A stretch of 40,933 nt of DNA from a virus. The stretch is from IMG/VR virus record IMGVR_UViG_3300044655_002537, positions 1 through 40,933 of that record; one strand, given 5' to 3'. Below, piece after piece: positions 1 to 40,933 of this stretch; positions within the stretch are counted from its first letter, which is position 1, and every line of letters starts with the position of its first letter. A program made the translations under genes and the position numbers. Below the pieces are notes generated by a model. It was not told the DNA's origin. It made no database searches and worked only from the letters and a program-made list of their open reading frames with translations.

Positions 1-1319
1 TGACCCCATCGCTCCTCACCCTGAACTCTGGGATATTCCCATACATCGGTCATGTTTTCGTGGGTATTATTGAAATAGGCACGGGTGGCATAATATTCCT
101 TTTTAAGTTTGTCATATTCCTTTTTAAAAGCGTTGCCAATTGCTTCCGTTTGCAGTCGATTGTATTGATCCTCTTGAGGAAACGACCATTGACTTTTGCT
201 AAACCAGTGATCCGCCATTCGAGGGTGAAAACCAAAAAAATCAGCAACTATTTTATTATTCCATCCCATCTTATCTCGCTCAGATTGTAGATAAATCCTA
301 ATAGGTTCAAACCCATCCCAATAATTATCAGCATTATTATTAAAACCTTGTTCACCAACCATATAAAATAAACAGCGTTCTGAGATGTTAGCAAACTGTC
401 TTCCTATAGATGATCCTATGCCGTTCCCATCATACAATCCTGACGCATTTGCTTTATCCCAAACAATCTCATTCCTAAAAGTCAACCTCTCACTATCTTT
501 CAACCCGCCCGAATACCATAACCGCCATAAATCCTCAGCATTTCCCCAAATATAAAAACTGCCATTATCTTCTACATTCCCACGGCAAGCCCTGATCCAT
601 TTCATCTGAAAATCATCTAGCTTTTCTCGGTAGAGGTTATCATTCAGAACCCCGTCCTTTTCTTTGCCCATTCCATAAGGTGGGTCAGAATGGACTAATA
701 CAGCCTTGCCATCCCCCAACAAAGCCCTAACATTCTTCTCAATAGTAGAATCTGAACAACATATTTTATGCCGTCCTAACTGCCATATTTCACCCAACTT
801 AACACGGCTTTCAATCTCATCTACCTTATCCAGAAGCTCGGCAATTTCTTCCTCGTTTTCTTCCCCTTGTTCACCAACCCCAAAACTTTCACCTTTACCC
901 AACTGTTCCAATAATTCATTTAATTTATCATCAGGGAAAAACTCAGAATAATCTACCTCTTGAGCCAACTCCTCCAATATTTCATAATCCCATGTACTAA
1001 AATCAGAAGCCGTATTATCAGCAATGGCATATTGAGTTTTCTGTTCGGCAGTAAGGTTTGTCCGTTTCACCGCCACTATCTCATTACCCGTTGTTTCGAC
1101 GACGATCACCCTTTCAATACCCAATTGACCCGCTTCTTCAAACGCCCCGTTACCCGCCAAAATAACGCCATTTTCATCGGTGACAATGCTCCGAGTCATC
1201 CCAAATTGTTCAATTGATTTCCTAATAACGCTTGCTGATAAGGGCGTTCTTTTGCGGGCATTGTTAGGATCGGGAGTCAATTTGCTGATATCTGTCTCAG
1301 TAATTTTAGGTTTAGTCAT
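1..1319 (-). CDS. ParB-domain/DNA methyltransferase fusion, partial at left edge
   Basis: The frame is open from an ATG at 1319 leftwards off the window, giving about 439 residues without a stop. Residues 1-115 read as a ParB-like N-terminal domain (DPNNARKRT near the start, then LAGNGAFEEAGQLG and AIADN). An acidic linker follows, then an amino-methyltransferase domain with motif IV DPPYGMG at about residues 212-218. Motif IV precedes any FxGxG motif, which fits a beta-class N4/C5 amino-type order with the SAM-binding motif lost beyond the edge. Such fusions are common in phages and prophages and modify phage DNA, probably as protection from host restriction; the target base and site cannot be read here. 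It diverges from the small terminase across a short gap holding a perfect palindrome. No clear Shine-Dalgarno is seen. Confident on family, less on biological role. Confidence 0.85.
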   Translation of the reverse strand, partial: MTKPKITETDISKLTPDPNNARKRTPLSASVIRKSIEQFGMTRSIVTDENGVILAGNGAFEEAGQLGIERVIVVETTGNEIVAVKRTNLTAEQKTQYAIADNTASDFSTWDYEILEELAQEVDYSEFFPDDKLNELLEQLGKGESFGVGEQGEENEEEIAELLDKVDEIESRVKLGEIWQLGRHKICCSDSTIEKNVRALLGDGKAVLVHSDPPYGMGKEKDGVLNDNLYREKLDDFQMKWIRACRGNVEDNGSFYIWGNAEDLWRLWYSGGLKDSERLTFRNEIVWDKANASGLYDGNGIGSSIGRQFANISERCLFYMVGEQGFNNNADNYWDGFEPIRIYLQSERDKMGWNNKIVADFFGFHPRMADHWFSKSQWSFPQEDQYNRLQTEAIGNAFKKEYDKLKKEYYATRAYFNNTHENMTDVWEYPRVQGEERWG

Positions 1320-1332
1320 AACTCAATAGTAG

Positions 1333-1349
1333 ATAGGTTTCTAACCTAT
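1333..1349. promoter_or_regulatory. Perfect 17-bp palindrome between divergent genes
   Basis: ATAGGTT-TCT-AACCTAT has 7-bp arms and a 3-bp centre. It lies 14 bases upstream of the methyltransferase ATG and just before the small-terminase frame. The position and short symmetric form suit an operator for a dimeric repressor controlling the divergent pair. No T-run follows in either direction, so it is not a terminator. No protein in the window can be tied to it. Confidence 0.4.
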
Positions 1350-1494
1350 GTTATCTTGATAATACTGTTTAGCGACATTTACCGACATAAAAAAATTCAA
1401 TATAGCTAAAATTGAAAAAGCTGTTGAGATTTTTCTTGATAACCCCTGGCTAAATGTTGTTGATTTAGCCGGAAAAGTTGGTGTATCTGAGAGG

Positions 1495-1890
1495 GTGATT
1501 AGATACTGGAAAAAACACCCCATCTGGGAAGAAACCAAGACTAGAATAATATATAAACGTGCGGAGGTTTTAGGGGCAATGTCTGAACAAGAAAAGATCG
1601 AACTTAGAGAAAAACTTTTAGAGCGACAACGTGAAATAGATATTTTTAGAAATGCTCTTAAAGAGAATACTGCACAGTGTTTCAAGGTTACAAACCAAGC
1701 CTATCGGGATCTTACCAAAGACAATGATGCAGTTAAGGCTTGTGCTAAAGCTACAAAATCAGGTATTCATGTCCAATCTAAAAATGCAATGGATGGACTA
1801 AAAACAATCATGCTGATAGATGAACACAGTTATCAACTCAGTATTATTATTGAAAACTTCGATGACTCCGGCGAAGATGACGAGGATTAA
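1495..1890 (+). CDS. Phage terminase small subunit candidate (start uncertain, probably 5' extended)
   Basis: It lies five bases upstream of the large terminase and has the usual small-subunit make-up: an N-terminal helix-turn-helix for packaging-site recognition, a helical middle, and a very acidic C-terminus (DDSGEDDED). GTG at 1495 is the only conventional start that gives the main frame, but it begins inside the recognition helix. The same frame is open back to 1363 and encodes a convincing HTH upstream (KIEKAVEIFLDNPW then VVDLAGKVGVSERVIRYWKK). No ATG, GTG or TTG occurs in that upstream part and no Shine-Dalgarno is visible. A near-cognate start (ATA or ATT) or an indel in the A7 run at 1389-1395 are the options. 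The subunit would bind phage DNA and hand it to the ATPase. Role inferred from position and domain make-up. Confidence 0.65.
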   Translation: MIRYWKKHPIWEETKTRIIYKRAEVLGAMSEQEKIELREKLLERQREIDIFRNALKENTAQCFKVTNQAYRDLTKDNDAVKACAKATKSGIHVQSKNAMDGLKTIMLIDEHSYQLSIIIENFDDSGEDDED

Positions 1891-1895
1891 TTATT

Positions 1896-3581
1896 ATGCT
1901 TCGAGCTATTCAGAAGGGAGAACGACTCAAGAAAGAGTTAAAAGAAGCAAGGAAGCGACGGAGGCAAAAACGAACCAAGTCGGGTCATAATTCCTTAACC
2001 CGATTCAAAGATGACCCCGTAGGCTTCTCTCGGTTTATCGGAGTAGCCCCAACGGTTGATCAACAGCGATTCCTTGAGAGTGTCCGAGACAACCCAGAAA
2101 CAAACGTTAAGGCAGCGCACGGGGTCGGAAAGTCTATCGGTTCGGCTGTATGCGTTCTGTGGTGGGTTTTCGCTGTTGACGGTTTGGCAATCACTACAGC
2201 GCCAACAGAGGATCAGGTTAAACAAATCCTATGGTCTGAGATACGAAAAATCTATGATCGCAACAAAGAAAAGTTAGGGGGAACCAGGGGGGAGCTATTT
2301 GTCAGAAAGTCAGAAACCGCCCGTGCTTATGGCTTTACCGCTCGCAACTATGATACAAACTCATTCCAAGGTAAACACGCGGATCGACTTCTATTAATTG
2401 CAGACGAAGCCGATGGTATCTCGGACATTATTGATGATGGGTTTCAGAGTTGTTTAACGGGGTCAAGTAACAGGGGATTAAGAATTGGCAACCCGTTGAA
2501 TAAACAGTCGTCATTCTCAAAGGCTTGCGATCGCACTGCAATAACAATCCCTGCATGGAATCATCCCAATGTCGCCTGGGCATATCACCTAGAAGAAACC
2601 ATAGACCCATCGGGTAAAATTCGATTAATTCATAGACTAAAGCCATCGGTGGCACTACAACTTTTAGACTCAAATGGATTGGTCAAAACTCAAGATCAAT
2701 GGCCCCCTGAGTTTCCCCGTGATGTCATCCCCGGCGCTATATCCCTTAAATGGATTGAGGAAGTTAGACAGGATAAAGGCGAGTTTTCCGTGTTTTGGCA
2801 GGGAAGGGTAGAGGGCATTTTTCCTGAAGATGTCATCGAGGGAATCATCCCCTCCACTTGGTTAAAAGCTGCAAGGGAACGCTACGACTTTAATCCTGAG
2901 TATTGGGATAGACGGGCTATTATTTCACCTTGGAGGCTTGGCATTGATGTTGGGGATGGGGGGGATAGTCACGCCGTTGCATTATGGCGGGGTGATGTTC
3001 TGTATGAAGTAGTCTTATATCCCACTCAAGGGGATGAGCTTGATACTATTAGAATCGCTGATATTGTTGCTGAAAAGATCAGGAAATTAGGGGGTGCTTA
3101 TTATGCGGCGGTTGATAAAACGGGCGTGGGTGCAGGGACATTAGCACGATTAAAACAGCAAGGTTTCTTGGTTAGAGGTTGCGCTTTTGGAGAATCAGCC
3201 GAAAGTAACCACGAATTTTCCAACCGTAAGACCGAGCTATTTTGGAAACTCAGGGACGGGTTAAGGTTAGGGAAAATAGCGATCGCTCCCTTGGGAGATA
3301 TTGAGAATCAGGTATTTGAGGATCTATCATCCCATCGTTATTCCTTATCGGGAAAAGGTGGGGAAGATAGACAGATAGCTTGTGAGAGTAAGAAGCACGT
3401 CCGAGCTAGATTGAAACGTTCACCCGATGCAGGTGATAGCGTGATTATTGGTTCATCTTGTCCCAATCCCACGTTTTGCGATGGGGTGTCAGAACAGGAT
3501 GTACTCAAAGAAAAAGTTAAACAACAGCAATTTAATCCAGAGGAGGTATCTGTTAAGAAGGTTAGAGATTTATTTAGTTAA
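1896..3581 (+). CDS. terL: Phage terminase large subunit (packaging ATPase/nuclease)
   Basis: 561 residues, a normal length. A basic N-terminus (RKRRRQKRTK) precedes the ATPase domain. A Walker A-like AAHGVGKS sits at residues 73-80, with an aromatic segment after it, and Walker B RLLLIADEAD at about 164-173. The C-terminal RNase H-type nuclease domain shows LGIDVGDGG at about 348-356 (first metal-binding Asp), AAVDKTGVGAG near 404-414 (second) and SPDAGDSV near 509-516 (third). The protein cuts concatemeric DNA and drives it into the prohead through the portal. The gene follows the small subunit by five bases. It carries two HIP1 octamers (2527-2534 and 3279-3286), showing long residence in a cyanobacterial host. 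Confidence 0.93.
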   Translation: MLRAIQKGERLKKELKEARKRRRQKRTKSGHNSLTRFKDDPVGFSRFIGVAPTVDQQRFLESVRDNPETNVKAAHGVGKSIGSAVCVLWWVFAVDGLAITTAPTEDQVKQILWSEIRKIYDRNKEKLGGTRGELFVRKSETARAYGFTARNYDTNSFQGKHADRLLLIADEADGISDIIDDGFQSCLTGSSNRGLRIGNPLNKQSSFSKACDRTAITIPAWNHPNVAWAYHLEETIDPSGKIRLIHRLKPSVALQLLDSNGLVKTQDQWPPEFPRDVIPGAISLKWIEEVRQDKGEFSVFWQGRVEGIFPEDVIEGIIPSTWLKAARERYDFNPEYWDRRAIISPWRLGIDVGDGGDSHAVALWRGDVLYEVVLYPTQGDELDTIRIADIVAEKIRKLGGAYYAAVDKTGVGAGTLARLKQQGFLVRGCAFGESAESNHEFSNRKTELFWKLRDGLRLGKIAIAPLGDIENQVFEDLSSHRYSLSGKGGEDRQIACESKKHVRARLKRSPDAGDSVIIGSSCPNPTFCDGVSEQDVLKEKVKQQQFNPEEVSVKKVRDLFS

Positions 3582-3610
3582 TGATATAATACTTAATTAT
3601 CGAAAAGATT

Positions 3611-6600
3611 ATGTTTGACTCTGTTTTTTCTCCAAATCCTTCTGCAATATTCCGAGCCAAAACCCCCGACTACGTTAAACCCAAGTCGATAAAAATTAAT
3701 CTGGATAGATTAGAGAATGGCGGGGCTAATACTTTAACTGATGCTTTTAGTCGTGTGGTCTCCAAAGCATTAAAAGACTTAGACGGAGCAATTAAAACTA
3801 AAGACTCAAAGGCAATTGAAAACTATCAAGCTGTCTTAATTCCTGAGTTGACCAAATCAATTTACGGGATGTGGCTTGGGGGTTGGAACATCGGGCGGAA
3901 ACATGGGGATAATGAAATTAAGTCCCAACAGAAAAAGGGAACAAACACAGCCAACTTTGACGAGGATCTGCTAGACGCAGAATTAGCGTCTATAGAAAAT
4001 GTCCCCGCTCAAAACGCTATTGCCAACCGTTCCAAGACTCTGGCTTCTGATATTTCCTCGACTCAATGGGGGAAAATTAGAGGGCATATCCTATCAGCAA
4101 TTCAACCCCAATCCGAAACAGGGGAACCGATAAGCAGATCCGAACTTCTCAAGCGGATCAATTCGGAGTTAGGTGATAGAGGGTTTAAAAATCGCGCCGA
4201 GAAAATAGCCAGAACGGAGTTAACTTTTGCCTATAACGCAGGGAGATTACAGACTTATAAAGATTCTGGTTTAGTTTCCCATGTTGTATTCTTGTCAATC
4301 CTAGATGATCGCCGTTGTCAGGTCTGTGAAGGTCGTCACGGGATGATGATTGACCTAAACGATATAGAGACTGTTTCAGCGAATACACCGCCGATGCACG
4401 TCAATTGTCGCTGTGTATTGAGTCCGAGACTGGCAACTCCTGACAATCAACAGGAGCTAGACGATCAAACCCAAGATTCCAAAAAACGTCGATTATTTGA
4501 AGCTCCTCCTAAATGGTTGGCTGCGGGTATCTTAGCGGCGATTCTATTGTCACAGAAAAAGGTACGGGTTCCGGGGTCGGGTGTTGCCACCCCAGGAATT
4601 TCAATTCCTTCTCCAGTCAGGGAAGCTGTTGAACGGGGTTTGGTTGATGTTGCTTTAGCTGCACAGATTCAGAAGATAGCCAAGGCAACGGGTGAAGTCC
4701 AGACAGCAGAACAGATCCGTCAACGACGCAAAAATCAAACCGAATCATTGCCGGATCAAGGTGTGATTGAAATTCAACCTAGATTAGTTTTGAATGGGGT
4801 TGAGCTAAATAGTGCCACACCTGAACAAATTAGAGAGGGGTTAAAAGAGTTTTTACCCAAAAAACAATTAGATGATTTAATCAATTATTTACAAGAAAAC
4901 AAAATTAGTTCTATTGATGATTTGTTAGAGGTTAAAGGTATATCTCGTAAAAGTAAAGCATTTAAAATATTGCAGGGTTTAGCTGATAAAGATAAACTCA
5001 GGATTGAATTAGAAAAGCTAACCAGTCCCTCGGAATTGTGGTTAAAAAATTTAGGGTTTTCCCGCTCGGAATCCAAAGCAATTTTTGATGAATTAAAAAA
5101 TAAACCTTCTGAGTCATGGAGTGATCTTAAACGCCGACTTAAAAAGCGTGGTATTTCCGGTGACCGGATACAGAGAGCTATAGACAAACTCAAATCAATC
5201 GAGGCACAAGAGAAACGTCAAGTTGTGGGATTAGATAATTCCGTCCCAATGGTTCCTGATGTGACCCTAGATTCTCCAGAGATTGCAGTTGGTAAACTGA
5301 TTAAACAGAGAGAGATCGGGTTACAACGACGACGTGAAGCATTGCAAGAAATTAAGGATCTAGGAATTGAATTAGCTAAAATTAGATCCGATGAGAAAAG
5401 ATTTAACGTCCGTCTCCGTCGCATGAACAAACGGAATCCCAAGGAGTTCGTTTCACCCGAAGAAATTAGAATTAAAGAAATTAGATACGCTAGGGTTCAG
5501 GCAAAAATAGAACAAGCTCAAAAGAAAGCCAACGCCATCGGACTCCAACTTGAAAGAGCTAATTTGGCGCTTAATCAGTTAGATATCCCCAACCTCACCC
5601 CCGCTGCCAAACTACGGAACCAAGCCGTCCAAAACTTAGGAGACGAGGGTTCTACTCTGCTCGACGCTACCAATAGCTTAAAGGCTCAAATATCTAACGA
5701 GATAGACAGCCAAATGTCTAAAGGTTTTATCCCTCCTAACAAGAAAATAGCGGGGTTAGAACAAGCAAATAACCGGGCTAAGTTAATCACAGAACCCGTG
5801 TCTAATCTGATTGAAAAAACAAATTTAGAAGATTTACGATCTAAATTAACCGCACTCCAATCCCACTACCAAAACCTATTAGATCCTCTCTACCCAGAAA
5901 ACTTTTTCGGTCGTGATATTCAGAATGACTTAACCTCACTTCGTGCCGAATTAAAAAGAGTTAAGACCGAGATTGATGATGCTGTTAGCCTACTGAAAAG
6001 AACCGATCAAACCCTCACAGCTACAACTAATCAAACTGAGTCAATCTTAGGAAAAATGGGTTATCTAAAAACCGGAGCGCAACTAGAAAAGCAAGCCAAA
6101 GAACTTGAATCACAGATATTGAATTGGGAGAATAGAGTTAAGAAAACTAGAAACTATGAGCAAACTTATGAGCCATTTAGTCAAATAGAGAGACAGCAGC
6201 CACTAGATAAATTAATTCAAGATGCTACGGACATTAAAACTCAAATCCCTAAGTTCAAAAAGGAGCTAGAGAGTAGATTTAGACCCGGATTAAATAATGC
6301 TAAATCAACTATTTCCGATATTGCTATACAGACTAAAAAACTCGAACAATTACAGAAAGAAATTGACGGCATCCTAACTGATACCTCCAAACTTCCTATA
6401 ACCAAAGCCCAAATTCCTAGTTCGGATGTGGGAACGTATAACGCGACAGTAGAGCTTAGAAAAATATCCCGTGAAATTACAGAGGAAGTTAAACGGTTAA
6501 AGGCGTTAGCTGGTGCGAGCCGAGTTAACCTTGATGAATCTTTAAAGTCACAAAATAAAACCTATCAGCAATACGAAAAACAACGGTTTGGGGACGAGCA

Positions 6601-8044
6601 AACCCCATCCTGGGAGAAAAATCTATCCCCAATGGTTGAGTCAAGAATCACTCAAGTTGAGGATGCTGTTAAGAAGTTGGAAGCTATAGGTCAGGATTGG
6701 AATATAGGCTTCTTGGTTGATCTCGGTCAGAAGATTGACGATGGTGTTGATGCCACGGGAAAAGCTCTCAAGGTTAGGCGGTGGCTTGATGCTAACGGGC
6801 TTTCACCTGAAGATTTAACCTTATCACCAGGTACAGGCAGAAAGGTTGGTTATGAAGCCATTAGACAGTTGGCTGACGAAACCCTCAGACAGTACAACAT
6901 TGTCCAGTCCAATATTAGATCCATTAAAAAAGATACCCAGTTTAAAGTATTTACCGAGAATGGATTAATTGAGGAAGACAAGTTTTTAAAATGGGCAGAA
7001 GATCAAGCTGCATACTGGCAAAACCAAGTTAAAACATCAACATCCGATAATTGGCAGGGGTCAAGTTACGAGCGAGTTGATAAGCTCTGGAAATCTTTGG
7101 ATGGCAAAAAAGCCTCTGATGTTAAGGTCAGGGAATCTATCAAGCCCGATGATGTACAAGGTCAACTCAGAAAAACCATAGGTAAATATCAGGATTGGCA
7201 GCGTAAATACACGGTATTAAAGGAACAGGGGGAAGTAACGGGGAATGGAATTAGATCATTAAATGATGCTCAAAAGAAATTACTAAATGAGCAAAATATC
7301 CTATTAGAACAGCTTGATAGATATAACCTTGATAGCTCAAATCTAATTAGAGATAACGCAGATAACACCATGCAAATATGGGAGAAGGTCAGACAAGATG
7401 CTGGTAAACCCGTATTCTTTGACGTGAAAGGGAAAGCCATTGAGAGGGGGGAACTATTTAAACAATTAGATGAGATTGAGAATAAATTAAAACAATCTCT
7501 AAACATGAGAGAAATCAAGATAGAACCATTAACTTATCAAGCCGATAAAGCATCGTTAATGATTAAAGATCGGAATATCCTTAATCAAGCCTTGACTGAA
7601 TTAGAGCCTAAGATAACTGAAATTCAACAACAGATTCAACAGCTTGCTACGGCTGGGAAAGGAACTAAAAAACTAGAAACTCAACTGAATAAGTTGCAGC
7701 TAGAGAAACAAATTAAACAACAGCAGTTGGGCGAGGTTATTCAAGATATTAGAGACTTGAGATTACCGCCATTACAGAATGAGAAAATCCAAATCCTCAA
7801 GGGTCAAATAGGAGAAACCCAGAAACAATTGACGGGAATTAAATCCGAAATAGCAACACTGCGACGGGAGATAACGGCACTCAAGGAACAGCCATTGGAC
7901 GGGTCAGCATCGGGTATTAAACGTCAAAACAGACTCAATGCTTTGGAGGGTAGTATCACGCGGAAAAATCAAGATTTGTTTAAGGTTGTTGGGGTGTTAA
8001 ATAATCAGAGGGGAGAATTAGGAAAATTGAGAGGTGGGAGTTAA
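3611..8044 (+). CDS. Mu F-type head morphogenesis protein with giant coiled-coil extension
   Basis: Residues 185-275 form the Phage_Mu_F/SPP1 gp7 head morphogenesis domain: RAEKIARTELTFAYNAGR, a CQVCEGRHG motif near 236-244 and the closing PMHVNCRCVLSPR near 261-273. Usual family members have about 250-450 residues; this one has 1477. After the domain comes KKRR and a short hydrophobic stretch (WLAAGILAAILL, about 302-313), two helix-hairpin-helix-like segments (about 412-460 and 470-535), and about 900 residues of Lys/Glu/Gln-rich coiled coil. There is no visible frameshift or change in codon character, so it reads as one true protein. Family members are minor head proteins, a few copies near the portal, and some are injected with DNA. 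It follows the large terminase by 29 bases with a weak Shine-Dalgarno. The role of the extension is unknown. Confidence 0.85.
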   Translation: MFDSVFSPNPSAIFRAKTPDYVKPKSIKINLDRLENGGANTLTDAFSRVVSKALKDLDGAIKTKDSKAIENYQAVLIPELTKSIYGMWLGGWNIGRKHGDNEIKSQQKKGTNTANFDEDLLDAELASIENVPAQNAIANRSKTLASDISSTQWGKIRGHILSAIQPQSETGEPISRSELLKRINSELGDRGFKNRAEKIARTELTFAYNAGRLQTYKDSGLVSHVVFLSILDDRRCQVCEGRHGMMIDLNDIETVSANTPPMHVNCRCVLSPRLATPDNQQELDDQTQDSKKRRLFEAPPKWLAAGILAAILLSQKKVRVPGSGVATPGISIPSPVREAVERGLVDVALAAQIQKIAKATGEVQTAEQIRQRRKNQTESLPDQGVIEIQPRLVLNGVELNSATPEQIREGLKEFLPKKQLDDLINYLQENKISSIDDLLEVKGISRKSKAFKILQGLADKDKLRIELEKLTSPSELWLKNLGFSRSESKAIFDELKNKPSESWSDLKRRLKKRGISGDRIQRAIDKLKSIEAQEKRQVVGLDNSVPMVPDVTLDSPEIAVGKLIKQREIGLQRRREALQEIKDLGIELAKIRSDEKRFNVRLRRMNKRNPKEFVSPEEIRIKEIRYARVQAKIEQAQKKANAIGLQLERANLALNQLDIPNLTPAAKLRNQAVQNLGDEGSTLLDATNSLKAQISNEIDSQMSKGFIPPNKKIAGLEQANNRAKLITEPVSNLIEKTNLEDLRSKLTALQSHYQNLLDPLYPENFFGRDIQNDLTSLRAELKRVKTEIDDAVSLLKRTDQTLTATTNQTESILGKMGYLKTGAQLEKQAKELESQILNWENRVKKTRNYEQTYEPFSQIERQQPLDKLIQDATDIKTQIPKFKKELESRFRPGLNNAKSTISDIAIQTKKLEQLQKEIDGILTDTSKLPITKAQIPSSDVGTYNATVELRKISREITEEVKRLKALAGASRVNLDESLKSQNKTYQQYEKQRFGDEQTPSWEKNLSPMVESRITQVEDAVKKLEAIGQDWNIGFLVDLGQKIDDGVDATGKALKVRRWLDANGLSPEDLTLSPGTGRKVGYEAIRQLADETLRQYNIVQSNIRSIKKDTQFKVFTENGLIEEDKFLKWAEDQAAYWQNQVKTSTSDNWQGSSYERVDKLWKSLDGKKASDVKVRESIKPDDVQGQLRKTIGKYQDWQRKYTVLKEQGEVTGNGIRSLNDAQKKLLNEQNILLEQLDRYNLDSSNLIRDNADNTMQIWEKVRQDAGKPVFFDVKGKAIERGELFKQLDEIENKLKQSLNMREIKIEPLTYQADKASLMIKDRNILNQALTELEPKITEIQQQIQQLATAGKGTKKLETQLNKLQLEKQIKQQQLGEVIQDIRDLRLPPLQNEKIQILKGQIGETQKQLTGIKSEIATLRREITALKEQPLDGSASGIKRQNRLNALEGSITRKNQDLFKVVGVLNNQRGELGKLRGGS

Positions 8045-8179
8045 TGGAATTATTATCGAACTCCATTGACTTGATAATCTCTTAACCACAAATAGATCGA
8101 AGTAATATTGCATTGTTTATATGGTTAAAATTAACTTAATCCTATCACAATATTGTCGATAATTTGAAAGGTAATGATG

Positions 8180-8230
8180 TACAATAGAAAAAGAGAAAAG
8201 CCGGAACTTACTACTTTTCCAGCTTTTCTC
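8180..8230 (+). promoter_or_regulatory. Possible promoter -10 box with 5' leader hairpin
   Basis: The 218-base gap 8045-8262 holds a TACAAT at 8180-8185 followed seven bases later by a 14-bp stem (8193-8206 with 8217-8230, one C/A mismatch, 10-base loop). If TACAAT is a -10 box, transcription would begin at the hairpin, which would then cap the mRNA of the regulator starting at 8263. No good -35 box stands at the normal spacing. On the other strand the stem is followed by T5, so it could also end leftward transcripts. Confidence 0.35.
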
Positions 8231-8262
8231 AAAAATCGTTATTAAACCCAAAGGAGGGTTAT

Positions 8263-9105
8263 ATGTCTAGTTTAGCATTGTCTGGCAATCAAGATCACTG
8301 TCAACCCAAATCCCCTTTTGACTCCATTAAGCGCATTGACCGTGAAGGTTGTGAGTATTGGTTAGCACGGGAGTTGATGGGTTTGTTGGGGTATAAGCAA
8401 TATCGACGCTTTGCCGATGCGATTCAACGGGCTATTGTGTCATGTCAAATTCAAGGGAAGTTGACGGAAAACCATTTTGCCATAGTCGGCAATATGGTGA
8501 AACGCACTCAGGGAGGGGGAGTCAGTCAAGAGGATTATAAATTATCTCGTTACGCGGCATATCTTATCGCCATGAATGGTGATGTCCGCAAACCGGAAAT
8601 CGCTCAAGCTCAATCTTACTTTGTTGTTAAAACCCGTGAAGCGGAAACCGTCATTCCTCAGCAACACGATGAATTAGAAGCACTCCGGTTGCAAGTCCGA
8701 ATTGCCGAAGCCCAAGCCAGTTCCATGAAAGATCAGCGATTTGTTTTAGAATCCAGTGCCTCTATCGTCACCATTCACGGTGCAGGAATGTTAGCACTCA
8801 TCCAAGGTCGCCCCGAAGCGGTGGTGAGAGAAACTGAAACCCAATTCGAGTCGGTTGTTATGAATGAAGATGGCAAGCAACTGGCTGTATTTCGTGGGAA
8901 GTCCTTAGCTCAACTTGGCAAGGAATTAAAATTCAAGTCTGGCAAGGAGTTGGAAAAATGGTTAGAATCTTGCGGACATGATCATCTAATTTCTAAAGCC
9001 ATGCGTCCGGTTCAGACTGACTATATTCCGGCTGAATCTGTTGAATTGGTTCGGGAATTGTGGGCAAATCAAAAAGGCGATCGCCAACTACTTATTGGTG
9101 AATAA
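8263..9105 (+). CDS. BRO-N/DinD-like phage antirepressor-type protein
   Basis: Residues 18-130 match the BRO-N/DinD-like domain pattern: FDSIKRIDREGCEYWLAREL, LLGYKQYRRFADAIQRA, and DYKLSRYAAYLIAMNGD followed by YFVVKTREAE. A helical linker (about 135-165) leads to a C-terminal part with LGKELKFKSGKELEKWLE (about 218-235). DinD-type proteins are SOS-linked and related BRO-N proteins act as phage antirepressors or DNA-binding regulators. The start is fixed by a strong AAGGAGG at 8251-8257. The gene stands alone between a leader hairpin and two downstream hairpins, so it seems to be its own transcription unit. A HIP1 site lies near its 3' end (9077-9084). The target is unknown. Confidence 0.75.
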   Translation: MSSLALSGNQDHCQPKSPFDSIKRIDREGCEYWLARELMGLLGYKQYRRFADAIQRAIVSCQIQGKLTENHFAIVGNMVKRTQGGGVSQEDYKLSRYAAYLIAMNGDVRKPEIAQAQSYFVVKTREAETVIPQQHDELEALRLQVRIAEAQASSMKDQRFVLESSASIVTIHGAGMLALIQGRPEAVVRETETQFESVVMNEDGKQLAVFRGKSLAQLGKELKFKSGKELEKWLESCGHDHLISKAMRPVQTDYIPAESVELVRELWANQKGDRQLLIGE

Positions 9106-9112
9106 TTAACAA

Positions 9113-9136
9113 GATGCTTGATTGAAACCAAGCATC
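9113..9136. other. Hairpin GATGCTTG/CAAGCATC after the DinD-like gene
   Basis: An 8-bp perfect stem with an 8-base loop (ATTGAAAC) begins seven bases after the stop at 9105, directly ahead of the stronger terminator stem. It has no T-run of its own and may act with the next hairpin as a tandem stop. Confidence 0.55.
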
Positions 9137-9169
9137 AAAAAGGGTAGAGATTGAACCTCTACCCTTTTT
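9137..9169. terminator. Strong bidirectional rho-independent terminator
   Basis: A 13-bp perfect inverted repeat, AAAAAGGGTAGAG with CTCTACCCTTTTT, and a 7-base loop. The arms end in T5 on the plus strand and A5 becomes T5 on the minus strand, so it can stop both the DinD-like gene (plus) and the minus-strand gene ending at 9192. Confidence 0.85.
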
Positions 9170-9191
9170 AATTGGTGATCCTTGGAATTAA

Positions 9192-9551
9192 TTAATATTC
9201 TTTACCTTGATGTCTCTGAGGATCAAAGCTACCATCGCTACCCCATTGCCCACGACTATAATACTCATCTTCGTCAAATTCAATCCTATAAGCGGTCAAT
9301 ACTGGGGATGTGGCGACTTCATTTGTATTAGCTTGTTTGGGTTGGACGATGCCATCACTTATCCCTATTTCGATGGCATCGTGAAATACAGGATTTTGTG
9401 TTTTATATATTGCATTCCTGGCAACGCCCGTACTTGTGTATCTTATCGCTTTCTTAATATTTGTATTCCAACCTTTTTTAGTCCAGAATGCTAAAACTCT
9501 ATTTTCAGGATTACTGGATTCATTGATAACCTGACCTTGTATGACATACAT
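9192..9551 (-). CDS. Hypothetical protein, 119 residues
   Basis: I do not recognise a family. The product begins MYVIQGQVINESSNPENRV and is soluble, with an acidic C-terminal stretch (EFDEDEYYSRGQWGSD). It has a credible codon pattern and ends just before the bidirectional terminator at 9137-9169. The gene lies downstream of the ParB-fold gene on the same strand with a 73-base gap containing a hairpin. No Shine-Dalgarno is visible before its ATG, only an A-rich leader, so the start is tentative. An accessory, phage-borne gene of unknown role is the most I can say. Confidence 0.5.
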   Translation of the reverse strand: MYVIQGQVINESSNPENRVLAFWTKKGWNTNIKKAIRYTSTGVARNAIYKTQNPVFHDAIEIGISDGIVQPKQANTNEVATSPVLTAYRIEFDEDEYYSRGQWGSDGSFDPQRHQGKEY

Positions 9552-9588
9552 GATTCTATTTTTTTATTTTGTTAAGTATACTTACGAG

Positions 9589-9612
9589 TCCCCCGCAAAA
9601 CACCACGGGGGA
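9589..9612. other. Hairpin TCCCCCG/CGGGGGA after the ParB-fold gene
   Basis: A 7-bp GC-rich perfect stem with a 10-base loop lies 12 bases past the stop of the minus-strand gene at 9625. No T-run follows it on the minus strand, so termination would be weak or processing-related. Confidence 0.45.
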
Positions 9613-9624
9613 TTGATTAAGAAA

Positions 9625-10542
9625 TTAGTCAAAATCAGCTAGAGGGAACTCCTCAAACTCCGAACCCCTTAACGAGTTTTTTGGTTTGTTTTGGAGGAAA
9701 CATAATACGGCAGACTCAGCTTTCTTATAAAGCTCTGTCTTTCCTCCTTTCCCGTAAGATATCTTTCTAGTCCCCTCTCTAAGACTTATCACGTAGTTCC
9801 TTAGAGCTAATGCTGCATCGTCTTCTTCTTTTCGAGAAACCCCCGTGTAATAAACTTCAATAAATTCCTGAAGTCTGTATTGGTTCGCGTTGTAAAAAGC
9901 ACGAAAAAATACCGATCTAATGGTGCTATTCTTTGCTACAGGGGAGCTTTGTTCTCTTGATCCGGGCGTTCTAATTGCAAAGTCTAATCCTTCTGAATAT
10001 TTTGCTTCTAAAGCTAACATCATCTGGGGAGATCGTACATTCTTTAATCCTTGGCAACCAAGGATCTCTCCCGACTTTCGATTATTTTCTGACGCTTTTG
10101 TTCTTGCCTTGAATTGCGATCCCGTAAATGCGTTAGAAAGGATAGCCAAACGTGCTTTCATTTGTGGAATATTTTGCCCCATCAATCTGGATATTTGCGC
10201 TGTACTTCTTTGTTGCCCAATATCATATACCTGTTTTGAGTCAGAGGGGATGCCTGTCATTATCGTAAATTCCATTGGGATTCCGCAACGAACCACAGCC
10301 TTTAATCGGTGTTGCCCGTCAATTAAACACCCTAGTTCGTCAAAGGTAATGGGCTGCCCTAACATCCACTCCCCTCGGCGCATCCTGTTAGCATAATCAG
10401 AAACCCTTTTATCGTTAACATCTCTATTTAGTTGTTGTGTTTCAAGATATTCTTTTGCTAGTTGAGGGGTAATTAATTCAATGGATGCAACCAATTTTAG
10501 TGGGACTGGCGCGTGGTCAGGTGTGTCAAATTGTTGTATCAT
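9625..10542 (-). CDS. ParB/sulfiredoxin-fold protein (DGQHR motif)
   Basis: 305 residues. The N-terminal 110 residues carry the phage-type ParB-like signature: LNRDVNDKRVSDYANRMRRG, a turn PITFDELGCLIDGQHRLKAV (the DGQHR box at about 75-79) and GIPMEFTIMTGI. The remaining helical region contains QQRSTAQISRLMGQN. Proteins of this kind are widespread in phages and mobile elements; some ParB-fold members hydrolyse nucleotides or nick DNA, but none of this is shown here. It is not the centromere-binding ParB of a parAB pair, since no ParA gene is adjacent. The gene is preceded by a 427-base non-coding stretch which must hold its promoter, and followed by a GC-rich hairpin. Confidence 0.75.
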   Translation of the reverse strand: MIQQFDTPDHAPVPLKLVASIELITPQLAKEYLETQQLNRDVNDKRVSDYANRMRRGEWMLGQPITFDELGCLIDGQHRLKAVVRCGIPMEFTIMTGIPSDSKQVYDIGQQRSTAQISRLMGQNIPQMKARLAILSNAFTGSQFKARTKASENNRKSGEILGCQGLKNVRSPQMMLALEAKYSEGLDFAIRTPGSREQSSPVAKNSTIRSVFFRAFYNANQYRLQEFIEVYYTGVSRKEEDDAALALRNYVISLREGTRKISYGKGGKTELYKKAESAVLCFLQNKPKNSLRGSEFEEFPLADFD

Positions 10543-10969
10543 GGTTATAAATGTAAAAAAGCAAAGTTAAATCGCAGGAGATGGCTGTCTTCTGTGATTT
10601 CTATTTTTTAGGATAACACAAGATAGCCAAAATAAACAGGGTTAAATTCAAATTTAATCAATCAATTTATTAATAGGTTCTAAACAAGACGACGCACAAA
10701 AGAAAAGCTATATATCATCAGTATAGTACCGCTTTTAGTTATCCTTATCGTAATAACTAGGTTCTCAACTTTTATGTATCTAACCTAAGTTAATTAGATA
10801 ATTAACCCCACAAAGCATGAATTAATCACCTATATCTTTGTAATGTCAAACGGTTAAAACTATTGATTAGCAAGGGGTTTGGCTATAATTACACTATAAA
10901 ATATCCTTACCAGAAACCCCAATCCACGTCGCCTTGATTCGATTAAGTAACTCATAATCGCCACTTTAA
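10543..10969. other. AT-rich intergenic region, 427 bases
   Basis: No credible gene is present on either strand. It contains the plus-strand terminator-like hairpin at 10570-10610 and, further right, AT-rich runs including a TTGATT/TATAAT pair at 10863-10889 with only 15 bases spacing, pointing right into the 3' ends of minus-strand genes. The promoter of the ParB-fold gene (start 10542) should be here, but I cannot place it with confidence. Confidence 0.6.
10570..10610 (+). terminator. Terminator-like hairpin reading rightwards
   Basis: The RNA of the plus strand folds as a 12-bp stem (10570-10581 with 10588-10599, two G-U pairs) with loop UGGCUG, followed by TTCTATTTTTT. On the minus strand the G-U pairs become A-C mismatches, so the signal favours plus-strand transcription. 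No plus-strand gene lies directly upstream, which suggests an antisense transcript across 9192-10542. Confidence 0.5.
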
Positions 10970-11278
10970 CTAATGTTTAATTGAATCTTCAAATTTATCA
11001 ATCTGGGATTCGATTAAATATTCAATTGCGATCGCAACATATCCATTAAACAAACCCGCCAGAAACCCGACATAAACATTAAAAGGCATCAGGATCAAAT
11101 AAACGATCACTGATGCCTCAAACGTTTGGCAGTAAGGGCATTGAAACAATTTACTAAAAAATGATTGCGCTTTGGAATTTTCAAGCCACACCCGAACGGG
11201 ATACAGGAGGGAATGCTTAAAAATAAACCACCGCAGACCTAGAGACAATAGCAGAAAAACAATTAAATCAGATAACAT
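10970..11278 (-). CDS. Small membrane protein with CPYC motif
   Basis: 102 residues. An N-terminal hydrophobic helix (DLIVFLLLSLGLRWFIF), a loop with FQCPYCQTF at about residues 46-54, then two hydrophobic segments (ASVIVYLILMPFNVYVGFLA and FNGYVAIAIEYL). The Cys-Pro-Tyr-Cys followed by a membrane helix resembles the DUF1360-type small phage and bacterial membrane proteins, of unknown function; a redox or metal role of CPYC is possible but unproven. Its ATG overlaps the stop of the upstream gene as TAATG at 11278, implying translational coupling. A holin role cannot be excluded but no endolysin is next to it. Confidence 0.65.
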   Translation of the reverse strand: MLSDLIVFLLLSLGLRWFIFKHSLLYPVRVWLENSKAQSFFSKLFQCPYCQTFEASVIVYLILMPFNVYVGFLAGLFNGYVAIAIEYLIESQIDKFEDSIKH

Positions 11279-11487
11279 TATTTACCCAATGACCATTTTT
11301 TGAGTGATTTCAAGTCACTGTATTCCTGATACTGATTAATTAATTCATCAATATTCGATTTCTCTAATACAACACTTCCCCCAATGTCATCAGTGATAAT
11401 GTACCTGTGATCTTTAATAATTAATTGAGGGCAACAACTTTTACCTCTACACAATGAGACTTGATACTTTCCTTTTATTTCTGTCAT
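11278..11487 (-). CDS. Hypothetical protein with cysteine cluster, 69 residues
   Basis: The product has a short N-terminal CRGKSCCPQL motif (residues 13-22), then a strand-rich and helical tail. Three cysteines in nine residues suggest metal binding or a disulphide. I do not recognise the family. It is co-transcribed with, and coupled by a TAATG overlap to, the CPYC membrane protein, so the two Cys-bearing products may work together. No good Shine-Dalgarno precedes its ATG. Confidence 0.6.
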   Translation of the reverse strand: MTEIKGKYQVSLCRGKSCCPQLIIKDHRYIITDDIGGSVVLEKSNIDELINQYQEYSDLKSLKKWSLGK

Positions 11488-11517
11488 TGGTTTTTGGTTA
11501 ATGGTTTTTTCTTGTTA

Positions 11518-12093
11518 TTAGTAACTTTCACGATGTCCAAACTCCTCAAAGGAAACTTTAAATGGCTGCCCCAAAAACCGTCTGGGATTGTCGGGAGTAT
11601 TGGTTACATCCCCACTAACGCACTGTCGAGATCCTTTTGCCATCACACCAGATCCTCCCTGGGGTTCTATTCCTAATATCTTAACATGACGCTCCGTGAC
11701 ACCCGCCGCATAATCAGCAATATCAAACCCCACATAATCCCAGACCCTTAAAGCTCTAAACGATTTGTTACTTTGAATGGTTGCTCCCTGATACCGCCTC
11801 AATTCCTGGAACACAAACCGCAATTCCGCCATTTCTTCAATGACGTCAATTGAGAATCCAAACCGGATATTCGTCACTTGTACCCAGTCACCGCCAAACC
11901 GATTGGATACGGAACCGGGGGAAGGGGGATTCTCTTGATACTTGTCCCCTGGAATCATTAATTCTAGGTTGCCCGCATCGTTAAAGTACGATTTACGGAT
12001 TGCATCCCCATCTCGCCACGTCAATGCTTCGTAATATTTATCTTTGATTGAGGATGGAGTCTCAAAAATTAACTTACCAATGATTACAGCCAT
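11518..12093 (-). CDS. Hypothetical protein, 191 residues
   Basis: It begins MAVIIGKLIFETPSSIKDKY and continues as a mixed alpha/beta protein with aromatic-rich segments (FGGDWVQVTNIRFGFS, LRVWDYVGFDIADYAAG). No family is recognised. It is the first gene of a minus-strand group of three and diverges from the 1068-residue tail protein across 39 bases. That position suggests a virion or late role, but this is inference only. Its ATG lacks a Shine-Dalgarno. Confidence 0.6.
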   Translation of the reverse strand: MAVIIGKLIFETPSSIKDKYYEALTWRDGDAIRKSYFNDAGNLELMIPGDKYQENPPSPGSVSNRFGGDWVQVTNIRFGFSIDVIEEMAELRFVFQELRRYQGATIQSNKSFRALRVWDYVGFDIADYAAGVTERHVKILGIEPQGGSGVMAKGSRQCVSGDVTNTPDNPRRFLGQPFKVSFEEFGHRESY

Positions 12094-12132
12094 ATTACAA
12101 TTAGAATAGACCTATAAATTTATAATAATATT
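12094..12132. promoter_or_regulatory. Divergent AT-rich promoter region with TATAAATTTATA palindrome
   Basis: Only 39 bases separate two divergent starts (12093 minus, 12133 plus). They include a perfect 12-bp palindrome TATAAATTTATA (12113-12124), overlapping a TATAAT at 12121-12126. TATAAT lies 6 bases before the plus-strand ATG, so a transcript from it would be leaderless or nearly so. Neither gene shows a Shine-Dalgarno. Confidence 0.4.
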
Positions 12133-15100
12133 ATGTATCTAAAACTAGACATCCCTGAATTAAATCTAAATGTTAAACAGTCAGGGGCTTTTGGTTTGTC
12201 GCTAGGGAATCCAAATGGATTAAGTAAAGAAATATTAATTAAAGATGGTGTCTCTATTGTAGAAATAACTCCTACTGTCAACCCTGTCCTGACTATTCCC
12301 ACACCTCAAAGCCAGAAGATTGTCTCACTTGTTATTAATAATAAAATTTACCAATTATCAGAATCAGTAGAAGCAGAACAACTCGCACCGGATGAATTTA
12401 TTTATAATCCCTATGCTCAACAGGTAGCGATCGCTCAATATTCAGATCCAAAATATATTCAAGTCACTTCACCTACCAATCCCGTAACCGTATCAATCCC
12501 AGGCTACAGCACCGCCACGAATGTTTATATCGGTGGGACTAGCCAGAATGCTGTTAGCTACACGGTCAAACCGCACGGAACACTTATTGGAGATTTAGAA
12601 CAAGGGCAAGCGGTTTACAACCCCGCATCCAATGAATTAATTTTTATTCCCGTTCAGTCTTTAGCCAAAACCATCACTACAGCCCCCCAAATTTTAGCTG
12701 TACAGATATCGGGAGTTAAGGTAACAACACCTACTACCCCGATCAAGGTATCGGTTGTTAACAATACATCTAATATTGATTACGACACCGACTATATAGA
12801 TAAGTTGCCAACGGTTTTACGATGGTTACCTTTGTTGGGTAACTTCAATTATTCGACATCCTTAGAACAATCTCAAAACGGAGAGATGCGGTTCGAGACT
12901 TGGTTTAGTTATAAAAATTTAGTTTTGAAACATTTATGTCGGGGGGCAAAGTTTGAGGCATTCGGGATTGGGTGGCGAGTGGATGGATTACAGATTAATG
13001 AAAAGATGAGATCGGAATTATCTCATCCAAAAATAGAGGTTTCAATTTCTCTGACCGATCCCCATTGGTGGCTTGATACAGAGGTTCCTTTGGTTCCCAG
13101 AGAGTACAAGGATAACGATCCATTGGGCGGATTGTCCCCTATTCTCTATTCTGGGGATTGGAGTATTTCTTACCACTATTCAGCAAGTAGTCCAGGGGTT
13201 GACCCTGAATGTTTAACCAACAGCCCATCACAACCCAAAACCACCTTAGCTGAATCGAGGACTTTAACATGGCTTTGCGGTCAAGCGGGGGGGATGTTAT
13301 CAGGAATGGAAGGGGAAATACCAGTACCAAATGATGTGAGTCCAGAGGAAGGAAGGATACCCCGGAGCGAGATTCAATCAAGGTTAAGACAGAATAATTG
13401 TTTTTTGGATTTATCGGACTCTGATACTGTCTATTGCAAAAAATGGGACTCAACCAAGCAATGGCTATTACAAGAAACGGATATTTTATCACCAATTTCT
13501 GTCAGTTGCTCCACTGGTAAGCAACGAAAACTTACACCTAACTCCGCATTCCAACAAGAAATTATTGTCGGGTTGCCAAACAATATCACACCCAAACAGA
13601 CCATTACCTTAAAGAATGAGGATGTGACCAATATTTATGGAGCTTCTTATATATGGCCGAAGCAAGAAGTCACTGGAGAATTTCTTGAAAAGTCTCAGGA
13701 ACAGGTAGAGGAAAACCAAGGGAATAGAGCGCCCACACTGCCAGAATACCGAATGAGACAGCGTAAGTATGAACAAAGGACAGAAGACCCCGACATCGCA
13801 AATACACCGCCCGATTCAGTTGATATCAATGATTTGTCGGTATCTTTTTGGAAGTCTGGACAAAACTACGTCAAGGTTAAACGAGAGATTAAAACTATTG
13901 ATGGTTTTGAGTTTCAAGTTAAGGAGCAAAAATACGCTTTTAACGGCCCCTTAGCTAAAGATATTTATGATGGATCAGGGGAACTGAAGAAAGTGGATGT
14001 CAGGACTTTTTGGGGGATGATTGAAGAAACCACTACACAACATTTCTACAGTGAGGGAAAGAGTGCCTATGAAGGATTGTATCTGGGATACGAAAAAACT
14101 GGATGGAAATATGTTGTTTTTAAGGTTGAACCAGATATTAATGTTTCGCTACCCGATAGAGCACCCGCCGATCAGTATCCTACACTAGCTAAATTTAATG
14201 ATATTTCAAGTAACATAAGTCACAAAATAGAAGAAGCCTATACCCCTAAAAAAATACCCATTTTTGAAAAAGAAAAAATATCCCATGAGCCGATGGATAA
14301 ATGGTATAAGGACGCGGCAATTCAAAGCGTTGACGAGGTTAAATGGTGTATGCCCAATGGGACAAGTCGCAGGTTGGCAGCAATTGATAAAACCTTCCAA
14401 CAGCCCTATATTGTCACCGCTAGGGAGAAAATTGTCAGGGCTTTTGCTCAAATGGAAGACCCTGGGAATTTAGCTATTAGAGACAAAAACAGTACAGACC
14501 CCGGAGCTATGGCAGAATTTCCCCCTCTGACAACCGGGACGGAATCATCAGAATCCTACAAGGTAAAAATCAATCGGAGCGTCAACACCCCCGGCGTGAG
14601 GTTTGCTGATGACTCCGAAAAGGATACTTTTATTGCCTACACGAAATCAGCATCAACAGGGGGGAATGGGTCAGGTTTTGGTTCTCAAATCTCAGAAAAT
14701 AAGGTAGAGGAAGTCGAAGGTAGACCGGAATCATCGAGGCGACTACCTCCAATCTGGGAGCGGGTAGGGGAGGAAGACCCTACCGAAACAGAGGAAAAGC
14801 AGAACCAATCCGATCCCAAGCGATACCGCTATAAAGTGTGGACACCCTTAGCACCGGACAAAACACCTTTTGACCAATTAGTGTCGGGGTCAATGAGTTT
14901 TCCTTATGCCAAAACATTATCAGAGGTTAGAACGGCAATTAAAACCAATCTGGATATAGAAAACGCTCGCAACAGTTACACGGAAAGCTTCACTACTTTT
15001 TTTAATCCTTCAATGCGTCCGGGCGATCAGCTGACCTATTTTGTTAATGGGGAAAAACGCAAGCGCAGGATTCTGTCTATATCTCCTAGCATCGTTTTTC

Positions 15101-15339
15101 AAGGCAACCTGAATAACAAACCTTTTGCCACAGGGACGATGCAGTTAAGTGTGGGATGTCCGATTGAGGTCGATTTCATATTAGAGCAAGAATTAATCCC
15201 CAATAGCGCCACAGACAAGGATAAATTAGGTACGGGCTATCCTTTAGAGGTTTGGCTAGATCCTACGGGCGGAGCGCAGGGAGCTTTTGAAGTGGAAAAT
15301 ATCCCCTCCCGACTAATGCCCCCTTCTACTTTCTTGTAA
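12133..15339 (+). CDS. Large tail protein, probable tail hub/tip component
   Basis: 1068 residues, beta-rich, without signal peptide or membrane segment. The first 260 residues hold strand repeats (TSPTNPVTVSIPG, then TTPTTPIKVSVVN) like immunoglobulin-type or bacterial-surface modules. A middle part contains PTVLRWLPLLGNFNYSTSL and SLTDPHWWLDTEVPLV. The C-terminal region has FFNPSMRPGDQLTYFVNGEK followed by RRILSISPSI, recalling the hub domain of siphovirus tail-tip proteins, which anchor the tube end and carry fibres. The assignment rests on size, composition and the tail-gene context, not on a clear homologue. It is transcribed opposite to the main tail operon and ends in a terminator whose stem includes its stop codon. 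One HIP1 site at 12427-12434. Confidence 0.55.
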   Translation: MYLKLDIPELNLNVKQSGAFGLSLGNPNGLSKEILIKDGVSIVEITPTVNPVLTIPTPQSQKIVSLVINNKIYQLSESVEAEQLAPDEFIYNPYAQQVAIAQYSDPKYIQVTSPTNPVTVSIPGYSTATNVYIGGTSQNAVSYTVKPHGTLIGDLEQGQAVYNPASNELIFIPVQSLAKTITTAPQILAVQISGVKVTTPTTPIKVSVVNNTSNIDYDTDYIDKLPTVLRWLPLLGNFNYSTSLEQSQNGEMRFETWFSYKNLVLKHLCRGAKFEAFGIGWRVDGLQINEKMRSELSHPKIEVSISLTDPHWWLDTEVPLVPREYKDNDPLGGLSPILYSGDWSISYHYSASSPGVDPECLTNSPSQPKTTLAESRTLTWLCGQAGGMLSGMEGEIPVPNDVSPEEGRIPRSEIQSRLRQNNCFLDLSDSDTVYCKKWDSTKQWLLQETDILSPISVSCSTGKQRKLTPNSAFQQEIIVGLPNNITPKQTITLKNEDVTNIYGASYIWPKQEVTGEFLEKSQEQVEENQGNRAPTLPEYRMRQRKYEQRTEDPDIANTPPDSVDINDLSVSFWKSGQNYVKVKREIKTIDGFEFQVKEQKYAFNGPLAKDIYDGSGELKKVDVRTFWGMIEETTTQHFYSEGKSAYEGLYLGYEKTGWKYVVFKVEPDINVSLPDRAPADQYPTLAKFNDISSNISHKIEEAYTPKKIPIFEKEKISHEPMDKWYKDAAIQSVDEVKWCMPNGTSRRLAAIDKTFQQPYIVTAREKIVRAFAQMEDPGNLAIRDKNSTDPGAMAEFPPLTTGTESSESYKVKINRSVNTPGVRFADDSEKDTFIAYTKSASTGGNGSGFGSQISENKVEEVEGRPESSRRLPPIWERVGEEDPTETEEKQNQSDPKRYRYKVWTPLAPDKTPFDQLVSGSMSFPYAKTLSEVRTAIKTNLDIENARNSYTESFTTFFNPSMRPGDQLTYFVNGEKRKRRILSISPSIVFQGNLNNKPFATGTMQLSVGCPIEVDFILEQELIPNSATDKDKLGTGYPLEVWLDPTGGAQGAFEVENIPSRLMPPSTFL

Positions 15340-15362
15340 GAGGTTTCGACTCCCTCTTTTTT
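15338..15362 (+). terminator. Rho-independent terminator of the tail hub gene
   Basis: AAGAGG pairs with CCTCTT around a 9-base loop and is followed by T-rich sequence. The TAA stop at 15337-15339 overlaps the left arm. It separates the plus-strand tail gene from the convergent gene ending at 15384. Confidence 0.65.
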
Positions 15363-15383
15363 GTGACTGGATTTGGGTTGGGC

Positions 15384-15926
15384 TTAATTCCAATTACCAG
15401 CTAAAAACAATTCCTGTTCCTCAATCAGTCTTATATCCTGTCTATCCTCAAGTAACCAGTCGATAGTTGCAGCGTAGGCTTTGTAGAATTTATCGCGCTT
15501 TTCCTCTAAGGTTAGTTGTTCCTGTCCGAAAGCTAATCTAAACCAATCCTCAATCCCTACGTCTAACAGAGCATCTAGTAAAGCCTCAGCTTGTGGTTTA
15601 CCTCTCTTTGCAGCTAATCTAATCAATTGCCGAAAATCTTTTAAGCTGATAGTTTCTGAGATTGTAGTCCCTCTAGCTGATCCAGTGACTTCTACAGGGG
15701 ATGCGACCCCAGTAAATCCCCACTGTGTAAGGGTTTCAGCGTCTTTACCTTTGCCCGATGCGACCCCGTTTATAGTCCGAGTTACCCAATCTTTTCCATA
15801 CCCCAATGCCAACGCGGTTGAAAGTTTCCCAACTCGAAACTCGCCATCGGGTAACAGGTATCCGTCAACTTCGACACCCTCACAAAATTTAACTGTAGAA
15901 CGTTCGGCTCTGGTAATATTATCCAT
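15384..15926 (-). CDS. Uncharacterised cyanobacterial-type protein, 180 residues
   Basis: It opens with a segment around VEVDGYLLPDGEFRVGKLST, continues with GKDWVTRTIN, and has a C-terminal half with ISLKDFRQLIRLAAKRGKPQ, LLDVGIEDWFRLAFG and LTLEEKRDKFYKAYAATIDW. From memory this layout resembles short uncharacterised proteins scattered through cyanobacterial genomes and mobile DNA; no function is known to me. A role in DNA binding or regulation is possible from the SLKDF-type helical region, which recalls BRO/KilA-N companions, but this is speculative. An AGGAA 10 bases upstream of ATG supports the start. It sits alone between a convergent tail gene and the tape measure, ahead of which lies a hairpin. 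Confidence 0.65.
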   Translation of the reverse strand: MDNITRAERSTVKFCEGVEVDGYLLPDGEFRVGKLSTALALGYGKDWVTRTINGVASGKGKDAETLTQWGFTGVASPVEVTGSARGTTISETISLKDFRQLIRLAAKRGKPQAEALLDALLDVGIEDWFRLAFGQEQLTLEEKRDKFYKAYAATIDWLLEDRQDIRLIEEQELFLAGNWN

Positions 15927-15953
15927 GTGACTATTTCCTAAATAATGGTTACT

Positions 15954-15992
15954 ACCCCTGGGTGTTCACGCACCGCGAGGGGTTTTGTTATT
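15954..15992 (+). terminator. Hairpin between tape measure and the 180-residue gene
   Basis: ACCCCT (15954-15959) pairs with AGGGGT (15978-15983), with an inner GGTG/CACC stem and 6-base loop, followed by TTTGTTATT on the plus strand. It could stop rightward antisense transcription into the tape measure gene. On the minus strand there is no T-run, so the tail operon may read through it. A TATAAT-like box for the minus-strand gene at 15926 lies a little to its right. Confidence 0.4.
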
Positions 15993-16052
15993 ATTAATTA
16001 TATCATTTTTTATTAAGTTGTAGTACAGAGCATACAATTTAATAAAAACAAT

Positions 16053-19000
16053 TTACATCCGTCTCTTAGTCTCAATCATAATATTATCAAAAGCTTTTAA
16101 TATTTCCTGCTCTAAATTTTTACCAACATCACCTGGGGATGTAACTGTTATTTTTACCCCCCCCACTTCCATCTTGACGTTGTTCTCTACGTTCTGAGCA
16201 GTTTGCTGAAACCGAGTGTACTCCGTCTGTCCAATACTAAGACTTGGTGCGGAAGGTGTCCCCATCTGTAAGTCAGGAGAAACGGGGTCACTTAGTGCTT
16301 GTATTTTTTTGAATATCTCATCAAGGCGATCTGTTGGAACGTTTAACCCTTGAACTTCGGGCGGTTTTCCATAGTCAATATAAACAGAACCAGAGCGCCC
16401 TCTCATTGTCTCCTGATCTTTTCCATTAATTAATCTGTTTAATTCCGATTGATCGCCCCGTTGGATTTGATCTAGGACGCTAGTATAGTTCCAGTCCGTG
16501 ACCTTCTTACCGTAAACATCACTCAAGGCTTCGTTGATAATCTGTTGCTTTAATTGTGCCTGTTGTCTTCCCTCTGGCAGTGTGTTGGCTAGTTCAGACT
16601 TAGCTTGCATCCGGTCTAGCTTTTGCCTTTGGTCTAAATTCCTAATTTCCTGCTCTTGGGAATAATCTAATAATTGAGACTGCAATGGTAAAAGCGATGC
16701 TTGCAAAGCTAATCCTTGTCCCGCTATTAACTTCGCCTCAAGATTCATTTGACCCGCAGCGATTTCTTCTGGTGTAGCTCCCGACGCTTCGAGTTTAGCT
16801 AAATCAGCTTGAGCCTGCGCTACCTCGGCTTTATTTTGGGCTTGTTGCCCTTTTAATTTAAGAGCATCAATCTGTCCCTGAACTTTAGCTTGCTGTTGAT
16901 TAAGAAGCAAAACCTCTCGCTCGGCTTTCTGTTGCTGATCTAACGCCTTTAATTTAATAGTGGCAGTTGATTGAGCCAGTACCTGTCTTTGTTTCTCATT
17001 GACGATCAACTGAGAAGCCAAACCCAGTTCAGAGGTAACTATACCTAACCTGTCACTAAACGCCCGTTGTCTAGCTTCAAGTAACTGCTTTTGAAACCCA
17101 ATAATTGTATTCTGTTTCTCTAAGGCAGAAGTCTGTTTATCGTATCCCTGTTGGATTTGTTGCTGACTTAAAACAAACGACTTGGTAACTTTATCAATCT
17201 GTTCTTGTATCAGTTTTTGCTTGGCTAATTTCTTTTCAATTTTGGCATTCTCTGATTCAATCTGTTGAGTTAATCTAACTCGTTTTTGTTCATTCTTATT
17301 TATTTCTCCCTGTTGGTTTACTTGTTGATTCGTTAAGTTTAGTTGTTGAGTAAGTGCTTCTGTACGTTGTTTATTGCCTTGAATCTGAAGTTTAATTGCC
17401 TCAATTTCTTCGGGTGATCTCTTTTGTTTAGTTGCCCTTTCTAGTTCAAATTTTAAGATTTGAGCCTGAGATTCTGCCTCAAGTTCTTGTAATTCAATTT
17501 GAGAAACTTGACGTTTTAAATCCAAATCCAGAAGTTTTTGACGGGTAGCCAAACTTTCTAATTCAGCTTTTTGAGTACGGACTAAATCAACTTCCCTTTC
17601 TTTAATTACTCTTAGTTCAACCTCAGCTTGTTTTAAAGGGTCGCGGGTTAACTTAGCTTGGTTCTGTAGCTGTGATTGCACATAACGCGATTCAGTATCA
17701 GCTAATTGATTCCTGCTACTGGTAATATTTTCTGTAAGTTGCGCTTGTTTTTGGAGTAAATCATACTCAGATTCTAAAGCCTGTTTTCTTAGATCCGCCC
17801 GTTGATTCTCATTCTCAAGTTGTTTTCTCTGGGTTTCAAAATCTAAATCTTTTAATCGGTTTTTTTCCTTGGCTTCAGCTTCTCTGATTTGGTTTCTAGT
17901 TTGTGCGTATTCATTCTCTAATTCAACATTTTTAACCCCATTGGCTTTGAATTGATTAAGTTGTCTCTTTAATTCATTGGCTCTTAGTTTAAATTCTTTA
18001 ATCTGTAAATCCGCCACCTTTGCTTGTGCATCTTCCTCTGATAAACCCCGTTCAGCTACCTGTGCAGAAATCAAGGTTTTCTCGGTATTCAACGCTTGAA
18101 GTTTTTGTTCTAATTGTTTCTGGATTAGCTTTTCCCGTGCGTTAAATTCAGCTTGTGCAATCTCAAGGTTTATCTGTTTAAGTTGATTCTCAAGGTCGAT
18201 AACTTTGATTCCATATTGTAGACGAAGTTCAAGTTCTGACTCTAGTTGTTTCTTCTGTAAACCTAATTTTTCCTGTTGCAGTCCAGAGGTTCTTTTGATA
18301 ACATCTTCCTCGGACGCTCGACGGAGTTGCCCTGCGGTTACTGTGGCAGAGGATTCTAACTCTATTTGGGAGATCCTTTCTGCCGTCGCTTGAGAGTTAA
18401 ATTGGGCGATTTGACTGATTAGATTTTTCTGGGTGTCAATATCAAAGATAGAACCCTTAATCTGTCTTCCGTCTTTAGTTAAGGTAATGAATGATTCGTC
18501 CAAAACACTCTTAACTTTGTTGGCGACGTCACGACTTTTTAATAAATTCCGGTCATAGTTTTGGAGGATTTGATCTAGTACCGCTTGCCCTTCAGTTCTT
18601 TGCTGTTGAACATCTTTTAAGAATACTTTACCCTCGTCAATATATTTTTCTTTAAACACTGAGAAGGCATCATCTAAAGCGTTATTACCCTCTAATGGGT
18701 TAACAGATGAAGCTACCACCGCCTGCTGTAATACTGGTAGAGTCTCATTATAATATTTGGTGATTTGTTCCCTAGCTTGTTTTAACGCCTCTGTGCGTTT
18801 TTGAAGGTTATCTATTTGAGCTTGAGCAGCATCAAATTGATCGTTTAATTGTTGTTTTAATCCTGTATCTGTAGTCTCATCAAGTAGTTTTTGCCGTTCT
18901 TTTTGTTGGGATTGATAGCCCGATATTAAGAGTTCGTTGGCTTTGATTAAGTCGTTAGTTTCCTTATTCTCTTTTTCCAGAACAATGCCTTGAACTTGTG

Positions 19001-22000
19001 ATCCTTTCAATGCTAATTTTCTGGCTTCTTCTGTTTGAAATAAACCAGCGTTAAGCTCTTTAGTCTGCTTAATTGTCTGAATTGTATTGTCACCAACATC
19101 TTTTAAAGTCTCATTCCTTAGTTTGGATTGCATTTTGATTAGGCGATCGCCTTCTCTGTTGGCGTTTGCTTCTGCAACAGTTGTTATACCTTTCTGTGGG
19201 TTGTAAAGGGTAGTCATAACCGCAGCGTTGAGATTCCCTATAAAATTAGTAAACCGCCCCAAACCCTCTAGTGAGAAAATTTCCCCAATCCGATCCCCAA
19301 TCCCTTTCTCAATTTCACCCGGTGCGCCTGCTCTAAAAGCCTCAATCTGATTTTGAAGTATTGATAATTCCTGAGCGGTGATTTTTCCATCTTCCCCGGC
19401 TTTCCGCATGGCTTTGGACATAGCTGTGAACTGTCCAGAGGTAAGATTGCCAGCTTCTTTTAATTCGTTTAATTTGTTTTTGAGGGGATCGAGTGCGTCC
19501 GCGTTTCCGGTGTTGGATTCCGATAGTGCAACTAAATTGGCTTTGAATGCCAACAAAGCCCCGTCCTTTCCAGATTCCTTCTCTAGTGCCTTGAGAGCTT
19601 TGGTCGTCTCATCAATGCCCTTACTGATAGCATTGGCTGTACCAAAACCAAATATATGAGCAATTTCTTTTCCTGCAAATACAAACGCCGCACCAATAGC
19701 CAACCCAATTGGAACAATAGGGCCAAGTGCCGTTAACGCTGCACCAGCTAACTCTGTTATTAATTCAAATCCTTCTTTAGCCCCTGCGTATACCGCCTTA
19801 CCTGTTTTTTCCCCGACAAAACCAAGGGCTTGCCAGACTGTTAACCTCTCGTTTATTCCCGATAATCTTCTAGCCTCAGCAGCCCGTCTAGCGTCCCCTA
19901 TACTCGCACCCCCGCGTCTTCTAGCCCGTTCCCTTAATTCGTCTCTAGTTGGCTTGCGTGGATCGTCAACTTCTGGATTGGATGCCATGAAGTCGCCAAA
20001 AGTTCCAACAGGTACCAGAGGCACCAGAGGCACCGGTCTTGGGATACCCGACACTTCTTGTTGATTTACCCGATCTGGTAATTGTTCAGGAAGACCAATT
20101 AATGATCGAAAACCTTTTTCTGCTTTAACTCCCGCAGATTCAACAGCCGCTCCTACACTTCCAAAAAATCCATCTAACGCCTTTTTAAATTCACTGGTCT
20201 GGCTGGAGACAGAGGTAACTAATTGGCGAGGAAGATCCTTGAGTGATTCAAAAGTTTGCTTACTTTTTTTAGTTAAAATCTCCAGGGAATAAAAGCCAGC
20301 GTTTGAAATGGACGCTTGAAAAGATTTTATCTTACTGGGTAAGCCTTGTAGACTTTCTGATACTTGTCCAAAACCAGTTTTTAAAGCGCCAAAAATAGAT
20401 GTAAAAGTATTGACACTGATTATCTGTTTTAAGGTTTTAAATTGATTCGAGACTGCTGTTGTGGTTCGAGTTGATGCAGCCAAAAACTTGGCTTGAGCTT
20501 TTTCTATCAATGTAAAATCAGCAACATTGGCACTTCTTAAATTGCTGAAATAATCTTTTTGTTGTTCGGCAAATGACCTCCGCGATCTCACTATCTCGGA
20601 TGATGATCCCAATCTTCTGTTAACTCCATCGGCGTTAGCACTTCTTAGATTTTCTAAATCTATAGGACTTGCTGTTTGCCGACCTCTGGCTAAATCAAAA
20701 ATATTTTTCTGCTGAACAATTGTTTGCGACTGTTGGGCTTTTTTGAATCCAGGTATTTTATTGGCAATCAAATCTTTAAGGTTGCCAATGTAATTTTTTG
20801 TTTGTTTATTGAGATCGTTAAATAATTCTTTCTGTTTACCAAAAACAGCTGTTATCCCTTCAAATCCTTTGCTTAATTTATTCCCAATATTTAGATTTGA
20901 GAATATCCCGGCAAACTTAATTAATCCAGACTGAAGCCCAACAAAAGCTAGTTTAGCCTTATCCCCTAAAGCAGTAAATGACGCAGTGACTTTATTGATT
21001 GTAGACTGAAGAAATCCAAACCGACTAGACGCTTGAGATGCGGCTTCTCCTGATCCTAGTAGTGCGCGAGCTTGTTTCTGCTGTGATAAACTAAAGTCAT
21101 CAACAGCAGCACTTTTGAGATTATTAAAATATTCTTCTTCCCTACCTTTAAAAGTTTTCTGAACTCTCGTTATCTCAGATGATGTTGGTAAAGACTTGAT
21201 AGTTACATCGCCAGTGGCACTCTTAAGATTGTCGAGATATTTACTTTTTGCTATTTTGCTATTCTGTTGAATCTTTTCAATCTGACCAACTACTTCAGGC
21301 TGAACGCTTTGTGCTTTTCCTCTATCCTGAGCATTCTGCCAGAAGTTTTTAAACCCTTCTACAGCTTTATCTTTTAATGTGAGAATATATAGCTTTAATC
21401 TCTGTATTAATCCTAGTAGTATTTCCTTCTGAGAATTAAAGACACTGTTTAAATTCTCGAATCCTTTTGTTAAATTTATAGACTTAATAGTTTTACTGAG
21501 TTCTAAGATCCTTCCCCTGATACCAGTAACAGTTTTACCTATTCTGTCCCCAACTAAAGCAAATGTTGAACCAATCCCCAACGTAACAGACTGTAAAAGA
21601 CCAGTCTTCTTGACACTATCCCCAACTAGACTTTGTGACTCGTAGAATTCTTTAGTTCGTGCCAATGCGCTTGTCTTATTGCCCAAGACGGCTAATTGTC
21701 CGCCTTTTGTTTCTCGTTCTTGGATTTTTTTCTTTCTGGCTTCCCTGCGTCTATCTAGTTCCGTTAATAGTTCCCATTGTCGCTCCTCTTTCTGAACCTC
21801 GATGTCAACTTCTGGTATTCGCTTAAAAGTATCTGGAGCGCTTGGTTTGTTCAGGGAATCTCGAAGTTTTTTCTCAAGTTCAGCCCGTTTTAGTTTTGGA
21901 TCAATCCCTGGAGTCTCTATAGGACTATCTGGGACGCTTGGGATGTTTTTCTCAAGTTCAGCCCGTCGCCTTGCTGCATAAGCCTCTACCTGTTGATCCA

Positions 22001-23978
22001 TTTCCAAAGGTTGAGAACCCTTCACTTTATCTACACCACTACCCAAAACGTCTTTCAACCCTGAGTAATACTTCTGGGTAGTTTCTGCTAATTTCTTAAT
22101 AGCTTCTTTCTGTCCTGTAAATTTCTCGGTAATTTCTTCTATTTTCTTCCCAATCGTTGTACTTCTAATTGTTTCAGCGAAACCAAGAAATCCAGATTTA
22201 GCCCCTTTAATTGCTTCTGTTTTTCCTACTATTGCTAACTTATGGCTTTGATCTATCCCGATCATCTGTTTGATAACCGATCTATAGCCCTTTTTCTGTA
22301 TAATTAATTCTTTAATAATTCCGATCTGTTTTCCGAGTTGACCGGACAATGCTAAACTAATAACTCTTAATAATGCCAGATTAGTAATAACCGGAACGAT
22401 AGCACCAACCAACTGTTTAAACGCTATCCCTGCGGAATTAACTTGAATTTTAAATAATAAATAAGAAGCAATCGCTTTCTTTACGGGGTCGGGAATATTG
22501 GCAATAAATTTACTTAATTTTTCTAAATAAGCAAGTCCGGGTTCAAATACGGGGGCGAGGGATTCTCCTAACTGAATGATAGTTTCTTCAAATCGGTTGG
22601 CTATCTTTTGAAACCTAGAAATCCTGTCATCTGTAGCAGTTTTAGCAACTTCATCTAAACTCTGAGCATTGGCATTAGCTTTGATTGCTGCGGTGACATT
22701 CTTGTAATCCTGTCCTTTGTTGGAACTTAACCCTAAAGCAGTCCGATAAGCTAAAGTGTCGGGAAGAATTTGAGCTAATTTAGTTTGATCTCCCCCTGTT
22801 GCCTCAAAAACATCTTGAATTGATTTTGCTAACCCTTTCTCCTGAACTTCTCTAATATCAAATCGAATTCTTTTCCCTTCTGAATCTCGAAGTTTAGCCA
22901 GTTCTTTCGCTGCTTCGGGTGTCTTATCAATAATACTTCTAGCTAACGCCTGAATCCCCGTTAACGCCACGGGTGTAGATGTACCCTGAGCCGTTAAAAC
23001 AGCAGTGGCAGCAGCTAAATCCTCAATACTAATTCCTGCGGTTTTGGCAACCTGAGATGCTTGTCCAAAGGTTTGGGATAATTCTTGAATTGTGGTAATC
23101 CCGTTTTCTACCGTACCGTTTAAGATTGCACTGACACGAGTAGCTTGAGATGCTTCTAATCCATAGGCTCGGAGGGTTTTTGTCAACAACTGAAGGGTAG
23201 CAGTAGGATCAACGGCTTGACCACCAGCACCCGCAATTCCGATTAATTTTAGACCGGGTTCTAGTACCTGTTGAGATGATTTCTCAGAGGTAAACCCCCC
23301 AGATAGAACTTCATATTGTCCTAATAATGCTTCTGTTGTTGTAATTGAATTATCTAATTTATCTCTTAGTAACGATTGAATTTGTTTTCTGTTTTTATTT
23401 AAGTCTGTAGCCGTTGCTCGTTTAGCCGTACCCGCTTCTGTAAACTCAGTGGAGGATCTAAGGATAGTCCCAACCCTTGCGGACGCACTCTCAACAGCGT
23501 TTAATTTGGCAACAGCTACCTGAGCAAAACTTTCTACTGCTACCTGACTCCCTGATATGGCATCCCTCAACGTCATAAACCCCTGAATGGAGTCAGTGCT
23601 TACCCCTGAACGTTGCATCTGTTCTAATGTCTCAGGAATGCGTTTTAAAGATACATAGGCATCACTCGCACCCTTAGCTAAAAGTGTAAATTGTTGAGCA
23701 TAAAAAGCAATATTAGAAGCCTTGCCGATAATAGTAGAAAGCTCAGTATTTAAACTGATAACTTTCCGCATATTTCTGGCAAAATCATCGGCATTCTTAG
23801 CCCCAATAACAAGGGCAGAGGTGGAGGATCTTAACCCTTTTTCAAGCAACGGCAAAGCCAACCCAGTTCCGGTTAAGCCGACCTGCATATAGGTTAACTG
23901 TGTTGAGATATTCCCAACACCTTTAGCAAAACCATCATCAATTAAGCCTAACTTTAAACTAGCGGTTGCGTCTGCCAT
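16053..23978 (-). CDS. Tail tape measure protein (TP901-type core), 2641 residues
   Basis: The protein sets tail length and is ejected during DNA entry. The N-terminal domain has the TP901-type core (about residues 205-480: GLEASQATRVSAILNGTVEN, SIEDLAAATAVLTAQGTST). Hydrophobic stretches lie near 515-550 and 1408-1445 (ALGPIVPIGLAIGAAFVFAG). Residues about 595-1220 contain a degenerate repeat of 200-225 residues (GF, then F..QKE, Y...LKD, GFK). From about 1600 to 2460 it is Gln/Glu/Lys-rich coiled coil. At the usual 0.15 nm per residue the tail would be near 390 nm. A CAGGAG nine bases before ATG sits in the end of the upstream gene. It is the last gene of the minus-strand operon. A HIP1 site lies at 19143-19150. 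Confidence 0.93.
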   Translation of the reverse strand: MADATASLKLGLIDDGFAKGVGNISTQLTYMQVGLTGTGLALPLLEKGLRSSTSALVIGAKNADDFARNMRKVISLNTELSTIIGKASNIAFYAQQFTLLAKGASDAYVSLKRIPETLEQMQRSGVSTDSIQGFMTLRDAISGSQVAVESFAQVAVAKLNAVESASARVGTILRSSTEFTEAGTAKRATATDLNKNRKQIQSLLRDKLDNSITTTEALLGQYEVLSGGFTSEKSSQQVLEPGLKLIGIAGAGGQAVDPTATLQLLTKTLRAYGLEASQATRVSAILNGTVENGITTIQELSQTFGQASQVAKTAGISIEDLAAATAVLTAQGTSTPVALTGIQALARSIIDKTPEAAKELAKLRDSEGKRIRFDIREVQEKGLAKSIQDVFEATGGDQTKLAQILPDTLAYRTALGLSSNKGQDYKNVTAAIKANANAQSLDEVAKTATDDRISRFQKIANRFEETIIQLGESLAPVFEPGLAYLEKLSKFIANIPDPVKKAIASYLLFKIQVNSAGIAFKQLVGAIVPVITNLALLRVISLALSGQLGKQIGIIKELIIQKKGYRSVIKQMIGIDQSHKLAIVGKTEAIKGAKSGFLGFAETIRSTTIGKKIEEITEKFTGQKEAIKKLAETTQKYYSGLKDVLGSGVDKVKGSQPLEMDQQVEAYAARRRAELEKNIPSVPDSPIETPGIDPKLKRAELEKKLRDSLNKPSAPDTFKRIPEVDIEVQKEERQWELLTELDRRREARKKKIQERETKGGQLAVLGNKTSALARTKEFYESQSLVGDSVKKTGLLQSVTLGIGSTFALVGDRIGKTVTGIRGRILELSKTIKSINLTKGFENLNSVFNSQKEILLGLIQRLKLYILTLKDKAVEGFKNFWQNAQDRGKAQSVQPEVVGQIEKIQQNSKIAKSKYLDNLKSATGDVTIKSLPTSSEITRVQKTFKGREEEYFNNLKSAAVDDFSLSQQKQARALLGSGEAASQASSRFGFLQSTINKVTASFTALGDKAKLAFVGLQSGLIKFAGIFSNLNIGNKLSKGFEGITAVFGKQKELFNDLNKQTKNYIGNLKDLIANKIPGFKKAQQSQTIVQQKNIFDLARGRQTASPIDLENLRSANADGVNRRLGSSSEIVRSRRSFAEQQKDYFSNLRSANVADFTLIEKAQAKFLAASTRTTTAVSNQFKTLKQIISVNTFTSIFGALKTGFGQVSESLQGLPSKIKSFQASISNAGFYSLEILTKKSKQTFESLKDLPRQLVTSVSSQTSEFKKALDGFFGSVGAAVESAGVKAEKGFRSLIGLPEQLPDRVNQQEVSGIPRPVPLVPLVPVGTFGDFMASNPEVDDPRKPTRDELRERARRRGGASIGDARRAAEARRLSGINERLTVWQALGFVGEKTGKAVYAGAKEGFELITELAGAALTALGPIVPIGLAIGAAFVFAGKEIAHIFGFGTANAISKGIDETTKALKALEKESGKDGALLAFKANLVALSESNTGNADALDPLKNKLNELKEAGNLTSGQFTAMSKAMRKAGEDGKITAQELSILQNQIEAFRAGAPGEIEKGIGDRIGEIFSLEGLGRFTNFIGNLNAAVMTTLYNPQKGITTVAEANANREGDRLIKMQSKLRNETLKDVGDNTIQTIKQTKELNAGLFQTEEARKLALKGSQVQGIVLEKENKETNDLIKANELLISGYQSQQKERQKLLDETTDTGLKQQLNDQFDAAQAQIDNLQKRTEALKQAREQITKYYNETLPVLQQAVVASSVNPLEGNNALDDAFSVFKEKYIDEGKVFLKDVQQQRTEGQAVLDQILQNYDRNLLKSRDVANKVKSVLDESFITLTKDGRQIKGSIFDIDTQKNLISQIAQFNSQATAERISQIELESSATVTAGQLRRASEEDVIKRTSGLQQEKLGLQKKQLESELELRLQYGIKVIDLENQLKQINLEIAQAEFNAREKLIQKQLEQKLQALNTEKTLISAQVAERGLSEEDAQAKVADLQIKEFKLRANELKRQLNQFKANGVKNVELENEYAQTRNQIREAEAKEKNRLKDLDFETQRKQLENENQRADLRKQALESEYDLLQKQAQLTENITSSRNQLADTESRYVQSQLQNQAKLTRDPLKQAEVELRVIKEREVDLVRTQKAELESLATRQKLLDLDLKRQVSQIELQELEAESQAQILKFELERATKQKRSPEEIEAIKLQIQGNKQRTEALTQQLNLTNQQVNQQGEINKNEQKRVRLTQQIESENAKIEKKLAKQKLIQEQIDKVTKSFVLSQQQIQQGYDKQTSALEKQNTIIGFQKQLLEARQRAFSDRLGIVTSELGLASQLIVNEKQRQVLAQSTATIKLKALDQQQKAEREVLLLNQQQAKVQGQIDALKLKGQQAQNKAEVAQAQADLAKLEASGATPEEIAAGQMNLEAKLIAGQGLALQASLLPLQSQLLDYSQEQEIRNLDQRQKLDRMQAKSELANTLPEGRQQAQLKQQIINEALSDVYGKKVTDWNYTSVLDQIQRGDQSELNRLINGKDQETMRGRSGSVYIDYGKPPEVQGLNVPTDRLDEIFKKIQALSDPVSPDLQMGTPSAPSLSIGQTEYTRFQQTAQNVENNVKMEVGGVKITVTSPGDVGKNLEQEILKAFDNIMIETKRRM

Positions 23979-23982
23979 TGCT

Positions 23983-24444
23983 TTATTCTCCTGATACCCA
24001 ATTAACTAAATAATTGGCAATCTTTTCTAATAAGATCGGATGCCAAAATATAAACGGTCTATCACGTTGCAATCGAGATGCTTTGGTTAATGCCGTCCCG
24101 AAAACAATCTCGGATTCTGTGGCATTAAATACCTCGTAGGGATGACCCTCGACTGTTAATGATTGCTGAAGTTCCCCTGTATCTCTAAGAATTTGACCGC
24201 CATAACGTCTAGGGTTTTGGACTAGATAAGATTCCGAAAGTGATCGCCATTGAACACCACCCAATACCTCACCTCCAGTTTCAACAGAGGGGGCATTAGC
24301 AAAACGGGTGTCCACATCTTCTTGCATCATCAAACGAATAGCAGGGGCGGCGGCTCGAATATCCTCAGCTTTTAATTTAAACCCTGCAATTCGTTTAATT
24401 TCTTTGTTGATTTCTGATGAATCAATGCTAAGTTTAATCCCCAT
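23983..24444 (-). CDS. Phage virion morphogenesis protein (Mu gpG/tail-completion type)
   Basis: From the ATG at 24444 the product is 153 residues, with MGIKLSIDSSEINKEIKRIA, then RSLSESYLVQNPRR and GGQILRDTGELQQSLT, and RPFIFW near the end. This arrangement (W.slS..y, G..L..tG.L..s, fp..R.f) is the signature of the Phage_tail_S/virion morphogenesis family, involved in tail completion or head-tail joining. The frame is open to 24513 upstream, but ATG 24444 is preferred because GGGGGA lies just ahead of it and because the start overlaps the upstream chaperone stop by 11 bases in the usual compact way. Its placement between tail chaperones and tape measure is unusual, since it more often sits next to the tail terminator. 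Confidence 0.8.
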   Translation of the reverse strand: MGIKLSIDSSEINKEIKRIAGFKLKAEDIRAAAPAIRLMMQEDVDTRFANAPSVETGGEVLGGVQWRSLSESYLVQNPRRYGGQILRDTGELQQSLTVEGHPYEVFNATESEIVFGTALTKASRLQRDRPFIFWHPILLEKIANYLVNWVSGE

Positions 24445-25233
24445 TTTCCCCCATGTTGGCATCTGGAAAAAATGAAGCCATAGACAGAATCCGTGGTATC
24501 TGTTCCCCTGCAATCGAGATCCTCAATTCCCGTTTTAGGAGATCAGCTTTTTGATCTTTCAAGGTTTCCTCGGCTTGACGTTTTGCTCTGTCTTCATCGC
24601 TCATTCTATGCTCAACAGTTTGGAATAACAAACACTCAAGAAACTCCGCAGGGTATTCATTAGAAAGTGCGATCGCTCCTTGAGGTTCGTAGGCTTCAAT
24701 CAATTGAGCAAGAAGGTCTACTTCGTAGTTTCCACTGCCTCTAATTCTGCGAGTTCCTGTTCCCGTATCTTCTGCCGTTCCCTCTCCTTGTCCACTAGGA
24801 TTTGCAAAAAATTGAGATTGTGCAGATCCGCTATTACCCCAGGCTCGATTAAAGTGGCTTCGCCTTTAGCGTCAACATCTCGATTCCCTGCCTCATCATA
24901 GGATGTGGTAACAAATAGTCGGGTAATTTGGGGCCAGTCATCAGCATCGACTAAAGCCTGAAAATCAATCGGACGGGTTTGACCGACAACAGGAATTAAT
25001 GTTGACAATTGTTGGCATAGGGGGATAAAGGTTTCATCGCAAAACAAGTCACCGATAGATCCCCCAATCTCGACATACAACTCAAGGATTAACTTCTGAA
25101 TTTCTGCAATCTTTCCCCATTTAACAAAGGGTGCAGCTGTGATTAATTCAGAGGTGATAAATTCCCCTGTTATCGGGTCATAATAACTAACTGTTGCAGT
25201 CCGTCTCGGTTGTCTTTTTTTAATCTCAGTCAT
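24434..25233 (-). CDS. Tail assembly chaperone G-T fusion, made by -1 frameshift
   Basis: Ribosomes that slip at the heptamer T TTT TTG (24811 down to 24805) leave the G frame after about 143 codons and continue in the -1 frame for 123 codons to the stop at 24434, giving about 266 residues. There is no stop in the -1 frame between the slip site and 24434. The joined segment starts ANPSGQGEGTAEDTGTGTRR, a Gly-rich linker, then EVDLLAQLIEAYEPQGAIAL, helical T-domain-like sequence. In lambda and many siphoviruses the equivalent gpG and gpGT chaperones coat the tape measure and recruit tube subunits. Location directly after the tail tube gene fits. The TTG at 24703 would otherwise start the T part alone, with no Shine-Dalgarno. 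Confidence 0.75.
24718..25233 (-). CDS. Tail assembly chaperone G
   Basis: 171 residues from ATG at 25233, four bases after the tail tube stop; an alternative GTG at 25248 overlaps that stop. It starts MTEIKKRQPRRTATVSYYDP and has the tail-chaperone style of a beta N-terminus and helical body, ending in a charged helix (DKERERQKIREQELAELEAV). This family is defined mainly by position and by frameshifting, both met here. The unshifted product would be in large excess over the fusion. It acts in the cytoplasm on the tape measure protein and is absent from the mature virion. Confidence 0.75.
   Translation of the reverse strand: MTEIKKRQPRRTATVSYYDPITGEFITSELITAAPFVKWGKIAEIQKLILELYVEIGGSIGDLFCDETFIPLCQQLSTLIPVVGQTRPIDFQALVDADDWPQITRLFVTTSYDEAGNRDVDAKGEATLIEPGVIADLHNLNFLQILVDKERERQKIREQELAELEAVETTK
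24805..24811 (-). promoter_or_regulatory. -1 ribosomal frameshift heptamer T TTT TTG
   Basis: Read on the minus strand in the G frame as AAT TTT TTG CAA, this is a canonical X XXY YYZ slippery site. Slippage by one base keeps the ribosome in an open frame up to 24434. No upstream Shine-Dalgarno-like stimulator was seen; a downstream structure may exist but was not computed. Confidence 0.75.
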
Positions 25234-25237
25234 ATTT

Positions 25238-26047
25238 TTAAGCTGCACAATATACGGTTTCTGCGGTGTCGATTAGTTTGAACGGGTCACACCAATCAAG
25301 GGGTTGGATGATTTGCATAGGGATTTGTAGCTGTTCAGAACTAGGATCAAATTGACCTTGAGACGGATCAATAATTACCTCTGGAATATAGATAATCATT
25401 ACCCGCTTATCAGTCCCTACGACTAACCCAGAAAACTCATGGGCATTCAAAGGATCACCCATAGAATTGCCAGCGATTGACCGACTAATTGAAAGGGTAA
25501 CAAATGCTCCGTCCTCAACCAAGTTATCGGAAAATTTCAAAGCCCGATTAGCACCAACAGCAAAAGTATTAGCAGTTGTTCCCGAAAAACTAGCGAAGGG
25601 CTGCTGGGTTAAAGGAACCGATTTTTTAGCCCCGGTAATGTCGGTTTTCGAGCCGTAGGTCTCGGCATCGGCAACGATACCAAATCCCACCTGTCCAGTT
25701 GTTGCAGCCGCGTAAGTGGCTGTCTTAGCCTGAACTTGGAAGGGTTGAGTAACGTCGTAAGTGCCGGATTCAAGTTGTTTTCCCATAGCAAAGGCAAGCA
25801 TTTCAAAATTGAAACCTGAGTAGGTCAAAGTTGCTACGGGATCAGAACTTTGAATTAGAATATCGTCGGTAATGTTTTCCCCTAAGTTGTTGCGTCGGGT
25901 TGTTTTCCGAGTTTGGCGGTTAGGGTTAATGGCAATGTTGGATGGGGTTTTCCAGTTGTAAACGAGTCCGGTTTTTAAATCCCTTAGCGTTGCGTTGGTA
26001 TTGGCAATAAACTGAAACGTTACCGCGTCACGTTGTGATTGAGCCAT
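25238..26047 (-). CDS. Major tail tube protein
   Basis: 269 residues, strand-rich, with an N-terminus MAQSQRDAVTFQFIANTNAT and a central domain rich in Ala, Thr and Gly (TYAAATTGQVGFGIVADAE), typical of tube subunits bearing an extra surface domain. The gene falls between tail terminator and tail chaperones, exactly where the tube gene sits in siphoviruses. Hexameric rings of the product would form the tail tube through which DNA leaves. A GAGG precedes its ATG by ten bases, at the end of the upstream gene. The call leans on position more than sequence identity. A capsid decoration role is less likely, because that gene is found separately near the capsid gene. Confidence 0.75.
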   Translation of the reverse strand: MAQSQRDAVTFQFIANTNATLRDLKTGLVYNWKTPSNIAINPNRQTRKTTRRNNLGENITDDILIQSSDPVATLTYSGFNFEMLAFAMGKQLESGTYDVTQPFQVQAKTATYAAATTGQVGFGIVADAETYGSKTDITGAKKSVPLTQQPFASFSGTTANTFAVGANRALKFSDNLVEDGAFVTLSISRSIAGNSMGDPLNAHEFSGLVVGTDKRVMIIYIPEVIIDPSQGQFDPSSEQLQIPMQIIQPLDWCDPFKLIDTAETVYCAA

Positions 26048-26051
26048 TGTT

Positions 26052-26498
26052 TTAAGCCTCTAAATAATCAATTCCAGTAAAACTAAAACGCAAGAAAGCA
26101 TAGACGGGTTGAGACAGTTCATTAACCATGATCCTGTACTCGGATCTAAAACTTCCTTGTGTTATAATTGGGGGACAGTTCTTAGACTCTTTCCACTGAG
26201 TCAAAGCCTCGTTAAGTTGCCAACTAACCCACCTCAAGATTCCTGGCAGAACCTCTTGATCTGGGAAGGAAAGGCAATAGGAAATAACAAAGCTGGTTTG
26301 TGATTTGGGATGACCATACTCAAAGTTATCTGACAACCGATAAACTTTGAGTAGCGGAAATCTTGATAGGTCAGGGTTGACAGCATCATAACAAACCGTA
26401 TCCCGACACGCGATCAGATTGGGGTCAATCTTTTTCAGTTCAGAATTTAACCACTCTTGTAAATATTTAGCTAATCCATTGCATACAGGATCAAGCAT
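26052..26498 (-). CDS. Tail terminator/tail completion protein
   Basis: 148 residues with a helical N-terminus (CNGLAKYLQEWLNSELKKID), a strand with FPLLKVYRLSDN and a C-terminal beta part ending FLRFSFTGIDYLEA. The layout of a leading helix, then beta sandwich, and its place directly before the tube gene match siphovirus tail terminators (lambda gpU-like), which cap the finished tube and mate it to the head. The ATG at 26498 has a GGGGGA six bases upstream and overlaps the end of the ParB-like gene by 8 bases. No motif proves the family. Confidence 0.65.
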   Translation of the reverse strand: MLDPVCNGLAKYLQEWLNSELKKIDPNLIACRDTVCYDAVNPDLSRFPLLKVYRLSDNFEYGHPKSQTSFVISYCLSFPDQEVLPGILRWVSWQLNEALTQWKESKNCPPIITQGSFRSEYRIMVNELSQPVYAFLRFSFTGIDYLEA

Positions 26499-28194
26499 AT
26501 TTATTCCCCCTTCTTTTCAGTCTAGGGGTTTGTTTTGTTTTCCTGCGTTTTAATGGTTTGGAGGCATCACAACAGCATCCGTGTTTAGCAAAGTTAGCTA
26601 GTCTCAGGTTAGCGGATGCTGTAAATAATTCTAAGTTGCCCGCCTTTTTAGCCTTCTCAAGTTGCTTTCGTTTTTCGTCTTGAATGGCTTTTTCTTCTCG
26701 GTCAATTGCTGATAATCCCTCACTTCGTTTAGGACTTGCTCCTTTTCCGAAGCGGTAAGTTTTTTGTAATTCATCTAATACCTGTTCGTAAGTTTCCTTA
26801 ATAATTTTATCCTGCCCTCTTTGATTAAGCGACAATCTCTCGGCAGCCGTATTGAGATAGTCAGAGACTTTACCCGTTAGCATCTTCTCTTGATCAAATG
26901 CTCCTAAAGCTCTTTCTGCCATTTCTGCTATCTCATTGGATTCGTCAATATTAATCTTATTGCCAGCCCTCTCTAAATCCTGAGCAGCTTTTGATTTGCC
27001 AACGGTAGAGAATAGTCGTTTATCCCTGGATAATTGCCGTTTAATAGCTGATTGAATTTGAGCTTTTTCAACAGCTAGGGATCGGGTTTCGGGTGTGAAT
27101 CCTAATAAGTCTAATAAACCCCCTTGAGACTCGGTTTTTGTTGGGGTATTTTTAATCATATCCCCTAGTTCTTCTATGGTGTCATTGTTGATTTTCTTCC
27201 CTCGTTTTTCTTCCTTCTCAACTAAGTCTAAAAGGTCTTGCTGTTGACGGTGATCCTTGATTTTAGCCCCAATAGTAACAGCCCTTTGTTCAGGGAGTTG
27301 ACCCTGTACAACACGGTTAAATAATGAATCACTTAGACTTGCTAATGCCAGCCCATCCTCAGCTATTTTCTCCCGCATCGGTACGCCTTTCTTCTCTAAT
27401 TCCTGTTTAGTTACACCGGAATCTCTAAAGAATTTAGCCGCGTCTTGGGCGTTACCTCGACCTTCAGCAATGTTAGTTAACGCACCAATAGCACGGGCTT
27501 CCTGGGGTGTTTTAGCGTCAATTAGCTTAACCGTTACAGAGGGAGCATTTAGCTTTTTAGCCAATGCCAAGCGGTTATGACCATTGACAACATTAACCTC
27601 TCCATTTCGAGGATCTCTCCAAACTTGTAAAATCCCTCCTAAGTTGGCATCCCATTTCTTGACCCCTGATAAACTGCCAACTTCACCGGATTTGGTTTGT
27701 TCACCGATGATTTTATATTGGAATCGTTTGGGGTCTACTTTAATTTTATTCGGGTCAGCTTCAGCAATACCAGACGGGAGAATGGCTTTAGCTCCCATCT
27801 GTTTAGCTGCGCTGTTTAATTCCTTAGCACGGCGTTTATTCTCTATTTTTCCCTGTAATCTATTAACATCCTGAACTAATTGCTGTTCAGTTTCGGTTAA
27901 TTCTTGACCTGTTTTTGATTTATTAAAAGCCTCTTTTCTGGCTTGAGTATAATCTTTAAACTTTAAAGGTTTATCAAGTTTGGCTCCGGTTTTGGGATGG
28001 GTGTAACAGTTCTTAGAACTAGGAATAAATACACCTTTATTGCCGCAAGGATAGGATGCAAAGTTGGCAGTCTGTTTGGTTTTACGCCGTCTCAAGTTGT
28101 TACCTCCAAATTGAGCGAGTGAAGGATAAAATCTCTCCATCCAATTTGGAATATATTTAACAAGATTGGGAAACAGAGTTGGGAAATCAATCAT
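26491..28194 (-). CDS. ParB-like domain protein within the virion gene cluster
   Basis: 567 residues. Residues about 140-350 contain a ParB/DdrB-like nuclease-fold domain: KVDPKRFQYKI, then GEVNVVNGHNRLALAKKLNA (GHNRL box near 205-209) and helical DNA-binding-like sequence (GRGNAQDAAKFFRDSG). The N-terminus bears LRRRKTKQTANFASY (about 34-48) and the C-terminus KRRKTKQT, then LKRRGNKYA: a basic tag appears twice. Four cysteines at the end (HGCCCDASK, plus CGN earlier) are notable. It lies between the unknown gene at 28211 and the tail terminator, so it is expressed with virion proteins and may be packaged. A GAGGA precedes its ATG. Function unknown; a virion-borne DNA-processing or ejected protein is possible. 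Confidence 0.75.
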   Translation of the reverse strand: MIDFPTLFPNLVKYIPNWMERFYPSLAQFGGNNLRRRKTKQTANFASYPCGNKGVFIPSSKNCYTHPKTGAKLDKPLKFKDYTQARKEAFNKSKTGQELTETEQQLVQDVNRLQGKIENKRRAKELNSAAKQMGAKAILPSGIAEADPNKIKVDPKRFQYKIIGEQTKSGEVGSLSGVKKWDANLGGILQVWRDPRNGEVNVVNGHNRLALAKKLNAPSVTVKLIDAKTPQEARAIGALTNIAEGRGNAQDAAKFFRDSGVTKQELEKKGVPMREKIAEDGLALASLSDSLFNRVVQGQLPEQRAVTIGAKIKDHRQQQDLLDLVEKEEKRGKKINNDTIEELGDMIKNTPTKTESQGGLLDLLGFTPETRSLAVEKAQIQSAIKRQLSRDKRLFSTVGKSKAAQDLERAGNKINIDESNEIAEMAERALGAFDQEKMLTGKVSDYLNTAAERLSLNQRGQDKIIKETYEQVLDELQKTYRFGKGASPKRSEGLSAIDREEKAIQDEKRKQLEKAKKAGNLELFTASANLRLANFAKHGCCCDASKPLKRRKTKQTPRLKRRGNKYA

Positions 28195-28210
28195 TCTATC
28201 CTCACACGCA

Positions 28211-28603
28211 CTAAACTAAAGTTTTAACCCGATCATTTTCAATCTTTAAAATCCCCTGTAATTCATTAAAGGGAATTATCCCGCCCGAAGTTTCAAACTG
28301 AATCCCCCAATAAAGGGTATCGACTATTAACGATTCAGTATCTAACGGCCCTATATCGAATCGTGCTACAAGTCTCTGGCTGTTACTGGTTTCGGTATCA
28401 ATAACAATTTGAGTCGGGGTTGTTTTGATAATCTTAGATCGGGAATCATCTAAGTCAGGTAAAGTAATTAACTCTTTGGCTACAAATTTGATTTTCCCGC
28501 CCGTTAACCCCGTCCCCGCTATTGTTACAGTAACAGAAATTGTTCTCTGTCTTTCTAATATAAATCCATTTAACGGCGCTCTATCTACAAAAGCATTAAT
28601 CAT
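28211..28603 (-). CDS. Hypothetical structural protein, 130 residues, beta-rich
   Basis: Starting at the ATG at 28603 the product reads MINAFVDRAPLNGFILERQ, then repeated strands such as ISVTVTIAGTGLTGGKIKFV and IVDTLYWGIQFETSGG. This resembles the BppU-type N-terminal Ig-like or head-tail joining beta sandwiches, but I cannot name the family. The open frame extends to a TTG at 28669, which would overlap the upstream gene by 50 bases; the ATG is preferred, although no Shine-Dalgarno is well spaced. Between head-tail adaptor and ParB-like gene, it probably belongs to the connector. Confidence 0.65.
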   Translation of the reverse strand: MINAFVDRAPLNGFILERQRTISVTVTIAGTGLTGGKIKFVAKELITLPDLDDSRSKIIKTTPTQIVIDTETSNSQRLVARFDIGPLDTESLIVDTLYWGIQFETSGGIIPFNELQGILKIENDRVKTLV

Positions 28604-28619
28604 AATTAATTTTCTGTTT

Positions 28620-29177
28620 TTAACTCCAGTTAATTTTATCGGCTGGGCAGGGATTTTTCTGGGTAACAATTGTGGTTTGTCGGGTGTACGTTCCGGGAGC
28701 CAAAACCTTTAACTTAACGCCGGGTAATTTCAGGGTTTGGGTTGGCATCATCGGATTAGCCATCGGCGGAGGCAAGCCCGGAATATTAAAATCTAGCTGA
28801 TAACCCGCCACATACTGTCTAAGGGTATACAAAGCATTCCGGTAAAGAATAGCCCCGAAACCCATGTCTCCCCCCATTTGCGGGTTTTGCATTTGCTGAA
28901 AATGCACAACCGCAAGGGAAGCAACCGTCAAATCCTCAACAATAGAACTAACAATCTGTAAGGCATCACGGGCGTTTGAAGGTATAGGCAACTCGTAAAC
29001 AAAGCTCAGGATTGAATTGACCTGAGCTTCAATTTGAGTGCCTTTTTGATCCAACAATTCCAGGTCAACTTCCTTAGCCCCGAAGCTAGATCCAAAAGGA
29101 ACCCCCGACGCATTTGTACCGAGTTCAAGCCTCCCTCTTAATATTCGAGCTATCCGGTCAGGAGTTGTGTAAATCAT
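28620..29177 (-). CDS. Head-tail adaptor (connector) protein
   Basis: 185 residues. The N-terminal MIYTTPDRIARILRGRLELG and the helical core EAQVNSILSFVYELPIPSNA with a following bundle resemble the DUF1320/gp6-type head-tail connector family, which forms a ring under the portal. A Pro-Met-rich stretch (PGLPPPMANPMMP) leads to a strand-rich C-terminus. The ATGA overlap with the upstream HhH gene implies coupled translation. In Mu-like phages the equivalent gene also follows the capsid gene, which supports the call. Confidence 0.65.
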   Translation of the reverse strand: MIYTTPDRIARILRGRLELGTNASGVPFGSSFGAKEVDLELLDQKGTQIEAQVNSILSFVYELPIPSNARDALQIVSSIVEDLTVASLAVVHFQQMQNPQMGGDMGFGAILYRNALYTLRQYVAGYQLDFNIPGLPPPMANPMMPTQTLKLPGVKLKVLAPGTYTRQTTIVTQKNPCPADKINWS

Positions 29178-29641
29178 TGGATCACAATAGATTCTTTCAA
29201 TTCATCCCAAGACTTACCTCTAAGGGGGATTCTGGTATCCAAATCCTCAACAGAGGTAAAAGGTTGTTGATCCCGTGCTTTGTCAAGTTTGGTAGCGATC
29301 GCAGCACCAACACCCGGCAATTTAGAAAGCTCGTCAATTGTGGCTTTATTAACATCTGTTTTGGGTAAGACAGCACCAATAACAACGGTTTCAGTGGGGT
29401 AGGTTTTCGGAATTGTATTCGGAGCCTCCACAGAGAAGGAGATGCTATTCTCAACTTTGACATCTGAATTATTGATGGTTGGAGTTAGCACGGGTTCTTT
29501 CACTTCATCCTGTTGGATGATGTCAAGCCGTGCTAACACTTCCTCTGGCAATTCTCCAGGGTTGTAGATTCGAGGGTGATAGATATTCCCACGATTAACC
29601 GCCATTTTGAGAAGTTTTACCGGTCTAGTGATGTCGATCAT
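29174..29641 (-). CDS. Helix-hairpin-helix protein of the head connector region
   Basis: 155 residues. Residues about 96-135 form a ComEA-like helix-hairpin-helix: TDVNKATIDELSKLPGVGAA then IATKLDKARDQQPFTSVEDL. The first 80 residues (NIYHPRIYNPGELPEEVLAR) resemble short head-fibre or decoration-like domains. HhH motifs bind the DNA backbone without sequence preference, so this protein may touch DNA at the head-tail vertex. It starts in an ATGA overlap with the capsid gene stop, and its own stop overlaps the next start by four bases. An internal ATG at 29605 is a possible alternative start. Function in the virion is inferred. Confidence 0.7.
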   Translation of the reverse strand: MIDITRPVKLLKMAVNRGNIYHPRIYNPGELPEEVLARLDIIQQDEVKEPVLTPTINNSDVKVENSISFSVEAPNTIPKTYPTETVVIGAVLPKTDVNKATIDELSKLPGVGAAIATKLDKARDQQPFTSVEDLDTRIPLRGKSWDELKESIVIQ

Positions 29642-30765
29642 GCGACTGTCCGACCTCCTAATAAGTCAGGTTGGGGGAAGAAGGGAACCATCTTTCCTAC
29701 ACAATAAGAGCGGTCACGGGCTGGGGATGTTTGTAATTGTTCGGTTTTGACAAACAGACCGGATCTCCCTTCATTTTCAATTGTGGGGCCGAACAATCGC
29801 TTACCCATGCCAGAGGTTAGGAAACAGTAAGAGTTATCGTTCAGATAACGCCCTTTCACTGTTTGACCGGGTGATGTTTCGATCTCGTATTGGGCATCGT
29901 AAATCTCTAATTGAGTTTTGGACATTGCCAACTGAGGTACGAGTTTCATCAAAATCTCAGGAGAAACGGCACTAGCCACCCCCGCAGCAGGGACATTAGA
30001 CAGCATCCCAGTAGAGAGTGCCCTGTTGCGGGTCGATTCTTGGCGACTTAAATGGATCGCCAAACGATTGCTCATCACAATCTTGTCAGGGTAATATCCC
30101 TTCTTATCGTAGAAATTGAGCAAATGATCCTCAATATCTTGCAATCCCGTGGCTGTAGCGTACTGATCCCATCGGGCGGTTCCAGTTAAAGCGGTAGGGT
30201 ACTGATCGGCTGTAGTGGCATAAGCTAATCTGGCAGTTACACCGGAGCGGGGGTCGGTATAGGAGACTTGACCAGACTGTAATACTTGCCAAGTCAGAAC
30301 GTTTGCAAGTTTGACAACTCTAGGCTGTAGACTGGCAACGGAACCAAACAGCATATCCACAAAAGTTTGCGACATATTGCCGGGCATCATCCGTTTAAAT
30401 TTCAACATTTGCTCTTGTTTCTTTTCGTCCCAGTTATGGGCGATCGCCAGTTTAAAGAAATCCCCATCAAACTTAATCAAGCTCCCCGCACCCGTTGAGA
30501 CAACCTCACCATCAGTGGAAATCACAGAAGCGATTGCTAGGTTTTGCTTCACAAGATAAGCCAAAACATCAGGGTCGTCGGAAAACTCAAGGGTGACAAA
30601 ATCATCCATCAGTTTGTATTGACTAAGAACACCGGGGTCGGGCTTTTTGCCCATCCGTTGCAGGAGGGATTCTTTATCAGGGTCAACCAGGAATTGAAAA
30701 GTATCTTCATACAAAAGTTGAACTTGTGCAGCCGATACAGTATTTAAGAAATCTGCAATGTACAT
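29638..30765 (-). CDS. Major capsid protein (lambda gpE/Phage_cap_E type)
   Basis: 375 residues. It has the features of gpE-like HK97-fold capsid proteins: an N-terminal helix (MYIADFLNTVSAAQVQLLYE), an extended arm with KRMMPGNMSQTFVDMLFGSV, a central region giving YYPDKIVMSNRLAIHLS, and a C-terminal end (FFPQPDLLGGRTVA). There is no long N-terminal scaffolding domain, in line with a separate scaffold gene. The start is set by GGAGGG nine bases upstream. It follows the decoration gene, as in lambda (D then E). A HIP1 site lies at 30440-30447. This should be the most abundant virion protein. Confidence 0.85.
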   Translation of the reverse strand: MYIADFLNTVSAAQVQLLYEDTFQFLVDPDKESLLQRMGKKPDPGVLSQYKLMDDFVTLEFSDDPDVLAYLVKQNLAIASVISTDGEVVSTGAGSLIKFDGDFFKLAIAHNWDEKKQEQMLKFKRMMPGNMSQTFVDMLFGSVASLQPRVVKLANVLTWQVLQSGQVSYTDPRSGVTARLAYATTADQYPTALTGTARWDQYATATGLQDIEDHLLNFYDKKGYYPDKIVMSNRLAIHLSRQESTRNRALSTGMLSNVPAAGVASAVSPEILMKLVPQLAMSKTQLEIYDAQYEIETSPGQTVKGRYLNDNSYCFLTSGMGKRLFGPTIENEGRSGLFVKTEQLQTSPARDRSYCVGKMVPFFPQPDLLGGRTVA

Positions 30766-30781
30766 TAATCAAGTCCCTCCG

Positions 30782-31693
30782 TTAAGGAATAAAGGTTAGT
30801 TTTGGCAGTTGGGTTTGAATGTCACCGTCAATGTATGGCAGCGCATTACGGAAGACGACACCACCTGAGTACGGAGCGATAAACTGATCACCGTCATAGA
30901 GGGAGACAGTGGCATTTAAAACCCCTACAACAACATCCCCAATCGTACCGATCTTGGCTCCAATTGCCAGAGACGCATTACCACCTTGGGGGGTAATGGT
31001 TAGGGTTCCGATTGCCGTAGAAACATCAGCAACCGCAGTTCCCAAAGTGCCAGCAACACCCTGAGCTACCGTTACAGCCGTTGTGAAAATGATACCTTCT
31101 TGATCGGTAGTGAGAGTTAGAACACCGCCCGGAGTAGTCGCGCGGATTTCTTCTAAGGGAGAAGACCCAGATTGTGCTTTGGTGATAGCAGCCTTTAGAC
31201 CATCAGCAACATTCTGGCTTGATGCAGCCGTAGCTGTGTAAGAAATGGGAACGCCGTTAATAGAAACAGTAAAAATATTGCCAACAGCAACCGAGGCAAA
31301 TGTGACGGTCGTAACCTGTCTTTGATTCAAGGAATCAATACCCGTCACCGTCCCAAATATCGGAGCTGTAGCTGCACGAATAGCGGCTTCTTCTGTGTAC
31401 CGTGTAGCCCCTGGTGCAGCGATATAACGCAGTACATCCCCGATTTTAAAGACTTGAGGGCATTCTACAATCACAACCGTTTCACCAGAAACATAGGGAG
31501 CAAGAATTTTGGATCTACCCAATGGGCGATGACCGCCCGTAGATTTCTTGGCGAGAAAAACACCAGCAGGAACCGATTTAGATCCTGCAACAGATGGGAT
31601 ATCCGACTCCTCTAAGCAGCAAGAAAACGCGGCTTCGGTATTAGTATTTACCGCGATAATTGGAGGGTCTGAATAAAAACGGGTTACTTTCAT
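30782..31693 (-). CDS. Head decoration protein with inserted beta domain
   Basis: 303 residues. The opening MKVTRFYSDPPIIAVNTN and GVFLAKKSTGGHRPL, with YVSGETVVIVECPQVFKIGD, look like a capsid-decoration or gpD-like protein, and the C-terminal part (GDVVVGVLNATVSLYDGDQF) continues it. Inserted between about 115 and 265 is a repeat-like domain with VGNIFTVSINGVPISYTATA and GGVLTLTTDQEGIIFTTAVT, a type often seen displayed on capsid or tube proteins. The gene is directly before the capsid gene and has a clean AAGGAG. The trimeric or surface location is inferred from family and order. Confidence 0.7.
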   Translation of the reverse strand: MKVTRFYSDPPIIAVNTNTEAAFSCCLEESDIPSVAGSKSVPAGVFLAKKSTGGHRPLGRSKILAPYVSGETVVIVECPQVFKIGDVLRYIAAPGATRYTEEAAIRAATAPIFGTVTGIDSLNQRQVTTVTFASVAVGNIFTVSINGVPISYTATAASSQNVADGLKAAITKAQSGSSPLEEIRATTPGGVLTLTTDQEGIIFTTAVTVAQGVAGTLGTAVADVSTAIGTLTITPQGGNASLAIGAKIGTIGDVVVGVLNATVSLYDGDQFIAPYSGGVVFRNALPYIDGDIQTQLPKLTFIP

Positions 31694-31702
31694 TTTTTCT
31701 CC

Positions 31703-32677
31703 TTAAACATATCCATTACGGGTGCGGAATGACTGAATAGATTGCACATCTTCATGGGAGAAGTTGGTATCAATCGGGTCATTAGCCATTTGTCCAAATA
31801 TTGCCATTGATGGGCGATTAGAAGCCCAATATAAGCAATATTGAATTCGGTCTAATTGTTGACCAATGGGAACATCTAACTGAGCGCAAGCCTGGGAAAA
31901 ACTGGCAACTCTGTCTTGACCTGTCTCGAAGTCACCAATCAAAAACCGACGATCTGCCGTTGTGATTTGTCCACTGGAAACGAGTTGATCACATTGGCGT
32001 TCTAAGGCTCTCAGGGTTTCACCAATGGCTTGCTGTTCCTTGAGTGCCTCAAATTCGGCACGGAGTCCGATGTCAGCGCTCATGGTGGCAACGGGTTCAG
32101 CATAGATGCCTTCACTCAGGGAGTAGGAGTCATCGGGAGATCCCCCTAACTCAGTAAAAGCATTCGCAGCTAGATTAATGAAATCGTTGTAATCTTGACC
32201 GCCTAACTGAAAAGCGTCTGCTAATTCGGCGGCGGTTTCGGGTTCGATTGCCAGCGTCCCATCAAACAGGCTAGAAATATCTCGCCCGTCTAATCCGGTG
32301 ATTTCAGAGACAACAGCAACACCATCATTAACATTATCAAATCTTTGTTCAATCAAACCAGCTAAAGCCTGACCAAACCCTTGAGAAAATGAAGCCATAA
32401 CCCCCATATTTTGGGAGTATTCTTCCATTTCTTCCTCATCTTCCATTCGAGATTCTTCTACATCAATACCAAAAATTTGATAAAGAGTAGAGGCAAAATC
32501 TTCAATTCCTTCAGCAATTACATCATCCATTTCTTCTTCGCCCAAAACTTCCCCATCCTCTTGATCAAGGGCGGTTTGAGCTAATTCAAGAAATGCCGAA
32601 AAGGTTTCTGTTGAGTCGTGAACTTCCTCGAAAGTTGTTGACTCTAAGATTGCCTGAATTTGACTGAGTGAATCCAT
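31703..32677 (-). CDS. Acidic helical protein, scaffold candidate
   Basis: 324 residues, strongly acidic in the first half (EDEEEMEEYSQN) and largely helical, with no catalytic motif. Position between the prohead protease group and decoration/capsid genes, together with composition, fits a scaffolding protein that is removed by the protease during maturation. Two short segments, VMASFSQ and RVASFSQ, match part of the ASF motif seen in neighbouring proteins and may be processing sites. It ends RTRNGYV. A TAGGAG precedes the ATG. No sequence family is recognised, so the scaffold call is positional. Confidence 0.55.
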   Translation of the reverse strand: MDSLSQIQAILESTTFEEVHDSTETFSAFLELAQTALDQEDGEVLGEEEMDDVIAEGIEDFASTLYQIFGIDVEESRMEDEEEMEEYSQNMGVMASFSQGFGQALAGLIEQRFDNVNDGVAVVSEITGLDGRDISSLFDGTLAIEPETAAELADAFQLGGQDYNDFINLAANAFTELGGSPDDSYSLSEGIYAEPVATMSADIGLRAEFEALKEQQAIGETLRALERQCDQLVSSGQITTADRRFLIGDFETGQDRVASFSQACAQLDVPIGQQLDRIQYCLYWASNRPSMAIFGQMANDPIDTNFSHEDVQSIQSFRTRNGYV

Positions 32678-32971
32678 CTATTTTCTCCTAACATTTTCAA
32701 CTACTGTTTTACCATTTTTAGTTCTCCTTCGACGGGAAAACACCTTTCCTCCGTAATACCCCGCAGCGACGGCGGGGCTTGTAGCCATAAGTACGCCTTG
32801 AGCCAAAGGATTCTTTTTCATAAAATCTCTTTGTTTATGCCTAAACTCTTTATTGCGAGCATTTAGAGCATACCAAGTCCCATAACCCGCACCACCAACA
32901 GCCGCGGCGAGGGTTAAGGCATTAAAAGAAGCCTGTTGTTTATGTCTAATCACCCTCCGAATAACGATCAT
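32678..32971 (-). CDS. Small arginine-tailed head-region protein (copy A)
   Basis: 97 residues. The N-terminus MIVIRRVIRHKQQASF is almost the same as that of the next gene upstream. A Gly/Ala-rich hydrophobic segment (TLAAAVGGAGYGTWYAL) and a second one (ATSPAVAAGYYGGKV) follow, then the C-terminal tag FSRRRRTKNGKTVVENVRRK. Basic ends with small-residue helices suggest a DNA-binding or membrane-active minor virion protein. The ATG overlaps the preceding stop as ATGA. No known family. It is a member of a three-gene set with related tails. Confidence 0.65.
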   Translation of the reverse strand: MIVIRRVIRHKQQASFNALTLAAAVGGAGYGTWYALNARNKEFRHKQRDFMKKNPLAQGVLMATSPAVAAGYYGGKVFSRRRRTKNGKTVVENVRRK

Positions 32972-33261
32972 CTTCTAACGACCTCTGTAACGACTTTGCC
33001 GTTTTTGGTTCGCCTAGTTCGGGTATAAGCTACTTTCCCTGATCGGCGTTTCATCTTATTAGCTGTTGGCTGCATTATGGAAGCAAGAATATTGGGATCT
33101 CGGATATTTTTACCTTGGGATTTAGCTCTATCTAAATCTTTTTGTAGTGATTTCCGAGCATATTCCGCTTCTCTATTTACCTCACTAATTCGATTAAAAG
33201 GGTTAGGGAAACCAAATGAAGCTTGTTGTTTTGATCTGACAACCCTCCGAACAATAATCAT
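32968..33261 (-). CDS. Small arginine-tailed head-region protein (copy B)
   Basis: 97 residues, MIIVRRVVRSKQQASF at the N-terminus and RTRRTKNGKVVTEVVRR at the C-terminus, with a polar charged middle (NREAEYARKSLQKDLDRAKS) where copy A is hydrophobic. So both ends are shared with copy A while the centres differ, as expected if the ends are tags and the centres carry function. The start overlaps the upstream stop by one base (TAATG). No named family. Probable cargo or minor head component, by inference. Confidence 0.65.
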   Translation of the reverse strand: MIIVRRVVRSKQQASFGFPNPFNRISEVNREAEYARKSLQKDLDRAKSQGKNIRDPNILASIMQPTANKMKRRSGKVAYTRTRRTKNGKVVTEVVRR

Positions 33262-33755
33262 TAGCGTCTCACTTGTTCAACAATCATTTTTCCAGTTTTA
33301 CTACGACGACGACGGAGGAAGTAAGCGCCAGCACCACCTACAGCCAACAAAGCACCTGCTCTTCCTGGGTTGGCTTTGATTAAGTCTGCTGCGCTATTCA
33401 TCAATTCCCCACCTTTTCGCGCACCGAAACGAAGTCCACGCTCTGCGTAACCACCTAAGCCCCTGGCTCCTGATTTAGCCATACCATAACCACCAATAGC
33501 ACCGCTTCTAGCTGTCCCATAAAAATCGTTTTTACCAACCCCAAGAACAGCATTTTTAGCCCGTCTCATGTCTCTTATTGCTTGATGCACTTTCTTGGGC
33601 GCGGCGGGAGCCACTCTTTGCTGAGGCTGTGCTGCTCCACCCATCCCATAAGGCATTGCAAACAAAGCCATTCCCGTTCCTTCATACCGATTATATTTGT
33701 CAACTTCCGCCATTGAAAACATAGCTACAGGCGGTTCGTATTGGTAAAAATTCAT
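33261..33755 (-). CDS. Gly/Arg-rich small protein with hydrophobic segment and arginine tail
   Basis: 164 residues. It starts MNFYQYEPPVAMFSMAEVDK, has a Gly-rich centre (SGARGLGGYAERGLRFGARK) and a hydrophobic run AGALLAVGGAGAYFL straight before the tail FLRRRRSKTGKMIVEQVRR. The tail matches those of the two downstream genes, but the KQQASF N-terminal box is missing. AAGGAG precedes ATG. The product lies just after the protease gene and might be a membrane-spanning ejection protein or a capsid-lumen protein. Not recognised as a known family. Confidence 0.65.
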   Translation of the reverse strand: MNFYQYEPPVAMFSMAEVDKYNRYEGTGMALFAMPYGMGGAAQPQQRVAPAAPKKVHQAIRDMRRAKNAVLGVGKNDFYGTARSGAIGGYGMAKSGARGLGGYAERGLRFGARKGGELMNSAADLIKANPGRAGALLAVGGAGAYFLRRRRSKTGKMIVEQVRR

Positions 33756-33793
33756 TTTTGTCTCCTTAAATACTTAGTGTGAAAATAACAAAA

Positions 33794-34684
33794 TTATCGG
33801 TTCTTTTTCCGTCGTCTTAACCCCGTATCACTAAAATTAGAAGTAGTGTTACTCAGGGAATAAGTGGCTTGCTGTTTAACTAATTCGTTGGCATAAGGGC
33901 TTGAATCATACGGAAGTTCAGGCTCTTGATTCGTTGATTGACTCAGATTATCAAGCCCAAAATATTGCTTAATTTCTGCCGTAAATTCGTCAATCGCAGT
34001 CGATAACAATTGCCCAGGACTAACAGCGATCAATTGTTCTGGAGATGCTTTTTGAATCCGTTGGATGGTTTGTAATAGGATTTCAAACTCCTCCAGTAGA
34101 TCCTCTTTCTGTCGCTTAAACGTTCCCTGTTCCTCTTTGACCGAAGCAAAACTCAAGTCTTGAACAGTAGAAGACGCAGCGAAAAGCGCGGGGCCGTGGA
34201 TGGCTGGGAAGGCAACGGCGGATACTTCTGCTAATCTTTCAAGTTTTAAATCAACACCCGGACTTAAAAGATTAATTAGTTTCGACTGAACTTCGTTAAC
34301 CTTATTAAGAATTTTAGCCTTGGAAAATGCACCAAGTTTTCCGATTAAGTGTTGCATTTTTGGGTTGGGCAAATCCTCTTGGCGGATAACCCGACACTCG
34401 AAAGGACTAACAAAAATCCCAAGTTTCTTGAGTTCACCGTCCGCCCCGATCAATTGCTTGCTATGATCGGACATGAGTGGAATTTCATAACCTTGAGACA
34501 TTGCCGCGTTTGTCCTTTGTGCAATTCTCAAGATTCTCTCAGAGGGAAATTCATGCACAACCCCTTGGTTGTCTTTATGGGTTCCCTCAATCAAAACCAG
34601 AGCGTTTTTAATCAGCTCTCCGGTGGCATTATCCTCAGAAAACTGACACAATCCACCTATAGCGTCAAAGCAAGAAACACCCAT
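33794..34684 (-). CDS. Prohead protease
   Basis: 296 residues. Family features of the HK97/S78-type serine protease: an early strand with NALVLIEGTHKDN, the catalytic-His candidate in EIPLMSDHSKQ (about residues 68-78), and the Ser candidate in LAEVSAVAFPAIHG (about 152-165). A helical C-terminal region ends in VKQQATYSLSN and the basic LRRRKKNR, motifs shared with the small neighbours, suggesting self-processing. The protein would cleave the scaffold and capsid-associated proteins during head maturation. It is the first gene of the minus-strand operon, facing the XRE gene across 16 bases. No Shine-Dalgarno is seen before its ATG. Confidence 0.75.
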   Translation of the reverse strand: MGVSCFDAIGGLCQFSEDNATGELIKNALVLIEGTHKDNQGVVHEFPSERILRIAQRTNAAMSQGYEIPLMSDHSKQLIGADGELKKLGIFVSPFECRVIRQEDLPNPKMQHLIGKLGAFSKAKILNKVNEVQSKLINLLSPGVDLKLERLAEVSAVAFPAIHGPALFAASSTVQDLSFASVKEEQGTFKRQKEDLLEEFEILLQTIQRIQKASPEQLIAVSPGQLLSTAIDEFTAEIKQYFGLDNLSQSTNQEPELPYDSSPYANELVKQQATYSLSNTTSNFSDTGLRRRKKNR

Positions 34685-34700
34685 AGGGAAGGGGTAAATA

Positions 34701-34985
34701 ATGGGTCAATTACAATACTATTCTGTTAACTCAAATTCTAGTAAAAAGTATCCCAATTCAGGATATTTAGACAGCATCGGATTAAGGTTAAAGAAACTAA
34801 GGGAAGATAGGAATATGACTCAGCTTGAACTGGGGGAGTTACTTAACTACAGGCAACATTCTATAAGCAGAAAAGAATCCGGTGTATCACAAATATCAAG
34901 TATTGAGGTGGTCAATATTTCCAGGGTTTTAAGTTTAACCACGTCTGAATTAATTTATTTATTATTGGGGGTCGATAATGGTTGA
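34701..34985 (+). CDS. XRE-family helix-turn-helix regulator
   Basis: 94 residues. The segment from about 26 to 85 is a Cro/C1-type HTH: IGLRLKKLREDRNMTQLELG, with RQHSISRKESGVSQISSIEV forming turn and recognition helix. AAGGGG six bases ahead of the ATG gives the start. Its stop overlaps the portal start by 8 bases (ATG at 34978), so regulator and portal share an mRNA. A regulator co-transcribed with the portal and divergent from the protease operon is a natural switch for the head genes, but its target site is not seen; the 16-base gap leaves no room for an ordinary promoter outside coding sequence. Confidence 0.85.
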   Translation: MGQLQYYSVNSNSSKKYPNSGYLDSIGLRLKKLREDRNMTQLELGELLNYRQHSISRKESGVSQISSIEVVNISRVLSLTTSELIYLLLGVDNG

Positions 34986-36363
34986 AAAATTAAGTTACCT
35001 TCCGGGTCAAATATCACCCAGTCTTGATAATTTAATCTGGGATTTTGTCTCTAGTTTGGACACTAGGGGAAAATACCCAATTAAAGATTTAGCTGCAATG
35101 CTCAAAGCTGATCCAATATCGGGCGCGGCTTTGACTGTTAAGGCATCAAGAGCAATCGCGTTAACCGGAATGTTTAAGCATGGCAATAATGAGGTTGCTA
35201 GTTTTCCCTCTGGCAAATTTACTCCAGTTGAATTTATTAATTCCTGTTGGGAGTTGATGGATGGATCGCTGTCTGATGTGATCCTTCAGATGTCTAAACA
35301 AGCTTATGGCTTGGGTCGGAGCGTTGCTGAGATTGTGTTTAGTACGGAGATGGAGGGACACAAGGGAGAATTAAGGATTAAACGATTCAATATTTTAGAG
35401 CCTAGTCGGATTAAGTTTGCAGGGAAATCCGGTCAGATAGATCGGATAATTTATTCGTCAAGCAAGGGGGAGGTCGGGATTCCTTATTCTAAATGTTTGC
35501 ACATCTCAAATACCCCAATTGACAGCAACGATCCAAACGGCGACCCACAATCCGCGGCAGCCTATCCTTTTTGGGAATTTCATAAGTTGTTGATGCGGGA
35601 ATGGTCTGTAGCTTGTCAACGGCAAGCGACAGGATTGACCATCGTACAGGTTCCGTCAACTGAACCGATCCCTATGATGGACGCGAACGGCAAGCCCATT
35701 CTTGATGAATATGGACAAACCAAAAACACATCGGCATTAGCTCAGGCTTTAGATCAATTAAAAGATTTAGCCAACGGGTCGATTGTTGGAACTGACAAAA
35801 ACAACACCATCACCACGATTCCACAAACCGGAGGAGAAGGGTTTTTTAATTTAACTTCTGAGAAATTAGATAAATATAGGTGGTTGGCTTATGGAATCCC
35901 CTATACAATCTTTAATGAAGGCACTGCTACACTCGGACAGGCTGGCTTGAACTCAGGGCATAGATTGATTTTAGATGGCTTAATTGAGGAAATAGCTAGG
36001 CAGTTTAGGGATAGATTAATTAATAATGTTTGTCGCCCTTTATTGATGTGGAATTTTGGAATACAAGATAATTATGGAACATTTGAATCAGAACAATTCT
36101 TAGATCCCGCACAGTCGGGAATGCGAGTTTCTAATATTATGACCTGTATTCAAACTGGATTATTTAATCCCACTGATTTAGAGGCGTTAAATCAACTCAG
36201 GAAAGATTTAGGATTAAGTCAAAGAAGACAGGAGGATTTCAACCAAGAATTAATCGAAAAAATTATGGCAGCAGAACAGCAAAAACAAGCGCAAGCACAA
36301 GCTGAATCGGCAACAGCGGAAAAAACAGAGGAGAAAACAGAGGAGGATAACCCGTATTTATAA
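34978..36363 (+). CDS. Portal protein (Mu gp29-like, DUF935)
   Basis: 461 residues, near the usual size. Features of the DUF935 family are GAALTVKASRAIALTGMF, the FWEFHKLLMREWSVACQRQA segment and, near residue 290-330, EKLDKYRWLAYGIPYTIFNE, with a C-terminal Gln/Glu-rich tail (QQKQAQAQAE, EEKTEEDNPYL). Twelve copies would form the ring where DNA enters and leaves the head and bind the terminase. It lies over 30 kb from the terminase in this window and on the plus strand, unlike the typical terminase-portal pairing. The stop overlaps the convergent gene's stop by six bases. Confidence 0.85.
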   Translation: MVEKLSYLPGQISPSLDNLIWDFVSSLDTRGKYPIKDLAAMLKADPISGAALTVKASRAIALTGMFKHGNNEVASFPSGKFTPVEFINSCWELMDGSLSDVILQMSKQAYGLGRSVAEIVFSTEMEGHKGELRIKRFNILEPSRIKFAGKSGQIDRIIYSSSKGEVGIPYSKCLHISNTPIDSNDPNGDPQSAAAYPFWEFHKLLMREWSVACQRQATGLTIVQVPSTEPIPMMDANGKPILDEYGQTKNTSALAQALDQLKDLANGSIVGTDKNNTITTIPQTGGEGFFNLTSEKLDKYRWLAYGIPYTIFNEGTATLGQAGLNSGHRLILDGLIEEIARQFRDRLINNVCRPLLMWNFGIQDNYGTFESEQFLDPAQSGMRVSNIMTCIQTGLFNPTDLEALNQLRKDLGLSQRRQEDFNQELIEKIMAAEQQKQAQAQAESATAEKTEEKTEEDNPYL

Positions 36364-36735
36364 CTTTCCGGTGTAACCAATTTTAATCTCAATCTCAATT
36401 TTTCTGCTATCTGTAGAATGGGGTGTTTGGGACACATTAATTTCCGATCTTGAATTGACAACCTGACTAGGGGAACCAGAAAAAGCACCCCAATCACACC
36501 CATTGATAGGCTCGGATAATCTAACTAAGCTAACGTTATTTGATCCTACTTGAATAGGATTAAAAGCAAAAGCTCTAATCACTGAAGGAAACCCCGGAAT
36601 AGACATATTTAATTGAACAGCTACGGATTGACCTTGAGGCTTTGATTGTCTGGCTGATCCTTTTTGAATAGGGGATTGAGATTTAATAATATTTGCTAGA
36701 GTTTGACTTAAACCACTTTCTGTGACAATTTTCAT
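36358..36735 (-). CDS. Hypothetical protein, 125 residues, wedged between portal and tail genes
   Basis: The frame fits exactly: its stop overlaps the portal stop by 6 bases and its ATG shares CATG with the ATG of the next plus-strand gene. The N-terminal 40 residues are Ser/Gln/Lys-rich (SPIQKGSARQSKPQGQS), the rest is strand-rich (IPGFPSVIRAFAFNPIQVG, ending KIEIEIKIGYTGKL). The family is not recognised. The tight nesting argues for a real gene rather than a chance frame. It would be transcribed against the portal/tail mRNA. Confidence 0.6.
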   Translation of the reverse strand: MKIVTESGLSQTLANIIKSQSPIQKGSARQSKPQGQSVAVQLNMSIPGFPSVIRAFAFNPIQVGSNNVSLVRLSEPINGCDWGAFSGSPSQVVNSRSEINVSQTPHSTDSRKIEIEIKIGYTGKL

Positions 36736-38587
36736 GAGTACGATTTTTCCTGGGAATTTGAATCAATGTCTTCCCGCTACTGTATCAATTGAAACGGGGG
36801 GAAGTTTGACTACGAATGGCACAATCTATTTAGGGATTCAAGCCCTCAACGAATCGGGGGTTAATTTTTGTTCAACACTCGTACCGGCAAGCTATACGGT
36901 CGGGAGTCGAATTAGAGTCCAGTTTAATTCTGCCAACAGAACCGGAGGGACTCTATTCCCTTATTATCTCTTAATTGCTTCACCTGATAGCGACAAAGCC
37001 AATGGTCACGTTATAGGAATCTGGAAAAATTGGGAAGACAACGGAAAAACTTTAGCGACATTCTCCGACATTCTTTTGAGCCAAGATACTGATTTAGCCA
37101 TCACCCCGCTATCGGTAGCAAACCCTCTGGCACTACCAACAAATGCCATTCAGGGACAGGTAAGAACTGTTACCAGTTTGGGTGCTTATTACCTGAGATT
37201 AGACACCCCGCAAGCTGTTGATGGGGTTAAGGTTATTGCTGATAATTCAGGGAATAAATGGATTTTGAATCTTGGATCTACTAATTATGGGGCATTCCCA
37301 ATCGGAGGGACTACTGGAGTTTTTGGCTGTCATCAACCAGCAGCGAATATTGATGCTGAAATCTTAGCAAATAATCCATTTTTTCCACGTCCCACATACA
37401 CTCCCGATGGTAGCGGATCATTGTTTGACCCCGATCAATCACCGATTAGGTTAGCTTTCCTAAATCTGTATGACTCGGAAATGGGAGTGGGTAGAAGACT
37501 CCGTTTAAACTGTTTTTTAAATGGGTCAGAACCTGTTTCTAATTTGTTGAGTGGGAGGATTTTTGCTAAGGTTCTAGGCTTTGTGAATATTGATTCTGGG
37601 GAGCTTGTCACCGAAAATGACACGGGCGATGGGAACGATATGGATGGTGTTGGGGAATGGGTTCCTGTTGATACGAAGTTAGGCTTTTTTATTCTGCAAA
37701 GACCTTTGCCTTATAACTGGGTTGTCGCTGTTGAGATAGCAGTTGGATTCAAGTCTTCGGAACTTCAGATAGCACCCGGATCGATTTTGAGCTTTACTCT
37801 TAGCTGTGGGATTCAGTCAGGTGTGTTGGTTGAAGGAGGTCTGATTTATAGGCAGCCACAAGGGGGATTAATCTATAAAGATCAAAATTATACGGGTCGG
37901 GTTTTGCCAGATGCTGTAGGGGTGAGAGTTGGCAGGATGGCAGGGGGGATGATCCACGGATCACAGTCTCGAATCTATGAATTTCTGGACACACCTGAAC
38001 AGTTTTTATCTGGATTTTTAACCAATACTGAAGGGCAAAAAATAACCCTTAGTCGTGATGGTGTAGCCACTTTTCGAGGGATTGAGGCTACCCAATCATC
38101 GGAAGCGTTATTGGCAATTGTTTCTACAAAAACTGGGGAATCCAAGGTTTTTTGGGGTGCTAATGAATTAGTCCTAAATAGCCAAGGAATTTCAGCCATA
38201 ATAACCTATCCATCAGGAGGTTTCAATGTTTCCTTGATTCGTTTCTATCTTTTAATTAATGGCGTTTTATATAGGCAGGATTCTCCTTCTGGAATCACAA
38301 CAGGATTAACCTCTCAAACTTTTAATATTTCTGCCATTACTGGATTTAGTTTGACAAGTTTAGAACCGACTAATTATATTAATGGCTTATTTACCTCCCC
38401 TGGTATGGCAATAAGTTTATCCTCTGGATCTTTGTCTGGAAATATTAAGTTAGGGGTTTCTTATGTTTACAATGGAAGTATTGTATCATCAATCTCTCAA
38501 GATGTTTCACTAGGATGTTTACCTATCCTAGATTTTGATGCTATGATTAGAATAACAGCAAGGAAGATGACGTTAATTTTTGGATAA
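36734..38587 (+). CDS. Tail tip/baseplate-like structural protein, 617 residues
   Basis: Taken from ATG at 36734 (an in-frame GTG lies at 36722). Beta-rich, without transmembrane or enzyme motifs: IETGGSLTTNGTIYLGIQAL, GEWVPVDTKLGFFILQRPLP, NYTGRVLPDAVGVRVGRMAG. A later part (FLTNTEGQKITLSRDGVATF, then VFWGANELVLN) recalls tail-fibre receptor or collar sequences. It starts a plus-strand run leading to obvious fibre genes, so a tail tip or fibre-anchor role is likely. No named family. No Shine-Dalgarno, as its start is shared with the divergent gene. Confidence 0.55.
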   Translation: MSTIFPGNLNQCLPATVSIETGGSLTTNGTIYLGIQALNESGVNFCSTLVPASYTVGSRIRVQFNSANRTGGTLFPYYLLIASPDSDKANGHVIGIWKNWEDNGKTLATFSDILLSQDTDLAITPLSVANPLALPTNAIQGQVRTVTSLGAYYLRLDTPQAVDGVKVIADNSGNKWILNLGSTNYGAFPIGGTTGVFGCHQPAANIDAEILANNPFFPRPTYTPDGSGSLFDPDQSPIRLAFLNLYDSEMGVGRRLRLNCFLNGSEPVSNLLSGRIFAKVLGFVNIDSGELVTENDTGDGNDMDGVGEWVPVDTKLGFFILQRPLPYNWVVAVEIAVGFKSSELQIAPGSILSFTLSCGIQSGVLVEGGLIYRQPQGGLIYKDQNYTGRVLPDAVGVRVGRMAGGMIHGSQSRIYEFLDTPEQFLSGFLTNTEGQKITLSRDGVATFRGIEATQSSEALLAIVSTKTGESKVFWGANELVLNSQGISAIITYPSGGFNVSLIRFYLLINGVLYRQDSPSGITTGLTSQTFNISAITGFSLTSLEPTNYINGLFTSPGMAISLSSGSLSGNIKLGVSYVYNGSIVSSISQDVSLGCLPILDFDAMIRITARKMTLIFG

Positions 38588-38588
38588 T

Positions 38589-38759
38589 ATGAGAAATCTA
38601 AATTATGTATCGCAAGAGTTAATAAAAATATTAAAATTAACTCAGCCTCAAATTAAAAACGGATACAATCAAGTCACGCTATCAACTCAAAAGCAGACGA
38701 TTGTAATTCCCAAACAATCTGGCTCCAAAAGATCATCATCTAGTTCAAGGAGTATTTGA
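38589..38759 (+). CDS. Small ORF, 56 residues, Ser-rich basic tail
   Basis: ATG at 38589 follows the previous stop by one base. The product begins MRNLNYVSQELIKILKLTQP and ends in KQSGSKRSSSSSRSI. The last bases hold the AAGGAG used by the next gene. The tight fit in the run supports coding, but there is no Shine-Dalgarno of its own and no known homologue, so it may be translated by reinitiation. Confidence 0.45.
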   Translation: MRNLNYVSQELIKILKLTQPQIKNGYNQVTLSTQKQTIVIPKQSGSKRSSSSSRSI

Positions 38760-38762
38760 AAC

Positions 38763-39230
38763 ATGACACTATCAACCGAAGCTCGAACGAATCTAAACAG
38801 CATTTTAACTGCCTTGGATGAGCAAATGCAGTTAAGCGAAAATGCAGCTTATCAAGCTGCATTAAAATACAACGCTGTATTGAGTTGCTTTGATGATATC
38901 TCTACGCTCACCAAAGAGGCAACATTAACGGCGATTAACGCCAAGATTCCCAGTCTTTCTAATAACAGGATTCCGGTTGAGTTTCCCGCGACCAACCTAA
39001 CAGCAGATTGGAGGATTTTAACAGCAGGGACAACAACTATTCCCGCAGGGAGTTGTTATGTCTACATAACGATTTTAACCGGAACTGTAACGATTAATGG
39101 ACTGACAAAAACAGCAACAAATGGGATTAATGACATTGTGAATTTGGAGTCATGCTTGCCCGCGCGACATCCCGCCATCACAATCATTGTTCCAGAAGGG
39201 GCATCCGTTGAACTAATAAGGGGGTTTTAG
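38763..39230 (+). CDS. Tail fibre-associated structural protein, 155 residues
   Basis: It has a helical N-terminus (TEARTNLNSILTALDEQMQL, suited to trimeric coiled coil) followed by a small beta domain (ILTAGTTTIPAGSCYVYITI, ending GASVELIRGF). The composition and place directly before the fibre gene suggest a short fibre or fibre adaptor. AAGGAG ten bases upstream supports the start, and the TAG stop abuts the next ATG. Similar small proteins with this Gly/Thr beta module are often annotated as phage tail-fibre neighbours; I am not certain of a family. Confidence 0.55.
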   Translation: MTLSTEARTNLNSILTALDEQMQLSENAAYQAALKYNAVLSCFDDISTLTKEATLTAINAKIPSLSNNRIPVEFPATNLTADWRILTAGTTTIPAGSCYVYITILTGTVTINGLTKTATNGINDIVNLESCLPARHPAITIIVPEGASVELIRGF

Positions 39231-40664
39231 ATGGGCGTTGGACAATTAATTAGGAATGTGATTACAGCTGAAACCGATCCAACGGTGGCAAATTTCACAA
39301 AATCATTAACTTCTAGCAACACAATCTTAACGGCCGTTAACGCCGCGTCTGGCACAATTTCAGCATCGGTTTTGCCATCTTATGTCGATGATGTCTTGAA
39401 TTTTGCTAACCTTGCAGCGCTTCCGGTTGCGGGTGAGACTGGCAAAATTTATGTCACCGAAGATAACAACAAAACCTACCGATGGTCGGGTTCTGTTTAT
39501 GTTGAAATATCAAGCTCGGCAACGGCGGGGGAGGCGTTAAAACTAACAAACGCCCGGACAATTTCAACGACGGGGGATGCTACTTATTCTGTTAGTTTTG
39601 ATGGTTCAGCTAATGTTTCAAGCGCAATAACTCTGGCAACAGTTAATAGTAATGTTGGTGCGTTTGGCGGTGCTGGTTCAATTCCTGTCGTTACCGTCAA
39701 CGCCAAAGGACAAATAACAGCCGTTTCAACTAACAGCATCGGCAACGAATTAATTGCTATTCAATCGCTATCCGACACCCCAGGATTCCTAAAGAAAACA
39801 GGGGATGGGACTTATTCTATTGATATTAATTCCTATCTTTCATTGGCGGGTGGAACTTTAACGGGGGCATTGATCGCCACTTCTTTTTCTGGGGTTGGGA
39901 CGGCATTAACAGCTTTAAATGCTTCAAATATCTCAACTGGAACCATCAACGCAGCCCGATTACCCGCAGCTTACCTTCCCCTGACTGGTGGGACGGTATC
40001 AAGTGCCGTATTAATTCAAAGCGCAACACAATTTAATGGTTTTGCAGTAAGCAACGGTTCTTTTACCGTGGCACAATTACAAGGGAGTTCGGCAGTAAAT
40101 GATAACGGAGCTTTAACACTAAGGAATACCAATACTGCAACTATAAACATTGTTGCATCAGGCGCGTCATATTTTAATGGGGGAAACGTTGGTTTTGGTG
40201 GGTCAAATCCTTCTTATCCTTTGGATGTTTTCGGGGATTCTAGGTTTAGTGGAGTTGCTAATTTCACGAATGCAACACAATCAACATCTCCCACCACGGG
40301 AGCAAGTAGAGTTACAGGCGGTCAGGGGATTGGAGGAAATCAATATGTTGGTGGGTTTAGTTCTTTAGGAGGTGATGCAAACCATCCGGGGATTAAAGTT
40401 AAAGTTTTGACGGGGACTACGGCTGCAACAGAAGGGGGGGTGACTACCGTTGCTCATGCAATTTCGCTTTCTAAAATCGTCTCTACCACTGTTTCTATAA
40501 ACTATAATAATAGTTATCTTATCCCCCCTAATTACTCCATATCGCCCGGTTATGAGTACGGATTCAATACAGATACCACCAACATTAATATTGTATTAAA
40601 GGCATTAAATAGTGCTAATATTTTGTCAAAACCACTAACTATCACAATAATTTACACGGCATAA
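39231..40664 (+). CDS. Phage tail fibre/receptor-binding candidate
   Basis: 477 residues. N-terminal attachment-like part MGVGQLIRNVITAETDPTVA, then a module with GETGKIYVTEDNNKTYRWSG common in phage fibres. Repeats of the fibre type follow: LTNARTISTTGDATYSVSFD, then YLSLAGGTLTGAL and YLPLTGGTVSSAV, each about a shaft turn. The C-terminal domain from about residue 330 (FGDSRFSGVANFTNATQSTS to TNINIVLKALNSANILSK) is likely the receptor-binding head. No C-terminal chaperone domain is visible. It begins directly after the preceding stop. Host range is probably decided here. Confidence 0.75.
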   Translation: MGVGQLIRNVITAETDPTVANFTKSLTSSNTILTAVNAASGTISASVLPSYVDDVLNFANLAALPVAGETGKIYVTEDNNKTYRWSGSVYVEISSSATAGEALKLTNARTISTTGDATYSVSFDGSANVSSAITLATVNSNVGAFGGAGSIPVVTVNAKGQITAVSTNSIGNELIAIQSLSDTPGFLKKTGDGTYSIDINSYLSLAGGTLTGALIATSFSGVGTALTALNASNISTGTINAARLPAAYLPLTGGTVSSAVLIQSATQFNGFAVSNGSFTVAQLQGSSAVNDNGALTLRNTNTATINIVASGASYFNGGNVGFGGSNPSYPLDVFGDSRFSGVANFTNATQSTSPTTGASRVTGGQGIGGNQYVGGFSSLGGDANHPGIKVKVLTGTTAATEGGVTTVAHAISLSKIVSTTVSINYNNSYLIPPNYSISPGYEYGFNTDTTNINIVLKALNSANILSKPLTITIIYTA

Positions 40665-40668
40665 AATC

Positions 40669-40933
40669 ATGACTATTGAGAAAAAAGACCATTTTTTTGT
40701 ATTGCAAAGCCAACAGATTCCCGTGAGTGGGATTTTATTGGACGTTGCAATTGAATTGTGTCACCAATATTCAATTGTTGACACGGAAACCGGAGAAGTT
40801 TTGGGGACAAGCCCAGGTGAAGGTATTTTGAATTTGGGGACTCCCGCCGAGCTAGAACTAGATTTTCCTGGATTTTCAGAGCGGATGGAATGGATAAAAA
40901 TTGCTTTGGTTACTAAGGCAATGGGAATAATAG
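40669..40933 (+). CDS. Hypothetical protein, partial at right edge
   Basis: ATG at 40669 opens a frame that stays open to the window end, 88 codons so far: MTIEKKDHFFVLQSQQIPVS, with VDTETGEVLGTSPGEG. It starts four bases after the fibre stop, so it belongs to the same run and may be a fibre partner or assembly chaperone. Family not recognised. Confidence 0.5.
   Translation, partial: MTIEKKDHFFVLQSQQIPVSGILLDVAIELCHQYSIVDTETGEVLGTSPGEGILNLGTPAELELDFPGFSERMEWIKIALVTKAMGII

Follow-up and report, generated by a model that had tools for sequence, protein, structure and literature searches.

The locus at 24434 to 25233 (minus strand) of IMGVR_UViG_3300044655_002537, a virus record of 40,933 bases that we refer to as the window, is best explained as a tail assembly chaperone of the lambda gpG/gpGT type made by programmed −1 frameshifting at the heptamer T TTT TTG (probability roughly 0.92). 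An earlier note on this DNA had proposed that such a frameshift joins the two chaperone frames, and this proposal is supported at the sequence level by conservation of the heptamer and of the −1 frame, and by purifying selection on the second frame. The phage would most likely make a tail-building helper protein in two forms, both from a single gene. The mechanism itself is ordinary and long known in other long-tailed phages; what is new is its occurrence in this phage group and its absence from the annotation of the isolates PA-SR01 and Pam2.

Two reading frames and the slip site

We delimited the reading frames by translation. The G frame (24718..25233, minus strand) starts at ATG 25233, terminates normally and encodes a predicted gpG-like tail assembly chaperone of 171 aa. 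The heptamer lies within it at 24805..24811 (minus strand), where, as the earlier note had read it, TTT and TTG are the zero-frame codons and the phase is X XXY YYZ. After a −1 slip, the bases are read as TTT TTT, followed by GCA AAT. The −1 frame is open from just past a stop at ~24868 to the stop ending at 24434; it opens 20 codons ahead of the slip point, and the two frames overlap by ~150 bases. Translation reproduced the claimed extension of 123 residues from ANPSGQGEGT without a stop until 24434 (the T frame, 24434..24805, minus strand). The slip product, GT, would comprise 143 + 123 = 266 aa, with NFL followed by ANPSGQGEGT. The segment 24718..24804 (minus strand) is dual-coding: frame 0 encodes the C-terminal 28 residues of G, and frame −1 the GT linker. 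T begins with this Gly-rich linker and probably continues as helices, and at its stop it overlaps with the beginning of the following gene.

We then considered how often such a heptamer arises by chance. When G was recoded synonymously with the codon usage of the window, some in-phase X XXY YYZ heptamer appeared in the overlap in 55% of recodings, and TTTTTTG specifically in 6%. Because in-phase heptamers are this frequent by chance, the site in a single genome is not significant; this lone-genome statistic was discarded, and the evidence must come from relatives.

Conservation and selection in close relatives

The earlier note had named loss of the heptamer or of the −1 frame in close relatives as a refutation. 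We examined 10 close viral contigs, whose G proteins are 92-100% identical; in 10 of 10 the heptamer occupied the same position and the −1 frame was uninterrupted. Between clearly diverged haplotypes, pN/pS was 0.04-0.11 for G ahead of the slip site. For T past the G stop, read in the −1 frame, it was 0.05-0.14 in the close group, where the same T-only bases read in frames 0 and +1 gave ~0.9-3, with one pair at 0.54. Variable sites in the T-only part of the close group were distributed over the three codon positions as 5:3:32. The low pN/pS and this site pattern in the −1 frame indicate that T is translated as protein. In the distant group described below, pN/pS of the T-only part was 0.05-0.10, and purifying selection thus acts on the −1-frame T of the close and the distant group alike.

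The longest variation-free stretch in the 800-base region of the close group spans 48 nt and contains the heptamer. An invariant run at least as long as the part of this stretch up to the slip codon arose in ~1.7% of simulations at the observed rates. Within the overlap, frame 0 was the more constrained frame in comparisons with the window (0.14-0.33 vs 0.93) and was not the more constrained in the comparison of contigs L004 and L011, the counts being small in both cases. From the tighter frame 0, the C-terminus of G would seem to matter, with the GT linker freer to vary.

Conservation in PA-SR01, Pam2 and related contigs

A search of the annotated-phage collection found the Pseudanabaena phages PA-SR01 (MT234670) and Pam2 (ON014754), with 27.6% identity in G over 65% (E 8e-6). 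Together with the viral contigs L045, L046, L047, L048 and L052, they form the distant group. The in-phase TTTTTTG was present in every member, including L046 and L047, which are fragments and were assessed as far as the contigs reach. In sufficiently long contigs, the −1 ORF extends for 144-148 codons past the slip and stops ~45 bases short of the tape measure ORF. Beyond close kin, both heptamer and −1 frame are thus kept in PA-SR01, Pam2, L045, L048 and L052. The G of L052 is only 56-62% identical to the rest of the PA-SR01 group, and synonymous sites of G in this group are largely saturated (57-67 of ~87 differ). Across both groups, 19 alignment columns hold an invariant residue with degenerate codons, and only the slip pair, Phe TTT and Leu TTG, is also invariant in codon; for this test the alignments were cut at the slip site, and a full-length alignment sets the sites of the two groups 3 codons apart.

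In the tail and head genes of the window, Leu is most often encoded by TTA (TTA 183 vs TTG 56), and TTG is present at every slip site in the window and its relatives. Retention of TTG at the slip despite TTA being more than three times commoner suggests tuning of the slip rate, and hints at selection for a moderate rate.

The tape measure protein of the window is a homologue of the one in PA-SR01 (E 6e-24), and PA-SR01 and Pam2 both have long non-contractile tails. When the T of the window was compared with that of the PA-SR01 group, neither BLASTP nor hhalign detected significant similarity, nor did a shuffle test, in which 288 of 2000 shuffles were as good; a by-eye alignment of the two T parts was dropped. 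This mismatch may reflect either fast divergence or replacement. A more specific version, in which T was replaced by an unrelated domain in one group and the slip heptamer serves as a constant junction behind which tube-recruiting modules can be exchanged, is unlikely in our judgement. No relatives of G were found in prokaryote contigs when 84,980 species were scanned with G and the G alignment as queries.

In the records of PA-SR01 and Pam2, G and T are given as separate hypothetical proteins, with a T ORF of 222 bp, and the papers on these two phages make no mention of a frameshift. The hypothetical ORF annotated there (L012:6534-6755 and L013:6534-6755) corresponds to the 3' part of the −1-frame T, and its ATG is not conserved.

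Internal initiation, transcriptional slippage and gene decay

T could also be translated separately from an internal start, the heptamer then being incidental. The earlier note had discounted this because the second frame would lack any ATG and Shine-Dalgarno sequence. The first part of that statement was incorrect: the −1 frame contains ATGs, the first at 24604, as well as a candidate TTG start at 24703. The second part held, in that no Shine-Dalgarno sequence was found in the bases upstream of the candidate starts, but the argument built on it is weak. No recognisable Shine-Dalgarno sequence precedes G in the window either, so its absence ahead of T says little in this phage and does not exclude internal starts, and the separate 222-bp annotation in PA-SR01 and Pam2 also speaks for them. 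Against internal initiation, haplotypes L004 and L011 have TTA in place of TTG 24703, a start at ATG 24604 would omit the first 67 residues of T, and neither start can yield the whole T part. In addition, the 146-codon T of L048 contains no ATG or GTG, and at the ATG with which the T ORF annotated in PA-SR01 opens, L045, L048 and L052 have a Leu codon. A separate start would also leave the invariant slip codons unexplained. Judged from these sequences, independent initiation of full-length T is unlikely, and we give an internal start with an incidental heptamer very little weight as an account of the locus.

Slightly less probable again is transcriptional slippage, in which RNA polymerase would slip on the six-T run and GT would be translated from mRNA with one extra U. 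The T6 run occurs in every relative examined, and the product would be nearly identical. T6 is, however, a short run for polymerase slippage, and the X XXY YYZ phasing of the heptamer, kept in all relatives, is better explained by slipping ribosomes. Split frames are also commonly put down to sequencing error or to a decaying gene. Nothing specific to this locus speaks for that account, which conservation already contradicts and which can be dismissed, as the arrangement is shared by 10 close contigs and the independently sequenced PA-SR01 and Pam2, and both frames are under purifying selection.

Family, structure and stimulator searches

To characterise G and T, we searched family and structure collections. 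G had no significant match in PHROGs, Pfam or NCBIfam, T had none in PHROGs or Pfam, and neither had a significant match in PDB. AlphaFold models of the two proteins reached pLDDT 51-54, too low for fold comparison, and these low-confidence models gave no meaningful fold matches. With no family model recognising either protein and no usable structure model, the chaperone role is predicted from gene order and architecture.

Stimulatory RNA structures or Shine-Dalgarno-like elements are common at −1 frameshift sites and were not treated as defining for G/GT sites. Downstream of the heptamer, the predicted RNA folds did not clearly surpass those of shuffles (z 1.5 to −1.4 for pseudoknot-free folds of 8 stretches from 7 phages), and no Shine-Dalgarno-like stimulator was visible upstream of the slip site. 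No account of UUUUUUG slippage in E. coli was found in the literature collection searched.

Gene order around the locus

The earlier note had placed the gene between the tail tube and the tape measure. Downstream, the tape measure is firmly identified as the 2641-aa protein at 16053..23978 (minus strand; phrog_1533, E 1.6e-26; PF10145, E 5.1e-21), and this side of the claim held, except that an ORF of 151 aa (23983..24438, minus strand) intervenes. This ORF matches phrog_26 (E 0.061) and PF05069 (E 0.075) weakly and is possibly a tail completion or neck protein; it is also found in the close relatives L004, L007, L010 and L011 and is absent from the PA-SR01 group. Upstream of G, the 269-aa gene at 25238..26047 (minus strand) is assigned as tail tube by position only, its product having no family, PDB or phage match.

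Further genes of the window were also noted. A 567-aa protein (26491-28194, minus strand), encoded between the capsid genes and the tail genes, aligns with the final part of phrog_21, a long portal profile (E 4e-56), and also matches hypothetical proteins of Prochlorococcus phages P-SCSP1 (31-32% over 58%); this would be an odd location for a portal. The plus strand (1896-8044 and 34978-36363) carries a terminase, a 1477-aa head-morphogenesis/protease protein and a second weak portal match, on the strand opposite to the capsid and tail genes.

Comparison with PA-SR01, Pam2 and lambda

By these results, a lambda-type G/GT frameshift is predicted for a group of freshwater cyanophages in which neither G nor T matches a known family. 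They also correct the annotation of the isolates PA-SR01 and Pam2, in which T is part of a predicted frameshift product. Both isolates share with the window a homologous G, an in-phase TTTTTTG, a −1 T ORF and a homologous tape measure. They differ from it in that the tape measure follows T directly and in that their T is not detectably homologous to that of the window.

In lambda, −1 frameshifting at a low level yields gpG and gpGT in a ratio of ~30:1; gpG attaches to the tape measure and T to the tail tube subunit (PMC5009743). In the phage of the window, most ribosomes would translate G (171 aa) and stop at 24718. On a minority, tRNA-Phe on TTT and tRNA-Leu on TTG would slip back one base at U UUU UUG, and these ribosomes would read 123 further residues to give GT (266 aa). 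If the roles are those known from lambda, the tape measure protein would be coated by G and by the G portion of GT, and T would recruit tail tube subunits. The chaperone of the window differs from the lambda pair in having no detectable sequence match to any chaperone family. The two systems are alike in the −1 slip near the 3' end of G, in the placement of T in the −1 frame and in the position among the tail genes upstream of the tape measure; they differ in the slip heptamer, TTTTTTG in the window and GGGAAAG in lambda, and in the one extra gene that lies between GT and the tape measure in the window.

Follow-up and report, generated by a model that had tools for sequence, protein, structure and literature searches.

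A putative T4-like capsid-cargo targeting system with candidate A-x-F protease sites in the head module of a viral contig related to Pseudanabaena phages

In phage T4, capsid-targeting propeptides of 10-19 residues that are shared between different proteins are removed by the protease gp21, which cuts after L/I-x-E (PMC9026906). The T4 scaffold is cut many times, gp21 itself is processed at its C-terminus, and Alt is processed at both ends (PMC9026906). The prohead protease gp245 of SPN3US cuts after AxE, and the head of this phage is filled with ejected proteins, several of which carry propeptides (PMC10052503). In phage P1, the Dar proteins (DarA, DarB, and DdrB) are packaged in the head, partly processed, and protective of the incoming DNA, with a capsid targeting sequence in DarB and a ParB-like domain in DdrB (PMC9024508, PMC5512222). 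The MuF polymorphic toxins of temperate phages combine a constant virion-linked part with an exchangeable effector part (PMC5576092). A preliminary description of the viral DNA analysed here had pointed to arginine-rich tails and KQQASF-like boxes in proteins encoded next to a prohead protease gene, and stated that its author knew of no described family with this pairing. The scheme does have precedents in the T4 propeptides (PMC9026906) and SPN3US gp245 (PMC10052503).

The window, i.e., the whole stretch that was analysed, is a viral contig of 40,933 bases, and the sequence strings reported earlier were checked in its translated minus-strand open reading frames. The gene order on this strand is protease, three small basic proteins, an acidic candidate scaffold, a 303-aa head protein, and the major capsid protein. 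The latter (375 aa, 29638..30765, minus strand) matched phrog_29 (E=1.6e-17), and the 303-aa head protein between scaffold and capsid protein (30782..31693, minus strand) matched phrog_909 (E=2e-4). The plus strand carries the large terminase (1896-3581), a MuF-domain protein of 1477 aa (3611..8044; PF04233, E=7e-14), and a Mu-type portal protein (34978..36363; PF06074, E=1.5e-15). The MuF protein contains TANF/DEDL at 3950-3958 (here and below, a slash marks the predicted cut), which may be a chance occurrence because there are few A-x-F motifs across its 1477 residues; a weak ComEA match was also found in this protein. A helix-hairpin-helix-like stretch (LPGVGAAIATKL) is present in a head-module protein encoded beside the capsid gene (window 29174-29641; L024 15354-15878), a protein that is apparently retained in PA-SR01. 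The comparison covered 22 IMG/VR loci of close relatives with 94-100% identical capsid proteins, a single IMG/VR locus, L038, with a 49% identical capsid protein, and a distant group (26-31%) to which the Pseudanabaena phage isolates PA-SR01 and Pam2 belong; the capsid proteins of these two share 27% identity with that of the window. A search of cellular genomes gave a single 27-residue match. The open reading frame at 15384-15926 has an N-terminal half very similar to that of ORF068 of the Planktothrix phage PaV-LD (N.TRAERSTVKFCEGVEVDGY.LPDGEFRVGK; L100 18768-19304), a likeness that suggests gene exchange with this phage and a possible host link.

The putative prohead protease (296 aa, 33794..34684, minus strand) is helical in its C-terminal part and ends in a basic tail, and residues 15-77 weakly matched phrog_976 (E=5e-5). 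Its homologues in L038 (39% identity) and PA-SR01 (32%) matched this family too, so that the E-values in the three lineages were 5e-5, 4e-5, and 4e-3, and for the PA-SR01 homologue an HHpred match to PF10123 has been reported (PMC10286775). H44, D73-H74, and S155 (in E[VIL]S[AL]V..PAI) were invariant in 13 protease sequences, and within the close group the protease is ~94% identical or more. An hmmscan of the protease against Pfam gave no match, an NCBIfam search found none for protease, scaffold or cassettes, and a sequence search against solved structures returned noise only. Profile comparison with single Mu I and single T4 gp21 sequences also gave nothing, a comparison that has little power with single sequences. 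The predicted structure had no usable fold (pLDDT 36), and the candidate catalytic residues could not be placed in it. We consider the protein a putative head maturation protease of the Mu I-like type. The KQQATYSL and LRRRKKNR strings noted before are both present in its C-terminal region; the KQQATY box (33860..33877, minus strand) reads KGQATY in relatives and is not conserved beyond the close group. Two other positions are candidate cleavage sites. ALF/AASS follows the protease domain (34181..34189, minus strand) and has near-equivalents in L038 (AQF/S) and PA-SR01 (ANF/A). SNF/SDTG (33833..33841, minus strand) lies ahead of the LRRRKKNR tail and is a candidate C-terminal autocleavage site, with the equivalents SDF/G, ADF/G (L038), AQF/N (PA-SR01), and ALF/N (L079); in every case a basic tail comes next. 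The protease C-termini of relatives at 32-39% identity all finish with [AS]xF plus a basic tail.

The three consecutive small genes behind the protease, here called cassettes, lie on the minus strand and encode proteins with net charges of +17, +18, and +18. Cassette a (164 aa, 33261..33755) has YEPPVAMF/SMAEV and GMALF/AMPY in its N-terminal region, followed by a Gly/Ala-rich segment, and ends in RRRRSKTGKMIVEQVRR; relatives keep these ends around a replaced core. Cassette h2 (97 aa, 32968..33261) starts with the tag MIIVRRVVRSKQQASF/GF, with its A-S-F site at 33214..33222 (minus strand), and ends in RTRRTKNGKVVTEVVRR. Its counterpart in relatives, cassette h, shares 55% identity with it, has A-Q-F at the equivalent place, and comes from genomes with a protease 94% identical to that of the window. 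Cassette i2 (97 aa, 32678..32971) has the tag MIVIRRVIRHKQQASF/NA, the A-S-F site at 32924..32932 (minus strand), the tail RRRRTKNGKTVVENVRRK, and ~52% identity to cassette i of relatives. Both the Arg/Lys-rich tails of the three proteins and the nearly identical starts of two of them (MI[IV][VI]RRV..KQQASF) were thus present as described. The last cassette (i) is frameshifted in three separate contigs (L016:6810-6983, L020:3736-3909, and L008 at about 1225-1504), and its tail half is intact in another frame.

Cassettes are arranged head-to-tail with overlapping stop and start codons. In close relatives, the interval between protease and scaffold contains 3-11 of them. There are 16 types overall in the window and its relatives, and their order is conserved with presence or absence of individual types. 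Most types start with MII[VI]RR and nearly all with MI[IV].R[RK]; the exceptions are cassettes a and n, which nevertheless carry A-x-F and the common tail. For most types A-x-F is located 12-21 residues into the protein, followed by a core unrelated to that of other types. [AT]-x-F was found at residues 9-26 in 16/16 types compared to 1.28 expected from shuffling, hence this recurrence is not due to chance. The tails resemble RRRRTKNGKIVVEQVRR. Between close relatives the cores are swapped and the ends constant, so that cargo content differs from phage to phage. The suggested search of viral contigs with the tail motif retrieved contigs of the window group and no others; in phage records, relatives of the cassettes outside the group were limited to weak endolysin matches to one cassette (E 0.1-0.2), and small-cassette relatives sought in L038 and L049 were not found. 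In the window group, L038, and PA-SR01/Pam2, the protease-scaffold interval does contain small or basic Gly-rich proteins. In PA-SR01 (L024 6683-10168) and its equivalents in L025, L077, and L078, the interior proteins at this place contain repeated IRKSANF-type boxes, several per protein, together with Gly zippers (G...G as top pair), as if several cargo units had been fused in one chain.

The head-to-tail layout with overlapping codons would fit shared ends that have no function and were left behind when cassettes duplicated in tandem and underwent gene conversion. The tails of paralogues with unrelated cores share 66% protein identity, while the codons at same-residue positions are 47% identical compared to 36% expected at saturation. 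The tails are therefore old and under selection at the protein level, which rules out recent duplication or gene conversion, and because paralogues of this age keep their ends only under selection, we regard the leftover explanation as highly improbable.

The preliminary description proposed that the arginine-rich tails target DNA or the scaffold. In most cassette types, a hydrophobic Gly/Ala stretch ends ~17-25 residues before the C-terminus and is followed by RRRR, so the tail of the small proteins may instead be the flank of a membrane anchor. No clear A-x-F was found ahead of these C-terminal tails, which may act as a further targeting signal or else anchor the protein in a membrane. The small proteins could then be tail-anchored membrane proteins, involved in exclusion, lysis or host effects, that are never packaged and whose genes ended up in a head operon by chance. 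This would account for the hydrophobic segment ~20 residues from the C-terminus and the RRRR behind it, and weak matches to a cell-wall-anchor profile in two cassettes point in the same direction. Against it, type h/h2 has the same ends without any hydrophobic segment, A-x-F is common to the small proteins, the scaffold, the protease, and the large cargo protein described below, and the protease-scaffold interval contains small or basic Gly-rich proteins in all three lineages. We therefore find it quite unlikely that these proteins stay out of the capsid.

The window also encodes a large tagged cargo candidate of 567 aa (26491..28194, minus strand) with a net charge of +35, conserved N- and C-termini, the latter basic, and a swappable core, which is ParB-like here. 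Both LRRRKTKQTANF and KRRKTKQT, reported previously for this protein, were confirmed. Near the N-terminus is an A-Q-F site (28108..28116), which is AQF or AEF in all relatives, followed by a second site, KQTANF/ASY, after LRRRKTK (28060..28068; KTKIANF/ASY in L013), and at the other end LANF/AKHG precedes the basic tail (26590..26598; ANF, AQF or AKF in relatives), all three on the minus strand. In the comparison with L006, L009, L016, and L020, similarity is confined to the first ~95-146 and the last ~37-80 residues and the centre differs; compared to L015 and L018, where the gene is ended by the contig edge, only the N-terminus is common. The core of the window protein (residues 130-459) has its homologue within a giant protein (2563 aa) from the Prochlorococcus podophage P-SCSP1g, which is encoded downstream of the tail tube gene in a region of large genes. 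The L015 core (residues 108-579) is homologous to part of gp60 of Pseudomonas phage H66 (3787 aa), whose annotation states that mass spectrometry verified it in the virion. PaV-LD ORF061, a protein without A-x-F flanks, shares 50% identity with a third core (L009). From a cargo system one would expect such a slot, with constant A-x-F-bounded ends and room for domains of virion proteins. Encoded beside the cargo homologues in PaV-LD are two small proteins, ORF062 and ORF066 (L100 13817-14398 and 18001-18513), which may be ADP-ribosyltransferases judging by their YRGL and ASWTS patterns.

The candidate scaffold (324 aa, 31703..32677, minus strand), encoded with the cargo array on one side and the capsid genes on the other, is strongly acidic (net charge -50, pI 4.05) and had no family match above noise. 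Four potential sites were found in it, all on the minus strand. VMASF/SQGFGQ (32387..32395) retains ASF in all close relatives and is VSF/SAGFGQ in L038. LRAEF/EAL (32051..32059) is LRAEF/AAL in L038 and LRAEK in PA-SR01. At position 258, RVASF/SQAC (31898..31906) is replaced by AQF in L006/L016 and in PA-SR01, and by AAF in L038. At position 292, MAIF/GQMA (31796..31804) is AQF in L006/L016 and ALF in L038.

The cleavage box was originally defined as KQ(Q/T)A(S/T/N)(F/Y). In this form the definition is ruled out: A-x-F does recur, but the preceding KQ varies in relatives, as in KGQATY (protease), KTKIANF (ParB-like protein), and HRNQLASF, SPSLAQF, and SKSSANF (cassettes). Ahead of the box the sequence differs between relatives, but A and F persist, so that A-x-F with a free x is the constant element, and the next residue is usually S, A, G or N. 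In the window genes alone, the enrichment of A-polar-F is modest (11 compared to 5.2 expected, sd 2.3), and the strong signal stems from the relatives. In the PA-SR01 head module we counted 24 instances versus 7.0 expected (sd 2.6), compared to 76 versus 64 in the rest of the genome, and control motifs such as A.E, A.L, V.F, and A..F showed no excess in this module. In the PA-type relatives, the conservation of A and F in sites did not significantly exceed that of the remaining A and F of these proteins (p=0.32 and 0.19), whereas F was significantly more conserved than x within sites (p=0.012). The idea that the boxes are protease sites and the basic ends capsid-cargo tags agreed with all sequence tests but this comparison of A and F.

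In an unbiased scan, we also ranked every ordered pair of residues with a spacing of 1-4. With T4 gp67, gp68, gp21, and gp22 as input, I.E ranked first and L.E second, which is the known gp21 motif; [LI].E occurred 55 times versus 29 expected in T4 head proteins, with no excess in two T4 tail proteins, and A.F was not enriched in the T4 proteins counted. In 21 interior proteins of the window group, A.F ranked first (53 compared to 22 expected). Since this set contains related tags, the pooled score overstates independence, and the two separate lineages, PA-SR01 alone and the window plus L038 alone, in each of which A.F ranked third, are safer evidence than the pooled scan.

Enrichment cannot separate binding from cutting, and the recurrence of A-x-F in many interior proteins, known from sequence, would also be expected from a docking motif for the scaffold, the capsid wall or a protease exosite that is never cut, with tags that recruit cargo and stay on. 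Short Phe-centred docking peptides occur in other assembly systems. What makes us consider docking unlikely is that the P3-x-P1 form fits the mapped prohead proteases of T4 (LxE, PMC9026906) and SPN3US (AxE, PMC10052503), that the same pair scan recovered the true T4 cleavage motif, and that the sites lie between tag and body and directly ahead of the basic tail of the protease.

Taken together, the reading that we prefer, with a probability of roughly two in three, is a T4-like cargo system that combines capsid targeting with a prohead protease of A-x-F specificity and has an expanded cassette array; cleavage, packaging, and ejection are steps that we infer. In such a system, cargo would be targeted by short, mostly basic tags, which the small cassettes have at their N-terminus and the large cargo at either end. 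Basic cargo would co-assemble with the strongly acidic scaffold within the prohead, and electrostatic core assembly would be the simplest reading of the charges (scaffold -50, cargo positive). The neighbouring head maturation protease would then cut after A-x-F, between cargo tag and body, and the same enzyme would cut the scaffold at several places and itself after the protease domain and before the basic tail. With the tags removed and the scaffold in fragments, the cargo would be free inside the DNA-filled head and could be ejected later. The Gly/Ala-rich hydrophobic segment with RRRR in many small cargos suggests membrane insertion upon ejection, and the cores of the cassettes and of the large protein would be exchanged between phages like the T4 internal proteins. 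The tag and site scheme extends to relatives that are only about 27-30% identical in capsid protein and protease. The virion proteins of one of these, PA-SR01, have been analysed by SDS-PAGE only, with mass spectrometry stated as still needed (PMC10286775).

The resemblance to T4 IPI-III and Alt lies in a short N-terminal propeptide common to basic cargo proteins that otherwise differ, and in cargo that varies between related phages (PMC9026906, PMC3012670). As in T4, a P3-x-P1 motif ends the propeptide, the scaffold has multiple sites, and the protease has a C-terminal site, all predicted here, and the large cargo has sites at both ends, which are cut in Alt and predicted here. Unlike T4, the motif is A-x-F instead of L/I-x-E, the protease is Mu-I-like by the available matches instead of gp21-type, up to 11 tandem cassettes lie beside the protease, and the window group combines a strongly basic tag with a further common tail, which stands at the C-terminus behind a hydrophobic segment. 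We do not assign the system to the T4 family by descent, because the enriched pair is A.F and not x.E, and a gp21 profile match was absent in a comparison of little power. With SPN3US gp245 it has in common a short motif with Ala at P3 and a free P2; P1 is Glu there and Phe here, and the accessible text describes no tagged tandem cargo array (PMC10052503). DdrB of P1 can be likened to the window core by description only, and the consulted parts of the P1 reports describe neither a shared tag family nor a cassette array for the Dar proteins. The cores in the tagged slot are homologous to polyvalent, giant virion-associated proteins (H66 gp60, gene 25 of Prochlorococcus phage P-SCSP1); unlike these, where domains are strung in one polypeptide, they are single domains with candidate removable tags, and the 567-aa protein of the window has one recognisable core, not several effector domains. 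The exchange of effector parts against a constant virion-linked part is reminiscent of the MuF toxins (PMC5576092), with the difference that the constant part is a two-ended tag here and a MuF domain there, and that the MuF protein of the window is a separate gene.

It is possible, if doubtful, that the locus goes further and represents an expandable payload locus served by a Phe-P1 protease, in which capsid entry is open to any protein that acquires a basic A-x-F tag and the C-terminal hydrophobic/RRRR-TKNGK tag provides routing to the host membrane upon ejection. Were this so, interchangeable, individually tagged effectors would replace one giant ejection protein. The preferred T4-like reading would, for its part, bring T4-style capsid-targeting logic to freshwater cyanophages with another protease specificity. 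Phages would then carry a swappable payload locus of up to 11 tagged genes that is injected into hosts, and a basic tag plus A-x-F would be a short portable rule for spotting injected proteins by sequence.

Finally, the residue-pair scan might make it possible to read prohead-protease specificities directly from genomes. In PaV-LD (L100, HQ683709), R-x-D was the top pair in the protease/scaffold-like head protein ORF071 (47352-48875), with 15 occurrences compared to 4.1 expected, and another prohead protease may use it as its cleavage motif. RLDA is also found near the N-terminus of the PaV-LD capsid protein ORF073.
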